Below, one piece after another: positions 1 through 64,000 of a stretch of DNA of 64,000 nucleotides. The translations under genes and the position numbers were made by a program. The first letter of the stretch is position 1, and each line of letters starts with the position of its first letter. The DNA is from Loxodes magnus (lineage: Eukaryota; Ciliophora; Karyorelictea; Loxodida; Loxodidae), in the NCBI GenBank assembly GCA_946699065.1, contig CAMPDV010001243.1:62001-126000 (forward strand). Reading direction: 5' to 3'. The notes under the pieces were generated by a model. The model searched no databases. It saw nothing but the letters and a program-made list of their open reading frames with translations, and had not been told where the DNA came from.

Positions 1-242
1 CATTTTATCTCTACTTTACTAATAATTAAGAATTATCCCTTCTATAGAGATTTATTAATATCTGGAGTATTAATTACTATATATCCATTAGATACTCTTA
101 TGTATAATAATATAGCTATCTAAGAAACTCTATTTTTAAGAGATTTATCTCAAATGAAAAACACAAGCAACCTTCAAAAGAAGCACTTATATATATAGCT
201 AGCTACCAATTAATAACCATCAAAGTATTAAAGGAGAAACAT

Positions 243-893
243 ATGAAAATGCCATCAATTAGCCATAGGCCTTTATTTCATTATTATCTAATTATATGCA
301 AGATTAGCTACGCCTTTATTAACCTCAGCTCTAAAGGACATCTATAAATCAAATTATATACACTTATATCCATCCTAATTAAAAGCCAAATCAAACGGAT
401 AAGAGATAGTAGAGAGATATTTTAGCCAAATCAAGCTGTTCTTCTTAGTCAGAAGTTAGAATATTGGCTATAAAATTAGAACAAGAAAGCAAGTTGGCTT
501 CTTAAATTAATAGTGACAAGTATTATTAGATTATTTAGACATCTGTCAAGCATCAAGAATCAACATATAGCTTCTTAGGTAAGGTGTAAGAAGCTTTGGA
601 TTAATATCATGCTCAAAATTTTAAAAAAGATGAAAATGAATCAAGTTAATAGGAAACATTGTAAGTATCTAAATAGGAAAAGCCACTATCTCTTATTCAA
701 ATCCGATTGAATAAATAGTCTAAAATGTGCCTTTGTGATCCATAAAGCAAATTGTAAAATAGAATGTCCTTGTGGAAATAAAGCTAAAGTTGATTGTCCT
801 TGTAAAAGAATGGATTATATAAGTTTTAAAGAGTTAATAATAGTCTGTTTTTGTTTGAATGGTTTTTACCTAAATCTATATATATGAAGCTCT
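243..893 (+). CDS. Unrecognised coding-like stretch with a Cys cluster
   Basis: I do not recognise this gene. Two overlapping plus frames look coding under TAR=Gln, TGA=Trp. The frame opening near 296 gives an acidic, Gln/Ser-rich stretch (for example RILAIKLEQESKLASQ) down to about 715. The frame of the ATG at 243 gives, at 709-830, a tight cysteine cluster spaced C-x9-C-x3-C-x-C-x7-C-x-C, ending with a TGA near 891. The change of best frame near 715 suggests one frameshift, or that only one of the two frames is real. The Cys cluster could bind zinc, as in a transposase tail, but no family is recognised. Confidence 0.25.
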
Positions 894-1198
894 ATACATT
901 GTAATATTTGAAAAATGAGTTTAAATGACTAATATAGAAGCTTATTGAATAATCATTTATATGATTAATAACTGAGATAGATCTTTTATCTTTGTACTCT
1001 AAAGTTAAAAGTATAGCTTTATACCCTTAAACTTACTTTTTAATCAATTATGAGTTTTTCTGATTCTGTACAAGTTAATACCTTGTACAGTTACCTAGAT
1101 TTAATTATAACCTTTTGAAGATAAATGATCTAGTAAGCTCACTAAATTAATAATTTGCTATTAAGATGCTTTTAGTATGAATATTAATAAAGACCCAA

Positions 1199-1492
1199 TA
1201 TCTTGGAGTTCTATCAAGTATGAACTTAAGCAAAATATCTATAAGGGATTTTTAAGAGAAAATAGATAAAGTTTTTATATAAGAAATTCAAATGATTAAT
1301 AGAGGAAATTTAGGTTTAGCTATTCAATTAGGAGAATTAATAGCAAGATTAAAGTTAAGAACCTGCAGTTAAACAAAAGTATCCTAGAAGTAGATCAACA
1401 AGGATGTTACATTGTCAATCTAAAATTTCTAAAAAGTGCCTTACTAATCATCTAAAATATCTATCAAAAGTCATACCAATTGACATTGTAAA
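1199..1492 (+). CDS. Short unidentified ORF, Gln-rich
   Basis: Plus-strand frame ending at a TGA near 1490. It reads as an amphipathic segment (MINRGNLGLAIQLGELIARL) followed by a Lys/Gln/Ser-rich tail with many TAA/TAG Gln codons. No domain is recognised. It may be the remnant of a larger gene or a chance reading. The flanking sequence to about 3290 shows nothing else supportable. Confidence 0.2.
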
Positions 1493-1519
1493 TAACCCCT
1501 AGACTAATTATTTAGACAT

Positions 1520-3290
1520 CAAGCAAGATTTCCAAATGAAAACCTAGAAAGAGTATAAATATGGAAAATAATGGAATAGTAAAGTATTGTTAAGACATGT
1601 TATTAAATAGAAGGATTCGTCAAATGTCTTGTAGAACAAAGTTTTACTAATATTGCTAGTTAGGAAGACAGAAATATGAAAATAATGGATATTTTGTGGT
1701 AAATTTAAAAATAAAATCTTAATAATTTCTTATTAAGTAAATTATAATAAAACTCTTATAAACATATATCAAATTAATTAGAATGTATAGCGTTTCTTAG
1801 TACTCGTATTTATGCATTAATTTAATTTTCTATAATGACTAAAAGCATTAGAAGTATAACTTAAGATAATCTCTATAATATACTATATATATACGTTCTT
1901 GATTCAAACTAAAATCATCTACTCTTCTTTCTTAAGTAAATAAAGTTCTTTATTTATCTTTCAAATCTTATATCTCTATATTGTCTAGATAATTTATTCT
2001 GAAGACAAATTATTTCTTGATCTTACATTTTTTATTCAACTCAGGATGATTCTAATTATCATTAATCTTTTTTAATATTTCTTAAGAATTTCCTCTTTAT
2101 CAAACTTCTTTCCTTGACTTCTTAATAATACAAGCTAACCATTAGATATCTGACTTCTTACATGAAAAGAAGCTAGATAGTTATACTCTCGTTCATTTTT
2201 AGAGTTCTTTTAATAAATTTATTTTATTCCCTCAAGTTTAGGGATATAATTTATCTATTGATATACTCTTTATCTTCAAATCCCTATAAAATCTCTTAGA
2301 ACATGAATAACCTTAAAATATTCTGCTATTTATTCAAGTTAACTAAGCTTTTTATATAATAACATTACTTTATTTTGCTCATCAAAGTTATTTACCAGCT
2401 TCTATTTCCTACAGATTCTAGTCAAACTTTCTTACTAAGCATGTCAAAACACACTTTTAGACTAAAATCAACTAAACTGATTCAAATTTTGTTAGTAAGT
2501 GAATTAAGAGTTGACTTCATTAATAATATCTTACTCCTATTTAGCTTGAAGTTAATCTATATTTTCTTTTCTAAACTTAACGTTCTATTACTTACTGAAA
2601 TTTATTAGGTTTAATTTGCTTCATACTAAATCTGAGCTTTATTATTTACCTAATAGATATCACTAGCTTATTTATATACCTTAAAATATATAATTGAGAT
2701 AGTATATATTATACTTAGCTTTATCAACTTTTATTACTATATTTTCTAACTTTAATTTGCCTATATGCTTAAGCTATACCTTAATACTCCTTAGATTTTA
2801 TCCTTTACTTATTTCAATATATCTTCCAAACTTAAAAACATACTAAATTATTTCTATTTACCTTCAAATCCAACTATTTCATTATGTAACATTAATGCCA
2901 ATATTCACTAAACAAACTATCATCAGCTACTTAAAACATTTAGATCTACACAGAGAGTTATTATACCAATATGCTTCAAATACCACATACTATTTACTAC
3001 CTTCAACTAAGTCTTAGATACCTTCATAGTCAATCAATCAGCTTTTAGTTATAAATCATTACCAAGTATAGATCAATCTAGAGACAATATAAACACCAAC
3101 TTAGTCTTCATAAGACTAAACCTTTAACTAATAAATATAATCTAATTAGTACCTTTTCATATTCAGCGCTAAACATAGCCAAAATATCCTCTACCAGTAT
3201 AAATGTACAAGCTAATAGATGCAAGATTTTACTCTAGATATTCTTTGAATGCTATGTATTTAAATTAAACATTATTGATAGAAGTAATTT
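1520..3290. other. AT-rich stretch without a recognisable gene
   Basis: Pyrimidine-rich on the plus strand (CTT/TCTT runs), with no repeat shared with the rest of the window and no domain-bearing frame on either strand. It ends abruptly at 3295, where sequence shared with block 3 (from 40262) begins. Confidence 0.4.
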
Positions 3291-3294
3291 TTCT

Positions 3295-5900
3295 TAATGT
3301 CCATGGTGCATATTTTCTCTACTTTATTATTTTTATATTCTTTTTCAAGTTTTATTTAAGTTTTCTAAATTAATTTAATCTAAGATAATACTTATTTTAT
3401 TTTTTCCTTTCTTTTTTGATGCAGTCTAAATTTTCTCCTTGCTTCTTATCTCATTTCAATATAATTATCAATTTATCAGCATCCTTATCTAATTAGATAT
3501 TTTACTTATTTCGCCTGATATTAGAAGTCTTTTCTTAGTTTTATTATTTCTATTGTATATTAGTATTTTCTCATTTTATTTGTTACAAACCCAAATATCG
3601 CTTTGATCGCTTCTTGGATATATTTTAATCATTTTCATAGTATGCTTCGCTATCTAAAGTTTCGAATTCACTTAAATCTATTTTCTCGTATCATTCTTTG
3701 AATCTCTTTTGAACCTTTTAATGCTTTCATTTTTGAAAGTTTATCCTTTTAATTTATGGGCTTTTTCGATATTCTTCCTCAATTTTTATCTTTATTTTAC
3801 CTGGCTAATGATCTCCTGGCCTTTATTGATAGAATTTTATTCTGATAATGTTAGGTGTTATATATTGATCCGTTAAGAAGTAATTTATTTTAATTTTCCT
3901 TTTCCTTATGTTGTGATGAATATTTATCTTGATTTGGATCTATACATTAAAAAAGATAATTTTTCATCAAGTTAAGTAAGTATTAGCCTGCATTATTCTG
4001 CTTATACGATAAAAATTGGGGAATATGCACGTTTAAATCTCCTAATATTAAAATTTATAATACTTTGCAGTTTGCTGCTATTATGTATTATTAGAGACTT
4101 TCATAAAAGGTTATTAATTAATCAGAGTCGGATGTTGTAGTGCTATATACGTTTATAAATGCCAGCCGATCATCAAGTGTTAAACCTATTAATCTTCCTC
4201 TAAAATAATTCTGCGTGATTGAGATCCGCTATATCCAGTACTTTGTTTCTGCTGGTAATTCCATCTTTTATATAAATGCTACTCTTTTGCAGTCTCTTGT
4301 GCTCAATTTTATTATAGCTCTGAATCCATATATATAAGGTATTTCAGCAGTTTGATTCACAAATATTTCTTAAATCGCCATAATTTCTATCTTCTTTTCA
4401 CATATAAACTTGTTTAATTCTTCTGTTTGATTTTAATCCTCTGACATTTGCTATATCTATGTTTAACTCTGTCTATTTTATTATTTTAGTATTTCCTTGT
4501 ACTTCCTATTTTTCTTAATCCTCCTACCCTATATTTTAAGTTTCTACTTCTTTAATAGCGTGAAACCATATCGTTCTAATGTTTATTATTTTTTTTGTAC
4601 TTATGTCTTCAATTTTTATACTCAATACTATCTTCCTATATATGTTTTTCTATCTTTTTTAAGACAGCGTTGTGTTAATGCATAATTTCTTCCTGTCACT
4701 GCTTTCTAGTTTTTTCAGATTTTTTTACCTTATTTAATATTTTATTTTCTGTTTTTTGTGACATGTATCGTTTCGTCTCAGTTTATTTATTTAATTTTGT
4801 AGTTAAGTATCTATTAAAGTCGATCGCTTTTAAAGTAACTTTAATATGGCTTAAACTTGTTGCTTTTGCTAGAAGTTCAAAGTAGTATTTTATTTGAAGG
4901 TTAATTTTCTTCAGTTTTCTTCACTTTCTTTTCCTTCACGATATGTTTCTCTTTATAGTAAGGCATTTTATTCCTGATTTCAGAATGCATCAATCTGGTC
5001 TTTACTTCCTTAGGATTTAATTACTTATTTTATAACTTTTTTTCTTAAGCATTAATTTGAGCCATACCCTTATTTGTTACAGCTCATACATTTTCAAATT
5101 GATGGATGACTCAAGTAAGTGCTTATACCTCCTTCGTCTAACTTATCAAATACATTTTAAGCATCTTTGATCTCCTTCAATTCTAAATAATTTCTCATTT
5201 TTCCATTGACTCACGTTATACCTTTTATGATTCCTATCTCTATACATACTATTTTTCCATACAGCTATAGATGGATTTTCACCTGGTTCAAATTTGAATA
5301 CATGTTAAATACTCAATGAATCATGAACTCCTCTATATTTCTTTGCTCTGTTGGCATTAAAAAATTTCTACATTTCCATGTTTAACCATTTCCGAAATGT
5401 TTGAGTGTATCTTTATCTTTGAATCATATAATAATTATTTCTGTCTAAAGGATTTTCATACTCTCAATATTTTTACCATATCCTTAATTCAGAAATGCTT
5501 GATCGATTTCATTTTCTTGCCTTTCTGCCGGACTGAGTCTTTGGCTGTAGTAATTTTCTTCCAAAAATTTATTGAAATAGGTAAATCCTAACCTTATAAC
5601 AGTTTTGAGCTACATATTCTCGTCCTCATTTTATGGTATTTGCTCGTTCTTTTCTTCTTCCATTATAATAATTTGCACAGAACTGTTATCTGATATGATG
5701 TTCTAAATTAACAACTTTTTTTGATAGGTTACTTAGTTTTAAGATTTCTATTCCTTTTTTGTGTTCTCCTCCTAGTAGTTTAAAAATTTTGCAACTGAGA
5801 CGTTTTTCTTAAAAATAATATCAAAGATCTGATTAACTTGTAAAGCTCTTTCATGTCTTTTTTAAATTTACTAAGCAGTCTCGATTCTAGATTGGCGGCA
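3295..5900 (-). pseudogene. Decayed non-LTR retrotransposon (LINE), endonuclease and Gag part
   Basis: Read on the minus strand with TAR=Gln, TGA=Trp. At about 4015-4045 the APE-endonuclease core ILGDLNVH (family GDFNAH) appears, followed by the basic linker toward the RT, with TGA-encoded Trp at conserved-looking sites (KNWGRI, FKWIRN, LWKWLKY). Near 5060-5100 a Gag-type zinc knuckle, CMSCNKQGYGSNQC, has Tyr replacing the His. The RT itself is absent: homology with the copy at 39.2-42.9 kb stops at 3295. Frameshifts shared with that copy show both descend from an already dead element. It is divergent from, and about 150 bp from, the RING-kelch start at 6044. Confidence 0.7.
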
Positions 5901-6043
5901 TGCTGAATGTGAGATTGGTACTTTATATAATAGTTTAATATTGTACTAAGTAATAATGTAGTTTTAGATATTATTGACTGTATTTTTGATGGTAACTGTT
6001 ATAAATTAGCTTTATAGCTTTTGTAGTCTAAATAATAATAAAA

Positions 6044-7438
6044 ATGTAAGCGTTACCAAAATGCTTAATCTGCTTAGAAGATTACAACTTAACTAATGCT
6101 CTTCCAACTGTCTTACCTTGTGGACATATTTACTGTGGTTTGTGTTTGAATACTCAGTACTGATTATAAGGCATAATGTAATGTCCTATTTGTTAAAAAG
6201 GATTCCATTTTAGATTTGATGATTTACCTTAAGAAAGTGATTTAATAAGAGTGATATTTTAAAACTAATAATACATATAAAAGATTTAAGATGCTAGATA
6301 GAAATTAAAAGAGATAAGGAGGTAAATTATGGAAAAATCTAAAACCATTACAACCAAATAATCAAACATTAGTAATACTCTCATAATACCACTAACTAAT
6401 ATCATCATCAATCATTAACCAACATTTATCTACCAAAAATAACACTCAAATATTATCTAATTCTACTAATCACTAAAACCAACTATACTCTAATATAACT
6501 CATAACCACCTACAATACTAAACTCTAAATTAACTTACAATCTAATAAGATAAAAACTATAATACAATACTAAGTAACCAAATCAGATTTAGACTAATTA
6601 ACATAAAATAAGCTACCACTTTATATAATCTAACTATATTCACTTCTTTGATTGAAAAATTAAAAAATTAAGTTTATTTAATATTTAAACAGAGTAATTA
6701 CGATAAGTCTTAGTTTAAATTATTATTCCTGCTGAAAATAAAAGTATTGAATATTAAAATAAGTTATATTTAATTGGAGGATATAATTTAAATTAAAAGA
6801 AAGGAATAAAAGAAACTTGGTAGTTTGATTATGAAGGTAATAGTATAAAACTTAGTGATCTAAAAGAGGGAAGATGTGGCTTTGGAATAGCAGCAGCTTA
6901 AAAATATGTTTATGTGGTTGGAGGATTTACTAATAATAATCAAATATTATAATCAGTAGAAAAGTTAAAGATAGAAAACTAAAGTAAATGATAAAACTGC
7001 TCCTAGTTTCCATTTAGAATAACTTTTTAAACTTTAGTAGTAGATAAAGATGAATAAAATATTTATTCTTTTGGAGGTGCAAATTAGAAAAGTTAAAGTT
7101 TAAAAGATATATGAAAGTATAATATATAGAATGATAGATGAAATAAGTAAAATTTGAGTCTTCCTGAAGCTGTTGCTTAACCTATAGTTTGCTTAGAGCC
7201 TCTTGTCATATTTGGAGGTGGTAAAAATTATTCTACTAAAGAGCATTCAAGAAGAATATATAAAAAAAACAAAGAATAATGGCAATAAAGTTAAATTTTT
7301 AAAGATGTTGTAGCTTTAACGGAGATGAAAATAAGAAATAACTATGGATATGTTTTTGCTATAGAATAGAGAAGAGTTGTAATAATGAGGATTGATTTAG
7401 AAAAATTGAGTTATAGAAGTATTAGAAGTCATAACTGA
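6044..7438 (+). CDS. RING-kelch protein, copy 1 (464 aa)
   Basis: Intact 464-codon frame ending in TGA. Residues 1-50 form a C3HC4 RING (C7, C10, C26, H28, C31, C34, C47, C50), so an E3 ubiquitin ligase is likely. Residues 60-200 are a Thr/Asn/Gln-rich linker. Residues 220-450 carry kelch-type repeats: YLIGGYN, VYVVGGF, IYSFGGA, each followed by a Trp-containing strand. Internal TGA codons lie at 40, 204, 316, 357 and 366. Codon 40 is the standard Trp between RING ligands 6 and 7, and 357/366 are the paired kelch Trp (DIWKYN...DRWN). By family analogy, kelch would bind a substrate and RING would recruit an E2. A second copy lies at 14226 and a third at 42979, all of the same length. The role is inferred, not shown. 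Confidence 0.85.
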
Positions 7439-7962
7439 TAAACATAATAATAATATCTATAATATTAATAATATTTAAATATAGTTTTATATGTAAAGAA
7501 GTAGTTTAAAGATCTATAATTAGTTAAATATGTTATTACTTATTAAAATGGTTAAAGCGTTTGAAATAAATAAAGAATCAAATTTTATCTAAATATCTTT
7601 AAAAATCTATTATTCAAATATTATTTTTATTCAGAAACAAGCATACAGCTTATAATATATTAATATTCAACATAGTCAAAAAACTATTTTTAAATACATC
7701 CTTATATTCAAATTATACAAGTACTACTTAGATTACTATTTAACTAATTAAATCAAAACTATAATCAAATAATCAAATAATCATTAAGCTATACCTATAT
7801 CTAAATAATAATTAAGTCATCACTACTATCATCAAGTCAACATCTTAAACCCTTAAATACATTATTCCTTTAATCGTTTAAACTAAAATCTATATATATA
7901 AAAATGTCCCTTGTATAATCAACAATAAAGCCAAGTCATTATAATAGCTATATTCTCGATAA
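7439..7962. other. AT-rich 3' flank of RING-kelch, shared by all three blocks
   Basis: No gene seen. The stretch is homologous to 15621-16150 and 44374-44915, so it belongs to the duplicated block. It separates RING-kelch from the endonuclease ORF. In copy 1 it is interrupted by the Gag-only insertion at 7979. Confidence 0.6.
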
Positions 7963-7978
7963 AAACTCAATCTTAAGA
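7963..7978 (+). repeat. 16-bp target-site duplication, 5' copy
   Basis: AAACTCAATCTTAAGA, identical to 8811-8826. The other two blocks have a single AACTCAATC or AACTTTATC at this place, which confirms an empty site. Confidence 0.9.
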
Positions 7979-7986
7979 CAAAAAAA

Positions 7987-8690
7987 TGGAGAAGAACATT
8001 CGTCTTTCTAAGAAATAACAAAGAAAAACAAGAAAACAAGTGACGAACGAGGAGCTAAAAAAGCAAAGACAGGATAGAGAATCTAGCTGTTATTCAGAGG
8101 GAAAAGTAATGGTTGGTTCGAATGAACAATAAAACCCTGAAACCAAAAATAACAATTTACTCCAAAGCGAAATCGAAAAAATGAAATCAAAAATTGCAAA
8201 ATATGAAGAGAAATTTTTAATCAAGGAGAAAAAATCCAGGAGCTAATGAATTACATAGAAGACTAAAATAACGAACTGCTAATTCTCAAAAGTTAACTGA
8301 TTAAAAACTCAGTAGTAACAGAAAATTAACTTTATGAAATGTCGTAAACTAACTTCAATTAATCACAAAGAATGATCATAGAAGAAGATTAGCACAAAAT
8401 ACAACATTAAGAAAAGTAAAATTAAGAAAAAAATGATACAAACACAAACAAAAAAATTAGATGCTGGAGAAAAAAGTTTTTAAAAATAGAAATTAGAAAA
8501 ATGATATAAAAATTGTTGATACTGCTAATCTTGGTATTATTTACTAAAAAATTGTAAGAAATGAAGATAACTCAAGTACAATGAAGAATAAAGGACCTGA
8601 AGAAACTTAAACAAACTTTGGATAACTGAGTAAGGCATATATAAATAGAAACTATAAACAAGAAACTAAGAGAATCTTTGTGTTAGCCGT
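7987..8690 (+). pseudogene. Gag-like ORF1 protein of insertion A, frameshifted
   Basis: Starts MEKNIRLSKKQQRKTRKQ, a basic N-terminus, then Ser-rich sequence and a coiled coil (SEIEKMKSKIAKYEEK). A frameshift near 8215 moves the frame to IQELMNYIEDQNNELLILK and SQLIKNSVVTENQLYEMSQ, both closely matched in the element at 23451. No zinc knuckle is visible. Coiled-coil plus basic architecture fits a LINE ORF1/Gag RNA-binding protein that packages template RNA. The shared motifs make the family call firm; the biochemical role is inferred. Confidence 0.65.
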
Positions 8691-8696
8691 TCACTT

Positions 8697-8776
8697 TAAA
8701 AAAAGGTCGTGGAGAACAACCACGGAAAAAAACTTGTCAGCAGAAACCTGGTTGAAAACCCAGGATATGCAAACTT
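8697..8776 (+). other. GC-rich folded 3' segment of insertion A
   Basis: Two hairpins can be drawn: CGTGG (8708-8712) with CCACG (8720-8724), and CCTGG (8747-8751) with CCAGG (8760-8764). The same arrangement follows the Gag ORF at 24185-24255. Position just before the (AAT)n tail suggests recognition by a reverse transcriptase, but this is inference. Confidence 0.55.
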
Positions 8777-8810
8777 TAATTTTACATTTAGTTAAAATAA
8801 TAATAATAAT

Positions 8811-8826
8811 AAACTCAATCTTAAGA
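8811..8826 (+). repeat. 16-bp target-site duplication, 3' copy
   Basis: AAACTCAATCTTAAGA, identical to 7963-7978, directly after the (AAT)n tail of insertion A. Confidence 0.9.
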
Positions 8827-8834
8827 TAAGATAA

Positions 8835-9597
8835 TATAATAGATTATCTTGACTTCAACATTATTAGTTTTGTCACAAATCAAATTTTTGTTAAGTTTAA
8901 TAAAATTCACCTTTTTCTTTAAATTTGTTCCAATCTTCGTTATCATGTCTCTTGATAAATTTGAATCTTCTCTTTCTCAGTATCTCTTCTGTGTCGAATC
9001 CTAACAAACTTCTGCTGAAATTATTTAAAGCCGCTTGATTTAAAGAAGCATTCTAAGTGATTTACAATCATTTTTTCTGAATTCTGCCATCATGTGCGCA
9101 TCAAAACTTATTTAAATTATATCTTTATTTTTGCTTTTGTATTTTTGTTTTTTTTAATAACTACCAACAGTCTCTTATCTTGTGTCCCATCTCTTTAAAG
9201 TATCAACATTTTTATTTTCCTGATAATAATTACTATGGATCTTTTGATTCAATGTCCATCGGATCGTTTCCTTGATTTGCATGATCTAAGAAATCCATTT
9301 TTCACAAATTTGTTGATTATATTATCGAAAAAACTCTAATTTTGATTCGGTCGCTTAAACTATATAATTAATTTGTTCAGTCGAAGGATTAAGGTTAAGT
9401 TGCTATTTGATCTCATGGTTATTGATGCAAATTCCAGTGATGCTTTCCTATAGGACTATTATATTTCTCTGTAGCTCTTGAAACGAATATTATAGCTTTT
9501 TGTTCTCACTTAAGAGAAATTCCAGATCAATTAAGTAATCATTTTGAGCTTTACTTGGCTAGATAGGTGATTATTACTTTTTCAGGACCATTTTTTT
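8835..9597 (-). mobile_element. Second Gag-type insertion, minus strand, decayed
   Basis: This stretch is absent from the same place in blocks 2 and 3, so it is an insertion. On the minus strand an ATG near 9588 opens a Gln-rich coiled-coil region (NDYLIDLEFLLSENKKL), frameshifting near 9290 into NDPMDIESKDPQ and a zinc knuckle of form CWYFKEMGHKIRDC (near 9170-9210). The third ligand layout of CX2CX4HX4C is kept except that the second Cys is Phe. No RT is seen. It is an independent Gag lineage from insertion A. Confidence 0.55.
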
Positions 9598-9602
9598 ATA
9601 TA

Positions 9603-11210
9603 ATAAATTTTCGAGATTAATATGATAAACCAGTAAGAACTACTCAGCAACATACAAATCAAGTTTTTAGGATGGAGAAAAAAGTAAGGAAAATACGATG
9701 AACTAATAAAATACTCTTTAGGTTTAGATAACTGCTTAGCTCAAACAAAAAAATAGTTAAAACCCTTCGAAAATATAAAAAACAGTTTTTTACAATAAAT
9801 GGAATAACATGATTCGATGGTAGAACTATTATGTACCCAGAAATATTTGAACCACTTATCCAGAAAATATTCCTACTTGACTGGAAGAAAAAAATTTATG
9901 TGTAAAGTTAAATCAATTAGCAATATGATGATATGTAAACTGTCAAAAAATTAGACACAGTACTAAGTAATATAGAAGATAAAAATAAATCAAGCTAATA
10001 ATCAGTTGTATTGGAATATCAAAAAAGTGATAAATATGTAATAAGAAATAACACACTGAGATATATAAATAAAAATAGAAAAACTAAAGAAATGTTAAAG
10101 AAATTATAAAGAAGAGTAGCATGCAAAAATTTAGATCTTAAAGTATAAAATTGCTTAAATAAATTATACACAAGATAGGCAACAATTGATAGAATAATAA
10201 AAGATCATAAAACTGAATAAATGCTGAGATAAAATGATTTCTGCTACTTAGATATATGGAAAAGGCAAAATTTAACACCATGAGAGAAATGGAATTTGAC
10301 TTTTGAAAAAATAAGCTTCAATAAGTAACTAACTAACTTCCATAACTAATAGATACAATTACTTTTAATAATAAACAAGAAATAATATCAGAAAAGATAA
10401 CATACATAAAACCTGAACATAAATACAAACATTAGAGTAATTCGGTTTTGAAAAAGACTAAGCTAAATTGATGTTACTAAATAGAAAGAATCAAAAAATC
10501 AAGATCAAGAAAATGTGCATATTTTAAATTAATTAAACATAAGAACTGATAATATAAGAGGTCGAGCAAAGAAGAGTTATGTAAATGAATGGTTGAAAAA
10601 GATATATTATGGTGACTCAAGAAGTGTTTATAGATTGAATTAAAGATATGGTTTAAATAAAGGAATAATGTGGAGGAACTAGACTTAGTAAAGGAGTGGC
10701 TTTATATATTAAAGAAGAATTGATATGGAGAGAGTATGAAGTAAATGGAATAAAATGAAATACTGGAAGGGTTGTAATTTGTATGAATCTTACTTAATGT
10801 ATATGCGCCTACTTGAGGAATAATGAATCGGTTTCTATGAAAGCCTAATTAAAAGCAATTTAAGTTTATAAGTATAGTATGAGATTTAATGCACATATAC
10901 ATAATTTGTAGCAAATAAACTAAATCCAGTAGGATAGTAGCTATTAGAATTAATTAAAACTATAATGCAATAATTCAGCATAAGATCCAACCTAGATTAC
11001 TACAAAAGAAAGTTTAAGACTATTTTTTAAGGGACTAATAGCATAATTAGCATAAGAATTGTTTAGGAAAGAATACTAGATGATATCTATTAATTGTTAA
11101 AATAGCAGATATAGATCATAAGTAAGAAGGTTATATTACTAAAAACTGAAAATTGGAAAAATATTGGAAAAGCTTCACAATGAGCTACATATTCTTTGAA
11201 GCTGGTTAAG
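9603..11210 (+). pseudogene. Endonuclease-bearing ORF of block 1, disrupted
   Basis: Homologous over its length with 16155-18270 and, at its start, with 44920-45170. Near 9665 it has a degraded version of the N-terminus seen intact in block 2. An APE-type endonuclease follows at 10540-10990: DNIRGR, then SKGVALYIK (near 10690), then FNAHIHN (near 10887) matching GDFNAH. Several frame changes show it is dead. No reverse transcriptase follows, and block homology ends near 11210. It may be a 3'-truncated LINE ORF2. Confidence 0.6.
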
Positions 11211-12330
11211 CTAGATAATGATATAGCAAAAATAAGAAGTTAAATTAACTTGTGGATATGTTGCTGATACTTAAAAAGAAGAAAGAAAACGTTTAAGAAA
11301 TGAATTAAAAAAGTATCAAAAATAAGTTTAATGAGATAAAGAAAATATTGTATACTAACATAAGATAACAAACAGGAGATAATGGATTGAAAAATTAAAC
11401 ATTTTAATGGACTAAATAAATAAAGGTAATTTGAATAGCAAACAGATATGTTTTCACCATTAAACTGTAATTATCTTACTATTTAATATCTAATTAAAAG
11501 GTAAGAACATAAATAATTTCTTTAAACTTAAGAAAATATTTAGCTATATTAGCCTATTTGATTAACTCTTACTTTATAAGTTATTGAGAAAATACTTTTG
11601 AGTAAAGAAAAGTGACTTGAATTCTATAACTAATCAATTAAATATAATAATTAATTCTATAAATCCATTATAATGATAGTATTGAAGAAATACTAGCTAA
11701 TAAGGAAAATTTACAAAAGTTAAAATAAAGTTTAAAACTATAAGCTGATAACTTAGTAAATATATTATAAATTATTAATAAAATGCATAATATTTAAATC
11801 CTTTAAGTTATCTAAATTAGTCTTTATTAGTAACTAAAACCAATCAAATCATATACTAAATACGCTATTTATTACCATTATTCAAACAGAATATAATAGT
11901 AAATACTATAATATGTCATTTCAATCACGGCCCTATAAGGGAATGGGAAAGATTTAAAGTTTTTAAAAGTTAATGTTTTTAAAAAAAGGGCTTTGAGGTA
12001 GTAGCTGTATAATGTTTGATTGATAAGAAATAGATATAGCAGTTAGTTTTGATGATTTAGTATACTAATTTACTCAAATAAATAATAGAATTTTTTGAAT
12101 CCAAGGAAATCTAAATGGCTGAGTTTGATTAATTATAATTTCCCCTTTTAGTTCACTTTTAATCTATTTTTAAAGAAATTTATCTTATTAATAATATAAT
12201 GGTATATAGGCACCTAGCAATTCACCTAAAAGCTCCTAATTAACTATAAGCTTGATTTGTTACTTATAGGGTAAAAAACTATAGGATGCAATTTAGCAAT
12301 TAATTAAGCAAATAAACAGCAGTTAATTAA
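11211..12330. other. AT-rich stretch, nothing recognised
   Basis: No domain-bearing frame and no repeat partner recognised, apart from a short GC-richer patch at 11925-11945 (cggccctataag). Confidence 0.35.
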
Positions 12331-13340
12331 AATTAAGTAACTCTAAAATTATAATCAAACATTTAACACAGAATTTAGCTTAAAATCTTCTACACATCTA
12401 TTTAATTAAGAAATTAAAAGAACTTCAAATTCAATTCAATATTAATCATCTCAATCAATCACCAATAACCAATCAGCCTATAATCATCCAATGTAGATTC
12501 AATAATCAAACTTAAATACTAACCAAATATTCAAAATTTAGATCATCAACTTATTTCAAAAAATATCTATTCTGTACAACCTTAGCACATATCAAAAAAT
12601 TCTAAGATACAATTGCCAAAAATAAACTATTTCTTTAAAAAACTTACATTTATTGTATTAAGGTGACTTATATAACCAATAATTATCCAAGCAGACTAAT
12701 TACTCTAGCAAATAGTAGACAATCAAAAAACAAATACCAAGCAATTGTTTGGAAAAAGAATCAGATTTAAATAAAATACCAAGGTTAAATAAAGGATAAA
12801 TTAGCAGCCATAGATATATAATTCAAAAATATTAATCTGGAGAAGAAATTAATTATTTCAATGAGTTTTTGGATGATTCTTGAGACTTTTTATAAACTAA
12901 TAAATGAAAAATAAAGGCACTGTGACAATAGTCAATTATGTTATTATACTATTATTTATAAATTTATATCTTTTCAAAGAAAACACTTAAAATACACTTA
13001 AGTCATTATGCTTTAATTCCATTATTAGAACCTAATCAGATTATTTTAAGTCAATCAATTACTTTATCACTTATGTTCAATAGACTTATCAATAAATGCA
13101 ACCTAAGATAAGAAATTAACTAATAGATCTAATGAAATCCAAACCAGTTTAAGACCAAATTTGGATCAGAGAATTAATCACTTGGAATGCTCCAATTTAC
13201 GAACTGATCAAGAGTCAAGAGGGAAAAAGCAATTCTTACTTAGGCTTCATATATTAAAAAAGAAAATTAAACGTTGTATTGCAAAAAATATGGTCACAAG
13301 ATAAGAAATTGCTATAGATTTTAATTAAAGTAAGACTTAC
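12330..13340 (+). pseudogene. Gag-like ORF remnants with PM(Q)IQ motif and knuckle
   Basis: A Ser/Gln/Asn-rich frame includes NHPMQIQQSNLN (near 12488), matching NDPMEIEQSN at 38430 and NDPMDIESKD at 9270. It continues to SHRYIIQKYQSGEEINYF and ends at a TGA near 12930. A second stretch at 13260-13330 reads YCKKYGHKIRNCY, the C-terminal half of a CCHC knuckle whose first Cys is lost. The region 12330-13150 is homologous to 38350-39130, so it is a duplicated retroelement piece lying upstream of RING-kelch in blocks 2 and 3. Confidence 0.45.
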
Positions 13341-13424
13341 CAGCAGAAAATTAATTTACAACCTTTTTAATATTTATTGCACGCCAAATAGGAAACTTTA
13401 TTTATTTTTTAAACTCAAATATTT

Positions 13425-13735
13425 TATCTATTCTGCTCGGAAGCTTCACACCTTACTCAGCCATAACTCCTAATATACGGCCTTTAAGTACTACCCATTA
13501 CCGGGGATAGGTAGTTGATGTTTGGATACCTGCATTCAGGGAAACCCATCGCTATTTATTGCCTGTCGTCAAGCCTCTATCGATGGTATACTGGATAATT
13601 CAATTTGGCTTCGAATAAGGATGCTGCATACATGCTAGTGACCTATGTCTAGGAATAGAAGAAGCACTAATACTGAAGACTCCAAATTTAAATTATATAC
13701 GCGGAAGTCTTTATTAAAAAAATGTAATCATATTT
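13425..13735 (-). repeat. GC-rich structured repeat unit
   Basis: Strikingly GC-richer than its surroundings. On the minus strand it starts AAATATGATTACA, like the heads of the hairpin family at 20927 and 53607, and ends in a folded zone. One visible pairing is TACTACC (near 13489) with GGTAGT (near 13511). No protein motif is seen. It may be a diverged SINE- or MITE-like member of the same family. Confidence 0.45.
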
Positions 13736-14225
13736 AGAAGCTACAAGATTATAGAAGCACTGAGACTATTCGAGAAATGATTGTGCGGTTTATTTTCAAT
13801 CACTAAAAAGAGGAAGAGAAAAGCAAGTTATAAGAATTAACGACACAGAGAAATCAGAAGAAATTGATTTTGAAACTTTTGAAGATAAAAACTTCTATAA
13901 ACTTGATTTGTGATTAACTGAATAGAGATGACTTCATTTAATATAACTGTGATTATGTTATTTCAAAGATAAATGATAATTTTAAATAAATTTGATAGTT
14001 GTATTTCTTTTAAGATTAAGAAGTATAATATATGTAAACTAATTTAGATAGTAATATGATTTGCATAATAATCTAATTATATTTTAATTATAAATGAGCA
14101 TGCAAAAATATCTAATTTGATACTAAATAAAGTAATAATGTAGTTTTAGATATAATTGACTGTATTTTTGATGGTAACTGTTATAAATTAGCTTTATAGC
14201 TTTTGTAGTCTAAATAATAATAAAA

Positions 14226-15620
14226 ATGTAAGCGTTACCAAAATGCTTAATCTGCTTAGAAGATTACAACTTAACTAATGCTCTTCCAACTGTCTTACCT
14301 TGTGGACATATTTACTGTGGTTTGTGTTTGAATACTCAGTACTGATTATAAGGCATAATGTAATGTCCTATTTGTTAAAAAGGATTCCATTTTAGATTTG
14401 ATGATTTACCTTAAGAAAGTGATTTAATAAGAGTGATATTTTAAAACTAATAATACATATAAAAGATTTAAGATGCTAGATAGAAATTAAAAGAGATAAG
14501 GAGGTAAATTATGGAAAAATCTAAAACCATTACAACCAAATAATCAAACATTAGTAATACTCTCATAATACCACTAACTAATATCATCATCAATCATTAA
14601 CCAACATTTATCTACCAAAAATAACACTCAAATATTATCTAATTCTACTAATCACTAAAACCAACTATACTCTAATATAACTCATAACCACCTACAATAC
14701 TAAACTCTAAATTAACTTACAATCTAATAAGATAAAAACTATAATACAATACTAAGTAACCAAATAAGATTTAGACTAATTAACATAAACTAAGCTACCA
14801 CTTTATATAATCTAACTATATTCACTATTTTAATTGAAAAATTAAAAAATTAAGTTTATTTAATATTTAAACAGAGTAAATACGATAAGTCTAGGTTTAA
14901 ATTATAATTCCTGCTGGCAATAATAGTATAGAATATTAAAATAAGTTATATTTAATAGGAGGATATAACAGAAATTAAAATAAATGAATAAAAGAAACTT
15001 GATAATTCGATTATGAAGGTAATAGTATAAAACTTAGTGATCTAAATGAGGGAAGAGGTTCCTTTGGAATAGCAGCTCCTTAAAAATACCTTTATGTGGT
15101 TGGAGGAATTACTGATAATTATCAATGGGTATAATCAGTAGAAAAGTTAAAGATAGGAAACTAAAGTAAATGATAAAAATGCTCTTAATTTCCATTCCAA
15201 ATAGCAAGTTAAACTTTATTAGTAGATAAAGATGAATAAAATATTTATTCTTTTGGAGGTGCAAATTATAAAGTATAATCTTTAAAAGATATATGAAAGT
15301 ATAACATATAGAACGATAGATGGAGTAAGTAAAATTTGAATCTTCCTGAAGCTGTTCTTAGGCCTATAGTTTGTTTAGAGCCTTTTGTCATAATTGGTGG
15401 TGTAAAAAATTATTCTAGTGAAGAGTATTCAAGGAGAATATATAAATGAAACAAAGAATAATGACAACAAAGCTAAATTTTTAAAGATGTTGTAGCTTTA
15501 ACGGAGATGAAAATAAGAAATAACTATGGATATGTTTTTGCTTTAGAATAGAAAATAGTTTCAATAATGAGGATTGATTTAGAAAAATTGAGTTATAGAA
15601 GTATTAAGAGTCATAACTGA
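14226..15620 (+). CDS. RING-kelch protein, copy 2 (464 aa)
   Basis: Same length as copy 1, no indels, and the same RING ligands C7 to C50. The first 600 bp and about 100 bp upstream are almost identical to copies 1 and 3, whereas substitutions gather in the kelch half. TGA stands at codons 40, 204, 316 and 357. Codon 366, TGA in copy 1, is TGG here. Ends in TGA at 15618. To its left is a Gag remnant and a GC-rich repeat instead of the LINE found beside copies 1 and 3. To its right, after about 600 bp, is the endonuclease ORF. Probably an E3-type ligase gene, or the passenger of a mobile block. Confidence 0.85.
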
Positions 15621-16222
15621 TAAACATAATAATAATATCAATTTTATTAATAATATTTATAATAAATATATTCTCATATGTAAAGAAGTAGTTTAAAGAT
15701 TTATAGTTAGGTAAATATACTACTTATTAAAATATCTAAAGCATCTGAAATAAATAAATAATCAAATTTTATCTAATAATCTTTAAAAATATATTATTCA
15801 AATATTATCATTTTTCAGATACAAACATACAGCTTATAACATACCAAAACATATTCGACATAGTCAAAAAACTACCTTTAAATACATCCTTATATTCAAA
15901 TTATACAAGTACTACTTAGATTATATTATTTATCTAATCAAATCAAAAATATTATCAAATAATAATTAAGTTATACCTATATCTAAATACTAATTAAATA
16001 ATCCCTACTTCATCAATTCAATATCTTCAAATCTAAAATACATTATTTTCTTTAATCTTTTTACTAACTACTATATATAACTAAAAATGTCCCATAGCTA
16101 ATAACGAAATAAAACCATTATAACTCCTATGCTCACGATAAAAACTTTATCATAATAACTTTTCGAGATTAATATGATAAACCAATAAGATTAAAGCAAC
16201 ATCGAAATAATTTTTAAGAGGG

Positions 16223-18260
16223 ATGTCTAAGGGTGAAAAAAAGCTAGGAAAATATGATGAAGTAATAAAATTAGTAGAAAATAAAATTCTATAAAATAAG
16301 CAACTTTAAAAAATATAAAGTAGAAAACTCCATTTAAAGAATAAGAATAATCTATCTCAATTTTATATAAAGAGACATTTTAAAAATTACAACTCAGGCA
16401 TAATAAAATAATGTGTCGCATTAATGGAACTCTTTAGTACCGATAGATAGAATTTGGATAACATATAGAAGTACGAAAAATACCAATTTAATTAATTCTA
16501 TTTTTGTTATCTGATTAATATAATTTGATAAATTCTCTAACATAGAAAATGATAATATTAATCTTTTGATATATTAGCAAGAAGAGAAATATTAATTAAT
16601 ATTCAAAAATAATAACTACTTAATTCGCTACTACAAAAGTTTAGTTCCAAAAGAAAAAAGTTAAAAGTTTTCGGAAATATAAAAAAACAGTTACCATACA
16701 GTAAAAGAAATAATATAACTTGATGGTAGAAAAACTATATATCTAGAATTATCAGAAGCCACTTATCCAGAAAATATTCCTACTTAACTGGAAGAAAAAA
16801 ATTTATGAGTAAAGTTAAGTCTTTCGGCAATATGATAATATGTAATCTGTCTAAAAATTGGAAAAATACCAAGTAATGAAGAAGATAAAAAGAAATAAAG
16901 TTAATAATCAACTATGCTTGAACATAAAAAAGTGGTAAAATATGTAACAAGAAGTAACAAAATAAAATAAAAGATACAGTAATAAAAATAGAAAACCTAA
17001 AGAAATGTTAAAGAAATGATAAAGATGAATAGAAAGCAAAAATTTGAACTCTAAAAAATAAAAATGCTTAAATAATTATTTAAATTACGCGCAAGATAGG
17101 CAACAATTAATAGAATAATAAAATATTATTTAATTGAATAAATGCTTAGGAAAAAATCATTTAAGTTCATTAGATCTTTGGAAAAGCCAAAGTTTAACAT
17201 CATGAAAAAAAATGGATTACCACAACCTATTAAAAAATAAGCTTCAATAAATAACTAACTTGTCTCAAAAACTTAAAAACGCAATTAATTTTAATAATAA
17301 ATAAAAAAGTAATATCAGAAAAGATAGTACACTTAATCCTAAAAATAAATAAAAATATTAGAGTAGTTCAGTTTTGAAAAAGACTAAGCAAATTACCTTA
17401 ATTTGATATCTGATATTAATATGAAGGTCAAAAACTGAATATCAAGAGAATTTGACTATCTAAGTCTTATTAATTATAGGAACTGATAATGTAAGAGGAA
17501 TCATGTCTAGCAAAAAAAATTTAATAAAATTCGTACTTTAAAAAGATATAGACATTATGGCGACCAAAGAAATTTTTGTAGATTCAATTAAAGATATGCT
17601 CTAAAAATTCGGATATCATTCAGTTATAAAACCAGGAACTAGATTTAGTAAATGAGTGGTTTTATAAATTAAAAAACAACTATTATATAGAGTTACAAAG
17701 CATGATATAAATGGATTAAACTAAAATAAAATATTTAAAGACGGTAGAATAATTTGTATACGTATTTATGATAAAAATGTAATTATCATGAATATGTGCC
17801 TACACGTTTGAGCCCGATTAATTAATCCATTTATGGACCTAAAATAATTTAAATACTTAACAAATAATCTAAGCTTATAAAATATTATATTAGGAAATTT
17901 CAATGGATAATACCATAAATTCTACCAAGTAAATTAAATCTATTAGAGTAGTAGTTATTAACTATAATAAATAAATTCAAACTGGAATTCAATAATCTAG
18001 CATAAGACCCAACATAGATTACTACTACAGGAAAAGAAAGTTTAAAATTAACTATTTTTTAACGAATCAATGAATCACTTCGAGCATAGTTAACATAAAA
18101 ATTTTTTAAAAGAGAATACTAGATGATCATGAAGCTGAGTAACTAATTGCTAAAATGGTAGAAAAAAGCAGATAGAGATCATAAGTAAAAAGGTTATATT
18201 ACTAAAAATTGAAAATTTGAAAAAATATAGAAAAGTTTAAAAAGTGAGCTAAATTTACAG
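16223..18260 (+). pseudogene. Endonuclease-bearing ORF of block 2 (best preserved)
   Basis: ATG at 16223 opens MSKGEKKLGKYDEVIKLVE, a Lys-rich helical N-terminus ending with a basic IKRHFKNYNSG stretch. From 17485 a different frame encodes an APE-type endonuclease: NVRGI, DIMATKEIFVDS (motif with catalytic Glu), SKWVVLQIKKQL, GRIICIRIYDKNVIIMN and ILGNFNGQYH, where GDFNAH has become GNFNGQ. The Asp to Asn change in the catalytic motif and the frame change make activity unlikely. No RT follows. Homologous to 9603-11210. Confidence 0.6.
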
Positions 18261-18264
18261 ATTC

Positions 18265-18880
18265 TTCGAAGTACTTAAAGAAACTACAAGACTAAGATTA
18301 TACATTAATAGGAGAATACGGATAAAACTATACTTCTCTTGATATTGGATTTTATAATGATACCTGCAATGAAACCTTGCAATATATTATTAAAAATTGT
18401 CTTAAACTATAGGAAATTTCATATAATAGCCTTAAATAACTTAGCAATCAAACAATATAAGCTATCATTCAAAAAAGCGAAGCTATTAAATCCCTAAATT
18501 TAGCTTGTTGCTAGTTCTCTGAATCAAACTTTATGTAAGAAATAGTTAAAAAATAGACCTTTTAGAAATTAGATCTTTAGGGGTGTAATTTGAATAATGA
18601 AGATGTAAAGCTTTTAGTAACAAGCTGTAAAAATTTAACTTACTTATAGTTATACAGAAATAAGAGTATTACACAAGAAGCTTTTCCTTTACAAGATGAA
18701 AGTGGACAAATATATCCTTTTTATATAACTTTAAAGCATTTATGAATTCAAGATACCTAAATAAGTGAATAGTGAGTAAAAGATATGCTAAGATAGTTTA
18801 GAAACATTAAAATACATCAGAGTTCTCATAATAAAAGTAGAAAAATTGACTTCAATTTGAGAAGGATAGAAATAGATTGA
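18265..18880 (+). pseudogene. Leucine-rich-repeat (AMN1/FBXL-like) fragment
   Basis: Continuous plus frame ending at TGA 18878. It has Cys-type LRRs: LQYIIKNCLKLQEI, IKSLNLACCQFSE, FQKLDLQGCNLNNED, LVTSCKNLTYLQLYRN and LKHLWIQDTQISEQ (Trp from TGA). This spacing is that of AMN1/F-box LRR proteins, which present substrates to SCF ubiquitin ligases. There is no start codon or F-box: the frame begins at the end of the endonuclease block, so the gene seems 5'-truncated by that block. The role is inferred only. Confidence 0.5.
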
Positions 18881-19400
18881 GCTCTAAAAAACAAAAATTA
18901 AACAAACGATTAAAGATAAAATTATTAAGCTATTAAATATAAAATATAAGCTAATAATAACTATAAATTTTAAAGAAAAGAAGTAAATTGTTCTCTTAAT
19001 AATTTTAAGTTTAATAATTAAAGGTTTCGAAAGAGTAGAAATGTTAATAGTTATAATGAATATTAATAATTGTAGTTAGTTAAAAATAAAATATATAATT
19101 AATCCATGCTTGCTCTTTAAAAAAGCTTTAGTGATATAATTTAAATTATTCTTAATAAATTTAAATAAGGAAATAAAGATATTGGTTATTAAATAGATAG
19201 TAGGAATAAAAAAGTAAAAGCAGTCTGAAAAATAATTAAAATAAAAAATGATTGAAAAGTTGTTTGGATAATAGCTGATTTATGAATAAAATTAAAAAAG
19301 GGGATTGGCTTCAAGAAAGATAGTTTTATCGTTTCCTTAAAAAAGATGAAATATGAATCGGCAATTTTTCAATTTGGATTTTTTAATTTAATAATCTTCT
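18881..19400. other. AT-rich stretch, nothing recognised
   Basis: A Lys/Asn-rich chance-like reading only. No repeat partner or domain recognised. Confidence 0.35.
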
Positions 19401-19409
19401 TATTAAAAA

Positions 19410-19605
19410 TAGTCACGATAAAAGATCATGCTTGGTAAGAGGTAGAAGCAAACTTCTGAGACCTCGAATATATCTGGATAGCCAAAGAAACAGCAGGAAA
19501 TCAATATAAACTAGGAAGTGCGAACTATCTACTTTTAAATTGAGTAAATGTACGCTGCTCAGCTATCCTTATGAAGGTCAATCTCAAAAAGAGGTTAAAA
19601 TGTTG
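19410..19605 (+). other. Folded leader ahead of a Gag-like ORF
   Basis: A GC-richer island with a clean hairpin: GAGGT-AGAAG (19439-19448) pairs with CTTCT (19453-19457) and ACCTC (19461-19465). An outer helix pairs GGATAGC (19476-19482) with GCTATCC (19562-19568). Lies just upstream of the ATG near 19610. Likely an RNA structure of a retroelement. Confidence 0.5.
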
Positions 19606-19609
19606 AAAT

Positions 19610-20090
19610 GAATAAAATAGAAAATAATAGGAAGCTGGAAAAGAAAGCTAACAAGAAGAATCAAGAATTGAATCATTTAGTATCAGATAGATGAGTTCTC
19701 CAATATTCATCAAAACCCGAGTTGTAGCTCATTTACTGAATGAGAAAATTAATGAGCAAGAAGAATATCTTAAGATATTACGAGTTACTTAAAGGGACAA
19801 GAAGAAGAAAATTGGAGTAATGTAATTGAAACTAAAGCAAAATCAGAAGATATTTAGCTAAGATTCATGAAGCTAAGAAAATATTACTCTACTGAAATCC
19901 TTCCAACACCTTTTAAAAGCAGCAATAAGCGCAAGACGTAAAAAAGGATCAAAGCAGAAAATTATTAATTAAAATGACAAAAATATATCAAAGTGAAGGG
20001 AAATAATAAAGGAAAATTTTGGTAGTCGAAAGGAAAACAAGATTGAATATAAGAAATAAAGATTACGCAAACTACAAAGCTTGATCAAAC
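19610..20090 (+). pseudogene. Gag-like coiled-coil ORF, frameshifted
   Basis: Begins MNKIENNRKLEKKANKKNQE. The best coiled-coil frame shifts near 19720 to LLNEKINEQEEYLKILRV, then to Lys/Gln-rich sequence. It resembles the other Gag-like proteins in being basic and coiled-coil, with no knuckle seen. No target duplication was recognised. The family call is tentative. Confidence 0.4.
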
Positions 20091-20109
20091 TAAAGTTATA
20101 AATTTTTTT

Positions 20110-20926
20110 ATTTATCTAGCATTTGCTTGCTTGTCTGGATTAGGTTGAAAATCCCTAAAAGAACAAACTTTTTATCATTAATAATAGATATAAAGATTAA
20201 AGTAGCTTAGTTTAAAAACGATAATTTCCTATATAAATTCAGTTTAAGATTTAAGATTATATTAGCATTTATTTACTAAGCATACTAATAGCCCTAATAG
20301 AAATAACAATGATTATTTGAGTAATTCTAACAAATTTAATACAATTTCCTTTATGACTCTGAAAAAGTTCGTAAATTGATTTAGATATACTCAATTGATT
20401 AATTCTCTAATCCTTATTTAACCTTAAATTCCTTTCGATTCCTTTTATTACATTTCAATCAATTAGGAGCAAGGTTTTTAATTCCTTTTTTATTCAAGGT
20501 TATATTCAATAATCAATTTACTGATAGTTGGCGTAAGAGATTAAGTTATTTATTATAGATTTATCTTAACTTTTTTCCTTAGCTTCTAATTGTCTAATTA
20601 TAGCATATAGAATTATTACTTAAATCTTGCATAGTGTTAAATATTTTAGTGGGAGATACTTATTTCTTCAGAGTCATTTTCTATATGAAAGTAATAATAG
20701 AAAATTTTGATTGTGTTACTTTAAATATCTTTGTTTTACAACTTCTTTATAAAAATTTCTCGATAGGTTTTTACTCGAAACTTGCAGGTAAGAATGATAT
20801 GAATAATTAATTAAATCTCTCTTTCTCTTTAATGAAATAAAGATTTTTGCCTGTCAGTTCTGGAAGGGAAACTGTATAATTACTAAAATAGTTTTAATTT
20901 TATAAATTTAGTCTTCTATTAGACTT
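20110..20926. other. AT-rich stretch, nothing recognised
   Basis: No domain-bearing frame or repeat found before the inverted-repeat element starting at 20927. Confidence 0.35.
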
Positions 20927-21311
20927 AAATAAATAAATATGATTATAGAGCGCGTAGCTCCTCGTTGGCACGAAGCTCTTTCAGTATTAATATTTAATAT
21001 TAAAAAAAGTGTTCTCAAAAGATGATTTCATTCTATTCGTCCAATGAAACACATCAACTCTCCAAATGGGGAATCTTTTTATTTAAATTTCTTCTTAAAT
21101 CTTGAACAGAATGCTTCATTCTTTTTGAATAAGATCCAAATAAGAATTAGTAATTGAATCATTATTAGGACCATCAGTTAAACTCTCGTAAAGCTAGCGA
21201 GAACCCTCGGAGTAAATTAGTTTTGTCTCTTCAGAGCTTATCCGCCCTTCTCCGTGGTGGTATCTAGTGCGAGATTACTCGCAAAGCAATATACACTGTA
21301 CCAGATTACCT
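20927..21311 (+). repeat. Left terminal inverted repeat
   Basis: Outer end has a hairpin head: AGAGC (20946 on) pairs with GCTCT near 20972, enclosing TCGT-TGGC-ACGA. A GC-rich inner part near 21180-21310 includes CTAGCGAGAACCCTCGG and CCGTGGTGG. Confidence 0.85.
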
Positions 21312-21369
21312 ATTAATTTTTTAATGCGGCCTACTTGCATATTTTTTATATAATAATCTCCGTTCATGT

Positions 21370-22110
21370 AACTTCATTTTCCCAATCCTTATTTTTTATC
21401 TTATCCCATTATACTTCATATTTATTTCCTAATCACTGAAATATTCCAAACGCTTATCTTAAATTTTCTAGCCAATGTCCATCATGTATTCTCCATTAGC
21501 ATATCATATCTAACCTTAATCATGCTTTTTTTTGTGTATCCCTAATATTTTTCTTAGTTAGAATAAAATACTATTATACCATATTATTTGTTTCTTTTCA
21601 ATATCCTACATATAAACCACCATTGGAATAAAAGAATATTCCTTGTCCATCTTTCTTTCCTTTTTTTCAATAGCCTTTATATTTTTTTCCCTTGCTATAA
21701 AATAAATGCCAAACTCATGCTTTTTTCCTTTTAAATAACAAAATTTTTTTGTCTTTTGGTAAATTAAACTCATATTATTCTAAATATGTATTTCCATTCT
21801 TATATTTATAAGTTCTTATCCAATGCTATAAATTCATTCTCCTTCATATATATCTCCATTTCTATAAGCATAAATTCTTTTTTCTCATTTTTAATTCTCG
21901 TAGAATGATCCTTCATATCTATCCTCATTTCTGACTTAATAGTTTTCTTATTCTTATTTTTTCGAACTTATTAATTTTCCTTCATAAAGTTCTTTCTCTT
22001 TGTAATAAGCTTTTCCAAGTCCCTTTATTACTTCATTTAGGTATTATCCTATTATTATATTTCATTCAAAAATTACCGAATTCTCAGGCATTCTACAAAT
22101 CTCTTAAAAA
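21370..22110 (-). pseudogene. MORN-repeat protein inside the inverted-repeat element
   Basis: On the minus strand MORN units are clear: DRYEGSFYEN, NGDIYEGEW, KYKGYWKKGKKDGQG and GGLYVGYWKE, where every Trp written here is encoded by TGA. At least one frameshift lies near 21820 between IYSIGQ and TYKYKNG, and the tail is degraded. MORN proteins bind membrane lipids in ciliates. As cargo of an inverted-repeat element it is probably a captured host fragment related to the gene at 60393-62072. Confidence 0.6.
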
Positions 22111-23025
22111 TTAACCAAAGTAGATTTCTTTTTTCGCAAGATTGGATTTTCCTATTCTTATGGAGTATCTTCTTCAAAATTTCCTTAATTATTTTCTCCA
22201 TTTTTAAACTTTCTAGATCTTAGTTATGTTATGGATTAAATTCCTCAGAATCAAGGATGCTTTTTTGACTTCTTTTTACCTTTAGATGCTTTACTATCAT
22301 TTTTACAAGTTTTCTTCCGTAACAGTTAAATATTTGGTTGCAGAGTTTTTTATATCTCTCTTTGCTCTATAAACTTGCTTTCGTAGAAATAATCCTTAGA
22401 CTTATAATAGAATGATATGACTATATTATCTCACTATAGATAGTTAAGTATATCGAATAAATCTGAAGGATTGTTTTACTCTAATTAATAAGAATGCTAA
22501 ATTATCCTGTTTTATTAGTCTAGAATTATTCAGTAAAGAATCTTTTCTTTGCTTATGAAGAACAAAAATTATGGATAGCCGTGTGATAATCCTCAAGATA
22601 TGTTCTATTAGTTGGTAAAACCTTCCATTTAGCCTTTTTAAAGTAAATCTAATACTTTAAGTTTATCAATTTTCGCTTAATTATAGCCAAATTAAATTAC
22701 TACTTACATCAATTTTGGGAGTTTCTGTAGGTTCTAAAATAAATTTTGATAAAAATAAGTTCTAAAGCTCCATATTAAGGAAGTTACTCATTAATCTATT
22801 TTACTCAGTTTTCATTTTTGATATTTTCACTACAGAATCTCACAATTTGTTAGCTAGGACATTTAGTTAAATGGTTCCAATCCTTCTCCTATTCTACTTC
22901 TCCAAACATAATAAAACTTTAAGAATCTTAATTTTTAGGTTAAAAGAGCTGAGTAATAAAAAAGTAAACCACGTTGTTATTAAATATTATATAAAATGGA
23001 TTTCGGCCTCGTTAGAAAAACTAGT
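22111..23025. other. Interior of inverted-repeat element, no clear gene
   Basis: AT-rich. No motif recognised; the last 40 bp are imperfectly paired with 21312-21352. Confidence 0.4.
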
Positions 23026-23410
23026 AGGTAATCTGGTACAGTGTATATTGCTTTGCGAGTAATCTCGCACTAGATACCACCACGGAGAAGGGCGGATAAG
23101 CTCTGAAGAGACAAAACTAATTTACTCCGAGGGTTCTCGCTAGCTTTACGAGAGTTTAACTGATGGTCCTAATAATGATTCAATTACTAATTCTTATTTG
23201 GATCTTATTCAAAAAGAATGAAGCATTCTGTTCAAGATTTAAGAAGAAATTTAAATAAAAAGATTCCCCATTTGGAGAGTTGATGTGTTTCATTGGACGA
23301 ATAGAATGAAATCATCTTTTGAGAACACTTTTTTTAATATTAAATATTAATACTGAAAGAGCTTCGTGCCAACGAGGAGCTACGCGCTCTATAATCATAT
23401 TTATTTATTT
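23026..23410 (-). repeat. Right terminal inverted repeat
   Basis: Exact reverse complement of 20927-21311 as far as read. Confidence 0.85.
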
Positions 23411-23432
23411 AACTTAATGCTTTTTCAAAACT

Positions 23433-23450
23433 TTAATTTCATTTTCTTAA
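23433..23450 (+). repeat. 18-bp target-site duplication, 5' copy
   Basis: TTAATTTCATTTTCTTAA, identical to 24291-24308. Confidence 0.9.
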
Positions 23451-24290
23451 TAAAAAAAATGGAATAATAGGTCCGTTTTTCAAAAAACTAAATAAGGAAA
23501 GCAAGAAAGCAACCAACGAAAGAGGAACTAAAAAATAAAAAAAATAATAAGAATCTAGCTCTTCACCTGAAGGAAAAATAATGATAGGTCCAGCTGAGTC
23601 AGTTAATCCACAAATTTAGAGTAACGACTTTCTTCAAGATTAAATTGAAAAATTGAAAGCAATAATCACTAAATAAGATGAAATGATATTCAATTACGGA
23701 GATCGAATTCGAGAACTTATGGATTGCATCGAAGATTAAAACAACATATTAAAAATATTGAGAAGCTAGCTAATAAAAAGTAGTTTAGTTACAGAATAGT
23801 AATTATGAGAAATGTCATAATCAAATTTGAAATAATCTCAATGCATTATTATAGAAGAAACTCAACCCAATTTTAGAATATATAATAAAATAAACCTAGT
23901 TAAGAATAGGCAAGTACGGATTTAACTAAAAGAATTGAACAACTGGGAAATAAAATATTTAAAAAGAAGAACACTGAAAAATAAATAAAAAATTGTTGGT
24001 ATTACTACTCACGGAATCACTTACTAAGACACTACAAAGAATGAAGGAATTTATAGATAAGAGAAGAGCAGAAAACATGAAGAGCTTTAAATAAACTATG
24101 GATTACTGAAAATGGAGTTTACAGACAAAAACTTTTCATATGCAACAAAGAAAATTAACAGTGGTAACCATCCACTTACAAAAAAGGTCGGGGAAGACTT
24201 ACCACGTAAAAAAATTGGTCTGCTGGTACCTGGTTGAAAGCCCAGGGATAGCAAAATTTTATTTAACACTAAGTTCATTTATTATTATTA
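23451..24290 (+). mobile_element. Gag-only retroelement insertion B (840 bp)
   Basis: Complete insertion with a perfect 18-bp duplication, ATG a few bases after the 5' end, one Gag-like ORF, a GC-rich folded segment (24185-24255, with CCTGG at 24229 and CCAGG at 24242) and an (ATT)n tail. It lies 23 bp outside the inverted-repeat element. Nearly the same size as insertion A (832 bp), and related in protein and 3' segment. Confidence 0.85.
23459..24180 (+). pseudogene. Gag-like ORF1 protein of insertion B
   Basis: Starts MEQQVRFSKN with RKARKQPTKEELK, matching RKTRKQVTNEELK of insertion A. After a frameshift near 23530 it continues ESSSSPEGKIMIGP, DQIEKLKAIITKQDEM, RIRELMDCIEDQNN and SQLIKSSLVTEQQLWEMSQ, the last with TGA for Trp where A has TAT (Tyr). 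The coiled coil and conserved ELM-YIEDQNN block define the family. Later sequence is Lys-rich and degenerate. Confidence 0.65.
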
Positions 24291-24308
24291 TTAATTTCAT
24301 TTTCTTAA
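24291..24308 (+). repeat. 18-bp target-site duplication, 3' copy
   Basis: TTAATTTCATTTTCTTAA, identical to 23433-23450. Confidence 0.9.
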
Positions 24309-27284
24309 AATAAGTTCCTTTAACTTTCTACTTCATTTTAGATTATTCCATTTCATACTTACTAGATTTTTAATATATACTAAGCCAAACTCTAGTTACT
24401 TGATACTCTTCCAAAATTTTGTTTTTTTAAATTATTTATTTTGCTAAGGATAAAATAGAACTCTTAAGTAAGCAATGATTATTACTCTTTTAACCGATTA
24501 TTCTTTCCTTATTCAGATAGATTATCTATAATGGTACTTAATATGATATCATATAAGCTATTAGTGCTATCATTTGCGTATTTTATATTACCTAGTTTAC
24601 TAATTCTTGAGCAATATCTTCGCTATGCAAATACACTTTCAGTCTATCTACCTATTCTTTTTTCTAGGTTTATACTCTTTCCTCTTTATTTATAAGTTAA
24701 CAAATAGTTAAGTTTTGCTTTATAAGGTAGAGCAAAATTATTATAGCCTATGTTATTAGAAATGAGCGAGCTATTAATCATTTTTGAGGTTCTAAGACTT
24801 TTCTCTCGAAATTCTTTATAAAAGTGATAAATATCAAGTGCTAATTATTTGATCTAAGAAAAGCTGGAATATAAAATAAGACAAGTAATGGAGCGAAACT
24901 ATCAAGGAAGAGAATTTATAAGAGAAATTGGATAAATAAAAGTAATACAATTTTATAGAAACTTTGATCAAAAGCACTTTCACATTTATTTAATTGAGCA
25001 TTAGCTAATTGATTTCAGAGCAAGAAATCAAAAAAGAGTATATTTATATAAGTAAAACTGAATATTGGGGAGATAATCATAGATAACTCTTTTTCATTTA
25101 TATAAATGGAAATTATTACATTATTGCTATATGTCATTTCTCTATAGACAAGCATGAAGATTGTTAAGTTGAAATTTTGTTTGACTTTTCGTAGATATCC
25201 TCTGCTAATTGCTTAAGCTTTATACATTGTAAATTCTTTAATATATTTAGTGCTAAACTCAAGATTGCTAAGAAATGATTGTATAGAATAGCTAATTAAG
25301 CTAGCATGCTGATCGAAAACATTTTTCTTCTCCTTAGAATTTTACTATAAAGCTCCTTGTATCTTGAAGTATTTGATACTGATTAGAATAAAAAAGCAAT
25401 ACTTTACATTTTATCAATCTTTACCTTTCATTATTTATACTAGTGATTCATCTCTGTGAACTCTAACATTTATAGAGAGGAGTTTTATCTTGATAAAAAT
25501 TTACTATTTTTCCATAAGTTCAAATAACTATAAATTATGCAAATCTGGCTCGATTCCCGCTAAAAATCCTTTTTTAAACTTACACTCTTTGTCTTTTCTA
25601 TCAGTCTCATCATTCTTAAGTATGGCAGAAAATTGATGAACATCTTGGTGATTTATGTAAAAAATTGTGATCTTATAGATTTATCAATCGGGTACTGAAG
25701 CAAACTAAGATTGACATAAAAGAAATTACGATTGAACTCTTCTAATTATAAAGGTAAAGTGGAAGCTCTAAATCTGAACATAAAAGGAAATCCTTAGATG
25801 AATGATATCCATCAGACTAGAATTGCTGCTAGCTAACTTGAAGAGTATAATAATGATAGTTAATTTGGAAGATAAAAAGATATTGGAATCATACTTTAAA
25901 TGCTATATTCCAAAAGCAACTCCAAGTTGAGTTCCACTCTTTATTCAGTTATCAAATAAAAAAGTCAATTATTACTAAAATATTTATCGTTAATATACTT
26001 GAAATATTTGATTGAATAGTAATGCTAAATTTTTAAACTAAGATGCTTTATATAGAACAAAATATCGTTAGACTCTTTTATTTTACAAGCTTTCGCTATA
26101 AAAGTAATTATTATTATTCTTTATCTTTTAACTTACTTACTAGTTGAAATACTTAGTATAGTGATCTCAATTGTAAGAACTATTTTATAATACTTATTTA
26201 ATAAATTAGTCAGGCCTTTCATACTTTAAATTTTCCCCTTTCGCTTTACTTTTAAGATTTTATCTAAAAGGCTTTTTATTTTAACTTTATAAACCTATTA
26301 CTTTTTAAAAGCTTTAAGATCTTCTGATGTTACATGCTATTCATGGTTCTTTTTATTTCATTAACAGGGTGAAAACACTCTTTCGAAAATTTTTTTATTT
26401 TGAGTGTATTTAATTACTTAGAGACAGAAATATCTAAAGCTAAATTAGTAAAAGATTTGAGGAGAATCAAAAGCCTCAGTATATTATAGAAATATAACAT
26501 GCTCTTATTGTAACAAACATCTAAAAAAAGGCTCTCTAGTGTTACACAAAGTACAACCTGGAGTTTAAAAAAAGTAATTGGTCATCAGTTCCTCTTAGTT
26601 TATCTTCATCTGCTATTTTAATTTTTTCAATACATTTATTATTTAAAGCGAAGATAGTTTTAAATAATGAGTCTAAGATCTTAAACTAGCAGCATGTAGA
26701 TTCAAATGATATAAATCTCTAGTGCTTTTTTAGTTTTAAAGGTATATGATAAATGTATAATTAGCTTTCTTTAATTAATTAGACATATGCCATTAACTAT
26801 TTAATCTTAATTAGTATTTCGTTAAGTATATAACTAAATACCTTTATAAGTAATGAACTTAATACTAAAAAGGATAAAATGGTTTAAAAATAGCTACTTC
26901 TATCTATGCTGATTAAGTATTTTATTGTGTAGCTAATACCCAGCACCTCATTATGCATTTGCTTTATATGATTACTGAAGTTACTTTATAAGCTTGCATT
27001 CTTAAAAAAGAATGATTTGCTCTTCTCATTCTATATTATCACTTAATAGTTAATTTCATTATTATTCTCACCCACTTACTCTGACTAATTTTCAATTGAT
27101 AGAATACTTACTACATTTAAAGATAAATATAGCAAAAGAAATTAAATATCTCTCTTTTGCTTTGATATCTAGCATGTTGATTATTTAGTTATAAGATTAT
27201 AGATCAAAACTTAGTAATTAAGCAGCTTTTAGAAAGCTTAGATATAAATTTAATTATTAATCATCAAACTAAAAGTGACTGTCA
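24309..27284. other. AT-rich stretch, one weak coding-like patch
   Basis: Mostly without recognisable features. At 25735-26000 (plus) a frame reads NYKGKVEALNLNIKGN, then HQTRIAASQLEEYNNDSQF and GIILQMLYSKSN. It looks protein-like but has no family I know. Nothing else is supportable. Confidence 0.25.
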
Positions 27285-30200
27285 TCAATCTACTTTTCTA
27301 TTTCATTTTTTAATACTGTTATCCTTTCTATCAGGTGGATTTAGCTTTTCATCATTTTTCTTATTCAGAAAACTTTAATGATTTTAGGATAATCCCTCTA
27401 TCAAATCTTTTATTATAACTCTTTTATACAGTCGCTTTGCTATTTATCTTAGCCAGTTATGTTAATTCTTAACTTTCTTTTGGGTAAAAACTGGATTTTA
27501 TTCCTGATCCTCTAGCTGTGACTTGAAATATATCTCATTACTTAATTTTGTCTAGTTCTAGCTTTCAGTGTACACAATATCTACCTATTAAGATATAGAA
27601 ATTTACCTGTGTAGTGTTCTGATTTTCAGATGGTTAAAATTTTTAATTCTTATCCTTCATTAGTAAGAAGCGAGAGCTACTTGCTTAGACTTGAAATGAC
27701 TCATCGCTACTAAAATCTTTCTGCTGCTAGCAATAATTTGGATCTTAAGGAATTTAAATTTTGCACTCTTCAATCCCTTAGGCTTAGTTAGGCTTTATTT
27801 CTAATACATTTATAGCCCATTGTTCTTATACCTCTTGCTTCTTTTTCCCTTTTTTCCTTATATACTTTATCAGTTCTTTTATCATGGAAAAGAAACAGAA
27901 AACTAAGCAAATAAATAAGATACTTTCTTACACTAGCACTATCACTTTTCCAATTATCTTAGCTTTATCAGAATTAATTAGTTCTAGACTTCTTGCTTTT
28001 GTGCTACTGTCTAAGCTAAAGAAATAGAAGTCAAACGAGTACAAAATGGACATTCATATCTCTTAGAATATGTGAGCTTTGTTAACCATGCGTGACTCGA
28101 AAGGCTAGCAAGTAAGTATGAAAATAAGCTAAAACTGAGTCTAAACTAAGCATAGAGTCATTTAGAGTTAAGGAATATCTCTAAGCCCTATCAAAAAGAA
28201 AGCTAGCATAAGCCTTCGGGTCAAAAATAGAGGGTAGAACAACAATGCCAATTTTTTAGTTTTAAGCTCATCAAATATCGTAAAATACTTCATCTGATAT
28301 TGCTAAAGTAGTACTTTCTGTTCCTAGTCCTCAGGGTTTGTTTTATTTTTTATCTTTATGAACTTAATTACTACATAAAACAAATAAAAAATGACTGATA
28401 TTTGCAAAACCTAAAATAAAAGCTTACTAAGCATAAACATGCTGCTATTGAATTTACAGCAGCTCATGAGCTTTTTAGGCTAAAATTTTGTAGTTGATAA
28501 ATCGAGGTGTAACCTATCTTTAAGCTAAATACGAAATAAAGAGTCAGAACCAATCTATAATGCAAGTACTTGAGTCTAAAATTACTTAACTTTTAGCTTT
28601 AAGTGTACTTAAAAACGAGCTGTAATAGTAAGTCAATTGCTATAACTACAAGTATTACTATAAAGTTTGCTGAGACGTTTGGTAAGAAAATATTGTCTCC
28701 TCATTTACTTATTTCAAATAAATCGTTTTAGAGTGGATTCAAATCAACTTCTAGATTTAATTGCTTAGATAGCTCATTCAGCAAATTCTGATTCTATTGA
28801 TAGTAGTATGCTAACAATATTTCAGGTTTTTCAACATTTATTAGAATATTTGAATGAAAAAAATCGTCTGCTAGCATGAGCGTAAATATATTTCCGGTTG
28901 ATCCACTCAAAGGAAATATAAGACTAACTCCAGTTGCTGAACCAACTCCCACTACCATTGCAGCATCCTATATCTGTGAAGTTTTCTTAATAGCTTCTTT
29001 TTATGAAGTTGTTATATTAAACATGTCAATACTTCATTTCGTATCCTCATCCTTCTATTGATTAGATTAACTTTCTTCCTATTCTTCTTATGTCTTACTT
29101 GAATCACAACTGTTATTTTCAGTTAAGATATATGAAAAGAAGCAGGAGAGGCATAAACTTCCATCTTCAGAGCATTCCGAGCAATAATCTATTGTTTAAC
29201 TGCAAGGATTGCAAACACCTGACTTTGATTGATCCTATTCTGTTGAAGGACATTTTTCGAAACAGTTTCCATTAGATAACTTTAGGTCTTAGCATTGTGT
29301 ACAATCAGTTGAATTCGAACATTAAATACAATACGGATTAATTACTGAACATGACTTGCACTAATTGTCACTATCTAGGAAAAATCCACTTTAGCACTCA
29401 AAGCATTATTTACTTTGCTTTTTACATTTATTACAGCTTCATAGTTACTAACTACAAGGTAAACAAACTTAGTTATTATCGTAATCTTGCTCTGTATCAT
29501 CACACTAAGTTTAGCATGTATTATTAGAAAGCATCAGAGTTCTACATTCTAGACAAATGCCTTTCTATTTACATTTGGTACAGTCTTAGTGTATTTCACT
29601 GCATAAAAAGCACGCGTTTTCTCCTAGTCCATAATTAGTAAAGCAAGCATCACATATAAGCTTATCATTACTTTCATGACATTTCTAACATTTGTCGATA
29701 ATTAGATTGCAAGGCTGACAAACATTATCTTTGTCTGTGTCTTAGTCAAACTATGAGCATTAGTCTTTGCATTCGTTTTTAGTTAGCTTTTTATTGCAAA
29801 ATTAGCAGATATTTTAAGCATCGTAATAATAATTCTTAAAGCACTCATCTACACATACATTACTTTAAAGTTTTAAAGGTGAAAGGCAGCTGAAGCATAT
29901 TGATCCATTTAAAGAACAATTGTTACAATTCTAAATATTCTGAGAGCATATCTGACATTAATATTTACTATTAATGTAAAACCCTTTTTCACAATTTAAG
30001 CATTCGATTCCATCTTCGCTACACTAGAGGCAACTATTAAGTTAGTAATTACAACTTTTACAAACTCCATCATTATTACTATCCTATTCTGTAACTGGAC
30101 AATTAGGAAAACATTTGTTTTAGGAAAGTTTAAAAGGACTGCGACATTAAGAGCACTTATTTTTGTCTTAGCAATTTATACAGTTTGTATCGATTGAACT

Positions 30201-32573
30201 ACAAGGAAAGCACAACCCATCTTACTCGAGTACGCTGTTTTAGTTACAGACTAAGCACTTGAGACCATCTTCAGTACAGTCTTAGCAATTTGCTAAGACT
30301 TCACTACAAAGCTTGCATTTTCTATCTCCGTCTTTGTCTTGCTCTGTTATAGGACAGCTATTTGTGCATTAGTTTTATGAAAGTTTATAAGGACTGTTAC
30401 ATTCTATGCAAGTAATCTTGTCAGAGCAATTTATACAATTTGTATCAATAAAACTACAGGAATAGCACATTCCATCTTACTCGAGCACGTTGTTTTAGTT
30501 ACAGACTAAGCACTTGAGTCCATCCTCAGTACATTCGATGCAATTACTAAGTACAGCACTACATAATTTGCATTTTCTATCTCCGTCTTTGTCTTACTCT
30601 GTAATAGGACAGCTATTTGTGCATTAATTTTATGAAAGTTTAAAAGGACTGTTGCATTCTGTACACGTGCTTTTATCAGAGCAGCTTATACAGTTAATAT
30701 CAATTGAACTACAAGGATAGCACAACTTGTCTGCTTCAAGTACGCTGTCTATGCTACAGATTGAGCACTTGAGTCCATCCTCAGTACATTCGATGCAATT
30801 ACTAAGTACAGCACTACAAAGCTTGCATTTTCTGTCTCTGTCTTTGTCTTACTCTGTAGTAGGACAGCTATTTATGCATTTGTTTTATGAAAGTTTAAAA
30901 GGACTGTTGCATTCTGTACACGTGCTTTTATCAGAGCAATTTATACAGTTAATATCAATTGAACTACAAGGATAACACAACCCATCTTACTCGAGCACGT
31001 TGTTTTAGTTACAGACTGAGCACTTGAGTCCATCCTCAGTACATTCGATGCAATTACTAAGTACAGCACTACAAAGCATGCATTTTCTGTCTCTGTCTCT
31101 GTCTTTGTCTTACTCTGTTATAGGACAGTTACTAGAACATTTGCTTATAGATTCTTCTAATTTTAAAGGATTAAAGCAGACATTACAAACAGATCCTTTG
31201 TTTAAGCAAGTTTAGCAATTAGTGTCTGAACATTAATGACATTGGAAATCCGTTCCTACATAGTATCCGTCGATACATTTTGTACATTACAAACCATCCA
31301 ATGTACACTCTAAGCAATTCGTTAAGACTAATGAGCATGCCTTACATATTCGAACTCCATTTTTATCTTATTAAGTAGAAGGGCATGTATCTTAGCATTG
31401 GCCAGAGTAAAGATATTTAGTTGAACATTTAGTGCAAGTAAATTTATCAGAACAAGCTACACAATCATTAAGATAAGATGAACATAGGTAACATGTGTTG
31501 TCTTAAATGTAATATCCTGTATCGCATTAGTTACATACTGTTCCAGTTAAATTACAATCAAGACAGTTAGGAAGGGTTTAATTACATAATTCACATTTAT
31601 GGTCTCCGTTCTTATCTTATTGACTTGAACTACAATCAGTTTAGCAAGTTCCATCAAGCCTAAGATAATAAGGTGATTAGCATGATAAACAAGTTGAACC
31701 ATCAGAGCAAGTTTAGCATTTATTCATGGTTTATTGGCACTATTAACATGTAAAGGGATTAGAATTTATACTTCAAGAATCAGAGTTACACTTACAAGTA
31801 TAGAAGGCTGTATCTAAATATTAATTTGCTCTACAAGTTCAGCAAGAATTAGGTCCAGTACTCGAACATTTTAAGCATTTAGGATCACAATTATTAGTAC
31901 AGGAATCTGTTAAAGGAGAAGTACAATAACCCTAAGAGCAACTTAGAACACAAGGACTTTTTTAAGCAAGATCGCTAAACTCTTAATTAGTAAATCATTT
32001 ATTGTTTCCTCAAAATCTTAAATCAACCATTTATCCGTGAAAGGGATATCCTGTTCATTTGTCCCCGTTTCCAATTTTCATGACAGATGAAGAATTTAAT
32101 TAAATTCAGCCTGACTATTTACTCGCAGTTGTACAAGTAAAAGTGGTCTATTCATAATATTGTATACTATTGCATCGGGATAATTTTGGTTAATTAGTCA
32201 TTTGAATAAGATGGAAGTATCAAATATTGCATCCAAAATAATGATTATCTTCCTCAAACCAAGTTAATGAGCCTGGTAAATCCCAAGAAATTCTATTAGC
32301 TGATGTATCTTATCTTTCTCAAAAAACCATTTTGATACTTCCTGTCTGAAATTCTATAACACTATTATATTAACTATCACATCTAGTTAACTGTAATCAA
32401 CCAGTTAAAGCTCACGAATTCTATGAATTTACACTGGGGTCATAGGAAAACTATGCAAAAGTAACAGTTTTGGCAGTACCAGTGAACTATTAAGCAGTAA
32501 TAGAATCAATGAGTTAGTAATATTAGGATTTTACTTTTAAGAGACATAGTAAGATAATTAGAGTCACTTACAT
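27285..32573 (-). CDS. Secreted/membrane protein: lectin-like head, Cys-rich repeats, multi-TM tail (1762 aa)
   Basis: One frame runs from ATG at 32573 to TGA at 27285-27287, followed by a second TGA. Residues 1-17, MQVTLIILLCLLKVKSQ, form a signal peptide. Residues 20-205 resemble a concanavalin/LamG-like lectin fold (NSWALTGWLQL, IGNGDKWTGYPFHG). Residues about 208-1160 are growth-factor-receptor/furin-type Cys-rich repeats (CTEDGLKCSVC, NCINCSDKSTCTEC) including an 85-aa tandem repeat. From about 1195 come hydrophobic helices (near 1199, 1304, 1339, 1365) and a basic cytoplasmic tail. Many Trp are TGA. This architecture is typical of large ciliate surface proteins. The ligand is unknown. 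The 5.3-kb frame without indels argues for a live gene. Confidence 0.85.
30050..31130 (-). repeat. 255-bp tandem coding repeat in the surface-protein gene
   Basis: The plus-strand landmark around the CTEDG codons recurs at 30264, 30519, 30774 and 31029, exactly 255 bp apart, giving an 85-residue Cys-rich unit repeated four times. Neighbouring units are very similar at DNA level, indicating recent expansion or homogenisation. Confidence 0.85.
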
Positions 32574-33840
32574 TTTTAAAATAAGATAGTTATTTATTTA
32601 TAAATTAAAGAAAATTTACTCTCTACTGTTAAATCTTTGTTAAGGAATCTTACAATTACGACGACTTTGATTTATTGTTTATTGCTGCAAAATTTTAACC
32701 TCAATTAATGCTTTTGCTTATTTTCACGGTAGTTGTTCTCATATTTACTTCTTGAGCTCTGCATGGTGTGAAAATAGGTATTTTATGCACTTTCTTTTTC
32801 AAAAGATTGGATTCATTTTTTTTCTTAGTCTAACAAACTTTCTTCATACAAAGATGTTTTTCTAATATTTCCCTTCCTCTTGTAGTTGATCGATAACTTG
32901 TTGATACATCGAAATGCTCTTTTGTTAATAATGACTTCTTGATTGTAATTGTCAAGCACAATTTTTTTACAATTCTTTAATTTACCATCATTTTAAAAAG
33001 CTTTAAAGCAAATAAATCCTACAAAGCTAAAAGTACAAAATGCATAAACTATTATAAGCAGCTTGAAAAGCAGATTACTCTATTGAGCGTAGGAATAAAA
33101 TCAAGGATTGTAAACTTAACTAAGAGACTTTGATTAGAATTTCAAAACTTATAGTAGGCTTCTTAAGCAAAACTAACAATTGAACTCAACATTCTATTCT
33201 TTAACTAAATCATCAACATGATGAGTAAGATTCTAGTAAATCAGTTTAATAAATAGGATAAGGGAATGAGTAAGAAAAATTGCTTCTCATTAACTACCAT
33301 CAAGTTAATTGTACTATCCCTTGAAACGTAATCACATCTCTTTTAAACTGATTGGATTTTACATGTTGCAATCAAATTAAATAAATGAATATGTTTATCT
33401 TGATAAGAGGACATTTTAATCTCTTTAGTTTTAAGAGGAAAAGTATTAATATAAATCCTTAACGAGAATAAATGTCTCAATGTTTCTTAATAAACTTTGG
33501 AAAATATTACTTAACTGAAAGTGGTTATCTAACTTCATTCAATTTAATGGGTTAAATCAACCGCTACCAGAATTAAAGCTTTAACATTTTGGTGATGTAG
33601 GTATGATCGACATAGAAGATTTATTCAATTTTAATTTTAATAAAGAAAATTAAGGATTTATCTCTACAATCATCATATGTATACTTATATTAAATGATAA
33701 TGATTATATCATTTAACACTAGCTTAGATATTTAAGTTAATTCTAGGATATCTAGCTAATATATATACCATTCTTATTCTTAAGCTTTATATGCTTTAGT
33801 CTTATTTAATTAATTTAAAAATTCAAAGAAAATCTCTAAA
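32574..33840. other. Intergenic, AT-rich
   Basis: Upstream of the surface-protein gene. No domain-bearing frame or repeat recognised. Confidence 0.4.
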
Positions 33841-34460
33841 TGAGATATCTTGTTTTTGTCTTAATTCTTCTTTCCTTTATATTTTAAGATCCAATTTCAT
33901 TTACTAAGCAAGAATGGCGCAATTAAGTAAGTCTTGAATTGCTTAGATTTATATGATTTTGGTGGATGAAAAAAAAAGATTTGCAGTGTAATAGTAATTT
34001 GGGCTAAAGATACGAAAATAATGTTCTTGGCTATTTTGATAGTACTGAAGTATCATCTAAATAACTATAAGCATTATGCATATAACTGGATACTCAAAGA
34101 CAGTTAGAATGCTTTCCTCTAAGTAAGAATTTAATTTTCTAATCTTTTATTAGAGGTAAAGATTGACATTTGAATAAGTAAATTTATTTAAGCACTAAGC
34201 TGATATTGTCAAACATAAATCTAGAAGAGTAGAAATCTCTTAGGACTATATAAATAAAATGCCTACTATTAAAGCCTTTAGTCTAGTAGTGTGATAACGC
34301 GAACAATTAAGGAATATAAAAAATATACCTAAAGGAGCTAAAATTAAAGCTTGTTGTCCTATTATAAATGATAGTTAATATTCATATAGTTAGAATTTAA
34401 AACTCATAGTAATAAGCATATTTCTTTGTTTTTTAGTATAAGAAGAAAGATAAAAAAAGA
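33841..34460 (+). CDS. Possible secreted protein, frame uncertain
   Basis: ATG at 33841 gives a signal-peptide-like start, MRYLVFVLILLSFIFQDPIS, followed by a frame containing YENNVLGYFDSTEVSSKQL and FIRGKDWHLNKQIYL (Trp from TGA). Near 34260 the better frame changes to REQLRNIKNIPKGAKIKACC and then a hydrophobic stretch LKLIVISIFLCFLV. This could be one gene with an intron or frameshift, or decay. No family recognised. Confidence 0.3.
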
Positions 34461-37400
34461 TAGTAATTACTTGAAAATTCTTAAGATTAAACAAAACTAA
34501 GTAACTAGTGTTGCTTTAATAACAGAGATAGTTTTTAAAATGAAAAGAAGTAGAAATTTTTGTAAACTAAGAGAGGATAAATTAAATTTAAATAAAGCAA
34601 AGACATTTAAATTAACAACCCTATTTAGATATAACATGCTGTTAATTTAATTTTTTTAAAGCTATGGAAGTAATACAAGTCCTTATAGAAAACCCATCAA
34701 AGGAGATGAAATCCAATATTATATATACTTCAGAACTTTGATAAATTACTCTAGTGCTTACACATAAGCTTTTGCTAAAGTTAGTGACATTCAGAATAAA
34801 TTTGCAGGTTTGAAATAAAAGCTAAATTATTTTAGATTATCATGGCCTTAAATCAATTCCTTATTTTTATTTCATAGTAGAGATAGAATAAGAAAGGTAG
34901 TAAAATTATAATATGCTTAGAACTGTAGAAAATTAAAGATATATAAGATAAAAGTAACTTATCTTATAATTTATAGCATAATAAACAAAACTAAGTCTAA
35001 TTTATTAAAAATACGAAGGAGCTAGAAAAATAGATTGTCGCTCTTGATAAAAAATTCTCATGACTGCTTTACAAAAGATTTACTTTTTAACTTAAGTTAT
35101 AGATTTAGAATGAACTCTTAGCTTTTCTTCTTCACTTAAAAAATTGATTTATATTCTTTATTAATTCAACCTTTATTGCTAAATTCTAAAAATTAAGATT
35201 TAAATTTACAACTTGACTGATTGAAAAAATCCAATTTCTAAATTTCTTGAATCTAGATTTGAAATATAATCTTAAACATTTCTTTAGCCTTGATAAGCTA
35301 TTTCTATCATTCGTTTTATCAATTTTATATTTTTCAAAGTCACACCTTAAGGAATTTATCCCAATATTTTGTTATATCAACAGAAATTTACTCTTAAGTT
35401 GTCTGAACAAACTTATTTCAACTATTTCATTCTTATCTTTGTATGTAAGCTTTTTCATTTTTTAATTTTTCATTCAGTTTGTATTTTAATACAGAAATCA
35501 GATTAAGAACTATTATAACATTGCTATATAAGTAAATCTAGCTAGCTAATTGAAATAAGCCTTCTATGTTTACATCTTATTTTATCTCAATTATTTCTTA
35601 GCAAACTTTTACTTCTTGTCAAAACACAGTTCCATTATTTTCGATATACCAACTAAGAAAAGATTAAAAGATTAAAAGTTAAAGATAAGATAACAACTTC
35701 TAACTTAGTAATAACAATCAATCAGTCATCATTAATTCCCTAAAATAGTTCAATATTTGAATAGAATTTATGCTAAATAACGTTTTTTCGTTGTTTTTAG
35801 AGCTAGATTTATAGATTTTTTTATTTCGCAAAATAGTAGCGAACCAAATTAGTTTCCATTGTAAGCAATAAATGGAAATTTGAGTGAAAGAGACTCTTAT
35901 AATTTTAATAAGTTGGATAAAGAAGAAAAGCAATATTAGCAGTTAAAGTAGTTGTCTATAGAAGAAAAGAGGAGAGCTAGTCTAAAAAAATTTGGTCTAT
36001 AAATTTTTTCAATCAAGTCTAACAATTTATTTCAGATAAGCAAGCGAATACAAGTCTAAAATAATGGATATAGATATAACCGAAAGTTAAATATAAAAAT
36101 AACTCAAAATTTAAAATATGAAGCATTTACTCAAATGTAGGTTAAAAAATTTCAGTAACTCTGGAGTTCTAATGATTATAGATATTTGTGACTACTAAGT
36201 GAAACATAATAAAATATACAAAGAAGCTTAAAAAAGAGAAAAATATAAGAGCAAAACTAGTAGATAAGATAGTTAGTTTTAAAAATAAAGGCCTTATAGT
36301 TATGAAAGATAGTTATAACTTACTTTAAATACATTTGGCTCTAAAATAAGAAGAATTTTAATAAAAAAGGAACCTAAGAAATAACAGATCTTTCTCTATT
36401 AACACCTAAAATATAAGAATGTAAACCTAATTTAATTGAATAATCATAATAATATAAAGGAAAATAATCTCCCAAATCTTATGCGCAACGAGGGAATTTG
36501 AGAAAATTGTGTCTACAATTAGAATTAAAATAGCAAAGTTGGAAGCTCGAATAGATATAAGAGAAACTAGGCAAAGCAATAAACCCGTAATTTCCTCTAT
36601 AAAGGAAGCAATCAATAGCATATTATCATAATGGAATATAAGATGAATGAGAATTAAATTAGCTTAATTAAATCTCTTAAATACTACATTTTAGTTTTGC
36701 TAGTTCAGTGTCGAATAAAGTTTTAAAAAGATAAGTATTACAATAAGAAATTATTTAAAGAATCAATGGATAGCAGGGAAATTTAACAATGGGTATTGAA
36801 GCAAATTAATAATAATTAGGTATAATAAAAAAACGCTGTTGTATATATGTCAAAAGCAGCATTATTATAAGAGATGCTGGTGAAGAAGCCAAATTTAGAA
36901 AAAGAATAAAATACCTTTTCTAATTTAACCAACTAAATCAGGTCTATTACATAAGAAAAATTCTTTAATAGTAAATTTAGCAATTTTAAGAATAAATTAT
37001 AACTTAACAAGTTTAATCGTAAAATGCAAAGTATAAAGAGGATGGTAGACTAAGAAAGTCTTAAACGACCTTTTGTTAAAAAGGAGACATTCTTAAGATA
37101 TATGGATGCAAATATCAACTTCGAAACTATAAATTTCATTTAATTTAACTTTTAGAAGAACCGAAATTAAGGATAACAAGTTTAGTAATTTTTATTTAAT
37201 TGATAAGAACTAATTTAATCGCTTGAAACTAACATCTAATCTCATCTATTTAAACTTTCTTAAATTTTCGTTATAATATGATATTAAATTAATCTTATGT
37301 CCTATTAGACTTATATCTAGATAAAGACTACCTAGTGAAAATGTCAAACTGTATTATAGTGATATTAATCAATTTCCTTTATTTTATTATGATTTTGCTT

Positions 37401-38350
37401 AATAATTAGCTCTTAAAATCATTAAGCTCATCTTAATCTACAACCTTTAAAATATTTGAATTTTTTGAGTTAAAGAGTAAAATAAATTTGTGCTTGGTAA
37501 GAAGATTCTAGGAGTAGTTAATTATGAAGAGGATATAGCAGGATAATGGGTTACACAATTATGAAGGGATTAAAATCACGATTGCATATTAATAATTAGA
37601 TGTAAGAAGGAACAACATCTGGTGAAGCAATTTTTAAACAATATTTACTAATATATCTCATTATATTCTGAGTCATGTAATAAAACGAATCGTAAAGCTA
37701 AAAATTAAAAAAATCCATAATAACCCAAAAATCGAATGATGAAAGTAAATCATATAAATCAACTTAAATTAATAAATATCCAGTTTTAGCAGAGTTAAGA
37801 TATGAGAAGATAGTTAAAATGAAGGAAACTTATGAGAATAATTATAAAGGATAAATATAATAAGTCAAATAGAAGATAAAAACAAATTAAAAGAAAACTT
37901 AAGTTACTAACACTTAGTCTTCAGACGTTGCTATACCAAAAAAGAAAATTCTTTCAAAAATTTAAATTGATGGTATACCAAAAATGATTTAAACTTATTT
38001 GAGTATACTTACTTTTAAAAGAAGCAAAAAGATAAAATAAAGCAATATTAAGGATTTTCTTTATTTTAGATTTCTAGAAAAATTTAAGAAAAATTCAGAT
38101 CTCTCTGAAAATAAGGGATATTCTATAAACATGCTTCTCAATTAAAGTTATAGGTAATAGAACTTTTGATTTATATATATAATAAGTAATTAACTAAGTC
38201 ATTTATAATAAAGCTTCTGATATAAATATTTGCTTTAAAGCAAAAATATAAAATCATACTATGTTTATTTACATCAAAGCTTGGAATTTGAAATTGGGAT
38301 AAATAAATAATTAAGTTTAAAAGCTTGTATATATCTAATTAAGAAATAAA
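34461..38350. other. AT-rich stretch without recognisable genes
   Basis: Long Lys/Asn/Ile-rich readings occur in all frames, as expected in an all-sense code, but none shows a motif or repeat partner in this window. Confidence 0.35.
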
Positions 38351-39130
38351 AACAGAAGATAAAATATAAGAAATTAGAAATCTTAATTAATTAGACCATT
38401 AATAAATTATGATTAAAACTATAATGATCCAATGGAGATTGAGTAATCAAACTTAAATATAATCAAATATAAAAAATTAGATAATCAATCAGATAATAAA
38501 AAGAGGATTAATTATGTGCTGCCTCTGTAGAAGGCTAGAAAGCACAAAATAAAATTGTTGGAGATACCAAAATACAGAAAAGCAAAAATAAACAATTTCT
38601 TAAAAAGCATTCCTTATTTTTATTGTTTTTCAGAAAGCACTGTTACATTAGTAAATTATACAATGTTGTTATGCTATTATTTATAAATTTATCTTATATA
38701 TTTTCTATTTTAGTTTCTTTTCATTTATTTATATAAAACTATTTACTCATTTTATTAAATATTAGATTCATCATTAATATTTTAACTATACAATTTTTTA
38801 ATATAGCTCTCCGAAAGAATAAAGAGAATGCCTTAGTTCTAACAAAATATATATAGTAATTTAAAATTAAGTTTATCATTTATTCATCAAACTTTAATTA
38901 ATAAAACTATTATGACATCATATAAAAATATGGCTCCAAAGAAATAAGTTCTCCTGCGAAAACATTTTACAATACATATAACTAAAGTAATTATTTTATA
39001 TGCTATAATTGGAAGAATAGAAACTAAAAAAAGAAGTTTAAGATCTAAAATAAATAATTTAATTTCTTATGCTTACTATCAATAAATTGATCAACAAACT
39101 GAACCTTAGATAAGAAATTAACTAGCTTAC
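38350..39130 (+). pseudogene. Gag-like remnant homologous to 12330-13150
   Basis: Contains NDPMEIEQSNLN near 38430, then KKRINYVLPLQKARKHKIK and AKINNFLKSIPYF. Matches the block-2 upstream region both here and again near 39090 (ATAAGAAATTAACTA). No zinc knuckle is found before the LINE begins. Confidence 0.45.
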
Positions 39131-39179
39131 CCAAAAATCATGCTCATACTTTTTGACATAATCTTGACTTTAAATTTTA

Positions 39180-42100
39180 TTCTAAAGAAATAATTTCTTT
39201 AAATCAGTTTCCAAATATTTATATTCCTTTACTCTTTCTATTGCCATTTCATTTATATATATTATTTGTCAACTTTGTATTTTCTTTCCATTTCATAGCA
39301 TTCACTACGTCTTATCTGCTCATATTATATTATTAAGATAACCGTTGTAATATTTCAATCATCTCTTGCAATTGATTTGGACTTATAATCATTTCAATCT
39401 CATCTACATATACCAATGCTCCCATATATCTTTCCTCTGTATATTATTCTAATTTCATGTTTATGGTTATTCTTACTTTGTTTTATCTTAGTTAGTTGAC
39501 AAGTTTATTTATTATAATATTGAATAATCTTGGAGAGCAGGTGCTACCTTATTTAGCTCATTTCCCCGTTTAAAACTGTTCTGATATTAAACCATTTATT
39601 TTTATCTTTGCTTCTTCTCTGTACAAATCAGTTATGAGCTTGATTATTTGCTCAAGTTTTTCAATTTCATTTAGTATCTTTCATATGTCTGCTTTTATTA
39701 CTGAGTCAAATGCTTTTTTTAAATCAATAAATATTACTCCTTTTTCTTGATTATTTTTCTTAAGTCATTCTTGTGCAGTTCTTAGATTGAAGATTTGCTA
39801 TAAGCATGATTTGCCTTGCTTGAAGCCATATTATAATTCATCGTCACATTTGCTCAAATATGAGTTTATTTATCCAAATAATCAGATATCTAAATTTTTA
39901 CTAAATGAATTAAAAGTGAAATCGGCTTATAATTCATAGAGTTTTGCATTCTACCTTTTTTATGAAGTAGTATAATAAATGATCCTTTAATATTGCTTGG
40001 CATAGCTCCAAATTGTATTATTTTTACGTTAATATTGCGATTAGGTTAACAATTTATCTCCTCAAGTTCTTATTGTACTTATTTATTTTCTATCAGGTCC
40101 TGCAGCTTTCATTAGGAGAGCTTTTTTATACAGCACACTAAATATTCGTTTTAGACCTATATTGTTTGTGTGTTCTTGTATGAATCTAATAATCATTTGC
40201 TGCCACTTTTATAGATCTCCTCTCAACTTTCTTTAAAATTTTGCATATCCTTTTCGTTTATTAATGTCCATGGTGCATATTTTCTCTACTTTAATCATCT
40301 TTGAATTCCTTTTCAAGTTTTGTTTAATTTTCCTTAATTAATTTTATCTAAGAAAATATTTAATTGATTTTTCCTATCTTTTTTTGATGCAGTTTAAATT
40401 TTCTCCTTGCTTCTTTCTCATTTTAATATAATTATCAATTTATTAGCATCCTTATCTAATTAGATATTTTACTTATTTCGCCTGCTATTAAAAAAAAATT
40501 TTCTGTCAATATATTAGTTTTTTCTCATTTAATCTATTATAAATCCATATATCACTTAGGTCGCTTCTTGGATATATTCTTTATTTTCATAGTGTGCTTA
40601 GCTATCTAAATTTTCGAATTCGCTAAGACATATTTTCTTGAATCATTCTTTGAATCTCTCTTGAACCTTTTATTACTTTAATTTTTTTTAAGTTTATCCT
40701 TTTAATTTATGGGGTTTTTCGATATTCTTCCTTAATTTTTATCTTTATTTTACCTGGCTAATGATCTCCTATTGGTCTCTATTGATAGAATTTTGTGCTG
40801 ATAATGTTAGGCATGATATATTGCTCCCTTAAGAACTATTCTATTTTCAATTTTCCTTTCCCTTTCATAGTGATGAAGGTTGAATCTTTTTTTGGATCTT
40901 TACAATCTAAAAGATAATCTTTCATCAAGTTAAATAAGTATTAGCCTGCATTATTCTGCTCATACGATAAAAATTGGGGAGTATGCGCATTAAAATCCCC
41001 TAGTATTAAAATTTATAATCCTTTGCTGCTATTATGCATTATTAGAGACTTTCATAAAAGGGTATTAGTTAGTCAGAGTCAGATGTTGTAGTGCTATATA
41101 CGTTTATCAATGCAAGCCGAACATCAAGTGTTAAACCTATTAATCTTCCCCTAAAATAATCCTGCTCGATTGAGATCTCCTATATCATACTTTGTTTCTG
41201 CGGATAATTCCATCTTTTAAATAAAATGCTACTCCTTTGCAGTATTTTGTGCTCAATTTTATTATTGCTCTGAATCAATGTTTATAAGCATTTTGGCAGT
41301 TTGATCCGTAAATATTTCTTAAATCGCCATAATTTCTATCTTCTTTTCACACATAAACTTGATTAATTCCTTCTTGCTTGATTTTATTCTTTTGGTATTT
41401 GTTGTGCCTATGTTTAATTCTGACTATTTTATTATATTAATATTTTCTTTTACTTCCTTTTTTTCTTAATCCTCCTACTCTGCATTTTTAGCTTCCTATT
41501 CTTTAATAGCGTGAAAACCAAATCGTTCTAATGTTTATTATTTTTCCTGTACTTATGTCTTCATTTTTTTGCTCGATACTATCTTCCTTACCATTATATT
41601 TTTTTATCTTTTTTGAGAAGGCGTTATGTTTATGCATACTTCCTGTCACTACTTTCTATTTGTTTCAGTTTTTTTGTCATATTTCCTATTTTACTTTCTG
41701 TTTTTTTGTGATATTGATAGTTTCGTCTCAGTTTTATTTATTTAAATTTGTAGCATAAACTTGTTGCTAGAAATAAGACGTGGTAATCTATTTGAAAATT
41801 ATACTCTTTAGTTTTCTTCGCTTTCTTTTCCTTCGCTATCAGTTTCTCTTTATAATAAGGCATTTTATTCCTGATTTCTGAATGTATCAACCTGATTTTT
41901 ACTTCCTTAACATTTTTAATTGCTTTCTTTATAGTTTTTTTCTTAAGTATTAATTTGTTAATATGCACTTTTTGGCTACAGTTCATACATTTTCAAATTG
42001 ACGGATGATTCAAGTTAGTGGTTATACCTCCTTCGTCTAACTTATTTGATATATTTTCTACATCTTTGATCTCCTTCAATTCTAAATAAGTTCTCATTTT

Positions 42101-42860
42101 TCCATGGGTTCACGTTGGTCTTTTACAGTTCCGATTTTTGTACATGCTATTTTTCCGTACTGCTCCGGTGGGTTTCTACCTGGTTAAAGCTTGAATACAT
42201 GTTAAATGTTCAATGAATCAGGTAGTTCTTAATGTAGTAGAATTCCTCTATATTTCTTTGCTCTTTTGACAAACTAAATTTCTACTATTCAATGTTTAAT
42301 TATTTCCGAATTGTGTGAGTGTTTCCTATTTTTGAATTATATAATATAATTATCCCTGTCTGAAGGATTTTAGCACTCTCAATATTTTTCCATATTCTTA
42401 TTTCAGATATCTGAGAAATGCTTGAACGATTTCATTTTCTTGCATTTCTGCTGGACTGTGTCTTTGGTTGTAGTATTTTTATTCTAAAAATTTATTGAAA
42501 TAGGTAACTCCTACTCTTTAGCAACTTTGAGCTGCATATTATCGTTCTCATTTTCTGGAATTTGCTTATTCTTTTCTTCTTCCATTAAAAGATTTGCATA
42601 GAGCTGTTGTCTTGTATGATGTTCTAAATTATCTATGTTTTTGATAGGCTACTTAGTTTTTAGATTTATGCCCCTTTTTCTTGTGCATTCCGCCTAGTAG
42701 TTTAAATATTTTACAACAGAGACGTTTTTCTTAAAAATAATATCCAAGATCTGATTAATCTGTAAAGTTCTTTCATGCCTTTGTTAAATTTAACTTGTAG
42801 TCTCGATCCGAGATTGGTTGCATATGGATTGTGAGATTGTTACTTTATATAATATCCTAG
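39180..42860 (-). mobile_element. Near full-length LINE (Gag, endonuclease, reverse transcriptase)
   Basis: Minus strand, about 3.7 kb. Gag part: a charged N-terminus near 42590 (MEEEKNKQIPENEND) and a knuckle CMNCSQKVHINKL near 41970 that keeps the His but lacks the last Cys. Endonuclease near 41330-40980: IEIMAIQEIF, KGVAFYLKDGI and ILGDFNAH. Reverse transcriptase: KAAGPDRKQIS (40100, family PGPDG), VIFIDLKKAFDSV (39720, catalytic Asp), AKQGSTCSPRLFN (39550, RQG box with Gln as TAA) and LVYVDEIEMI (39410, YADD box as YVDE). TGA stands for the Trp of ADIWKIL. Frameshifts, shared with 3295-5900, mean it is probably dead. Confidence 0.8.
41738..41986 (-). CDS. Lys-rich part of the LINE Gag ORF
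   Basis: In-frame continuation of the Gag protein after the knuckle: KAIKNVKEVKIRLIHSE then highly basic AKEKKAKKTKEY. It stays open even in the standard code, which is why it stands out, but it belongs to the LINE above and is not a separate gene. Confidence 0.5.
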   Translation of the reverse strand: MNCSQKVHINKLILKKKTIKKAIKNVKEVKIRLIHSEIRNKMPYYKEKLIAKEKKAKKTKEYNFQIDYHVLFLATSLCYKFK

Positions 42861-42978
42861 CATAATTTAATGTATGTAAATAAAGTAATAATGTAGTTTT
42901 AGATATAATTGACTGTATTTTTGATGGTAACTGTTATAAATTACCTTTATAGCTTTTGTAGTCTAAATAATAATAAAA

Positions 42979-44373
42979 ATGTAAGCGTTACCAAAATGCT
43001 TAATCTGCTTAGAAGATTACAACTTAACTAATGCTCTTCCAACTGTCTTACCTTGTGGACATATTTACTGTGGTTTGTGTTTGAATACTCAGTACTGATT
43101 ATAAGGCATAATGTAATGTCCTATTTGTTAAAAAGGATTCCATTTTAGATTTGATGATTTACCTTAAGAAAGTGATTTAATAAGAGTGATATTTTAAAAC
43201 TAATAATACATATAAAAGATTTAAGATGCTAGATAGAAATTAAAAGAGATAAGGAGGTAAATTATGGAAAAATCTAAAACCATTACAACCAAATAATCAA
43301 ACATTAGTAATACTCTCATAATACCACTAACTAATATCATCATCAATCATTAACCAACATTTATCTACCAAAAATAACACTCAAATATTATCTAATTCTA
43401 CTAATCACTAAAACCAACTATACTCTAATATAACTCATAACCACCTACAATACTAAACTCTAAATTAACTTACAATCTAATAAGATAAAAACTATAATAC
43501 AATACTAAGTAACCAAATAAGATTTAGACTAATTAACATAAACTAAGCTACCACTTTATATAATCTAACTATATTCACTTTTTTGATTCAGATACTTAAA
43601 AATTAAGTTTATTTAATATTTAAACAGAGTAATTACGATAAGTCTAAGTTTAAATTATAATTCCGAAAGCTCGTAAAAGTATAGAATATGAAAATAAGTT
43701 ATATTTAATTGGAGGATTTAACAGAAATTAAAATAAATGAATAAAAGAAACTTGATAATTCGATTATGAAGGTAATAGTATAAAACTTTGTGATCTAAAT
43801 GATGGAAGAAGTTACTTTGGAATAGCAACTGCTTAAAAATAACTTTACGTGGTTGGAGGATTTACTAATAATAATCAAATGTTATAATCAATAGAAAAGC
43901 TAAAGATAGGAAACTAAAGTAAATGATAAAACTGTTCCTAGTTTCCATTTAGAATAGCAGTCTAAACTTTAGTAGTAGATAAAGATGAATAAAATATTTA
44001 CTCTTTTGGAGGGTTTAATTAGAAAAAATAAAATTTAAAAGATATATGAAAGTATAACATGTGGAATGATAGATGGAGTAAGTAAAATTTGAATCTTCCT
44101 GAAGCTGTTGCTTTTCCTATAGTTTGTTTAGAGCCTTTTATCATATTTGGAGGTGTAAAAAATTATTCTAGTGAAGAGTATTCAAGAAGAATATATAAAA
44201 GAAGTAAAGAATAATGGCAATAAAGCTAAATTTATAAAGATGTCTATGGTTTAACGGAGATGAAAATAAGAAATAACTATGGATATGTTTTTGCTATAGA
44301 ATAGAGAAGAGTTTCAATAATGAGGATTGATTTAGAAAAATTGAGTTATAGAAGTATTAGAAATGATAACTGA
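42979..44373 (+). CDS. RING-kelch protein, copy 3 (464 aa)
   Basis: Third indel-free copy, 465 codons including TGA at 44371. RING ligands and codon-40 TGA are intact. TGA also at 316 and 357; codon 204 has changed (DSDT replaces DWKI) and 366 is TGG. A second kelch Trp reads DIWKYNMWNDRW. The 5' 600 bp is almost identical to the other copies. It is divergent with the LINE on the minus strand, about 120 bp away, as in block 1, and followed by a truncated endonuclease ORF. Probable E3-type ligase; the partner is unknown. Confidence 0.85.
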
Positions 44374-44919
44374 TAAACATAATAAAAATATCTATATTAT
44401 TAATATTATTTAAATATTATCTCATATGTAAAGAAGTAGTTTAAAGATCTATAATTAGGTAAATATACTACTACTTATTAAAATATTTAAAGCGTCTGAA
44501 ATAAATAAAGAATAAGATTTTATCTAAACATCTTTAAAAATCTATTATTAAAATATTATCATTATTCAGATACAAACATATAGCTTATATCAGCCAAAGC
44601 ATATTCAACACAGTCAAAAAAACTATCTTTAAATACATTCTTATATTAAAATTATACAAGTACTACTTAGATTACTCTATTATTTATCTAATCAAATAAA
44701 AATTATAATCAAATAATAATTAAGCTATACCTATATCTAAATACTAATTAAGTCATAACTACTATCATCAAATCAACATCTTCAAATTTAGAATAAATTA
44801 ATTCCTTTCTCATTTAAGTTAACTAATATATATACTTAAAAATGCCCTTCTATAGCTAATAATAAAATCAAACCATTACAACTCTTATACTCTCAATAAA
44901 AACTCAATCATAATAATTT

Positions 44920-45170
44920 TTCGAGATTAACATGATAGACCATTAAACTATACTCAGTTACATTCAAATAAAGTTTTTAAAAAGGATTTCTAATGGTGAG
45001 AAAAACAAGAAAAATAAGATAAAATAATAAAATTAGCAGAAAATAAAATATTTTAATGAGCAATTTTTTGAAGAAAATAAAGAGAATAAAATAGAAAATT
45101 TCGTCTAAGATATAGGAATAATTTATCGATTATAGAAAGACATTTTAAACGTTACAACTCAAGCATAGTT
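44920..45170 (+). pseudogene. Truncated start of the endonuclease ORF, block 3
   Basis: Homologous to the first 250 bp of the block-2 ORF at 16155 (Lys-rich, ending like RHFKRYNSSI). Block homology stops near 45170. Confidence 0.5.
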
Positions 45171-45560
45171 GTAGTATTATATAAAAGCAAGCGTTTTGCG
45201 TTTTCTTAATCAGAAGGAAGTAGTATTTGTCCATTAGCATTATAAACTGGTTTATAGTAGTCTGAATTAGTTATAGACTTCTGGTCCATTAACTTAGAGA
45301 TATAAAAACTAATCTGCATTGATTAATTATGTAACATAGTGCTGTCTCATATCTAAAGCCTCTCTTCTATTTAACTGTATTTACTTGCTTAAGCAATGTT
45401 TTGACAATTTGAAGTAAGGAGAGTGAACTAGGTTTTAAGATAGGAAATATTGTGGGAGTACTTGAATCTATGATTTACATAATAATGAGGATGAAAAGTG
45501 CATATATTGATTTTATGATGGTAAATGGAAATTTGCATATAAATATGAAATTAAAAGGTA
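45170..45560 (-). pseudogene. Unidentified coding-like stretch
   Basis: A continuous minus frame reads MQISIYHHKINICTFHPHYY, then ASKYSQIEERLQIWDSTM and YYKPVYNANGQILLPSDQE. It looks protein-like with His/Cys-rich content at its start, but no family is recognised, and it stops where block 3 begins. Confidence 0.3.
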
Positions 45561-46139
45561 TCTTTGATGATGCTAAATTTTGAAGGCTCTAAGATTAGGT
45601 TTTGGTTTAAGAATTTGATGTATAAGTCTAGAGACTTAAAGTCTGTTATGTGTTTTTAAATTTAGGGTTTTAAGTTTGTATTAATGTTTGTTATAGGTAC
45701 TTATACTTATTGGGTTAAAGTTTGTTACTCCAATTTAAGAGAGTTTATGTTTAATTAAATCTTAATTTTCTACTCATAGTTTAAAGGAGATATATCGAAT
45801 GAATTTTAGTTACTCAATACGAAGATACGAGGTAAGAATTGCTTCTATTTATTTAATTAGCTTCCCTTTTAATCATATGATTTCCATCATTGTCTTAAAC
45901 CAGCTATTAGCTCCATAGCTTCTGTTAAATTAAGGATTTACAAGAATAAAAGTAAAAATAAGGAGTAGAAGTTTTAGCTTTATAAGAATAATTGGAAGAA
46001 GAAAATTAAAGTAGAAGAACTTAAATGTTGGACCTATTTTACAATAACGAATATCTAATTATACTCTGTCTTAAAAATAAAAGTTATTAATTACAAAAAA
46101 CAAGACATATCACAATAAATAGAATTTTAATTTATTTTT

Positions 46140-46730
46140 ATAATTTTATCTTTACTTTTTGTATAACTTCTATTTATTACCATTCATTTAATTGCCTTCA
46201 TTTTTTAACTAGGTATAATTTTTATTCTTTTTAATTACGAATTTATCTTTTGTTACATTGTTATCACTTCAACCTTTTTAAAGAATTGTTTTAAATCTTC
46301 AATTCGAAAAGATATTCTTTTAATGTATTATACAATTAGTTCAGTTGTTTGCAAGGGATATAACTTTACTTTTTGATTGTTATACTTTTTAACTTTAAAG
46401 GAGTTGGAAGGTATTTGATTATAAGTTACTAGCTATAGTCCCTTGATGAATTTCTTAGCAAGTTCCTAATTTCTTTACTCTCTTTAGTTAAATCTATTCT
46501 AAACATATTCCTAAGCCCCTACTATGCTAATCTGTTAGCCAGTAGCTATAAAAACTGTTTAAAGTATAGAAAAGCTGCTAAGAATAAATTCTTGCTATTA
46601 TATTCCTCCAAGACTTCTAATGATAATTCTAAAAAAGATAATAGTAACATATCTTGTGCTAATAAGCTTCCTTGATAAGTTTCGATAAAACATAGATCAA
46701 TATTTTTTAAAGAGCTTCAATAGCAGCAAA
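46140..46730 (-). pseudogene. LINE fragment related to 57540-57960
   Basis: Minus-strand reading includes LTKESKEIRNLLRNSSRD and LPTPLKLKSITIKKQSYIPC. The nucleotide sequence resembles 57740-57960 (for example TTCTTAGCAAGTTC in both). No catalytic motif is included. Confidence 0.4.
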
Positions 46731-46901
46731 CTCCAGTATAAAGTAATAAAATTATAAAAAATTACATTGAATTAAGGAAAGCAATATCTCAAGAAAAGTG
46801 AGGCATCGATGGGAAAAATGAACTAGATAGGAATTTTAATAATATGAAAAATATAAAAATACTAATTTGTTTGATTAGTATTAAAGGAGTAGAAATAGAA
46901 T

Positions 46902-47648
46902 ATGGATTAATAGACTTCTATTGGTGTCATCAAAGAGATTAGATTTAAAAACTATAATATATTAAATAAAACAAAATTTGTAAGGATAAAGTGAGACTGA
47001 ATATTAAAAAATCAGAAATGTTGTAGAAAAACTTCTGAAACTTGTAAAAAATAAGTTAATCATTTTCCTAAAGGTCTTACCGATCTTAAAAATAGAGCAG
47101 TAAAATTACCATAGAAGATTAAATCCTTTGTTTAAGAAAAATCTGGAAGTAAATGGGGTATTCTTACTTTAAAATGTTTCAGCATTTTTTGCAACTGAAT
47201 AATCAAGTTTGAGATTACTAATTTAGTTTTTTTGAAACTGCAGGAAGAGAAAAACACTAAAAAGCAGATAAAAAATAAGTGTAAAATTGGTAAAAAGGAT
47301 TAAATAGTTTCAAGACATATATCATAAGAGTGCATTACGAATATTTCCTTTTAAAAAGTGAAAATAGTCAATCTATCAACTAAATTAAATAACTTAAAGA
47401 AAAAAGATATAAATTGAGATTATAATAAATAAACTACTTATAAGATATATAATTCTACATGAATAGGGAAGTTAACAAAAAGAAAATAGGAATATCAAAG
47501 AATGGTAAACATATTAATAAAACAATGAAAAACTTTTACTGATATTTGACCATATATTTAATAAAAAATGAGAAAAAATTCTATAGAATCACACAGATTT
47601 ATGAAAGAAAGAAATTATAATATAATATAAAATTAAAAAATTAATTGA
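46902..47648 (+). CDS. Unidentified 248-aa ORF with Cys pairs
   Basis: Frame from ATG 46902 to TGA 47646. Begins MDQQTSIGVIKEIRFKNYN, then KFVRIKWDWILKNQKCC (both Trp are TGA) and a CC-x6-C group, then KWGILTLKCFSIFCNW. The rest is Lys/Ile-rich with IKQWKTFTDIWPYIQQ. The Cys groups could form a small zinc site. No family is recognised; it may be a transposon-derived protein. Open frame alone is weak evidence here. Confidence 0.35.
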
Positions 47649-48022
47649 AAAAAATAAAAAGAAATCGATAATATGAATAATGTAGCTATTGAAACTTTAT
47701 TTGTAAACTCAGATAGTATTTTTTTGTTGAGAAATATCCAAAAGGTAAGATATCTCGCTTAGTGATAAAAACTGGAGATATTAGAATTAAAAAATTTGAT
47801 TGAAATTTCAGGCAACACTGAAGATCAGAAGGAAAGAGATTTTAATATCTATAGAACATCAAAAATTTTATCTACTATCTAACTTAAGTAAAATCGATTC
47901 TAAATTTAGATATAAAAATGATATAGTTGGAAAAGCTGACAGAGTCAGATTGAATTAGTGAAGCTCATATTTGAACAAATTTTATAGACTTTTTAATTTA
48001 TCGATAGATAATTAATTTAGCA

Positions 48023-48038
48023 TAAAGCTAAAATTAAT
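48023..48038 (+). repeat. 16-bp target-site duplication, 5' copy
   Basis: TAAAGCTAAAATTAAT, identical to 48995-49010. Confidence 0.9.
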
Positions 48039-48045
48039 ATACAAA

Positions 48046-48942
48046 ATGGAAGACTTCAAAAAGTGTTACTATACCCCTTCCTTGAAGAAGGAGAGGAAAC
48101 CAAAAGCAAATCTCGGATAGTCTTCTTACATTTAACCTTAACCCTTTTCTTAATAATCTTAGCAACCTGGAATATAATAGAACTATGAAGAACGGAAGCA
48201 AAATCAGAAAAGCACCCATGTGCTTACTCAAAAGTCGGTGGAGAAACTCAGAAAACAGGCTAAGTCTGCTTTGCACTAAGAGGTCTCAGAGTTCAACTCT
48301 TCTGGCCAAATGAGCATGGAACAGCTCCTAAAATTTGTACTAAACCTCCAGGAAGAGGTCAAAAAGCTAAGGAAGGACAATGAGAAGCTAATGCAACAAA
48401 TTAACCTCACAGAAGGAATAGAGTCAAGACTAATGCCCTAGGAAAGAGAGCTGACTTTTGAAACATATCAAAAAGTAAGAATAGCTAGCCCTAAAATTAA
48501 CTTCAGAGACAGGCTGAACTGGATAACAGATTCGGAAAAATAGAAGAGAAATTGTAACTTTTAAAAAAGAGTAAAGCGAAACCGGAGCTATGCAAATGGA
48601 AATCGAAGTCTTAAAAGAGTAAACATAACAAGGAAAATAATTAAAATCAAAAATAAATGTTTCTACTGTGGAAGAGTATGACATCTTTATCAGAAGTGTT
48701 GGAAATTTTAATAGAAGTAAAGAAACTATTGGATAATAGAGCAACAGAAGAAGAAAAAAAGAAGAAGTTAGAATGAAAAGAATGTATTGTAACCTGGATG
48801 GTTCGATATATAAGATCAAGATGGAATCCGATCAAGTAAAAGAAAGGAAAACCTGAAGAAACCCGAGTTCCCAATCTTTTAAAATTTGATAAGCTAAACT
48901 TTTATATTTAACACCAGGGAGCATGAACATCTCTCCTCTTGA
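48046..48942 (+). CDS. Gag-like protein with CCHC zinc knuckle (298 aa)
   Basis: Intact frame from ATG 48046 to TGA 48940. The N-terminus is basic and Gln/Pro-rich (MEDFKKCYYTPSLKKERK). Residues about 100-150 form a coiled coil (MEQLLKFVLNLQEEVKKL, RKDNEKLMQQINL). A basic region follows, then a complete CX2CX4HX4C knuckle, CFYCGRVWHLYQKC, at about residues 205-218, with TGA-encoded Trp before the His where Gly is usual. Length and order match LINE ORF1/Gag proteins that bind template RNA. It is the only stand-alone copy here without frameshift, so the youngest or still-selected one. The antisense strand also shows long standard-code frames. Confidence 0.8.
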
Positions 48943-48975
48943 CGGGTGGAAAATCCTTAAAACGGAAAACATCAG
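48908..48975 (+). other. Folded 3' segment of insertion C
   Basis: CACC (48912) pairs with GGTG (48945), enclosing AGGGAG facing CTCTCCT. It overlaps the end of the ORF, as in the other Gag-only elements. Confidence 0.4.
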
Positions 48976-48994
48976 CTAACAGTATAATTATTAC

Positions 48995-49010
48995 TAAAGC
49001 TAAAATTAAT
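48995..49010 (+). repeat. 16-bp target-site duplication, 3' copy
   Basis: TAAAGCTAAAATTAAT, identical to 48023-48038. Confidence 0.9.
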
Positions 49011-49960
49011 TTGAAATATCTTAAAACAAACCATCTAATTTATTTCTATTATTAATTAAACTATTTTAAGTATTTGAGCAATTTTCTTTAATATTTGAAA
49101 CAAAATGCTTTTTTTTCCATTTATTATTTATAATTAGCAAAAAGTTAGGTTTTATAATAATTAAATAAAATGCTTAACATAAAAATTTTAGATGATCGAT
49201 AAACCTCTTTTCAGATTAATAAGGATTTGAAATATATAGAATTTATGTTCCAACTAAACTAGATATTTAGATAGTAATACATATCAATCTTATCAGAATT
49301 CTGTTAAAATGGAAGATAGTTCCTAGTATATGGCGTACAATCTTAAAACATCTTATAGGCTAAATTTTCGAAATCTATCATTATATTAAATTTTAATCAC
49401 CATATTTATCAATATTTATATGCAAGTATTAAATTGTAAATTCTATGTAGATTAATCTACATATTTACTTACATTTTAACATCATATTTACATATCTAAG
49501 CTAAGCATCGTGCTTTTTTCTAAAAATTGTTAATTTAAGCTTTCTGTGATAAATCAATCAATCTACCTATTTATTATGATAGTGTGTAACTTTAAATTCT
49601 TCAAGACCAAGAAATTCTCTCCGTGCTGATTACTCTGTAGGCGCTTTTAATTAAAATAAATGGAAAATAATTCTGATCATTTTCTGTAAGCAAGAACTAA
49701 AGTAAGGAAGGAGAATACTCCTTAGTTGTAAATTTTGATCACTTATCAATCAAATAATTGTCGAGATAAGTTATTTTCAAAATATCGAATCCAATTTTAT
49801 AACAATTTTAAGATTTGGAAGCTTAGTCAGATAGTAAATAGGAATTAAATTTGGATAGATTGGCAAATAATTTAATAAGTTTCCTCAAATGTTTTAATTC
49901 CAATTTTTCTTAATTTTAATATCAAGTAAAATAACTTTAAAGAAAGGTAAGAATAATAAA
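49011..49960. other. AT-rich stretch, nothing recognised
   Basis: No repeat partner, domain or RNA gene seen. Confidence 0.35.
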
Positions 49961-49989
49961 AAACAGTAATTTAAAACTTATAAGATTAG

Positions 49990-50416
49990 TAATCAAGCAT
50001 TCCAATGGAAACTGAATCTTAGCAATAATAATAAGATGTAAATAAAATGAATTTTTACCGTAGAAATATTCGATGTTATAAATATGTTAGAATAACTATT
50101 GCTGGGAAAAGATGAAGAATGAAAATTGAAATTTTAAGAATTATTAAGAAATAAAAATTAGATTAACTTTTCTGCTTTTGACCAACAAGGACAGGACAAA
50201 TATATAGGAAGAAATTTTATAACTCAAGAATATAAGAATAGAACAATAATTGAAGAAGAAACCAGAAGGACAAATGATTCTCGGAGAAGATAAGGATGGC
50301 AGGCTAACGAAGTCTTACGCAATCCTTTTAGTCTGGAAGAGAATGTTATTAAACGAGAATTAGCTGAGGAGTTATCTTCTTCGATAATAAACTTAATTTT
50401 ATCCTTTTTTTATTGA
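49990..50416 (+). pseudogene. Gag C-terminal remnant
   Basis: Reads IPMETESQQQQQDVNKM (compare DPMEIE in other Gag remnants), then RCYKYVRI in the place of a knuckle. After a frame change it reads AFDQQGQDKYIGRNFITQEY, then EEETRRTNDSRRRQGWQANE and LEENVIKRELAEELSSS, ending with TGA at 50414. The charged, protein-like tail supports a real coding past. No duplication was recognised around it. Confidence 0.4.
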
Positions 50417-50579
50417 AAAAATAAAAGAATAAGAATAATTAAATAAATAAAAATCTATTATGAAAACATTGATTTATTCAAATTAAAATATTCATATTTT
50501 TTCTGAAAATATACATTTTTTCAAATAAGCAAAATAAAAATAAAAATCTAAAAATTAAATTAGAAATTAAATTCAATAA

Positions 50580-52800
50580 GAGTTAAAAGTAAATGATTTC
50601 TCAGCTTTATATTAAAAAACTACTCTCTGTAAAAATAAAAAATCACTCTAAATAAAAAAGCTGCTAATATAAAGCATACAATGACTTTCTTCGAATCAAT
50701 GATTACTTAAAATATGAAAGTTACTTTCTTAAATATAAATTAATACCCCCTATTAATTAAAAAAAATACATTCTGAATAATTAATTTTACTGACTAAACT
50801 TAAATAGTACAAACTGATATAAAAACTTACGATCTAAATTTAAAAAATACTATCTAACAATTAAACCTTACAATCTGAAATAAAAAATTACCTAAGGTTA
50901 ATAGTAAACCTCCTAAAATAAACTAATACCATCTATGAATAAAAAACAAAACTATCTATAATAGCTTTTTATACAATCTATAAATAATACAAATATTTTA
51001 CATTCTATAAATATTTAAAATATTTACCCTCTTAATTTTTAAAATCATTTACCCACTAAAATATTACAAAATCTTACCTTCTATACAAATTTTATTTTCT
51101 TACTTTCTATAAATATTTTAAATACCTTACGATCTAAAAAAGTTTTAATGTTTTACTCCCTATAAATAACTTAAACATATTACATTCTAAATTTTTTAAA
51201 ATAATTTACCCACTTTATGTATTAAATATATTACTTCCTTTAAATAAAAAAAAGCATATTACTCTCTATAAATATTTTAATACCTTACACACTAAAAGAA
51301 TTTTAAAATCTTTCTCACTATTATTATTTGAAGTTTCTTACTTTCTATCATTTTTATCAATTCTTACTTCCTATTAAATTGTAAATATTTTACTCTCTAA
51401 AATATTCAAAATTTCTTACTTTCTATCAATATTTAAAATAGTTCACCATCTAAAGATATAAGAAAAATTAACCTCCTAAAATTCTTAAATAAACTACTCC
51501 CTATAACTATTAAAATCTTGCAGTCTATAAATAACGAAATGACCTACCATCTATAAAGTTTTAAAAAGCTTTACTTTCTTTAATAATAAAATAGCTTACA
51601 AACTATCAGAAATTAATATCTTTTACTTTCTGTAATTTTTAAAGATTTTACTCACTGCAAATATTTAAAAAATAACTTGCCATCTAGATGTACCATAACC
51701 TCTTACTCTCTATTAATATTTAGAATTTATAACGATCTATAAACTTTAAAATAGCTTGCCAACTTTATCCATTGATTTTCATTACTATCTACGAATGTTT
51801 AAAATATCTTACATTCTTTAATCTATTAAATACATTACCTCCTATAATATTTCGATAGCTTACAAACTTGATATTTTAAAATATCTAACCTTCTGATTTT
51901 TTAATTTCTACCCTCTAGAATGTCTTAACATATCTTACTAACTATAAATTTTAAAAATAACTTACCTTCTTTAAATAGTTAAGACATCTTGCCTTCTTTA
52001 TATATTTAAATTATCTAACTTTCTATAAATATTTATTATTTTACCACCTATAAATAATTAAATATCTTACATTCTTAATATATTTAAAACATCTTACCAT
52101 CTTGTAAAATTTAAATTAATTACTTGCTAAAAGATATAAAGCATCATACTATCTATAATATTAAAAACATACTATCTTCAGAAGCTTAGAATTTCTTACG
52201 CTCTTTAAATTATTCAAATTATTTACAATCTAATGATAATTAATTTTTCTAACATTCTATATATTAAAGATTACCCTCTTTCTTATATTTTACCTCCTAT
52301 ATTTAATTCTTTACTTGCTTTAGATTTTATTTCTTACTTTCTTAATTTAATTTTTACCGTCTGCTTTTATTTTCTTACAGACTTTTTTAATGCTTACATT
52401 CTTATTTAATTCTTACTTCCTTTTTGATTTAATTTTTACAATCTATACTTGAAACTTTTACATTCTAAGTTATTATATTTGATACTTTCTATTTTTTGTT
52501 TTATTACTCACTTAATTTTAATTTATTACTTGCTGCTTTAAAGATCACTTTCTACAAAGTTAATATTTACTTTTCTTCATTTCATTTTCATCTTCTTAGT
52601 TTATTAAATACTCTCTTCTATATCAGATATAGATACATTCTATATATTTTTAAGTTTTACATGCTATGCTTATTTTTATACCACATTATTGTCTCATCTA
52701 CTTAAAAACTGATTATATTATCTTATTACCTTCTATTTTAGTTGTTACCTTCTATAAATAATCATATATCCTCACTTCCTATATTTTTATTTGCTTACAA
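50580..52800. repeat. Degenerate tandem repeat array, about 2.2 kb
   Basis: Plus-strand units of roughly 25-35 bp share the theme TTAC(C/T)TTCTATAAATATTTAAAA; on the minus strand the theme is AGAAGGTAAGATATTT. Dozens of units with indels. It directly follows, and slightly overlaps, the 3' end of the RING/ubiquitin-like gene. Function unknown; no coding or satellite match claimed. Confidence 0.7.
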
Positions 52801-53321
52801 TTCTTCAGTATGAGATTTAGCTAAACTTCTTGTTAATCTCAATATTCAATTAAATATTTATGTCTATCTAATTTTTCTTCTTCTTTAAAGAGTTCATAAA
52901 AATCTTCATTAATTCCTTCTTGTTTTTCTATTTTATGCTTCAGTTATTAAACTGTATCTCCTTCCTCTACTAGTAAGCTTATCTACTCGTTATTTTATGT
53001 TAAAATATTGATTTTTATTCTTTTCTCTTTTAGTTATGGCTAATGCTATGAAGATATCTCATTTGCACTTTATTCAAGGTTAATTTATTTCTAATCCTTT
53101 TAACCTTCTAGTAATTAGCCTTCTTAGTTTATCAAATTTAAAGGATCAATTTAGGATATTATTCTGCATTTTTCATTTGGACATTAGTTAGAACCATGCT
53201 TAAAGTACTCTTCTAAAGCACAAACTTAGCAAATTTAATGTTCACAAGAAAGAGTTAATGGAAGTCTTATTTAAGTGTCAAATTCATTTGAGCATAATCT
53301 GCACTAGTTAGTTTAAGACAT
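52623..53321 (-). CDS. RING finger plus ubiquitin-like domain protein (232 aa)
   Basis: ATG at 53321. RING ligands C7, C10, C26, H28, C31, C34, C47 and C52, the same spacing as the RING-kelch proteins except for the last gap. Residues 102-173 match a ubiquitin-like fold: RIKINILTQNNEQISLLVEE, then GDTVQQLKHKIEKQEGI (as the ubiquitin DTIENVKAKIQ helix) and EVQLNLIL as the last strand. Trp161 is TGA. The first later TGA, at 52623, lies in the tandem repeat, so the last 40 residues are doubtful. Likely an E3-type ligase with built-in ubiquitin-like module; substrates unknown. Confidence 0.7.
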
Positions 53322-53606
53322 TTTTTATTTTATTGCTTTAAAGCAAATTTTGAATTGAATTTATTAAAAAAATGAAACATATTTATGACTTTAAAAGAAA
53401 AAATCTTATAAATTAAGAAAGAATTCTTCAAGTTTAAAAGTGTAAATTTATTGAAAGGTAAAATAGAAGGAAATTAGTAAAAGAAGGAAAATTAATTTCA
53501 GTAACTAAATAAAATAAAATATTTACAGAAATCAGGTTCTAATACAGAAAAAGAGAGGAAAAATAATTTTAGAAATTGATTAATAAGAATAAAGCAGTAA
53601 GATTTT
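53322..53606. other. Intergenic, AT-rich
   Basis: Short gap upstream of the RING/ubiquitin-like gene, before the hairpin-headed repeat. Nothing recognised. Confidence 0.4.
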
Positions 53607-54045
53607 TAAATAAATAAATAAAAATGATTATAGAGCGCGCAGCACTTCATTGGTACGCAGCTCTTTCAATATTAATATTTAATATTAAGAAAAATTTTCT
53701 CATGTTTCTTGTTAAAATTTTAGAGGTCCGATGAGTCATGTCAGCTTCTTCAAATGGGGAATCTTCTTATTAAAAATGTATTCTCAAATCTTGAGTCAAA
53801 TGCTTCAGTCTTCTTGAATAAGGTCCAAATAAGAATTATTTATTAAGTCGTTAATTAGAAGGCCCATCAGTCAAACTTTCATACTGATAGAGAGAATCCT
53901 CGGGGTAAATTAGGTATGTCTCAACGGAGCTTATCCACCCTTCCCCGTGGTGGCATCTAGTGCGATATTACTCGCAGGGCAGTATACACTACACCAGATT
54001 ACCTACTAATTTGTCTGATACGGCCGACATCCATTTTATATAATA
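53607..54045 (+). repeat. Left arm, hairpin-headed repeat
   Basis: AAATAAATAAATA, then the head AGAGCGCGCAGCAC...GCTCT (53631-53667), a body, a GC-rich inner part with CCCCGTGGTGG, and an end at CATCCATTTTATATAATA. Confidence 0.7.
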
Positions 54046-54505
54046 AAAATAATTGAAAGAAATGCTATCGCTGTGGATTAACTTACTTATGATTAATAGT
54101 TGTAAAATGTTCAGAAAATTAAAGGAGTAAAAGGATCAAAAAAATGAAGAACATCAAGATTATATAGAAACAATGGATAATAATATGAAGAAGTTTATAT
54201 ATCTCTATACATCCTACTGAATACTAGATAGAAAATGAGCGAAAACCTATCTTAAACAATAAAGATTTAAAAAGGAAATTCAGAGAGTTTTTAAGCATTT
54301 TTTACTGAAATCTTATTAATTTACATTAGACATAAATTATAAAAATAATTATCATTAAATGAGATTATTAAAACCTTATGAAAATAATATTTTATAAAAG
54401 TTACTTTATGAGAATAAAAAACGTGTTTTATGATATATATGAAGATGAGATAAAAAACTAGCTATATGGATCTAGAAGTTTATATCATTTAACAAAAAAT
54501 TATAT

Positions 54506-54850
54506 AAATAAATAAGAATAGAGAGGTCGTAGCATCTTAATGGCGTGCAGCTTTTTAATAAAGATTTTTAAAGTAAAAAAATTATTTTCTAAAGTCTTCC
54601 ACAGCGCTAGCATCCTTTGTGAGTATCGTTTTCTATAGAACTTCATCGGAATGCTCCCTAAGAGACTTTAATATCTGGCATCTTTCATAAATAACGTTAC
54701 ATGATGACTCTTTAGTCTTTGCCTTCTCTCTTGGCTCTACCAAGATTCTTGTTCGGTTCTTCGCCCATGGGTATTTCCTGGTACCAGATCTTTAGTCAAA
54801 GTCGTTTGGAAATTGATCTCCCTATTTATATAATATATAATATATAATAA
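54506..54850 (+). repeat. Nested hairpin-headed unit 1
   Basis: Same head plan with changed bases (GAGAGGTCGTAGCATC...GCGTGCAGC) and a GC-rich interior (54600-54830) with its own sequence, including TACCAGATC as in the other arms. Ends in an AT microsatellite. No coding motif. Confidence 0.5.
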
Positions 54851-54851
54851 T

Positions 54852-55372
54852 AATAAATAAATAAATAAATTTGATTATAGAGCGCGTAGCACTCTCATTG
54901 GTGCGCAGCTCTTTAAAAAAAATGTTTCATACTGACAAGAATGTTTGTTACTGATAAAATTATAAGATACTGGTAAACCTTGTTCAATACTGGTATAATT
55001 ATTCAGTACTGATAAAAATGTTTAATACTGATATAATTTAAGAATACTCGTAATCTTTAATACTTGCTGGAGGTCCAAGGACATGGCAGGATTGTGTCTC
55101 ATTGCGTCACCAAAGCAGAGGACGACATGTGTCAATTATGGATACTTAATTCCCCACCTCTGATGAAACTCGCAAAAATAATTTTCTTTTATTTCCAGAA
55201 TTAAAAAATTAAAATAAGCCAGTGCCGAAGGTCAAACTAGCAGATGCCTCGAGACCAAGCCAAAGCAGAGTAAGACATAAAGTCGAATATGGGTACTTAA
55301 CTTCCCCAACCTCTGATGAAGATGACCTTGTTGTTCACCTTCGAAAACTATTGCGGTTTTAAAAAAATATTT
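54852..55372 (+). repeat. Nested hairpin-headed unit 2 with internal duplications
   Basis: Head AGAGCGCGTAGCAC-TCTCATTG-GTGC...GCTCT (54869-54911), in which GCAC pairs perfectly with GTGC. Then short tandem copies of AATACTGGTATAAT (about 54925-55040). Then a 60-bp segment present twice, at 55111-55168 and 55259-55321, sharing CCAAAGCAGAG and CCTCTGATGAA. Confidence 0.5.
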
Positions 55373-55589
55373 TATAATAAAATAGAATATTTATTTTAAA
55401 AAAATTCGAAAAAGAGCCATCATTTTTTTCTAAAAATGCAAAAAAATTATAAATTAAAATAAAGAAATGAATCATAAAATTGACAAGGTAGCAATATATT
55501 AATAAAAATTGATTGAAATCAAAAAATATTTTTTAACATATATAAAGTAATATTAATAATAGTAATAATAATAATAAGATATTAAAAAA

Positions 55590-56010
55590 TATATGGATGT
55601 TGACTGAGGTCAGAAGAACTAGTAGGTAATCTGGTGCAATGTATGCTCATAACGAGTAATCTCGCAATTAACGTCACCGAGGAAAAGGTGGACAAGTAAT
55701 GAAGAGTCAACTCTAACTTTCCCTTGGGTTCTCGCTAGCAGTATGATTATTTGATTGACGGGCCTACTAATAATTTATTTACTAGTTCTTATTTGGATCT
55801 TATTTAAGAAACTGGAACATTTGGTTCAAAATTCAAGAATAATTTTTAATAAGCAGATTCCCCATTCTAAGAGGCTAACACATTCATTAGATGGCTAGAA
55901 TGACAAGTAAAAGTATGAGAACACTTTTTTAATATTATAAATATTATAGATTAATATTGAAAGAACTGCGCATCAACGAGTGCTAATCAATCTATAATTA
56001 TATTTATTTA
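55590..56010 (-). repeat. Right arm, inverted
   Basis: Reverse homologue of 53607-54045; the hairpin head lies at 55955-56000. Carries GGTTCTCGCTAGC and TAGTAGGTAATCTGG as in the perfect arm at 23026. Confidence 0.65.
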
Positions 56011-56039
56011 ATTATAATGAATTTCCTTTAAAAAAGCAT

Positions 56040-57960
56040 AAGTTTTAGCCAAATTAAAAATCCAAATAATAAATTTTAGAAATGATTAATGTTGATACAT
56101 TATGCGAGATTCCTTGATATTCTTACTATTTACCAGTCTTATTATTTTTAACAGACTTTTTATTTAATAAGATCCGTGCTATTTTTCTTTAGGATTTCAT
56201 TCATTTTTTGTTTTCAAGCTTAATTTTTATATCTTGGTATCATATAATTTCTAAAAATAGGACTTAAGAATATATTTTTAGTAATAGTTTTCTGTTAATA
56301 GTCTCAAACATCTTTTCTACATCTATAAGTGTTGCAAATAGGTGCTTTGATTTCCTTCGTCTTCTATGAAAATCAATAATTGATTGCAAAGTTTAAAATT
56401 TTGCATTGCTTATCAACTATTAAAAATCTTTATTATGGGGTGCATAATTTTACGCTAACAAATATATCCACAGAGTCTTTAAGTTAGTATTTTATCATAC
56501 ATTTGTAAAATTACATTTATGAACACAACTGGTCTTCAATTCTTTCAGTCACTCTTTGATTCTTTCTTGTAAATTGGAAAAATTCTTATTTATCTGAGTA
56601 AATTTGATATTTTTACTTTCTCAGCATATTATTAATGAGCTTTTATAATAAAAGATGAAATTCCTCATTAGCGTATTTAGTAAGCTAGTCAATTAAGAAT
56701 ATCTAATATTCATATCATTATAAGCTTCTTACATTTAAAATTCGTACTATTTTTTCAGTATTATTTAGTTAAAGTTTATATTTCATACTAAAATTTCTAG
56801 CAAGTATTAAAATCTATTGAGCTTTCATTCTCTTTTTAATTTTTTATATAACTTTATCTTTTTTTGGTGGAAAAATATTCTAATTCAATAGATATTTTCT
56901 TTTTAAAACCTTAATCTCTTTGTCAAATTTAAATTTCGTATTATTATCATATTAAACTGGAGTCATGCTAGTTTGATATTATTAATATTTGAGCCAAAGT
57001 TTAGTTTTTATTTGGAATAATTTTCTTTTTAGTTCTCAATTAACTCTCCATAATTATTTTTCTTTTTCACTCATCTTTAGCTGTTACTAATATAACTCAG
57101 ATTTAATTATTTATAATATTACATCAGATTCAGAAAATTTGAATCTTCAAAGTTAACTTAACAAAACTTATCAACCTATTATTCTTCTATTGCATCAGTT
57201 GCATTATCTTGCACTGAATATTTAAGTTAAATTTATTTATCTAGATATATTCCTCTTGTTTACCTTTATTCTTATAAAATATCTTAAAGCTGAGCATATT
57301 TTTCTTAGTTGTTGCTTAACTGCAATAAGCACATTTATTAATTCTATTCTAACAAACTCTAAATAACTAATTATCTTTATTACTATAATAATTACATTCA
57401 TAAACTTTAATTAGCGTACTATTTACTTTTCTTATCATTTTCTTAGCTTAAATATAGAAAATTATTTAATAAATCCTAATATCATATAGTTAAGAATTAG
57501 ATTTATTGTTACTATTGTTGTTCTTTATTAACTTTTTAAAATCATATCTTTAGTTATCTTAATACCTTCTAATGTATCTAGTAGAAGATTCTATATCTTA
57601 ATCGTGCAAATCCTTTAAAGATATTTTTTAAATCTTAGATTGACCAAGATATCAAACTAATTTTTTTGTCTGTAGGAGTGTTTCTGTTCTTTTAAAATTT
57701 TCTACTACAGACTTCCATATTTTAGAGCTTCATCTAGTTATTTTAAAGGAATTCGAAGGTATTTGCTTATAGGTTACTAGTTTCAGTTTCTTAATAAATT
57801 TCTTAGCAAGTTCTTAATTTCTTTAACTCCCTAAAGTTAAATATAGTCTAGGCATATTCCTTTAATGCTATCTAGCATCTGCCTATGCTAATCCTTTCGA
57901 TAGAAGCTTCTTTATTTTGAAATAAGAAAGAGTCGCTAAGAATAAATCCTTGAAATTTAA
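56040..57960 (-). pseudogene. Truncated LINE reverse transcriptase (second lineage)
   Basis: Minus strand. NWRPVVFINVILQMYDKIL at 56490-56545 is the RT block 2 signature NWRPI-LLN; its invariant Trp is TGA. Then, after frame changes, ATLIDVEKMFETIN (56280-56330, catalytic Asp block) and YQGISHNVSTL (56080-56110, the Q-G box). It is cut there by the inverted-repeat element, so the YADD box is missing. Upstream sequence near 57740-57960 matches the LINE fragment at 46140. Distinct from the LINE at 39-43 kb. Confidence 0.65.
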
Positions 57961-59150
57961 TTTCTTCCTTCATTTTTTAAAAGACATTTTATACTTATAA
58001 AATAAACTTAATTAGGAGTAATTTTATATCAAAAGAAGAATTTGAATCCCCATTGCAAAGAAGTCGCATTCAATGTATATAGTTGCAATTAAGAAAACTG
58101 TTTTTTAATTGGTTAGATATAAGAATGTGGCTCCTTGGAATTCTAAGACTCTATGCATACTTTTTACATAACTCGATGAACAAAATTTAGAAAATAGTAA
58201 TAAAACTAATTATAAATATAATACATATATCAGACTGAGTTGAAATCTCTTTAGATGAGACTTTTTACATTAAACTTTCCATATAATACTATTAACCATT
58301 AATTATTGATATAGTTCGCTTTTCAACTTAAAAGAAAAAGCTGATTAATTAATATAATAATTTTCTCTCTTATTTTCTCTTTTTCTTACATTTAATCTAA
58401 AATCTTGCTTTTTCCTCCAGATTTTTCCAATTCATTAAAGTTAAAGTTAAAGTTAAAAAGCTATGTTAAAGCCTTAGTATTCAGCCATCTGACCTATTCT
58501 ATCAGCTTGTCTCCATTAGTTTGTCATTAATTTCTATTAGGCTTAGTTATTCGGTATAGCACTTCATTAGTGCACCATCCTTTAATCTGAATAATTTTGA
58601 TCTTGCATGTAGCGTTCCTAATTATTTATCCCAGGATTAAGATTTGAATTTTAAAAAAAATTCTATAAATTTTTCCGCTTTATGTTGGATATATCCTAAA
58701 TAGCCTTTTAAAAATATCTAATTAATTCTTTCTTTAAATTTCGCTTAGTTAGTAACAATATTTTCATTGGTGTTATTTATCGCAACCGTAGCATTTTATT
58801 CTTCTTTTAAACTATTATTCCTGTAACATTTATTTTAATTTAAATTTACTACTTATTTTAAATTAATGTTTATTGCTAATTTTAATTTGAGGCTTCATTT
58901 TCTAATTCAATAGGATCTGATTAATTCCGTTAAAAAGAAAATGGAGTTACCTGAATTTATTATTAAATTTAAAGAATTCTTTGTTCCAGTTTTTTTCTAT
59001 TTCTTATGCTATTTATATTTTTTCTCCAGTAAAGACGTTATTAATTTTTATAATGTTTCTACTTTATCAGTGTGGTATCTATTTTTGAACATAAACTCTT
59101 TTAATGACTTAGATAATATTTTCTATTTGAGTTTATTTTGGAAGTTTTTT
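57961..59150. other. AT-rich, probably LINE interior
   Basis: Lies between the RT part and a possible ORF1 on the minus strand. No motif seen; a short AGTTAA tandem occurs at 58438-58460. Confidence 0.3.
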
Positions 59151-59159
59151 TAATTCTGG

Positions 59160-60160
59160 ATTTCCAAGTGGTTAATGTTCGTCATATCAATCATATTTCT
59201 CACTTTCACTCATTGTAATTGTTTCGCTTTTTTATTTTTTAGAGAATTTTCCTGTTTAAATGCTTTGTTCAAAGTTCTGTTATTTCTTAGAGCCATTTTA
59301 TTCTGAAATATAAAGATAAAAATCAGTAGCTCTTTCTTTCTATTTCTAGATGTTTATATTTCGCCAGTTTTATTTATTCTTTTTTGTCTTGAACAATTCT
59401 GTCACAAGTGCCAAGTATTGTTGAAAATGTTGTATCTTTTTCTTTTTCTTTGAAATTTATTTTCTTTTTTTCATTTTATATTTCTTTTGTAGATTTATTC
59501 AATTATTGGAATCTTGAATCTAATTATACTCTATTTTTCTTATCTCTCTCTCATTATTCAAATATCATTTTCTAACCCTTTTATTTGTTCTTAGACTCCA
59601 GCTCTTCGGTCTATCATATGGTTCATCATCATCATCATTTATAAAGTCTTTACTTATTTCGAATATTTCTTCTTTCTATGAGTTTAAGTCCTCTGCAAAT
59701 TTTTAGTTTTTTAATAAGTGTATAAATCAGCTACTTTATCTTTTAAAATTCCATTTTCTCTATTTCAATGTTATCTAAATAAAAAATATCAGGGTCTATA
59801 ATGATAATCGTGTATTACATTCTTCATTTATTTGCTTGATGTTATTTTTAATGATTCTGTTGAGTGATCTCTTTACAGTTTTTAATAGAGGTACTGAAAG
59901 TTGTGCTAACTTTTCAGTTCTAAATTTTTCATCAACACCTCTTGTCAGTTGAATGAAGAAAGTCGCTTTACATATTTTATTATTGATGATGTTTTTACTT
60001 AATTTTTTAAGCTTTCTTTCTTGCCATCTGTTGTTTTTAAGAGAGGCTTAAAAAGAGCTAAGACGGAGTTGAAGTAGATTTTTTGATTTTTTCTCCTACT
60101 CTGAAATGTTTAAATAATTCTTTGAAACCTCCCGGTTTAAATACATAATTATCTTATTAA
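59160..60160 (-). pseudogene. Possible ORF1 of the second LINE
   Basis: Minus readings include RGVDEKFRTEKLAQLSVPLL, then KRSLNRIIKNNIKQINEE, and an acidic-basic stretch NDDDDEPYDRPKSWSLRTNK (near 59620). The charge pattern fits an RNA-binding LINE ORF1, and it is in the right order and strand relative to the RT part. The frames are not continuous. Weak call. Confidence 0.35.
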
Positions 60161-60392
60161 AAGTATTTAATTGAATAAATTATTAATAAAATAATTAAAA
60201 AGCAAAATATGCAAAATATGAAAAATGCATTAGTTCTTTTTATTACTATTTTTCAGAGATTAGCTTAATAATTATCCCCCTCATTTAAATGAAATATCTC
60301 TCGTAGTTTGCTTTAAAATAATTCTTTTGCATAATAAAGATAAAAAGATTATTTATTTTAGATTATAAATGAAAAAAAGTTTAAAACTATCT

Positions 60393-62072
60393 TCATTAGA
60401 AAAGCTATTCAACTTTGCCTTCTGACCATTTGCCTTCATATGTTTTTTATTTATCAATTACTTTCCCGAATCCATGTTGCTTATCTCTAAGTCAATCACC
60501 TTCGTATATTATTCCTACATTAAAAAAGATACCATTTTAAAATTTTTAAGTTCCTTTTCCTTATTTCATATCATCTTCGAAATATCCTTCATAAACTCAT
60601 TATCTTAAACATGTATATATACCATTTCCATTCTTTTGCTCATTTCTGAACTCTCCTTGATAAGTATCTCCATTTCCATAGGTTATTAATATTTAACCTT
60701 ATAAAACATCATTTACAAATTCTCCTTCATATACATCATCATTGCTCTTTTTCAGTATACCATTTCCATTCCTTTGATTATTTCTAAACTCTCCTTGATA
60801 AGTATCTCCATTTCCATAGGTTATTTATATTGAACCTTATAAAACATCATATACAAATTCTCCTTCATATACATCATTGCTCTTTTTCAGTATACCATTT
60901 CCATTCTTTTGCTCATTTCTGAACTCTCCTTGATAAGTATCTCCATTTGCATAGGCTATTAATACTTTTCCTTGAAACTGATCATCTATAATATTACCCT
61001 CATAAATATCTCCATTCTTACATATTTTTAATGCATATCCTTTTAATTTATTTTACTCCCAATGTCCTTTTATTTTGTTGTTTTCTATATCGATAAGTAT
61101 TCCTTTACCTTATTTTTCTTTCCTAATATTCCATTACCCTTCATATATTGCTTAATCTTCTAGAAAAACAGCAGGTAAATCTATCAAATCTTCTTAAACT
61201 AACTATTAATTATATATATTTTAGTTAAATTTACCATATTACTTTATTTCTTCTATAAACTACTTAACTTTTTCATGCTACATTTTTTCTTTTAAACTAG
61301 GAGAAAATTAATTTTATTAATTTTCGATAATCTAAAATTCATTATTTTCATCTAAAGCCATTTTGATTTTCATAAAAGGATTTTGAAATAATAAAAATCT
61401 AAGTCCATCTAAGGAAGTTCAGTCTACAATATCGGTTTCAGTTTAAAAAAACATATTACTATCGAAATCTTTTTATGTAGGCTTATTACTTTTTTCAAAA
61501 AGTCTTTAAAATTTAACTTTTACTGCTTCTTTATCTCACTTAAGTTTCAAGTATTTCTGCATGAATAATTAATTTTCAAATTGGAATTCTTCTGATAAAA
61601 ATACGTTCATTTCTACTAACTGCAACAGATCTTCTATAAAACTTTATAGTTTTTCCTTGTTTGTATAGCCATTAATATTTAAGAAAGTATTTCACATAAG
61701 CTCACATTTTTCTTAAAAAGTAAAGTTACTACAAAGAATGGCATTTAAAAATAGCTTTTTCATTTCATAATTTCCTTCATTGTTAATAAATTAATCATAA
61801 AAGAAAGCTATTGGACTTTAGCTACTATTATCACTATTCTCATCAGGAAGTTTAACTTTTAAAGAGAAAAAGAACTAAGTCATTTGCTTTTTATCACAAG
61901 ACAGCAAACTAAGACTTTTTATTTGTTTTCTAAATAAGTTTATATCAAGATTTTAATAATTGAGAACAGTATCTGATTTCTACATTGTTTTTATGATATT
62001 TTTATCGAAAGCATTGAGATGAGGTATTTCGCAAATTTATTCGTAGGTTGGTTTAGTGTAACCCTATCCCAT
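60393..62072 (-). CDS. MORN-repeat protein with predicted N-myristoylation (559 aa)
   Basis: One frame from ATG 62072 to TGA 60393-60395 without indels. Start MGQGYTKPTYEQ presents Gly2 for N-myristoylation. Residues about 10-200 are helical, possibly degenerate EF-hand/calcineurin-B-like (FRKQIKSLSLLS, LMWNTFLNINGYTNKEKLQ). Residues 306-550 carry about eight MORN units: AIYEGQWNIRKEKQGKG, NGDTYQGEFRNEQKNGNG (three near-identical), VYEGYFEDDMKQGKG, YEGDWLRDKQHGFG, YEGKWSEG. Five Trp are TGA. MORN proteins attach to membranes or cortical structures in ciliates; lipid tail plus MORN suggests a cortex or membrane scaffold (inference). Confidence 0.85.
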
Positions 62073-62935
62073 ATAATTATAATAAATTTGTAAAGAAATG
62101 AATTTAAATTGATTTATTTTATAATTTCTAAAGATTATTAAGTTTAAAATAGTTTATTTTAGAATATTTTTATTTTGCTATTTGCTTCATAAATAAAACA
62201 TTTTATATTATAAAGCTTAATATTCATAAACTAAGCTTCTAGTTTATTCAGCATTATTTATAACTTAGGAAACTTTATTTTAGTTAATGAAAACACTATT
62301 TTATAAAATATTTATGTTATCTGTATACTAGAATCAAATATATCCTTATTTATTTCCTTAGTATAATATGATATTTAATAGTTTTAGTGGAATAACAATA
62401 TTAAATGTTAGAAATAATTTAATTTTTAAGTTTACTAAGTTAATTAATAAAAGCATGTCAAACCATTTAGTTTAAGATTATATTAAATTAACTAAAAATA
62501 GAGTAAAAAGGAGCTTATAATTTAAGATTATTATGAGTGTTTTCAAACAGAATTAATAATAATTTCTTGGATATGTTTGTTTATTTATTTTTTAGGTAAA
62601 ATAATCATTAAGAAAACAATTTAAATAAAAAACTTGAGAATGACAGTAAGAAATTTATATCTAAGGCTTGTACTTTTTATTTGGAATGGTTAAAGAAAAT
62701 AAGTAACTTAAGAAAATTGTATTTAAATTTAAAGAAACTTAATTAGTTTTAATTTAGTCTCTAGAACTGTTTATATATTTGATATTCATAGAGAGAATAT
62801 ATTATTAATAATAGATAACAAATACTTTTTCAATGCTTATTTCATAGATAATTAAATAATAAAAAATTCTTATTTTATTAAATTTAAGTAATTAGTTATT
62901 AACCTTCAATTATATAAAACGGAAAAATTCTAAAA
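62073..62935. other. Intergenic, very AT-rich
   Basis: Upstream of the MORN gene. No gene, repeat or RNA recognised. Confidence 0.4.
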
Positions 62936-62940
62936 AAATT

Positions 62941-63700
62941 TTATGCTTTTAAGGAAGAGAAAATATTAAAAAAGAAAAGCCAGAGCGACTTATGAGATAA
63001 CACCCCATAAGCAACCAGAAAAACGAAACATAATTCTGGAAAATCTAAGAAATCATTAAAAAATTTAGCATTTTCTAAGGGCTTCCAAATTAAGAAATTA
63101 GAAACTTTGAGTGTATTCAAAAGGAAGTGGAGTAGATAGAAACAGCCGAATTTCAATAGGAATGGAAACTGTTAAATATCAGCAAAGAAGACCTAATCGA
63201 AATAATAAAGATACTAAAGATGCACCTGAATCATCAAGACAGTGAAATGTTGTAATTGCAACAAGAACTAAAAAATCATATTGAAGATGGTTATCCTCAT
63301 GCGATCTCCCTAAAAAAAATGGAACAATTTTGAAAACTCAAAGGAGAAATTGGAGATTTGGAAGAACAAAAAGAGAAAGAAGAGAAAGAATCTAATAATT
63401 AGATGAGATATTGATATTTATAAATCAAAAGATTGACAAGCAGGGAATTAAAGAGCAAGCTCTAGTGATGATGAAAGTATAACAACTAGAACAGTTGTGA
63501 TTTAAAGATTGAGAAAACAAAAAAGCTTATAAAAAGTATTATTATTATCAATCATCAAAAATTTCTTAGAACTTGTATAAAGTTTAAAGAGCTAAGAAGA
63601 ATTGAAAAAAAGAAGAATTAATCAAATACAAAGCTGATAAATTGATAACTTGAAATGAATCAAAAAGATTATAAATAAAAAAAAGGAATATTCAAGAAAA
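62941..63700 (+). pseudogene. Gag-like coiled-coil ORF, partial
   Basis: Basic start (FKEEKILKKKSQSDL near 62950), then in another frame ETAEFQQEWKLLNISKEDL, IEIIKILKMHLNHQDSEM and MEQFWKLKGEIGDLEEQKEK, a long amphipathic coiled coil with TGA-encoded Trp. The plan matches the other Gag-only ORFs. Frame change near 63120. No duplication was recognised, and the 3' end may lie beyond the window. Confidence 0.45.
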
Positions 63701-63789
63701 AGACTATGCTGAAAAATTTACCTTTTCTAACACCAGCAAAAGCATATAAGCTCTTTTAAGCCGAAAAACAACAATTATCTTAATGATAT

Positions 63790-63960
63790 ATTTTAAATTA
63801 TTAATTTTGAGAACTTGAGGACAGCTTAGTTCTCCTGAGTACTTTCTCTTAAACGCCTTTTGATAGTCATAACTTGGGTATCCACTAATCAGTTTCTGCA
63901 AACAAAGACTTTCATAATTAATGAATGCATATTCCATAATCATAGATTTAAACCCCTACA
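63790..63960 (+). other. GC-richer segment after the Gag-like ORF
   Basis: Base composition rises sharply, with a self-complementary GAGAACTTGAG...CTCCTGAG region near 63808-63840. By position it may be the folded 3' part of the element. Its antisense stays open in the standard code for 79 codons, which I do not take as a gene. Confidence 0.3.
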
Positions 63961-64000
63961 AAAATTGGAAATATTGGGAAAAACGACAAACGAATGAAAT

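Follow-up and report, generated by a model that had tools for sequence, protein, structure and literature searches.

Genes and repeats of the window

We analysed a 64-kb stretch of DNA from Loxodes magnus (hereafter, the window), in which no open reading frame of at least 150 amino acids exists under translation table 11. Long frames open once TAA, TAG and TGA are read as Gln, Gln and Trp, namely those of a RING-kelch gene (6044-7438, plus strand), a MORN-repeat gene (60393-61985, minus strand) and a Cys-rich gene (first exon at 28428-32573, minus strand). The original prediction that several long genes are uninterrupted solely under such an all-sense reading was borne out for the MORN and Cys-rich genes.

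The RING-kelch gene is present on the plus strand in three copies of 465 codons each, all with a terminal TGA at codon 465. Copy 1 (6044-7438) has further in-frame TGA codons at positions 40, 204, 316, 357 and 366, and the predicted locations at codons 40, 357 and 366 were correct in this frame. Copy 2 (14226-15620) has internal TGA at codons 40, 204, 254, 259, 316, 357, 408 and 413, and copy 3 (42979-44373) at codons 40, 254, 259, 316 and 357. A fourth, intact copy lies just outside the window (L002:3581). Pfam searches with a slightly longer stretch around copy 1 returned kelch (2e-16) and RING (2.5e-9) matches. Across 574 nt of their 5′ part, the three window copies are identical (6010-6583, 14192-14765 and 42945-43518), and their 3′ 855 nt diverge by about 10% without any indel; copy 4 differs at 2 positions within the first 540 nt and at 73-90 further on. 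The pattern is suggestive of gene conversion that keeps one half of the gene constant, next to a kelch half that diverges. The linker of the gene contains a stretch of 93 nt without G on the plus strand (~6416-6508), and the neighbouring pieces are G-poor.

Twice, a kelch copy and an antisense LINE remnant are arranged head to head (3290-7976 and 40257-44913, ~85% alike over 4.7 kb). The LINE part has no match beside kelch copy 2, and one was found beside copy 4. The remnant at 3290-5900 (minus strand) gave a weak Exo_endo_phos_2 match below the curated cut-off and is ~85% like 40257-42830, with many indels. A LINE reverse transcriptase domain (RVT_1) belonging to a decayed element is located at 39321-39863 (minus strand). 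For the 706-Mbp macronuclear assembly of L. magnus, the available text of the genome report gives ~2,700 RVT_1 and ~1,200 Exo_endo_phos_2 copies (PMC11441545).

The MORN-repeat gene comprises 531 codons with internal TGA at codons 98, 150, 189, 463 and 498; its exact end is uncertain (TAG at 527, TAA at 530, TGA at 531). The first exon of the Cys-rich gene spans 1382 codons with 14 internal TGA and 2 TGG, is strongly 3-periodic, and encodes an N-terminus that by eye resembles a signal peptide. It would be joined to a continuing frame by a 17-nt GT..AG intron (28411-28427, minus strand) that we deduced from the frames. The end of the gene was not found, and its product had no match in protein family or solved-structure searches. 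Among its internal repeats, one Gln column is TAA in five and CAA in one, and the other columns show an uninformative spread. We abandoned a gene search by codon usage, with single genes as the training set, as one run returned only the Cys-rich gene and the other many short segments.

In kelch copy 1, the MORN gene and the Cys-rich exon together, 24 of 2378 codons (1.0%) are internal TGA, against 7 TGG, too few genes for a genome-wide figure. This three-gene share is higher than the UGA share of codons reported for Parduczia (0.120%); for Condylostoma, the same source, as far as its text was available, gives 0.042% (PMC4967479).

Several further repeats were noticed. A 397-nt inverted repeat (20925-21321 and 23016-23412) is 99% complementary with arms 1.7 kb apart, and has relatives of 72-80% near 53.6 and 55.6 kb. 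The segment 51609-58173 recurs further along the same contig (L003:3455-10000) over 6.6 kb at 98.6% identity; either it was duplicated recently or the second copy is an artefact of assembly. Tandem repeats in degenerate form (64-70% alike) occupy 50972-52226; near them, a minus-strand stretch at ~52.8-53.3 kb matches the ubiquitin family and, weakly, RING. Three other repeat pairs of the window contained indels and had no clear codon-position bias. Neither Rfam at gathering scores nor ARAGORN reported anything in the window, the latter having been run for tRNAs.

UGA at tryptophan columns

Six columns of the kelch alignment (40, 259, 316, 357, 366 and 413) contain solely TGA or TGG in all four copies, their 24 codons consisting of 18 TGA and 6 TGG. 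Three of these columns (316, 366 and 413) are spaced by 50 and 47 residues, a distance that fits the Trp of successive kelch blades. The remaining TGA columns (204, 254 and 408) hold mixed residues, and columns 301 and 362 have TGG in one copy only. Among the three window copies, TGA↔TGG exchanges account for 6 of 12 in-frame pairwise differences involving TGA, compared with 1 of 20 in one other frame and no TGA difference at all in the remaining frame. Solved-structure alignments of short queries around two of the kelch Trp yielded nothing usable.

Alignment of the TGA columns to profiles, which had been proposed as a check, favoured Trp for most kelch families and for MORN, but not for RVT_1, zf-C3HC4 or PF24681. 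For the kelch gene, TGA was set to ten residues in turn and scored against 14 Pfam families. Trp gave the best score in 11 of the 14, tied in one (zf-C3HC4_3) and was lower in two. The gain from Trp was at least 4.5 bits in the kelch families that it won and only 0.1-1.4 bits in the RING families. One of the two exceptions was zf-C3HC4 (Arg 26.5, Trp 24.8); the other was PF24681 (Trp 61.8, Gly 82.7, Gln 94.1), a preference we take as an artefact because the number of counted stretches rises from one to three. With the MORN profile, for which six residues were tried, Trp scored 87.5 bits, followed by Tyr (83.9), Leu (83.1), Cys (77.7), Arg (76.4) and Gly (74.8), and the Trp of the MORN motif YEGDW is indeed written TGA (codon 498 of 531, at 60494, counted from the gene start at 61985 on the minus strand). 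Codon 40 had been described as the usual Trp of a C3HC4 RING. It is TGA or TGG in all four copies, but the column is weakly diagnostic, since zf-C3HC4 prefers Arg and in an alignment with TRIM25 the Trp falls one column away.

The reverse transcriptase examples put forward in the original prediction fared less well. A TAA does occupy the Gln of the RQG box in the RVT_1 domain, and this residue is Gln in 5/5 printed solved-structure alignments; the TGA codons of the domain are at poorly matching columns, one of them on the Gly of G-V-K/R-Q-G just before the RQG box, and among three residues tried for TGA, RVT_1 scored Arg at 76.0, Gly at 75.7 and Trp at 74.6. The supposedly invariant Trp of DIWKIL did not hold up, as five printed R2-type reverse transcriptases have Met, Ile or Val there. 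An NWRP motif near 56540 can be read as KN-TGA-RP, but no Pfam family reached E≤0.1 in six frames of the surrounding ~56.0-59.0 kb. We rejected the LINE copies for reading the code, as frameshifting indels separate them; because these copies have decayed in this way and place TGA at non-Trp columns, the reverse transcriptase examples are unfit as code evidence.

A rival account would have internal TGA mark TGG-to-TGA decay in dead genes of an organism where UGA is only a stop. Decay is the valid description of the LINE remnants, whose copies differ by indels and carry TGA off the Trp columns, but it is refuted for the intact genes, and as an account of the code it is highly improbable. The four kelch copies have 0 indels across 1395 nt, whereas each of the three window pairs shows 6-8 indels within ~480 nt of 3′ flank, and six columns have been kept as TGA or TGG. 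Pairwise divergence of the window copies is 0.117-0.154 in the 3′ flank and 0.102-0.103 in the diverged part of the coding sequence, and omega over that part (codons 181-464) is 0.44-0.66 for the three pairs. TGA also appears in the gene of an RF1-type release factor from the same assembly (L001), and the strongly 3-periodic Cys-rich exon contains 14 of them.

Internal UGA might alternatively be bypassed, by RNA editing, by excision as part of tiny introns, or by insertion of selenocysteine or cysteine. The introns of 17-22 nt deduced in this assembly speak for such a scheme, but TGA and TGG interchange at the same kelch columns, and Cys scored 8.3 bits (Kelch_4) and 13.9 bits (Kelch_1) below Trp, so that we give bypass practically no weight. 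Reading internal UGA as Trp remains the preferred explanation.

Glutamine codons and gene ends

In the RF1-type gene, which presumably encodes a mitochondrial release factor, the Gln of GGQ is written TAG, and those of CQDE and NFPQ are written TAA. These positions are Gln in 5/5 printed solved-structure alignments (the best 5 of 46 matches), and one more TAA nearby is at a position occupied by Lys in the solved structures. Two paralogues of the eukaryotic release factor eRF1 (L005:1456 and L006) lie ~35 kb apart on one contig and are 90.7% alike over 1788 nt. In the first of them, comparison by eye with human eRF1 placed TAA or TAG at the Gln of GTLQG, GGQ, DQR, FNQ, SQEG and GSQF; further TAA or TAG codons fall on residues other than Gln, among them the Ser of TASNIKS. 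Judged from these alignments, the Gln meaning of TAA and TAG can be regarded as settled by the TAG at the GGQ of the RF1-type factor together with the Gln columns of eRF1. Profile scores were less discriminating. For RVT_1, Gln led (74.6, against Glu 67.2 and Tyr 61.3); for Kelch_4, Gln (60.8) was not separated from Glu (59.4), Lys (65.3) or Ser (66.8), with Tyr at 40.8; and for MORN, Glu (90.8) exceeded Gln (87.5), followed by Tyr (56.9).

Homology fixes six gene ends, those of the two eRF1 paralogues and the four kelch copies, which are related within each family, and all six are TGA. Both eRF1 paralogues end in ...DPDEDFL-TGA; the first terminates with TGA at codon 437, and the human protein is 437 residues long. 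In the kelch copies, indels set in within ~40 nt after the TGA at codon 465. A terminal TGA had been expected in every intact gene, which held for the kelch and eRF1 ends but could not be pinned down elsewhere.

These ends bear on whether the genes might instead follow the code of Condylostoma (table 28), in which the three codons are all sense and all three may also stop. A TAA comes directly after the terminal TGA in kelch copies 1-3, and the end of the MORN gene holds TAG, TAA and TGA within five codons; taken alone, these genes would be compatible with UAA or UAG stops. Both eRF1 paralogues, on the other hand, end in TGA, and the next few codons contain neither TAA nor TAG. No UAA or UAG stop occurs among the six homology-fixed ends, which are few and related, and the MORN end would allow one. 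The introns deduced from reading frames, 17 nt in the Cys-rich gene and 22 nt in the RF1-type gene, suit Loxodes, for which the accessible part of the genome report gives a mode of 17 bp with 93% of introns up to 25 bp, rather than heterotrichs with their 15-16 nt (PMC11441545). The same source names UGA as the only stop of L. magnus. Table 28 is accordingly very unlikely here, and we retain UGA as the stop codon of these genes.

In the available part of that report, UGA and UAA are described as rare just upstream of the stop in L. magnus (PMC11441545). Kelch copies 1-3, which are related to each other, fit this depletion, TAA being absent from the last 47 codons and TGA from the last 51-107, with one TAG 23 codons upstream. 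It is absent from the MORN gene, where a TAG four codons and a TAA one codon before the presumed TGA stop run contrary to the published depletion of UAA.

The window is almost certainly nuclear DNA of L. magnus, from its macronuclear assembly, that uses the karyorelict code, NCBI table 27. The reading of UAA and UAG as Gln and of UGA as both Trp and stop, as predicted for the karyorelict variant, is supported at the level of sequence by the kelch columns, the Pfam scores, the RF1-type gene and the eRF1 ends. It is correct but not new, as table 27 with UGA as the sole stop is already in print for Loxodes (stated in the consulted portion of PMC11441545). According to the accessible passages, L. 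magnus (PMC11441545) and Parduczia sp. (PMC4967479) share Gln-coding UAA and UAG, UGA as Trp and only stop, short introns and the rarity of UGA and UAA before the stop, and nothing found here is categorically different. An earlier paper gave karyorelicts including Loxodes UAR as Gln and UGA as stop, with no Trp meaning for UGA in its accessible passages, and we counted it against the Trp reading (PMC6935857). Condylostoma magnum resembles the present case in that all 64 codons can be sense and stops depend on context; there, UAA and UAG serve as stops too, whereas here UGA alone is found at the few ends fixed by homology (PMC4967479, as far as its text was accessible).

Decoding of UGA

The original prediction had pointed to a UGA-decoding tRNA-Trp and to changes in eRF1 as features to look for in the genome. 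A pattern search combining a Trp-type anticodon loop with a T-loop gave 133 matches, compared with 16 for a backwards control. The best 100 of these comprised 48 in an array on contig 67, 48 in an array on contig 148, one on contig 110, two on contig 130 and one on contig 143; ARAGORN recognized no tRNA at the contig-143 site or at one of the two contig-130 sites. In the contig-67 array (L037, spacing ~187 nt), the anticodon stem of tRNA-Trp(CCA) is ATCGA/TCGAC, with 27A.43C broken and 4 bp left at 30/30 loci examined. In the contig-148 array (L068-L070, spacing ~241 nt), it is TTCGA/TCGAC with T27.C43, again 4 bp in 5/5 copies examined. The stem length was read from the tRNA position numbering around the anticodon; the minimum in RNA folding was not a cloverleaf. 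A 4-bp stem was therefore seen in 35/35 array copies examined, although the single copy on contig 110 has a normal stem of 5 bp (TTCGA/TCGAA). A UCA loop occurred in two of the 100 listed among the 133 matches; their 27-nt match is identical, and one of the two, when scanned, proved to be no tRNA.

Trp is not the only amino acid with evenly spaced tRNA arrays. A tRNA family search, in which 63 of 42,786 candidates were scored, also gave regularly spaced matches, and these were tRNA-Lys where scanned (24/30 loci scanned). No paper on Loxodes tRNA arrays was among the literature matches listed, which tells nothing either way.

Changes in the stop-reading part of eRF1 were likewise found. In both paralogues TASNIKS is replaced by RAQNIKS, Ser70 by Ala and YLCDNKF by FLCENTF (human numbering). 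According to the available text on Blastocrithidia, Ser70 is a stop-reading residue and Ser70Gly is linked to UGA readthrough there (PMC12153298). No statement on Ser70Ala in Loxodes was among the literature matches listed, and it may still have been reported. The coding sequence of the first paralogue contains 0 internal TGA and 4 TGG.

This arrangement resembles known cases in which a tRNA-Trp with an anticodon stem of 4 bp reads UGA as Trp. Here, that tRNA change occurs in two tandem arrays, which coexist with a separate 5-bp copy. Blastocrithidia, as described in the accessible passages, shares UGA as Trp and a change of eRF1 residue 70, to Gly there and to Ala here; unlike L. magnus, it reads UAR as Glu and uses UAA as the stop (PMC12153298).

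In the reading that we favour, UAA and UAG are read as glutamine and internal UGA as Trp. By analogy with the published work on Condylostoma, Blastocrithidia and Loxodes, internal UGA would most likely be decoded by the tRNA-Trp(CCA) with its anticodon stem of only 4 bp, and UGA close to the 3′ end of the short message would be read as stop by eRF1, with nearness to the poly(A) tail probably deciding between the two meanings. The three codon meanings, the presence of UGA where genes end, the tRNA-Trp genes with short stems and the altered stop-reading part of eRF1 come from the DNA sequence itself. A more speculative proposal, which we consider rather unlikely although far from negligible, is that the reading of UGA rests on gene dosage: about a hundred tandem genes of a leaky 4-bp-stem tRNA-Trp(CCA) (at least 96 listed, 35 examined and all of them 4 bp) would face very few 5-bp copies (one seen) and, together with the Ser70-altered eRF1, let UGA become the predominant Trp codon of some gene families; core genes, eRF1 for example, would use UGG alone.

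An all-sense code with a context-dependent stop is among the strangest codes known. Our analysis adds corroboration for it in L. magnus: a release factor has its catalytic Gln written as UAG, short-stem tRNA-Trp genes form tandem arrays beside one copy with a normal stem, and Ser70 is replaced by Ala in eRF1. These features of the release factors and of tRNA-Trp may be used to test how the reading of Trp and the termination of translation share one codon.
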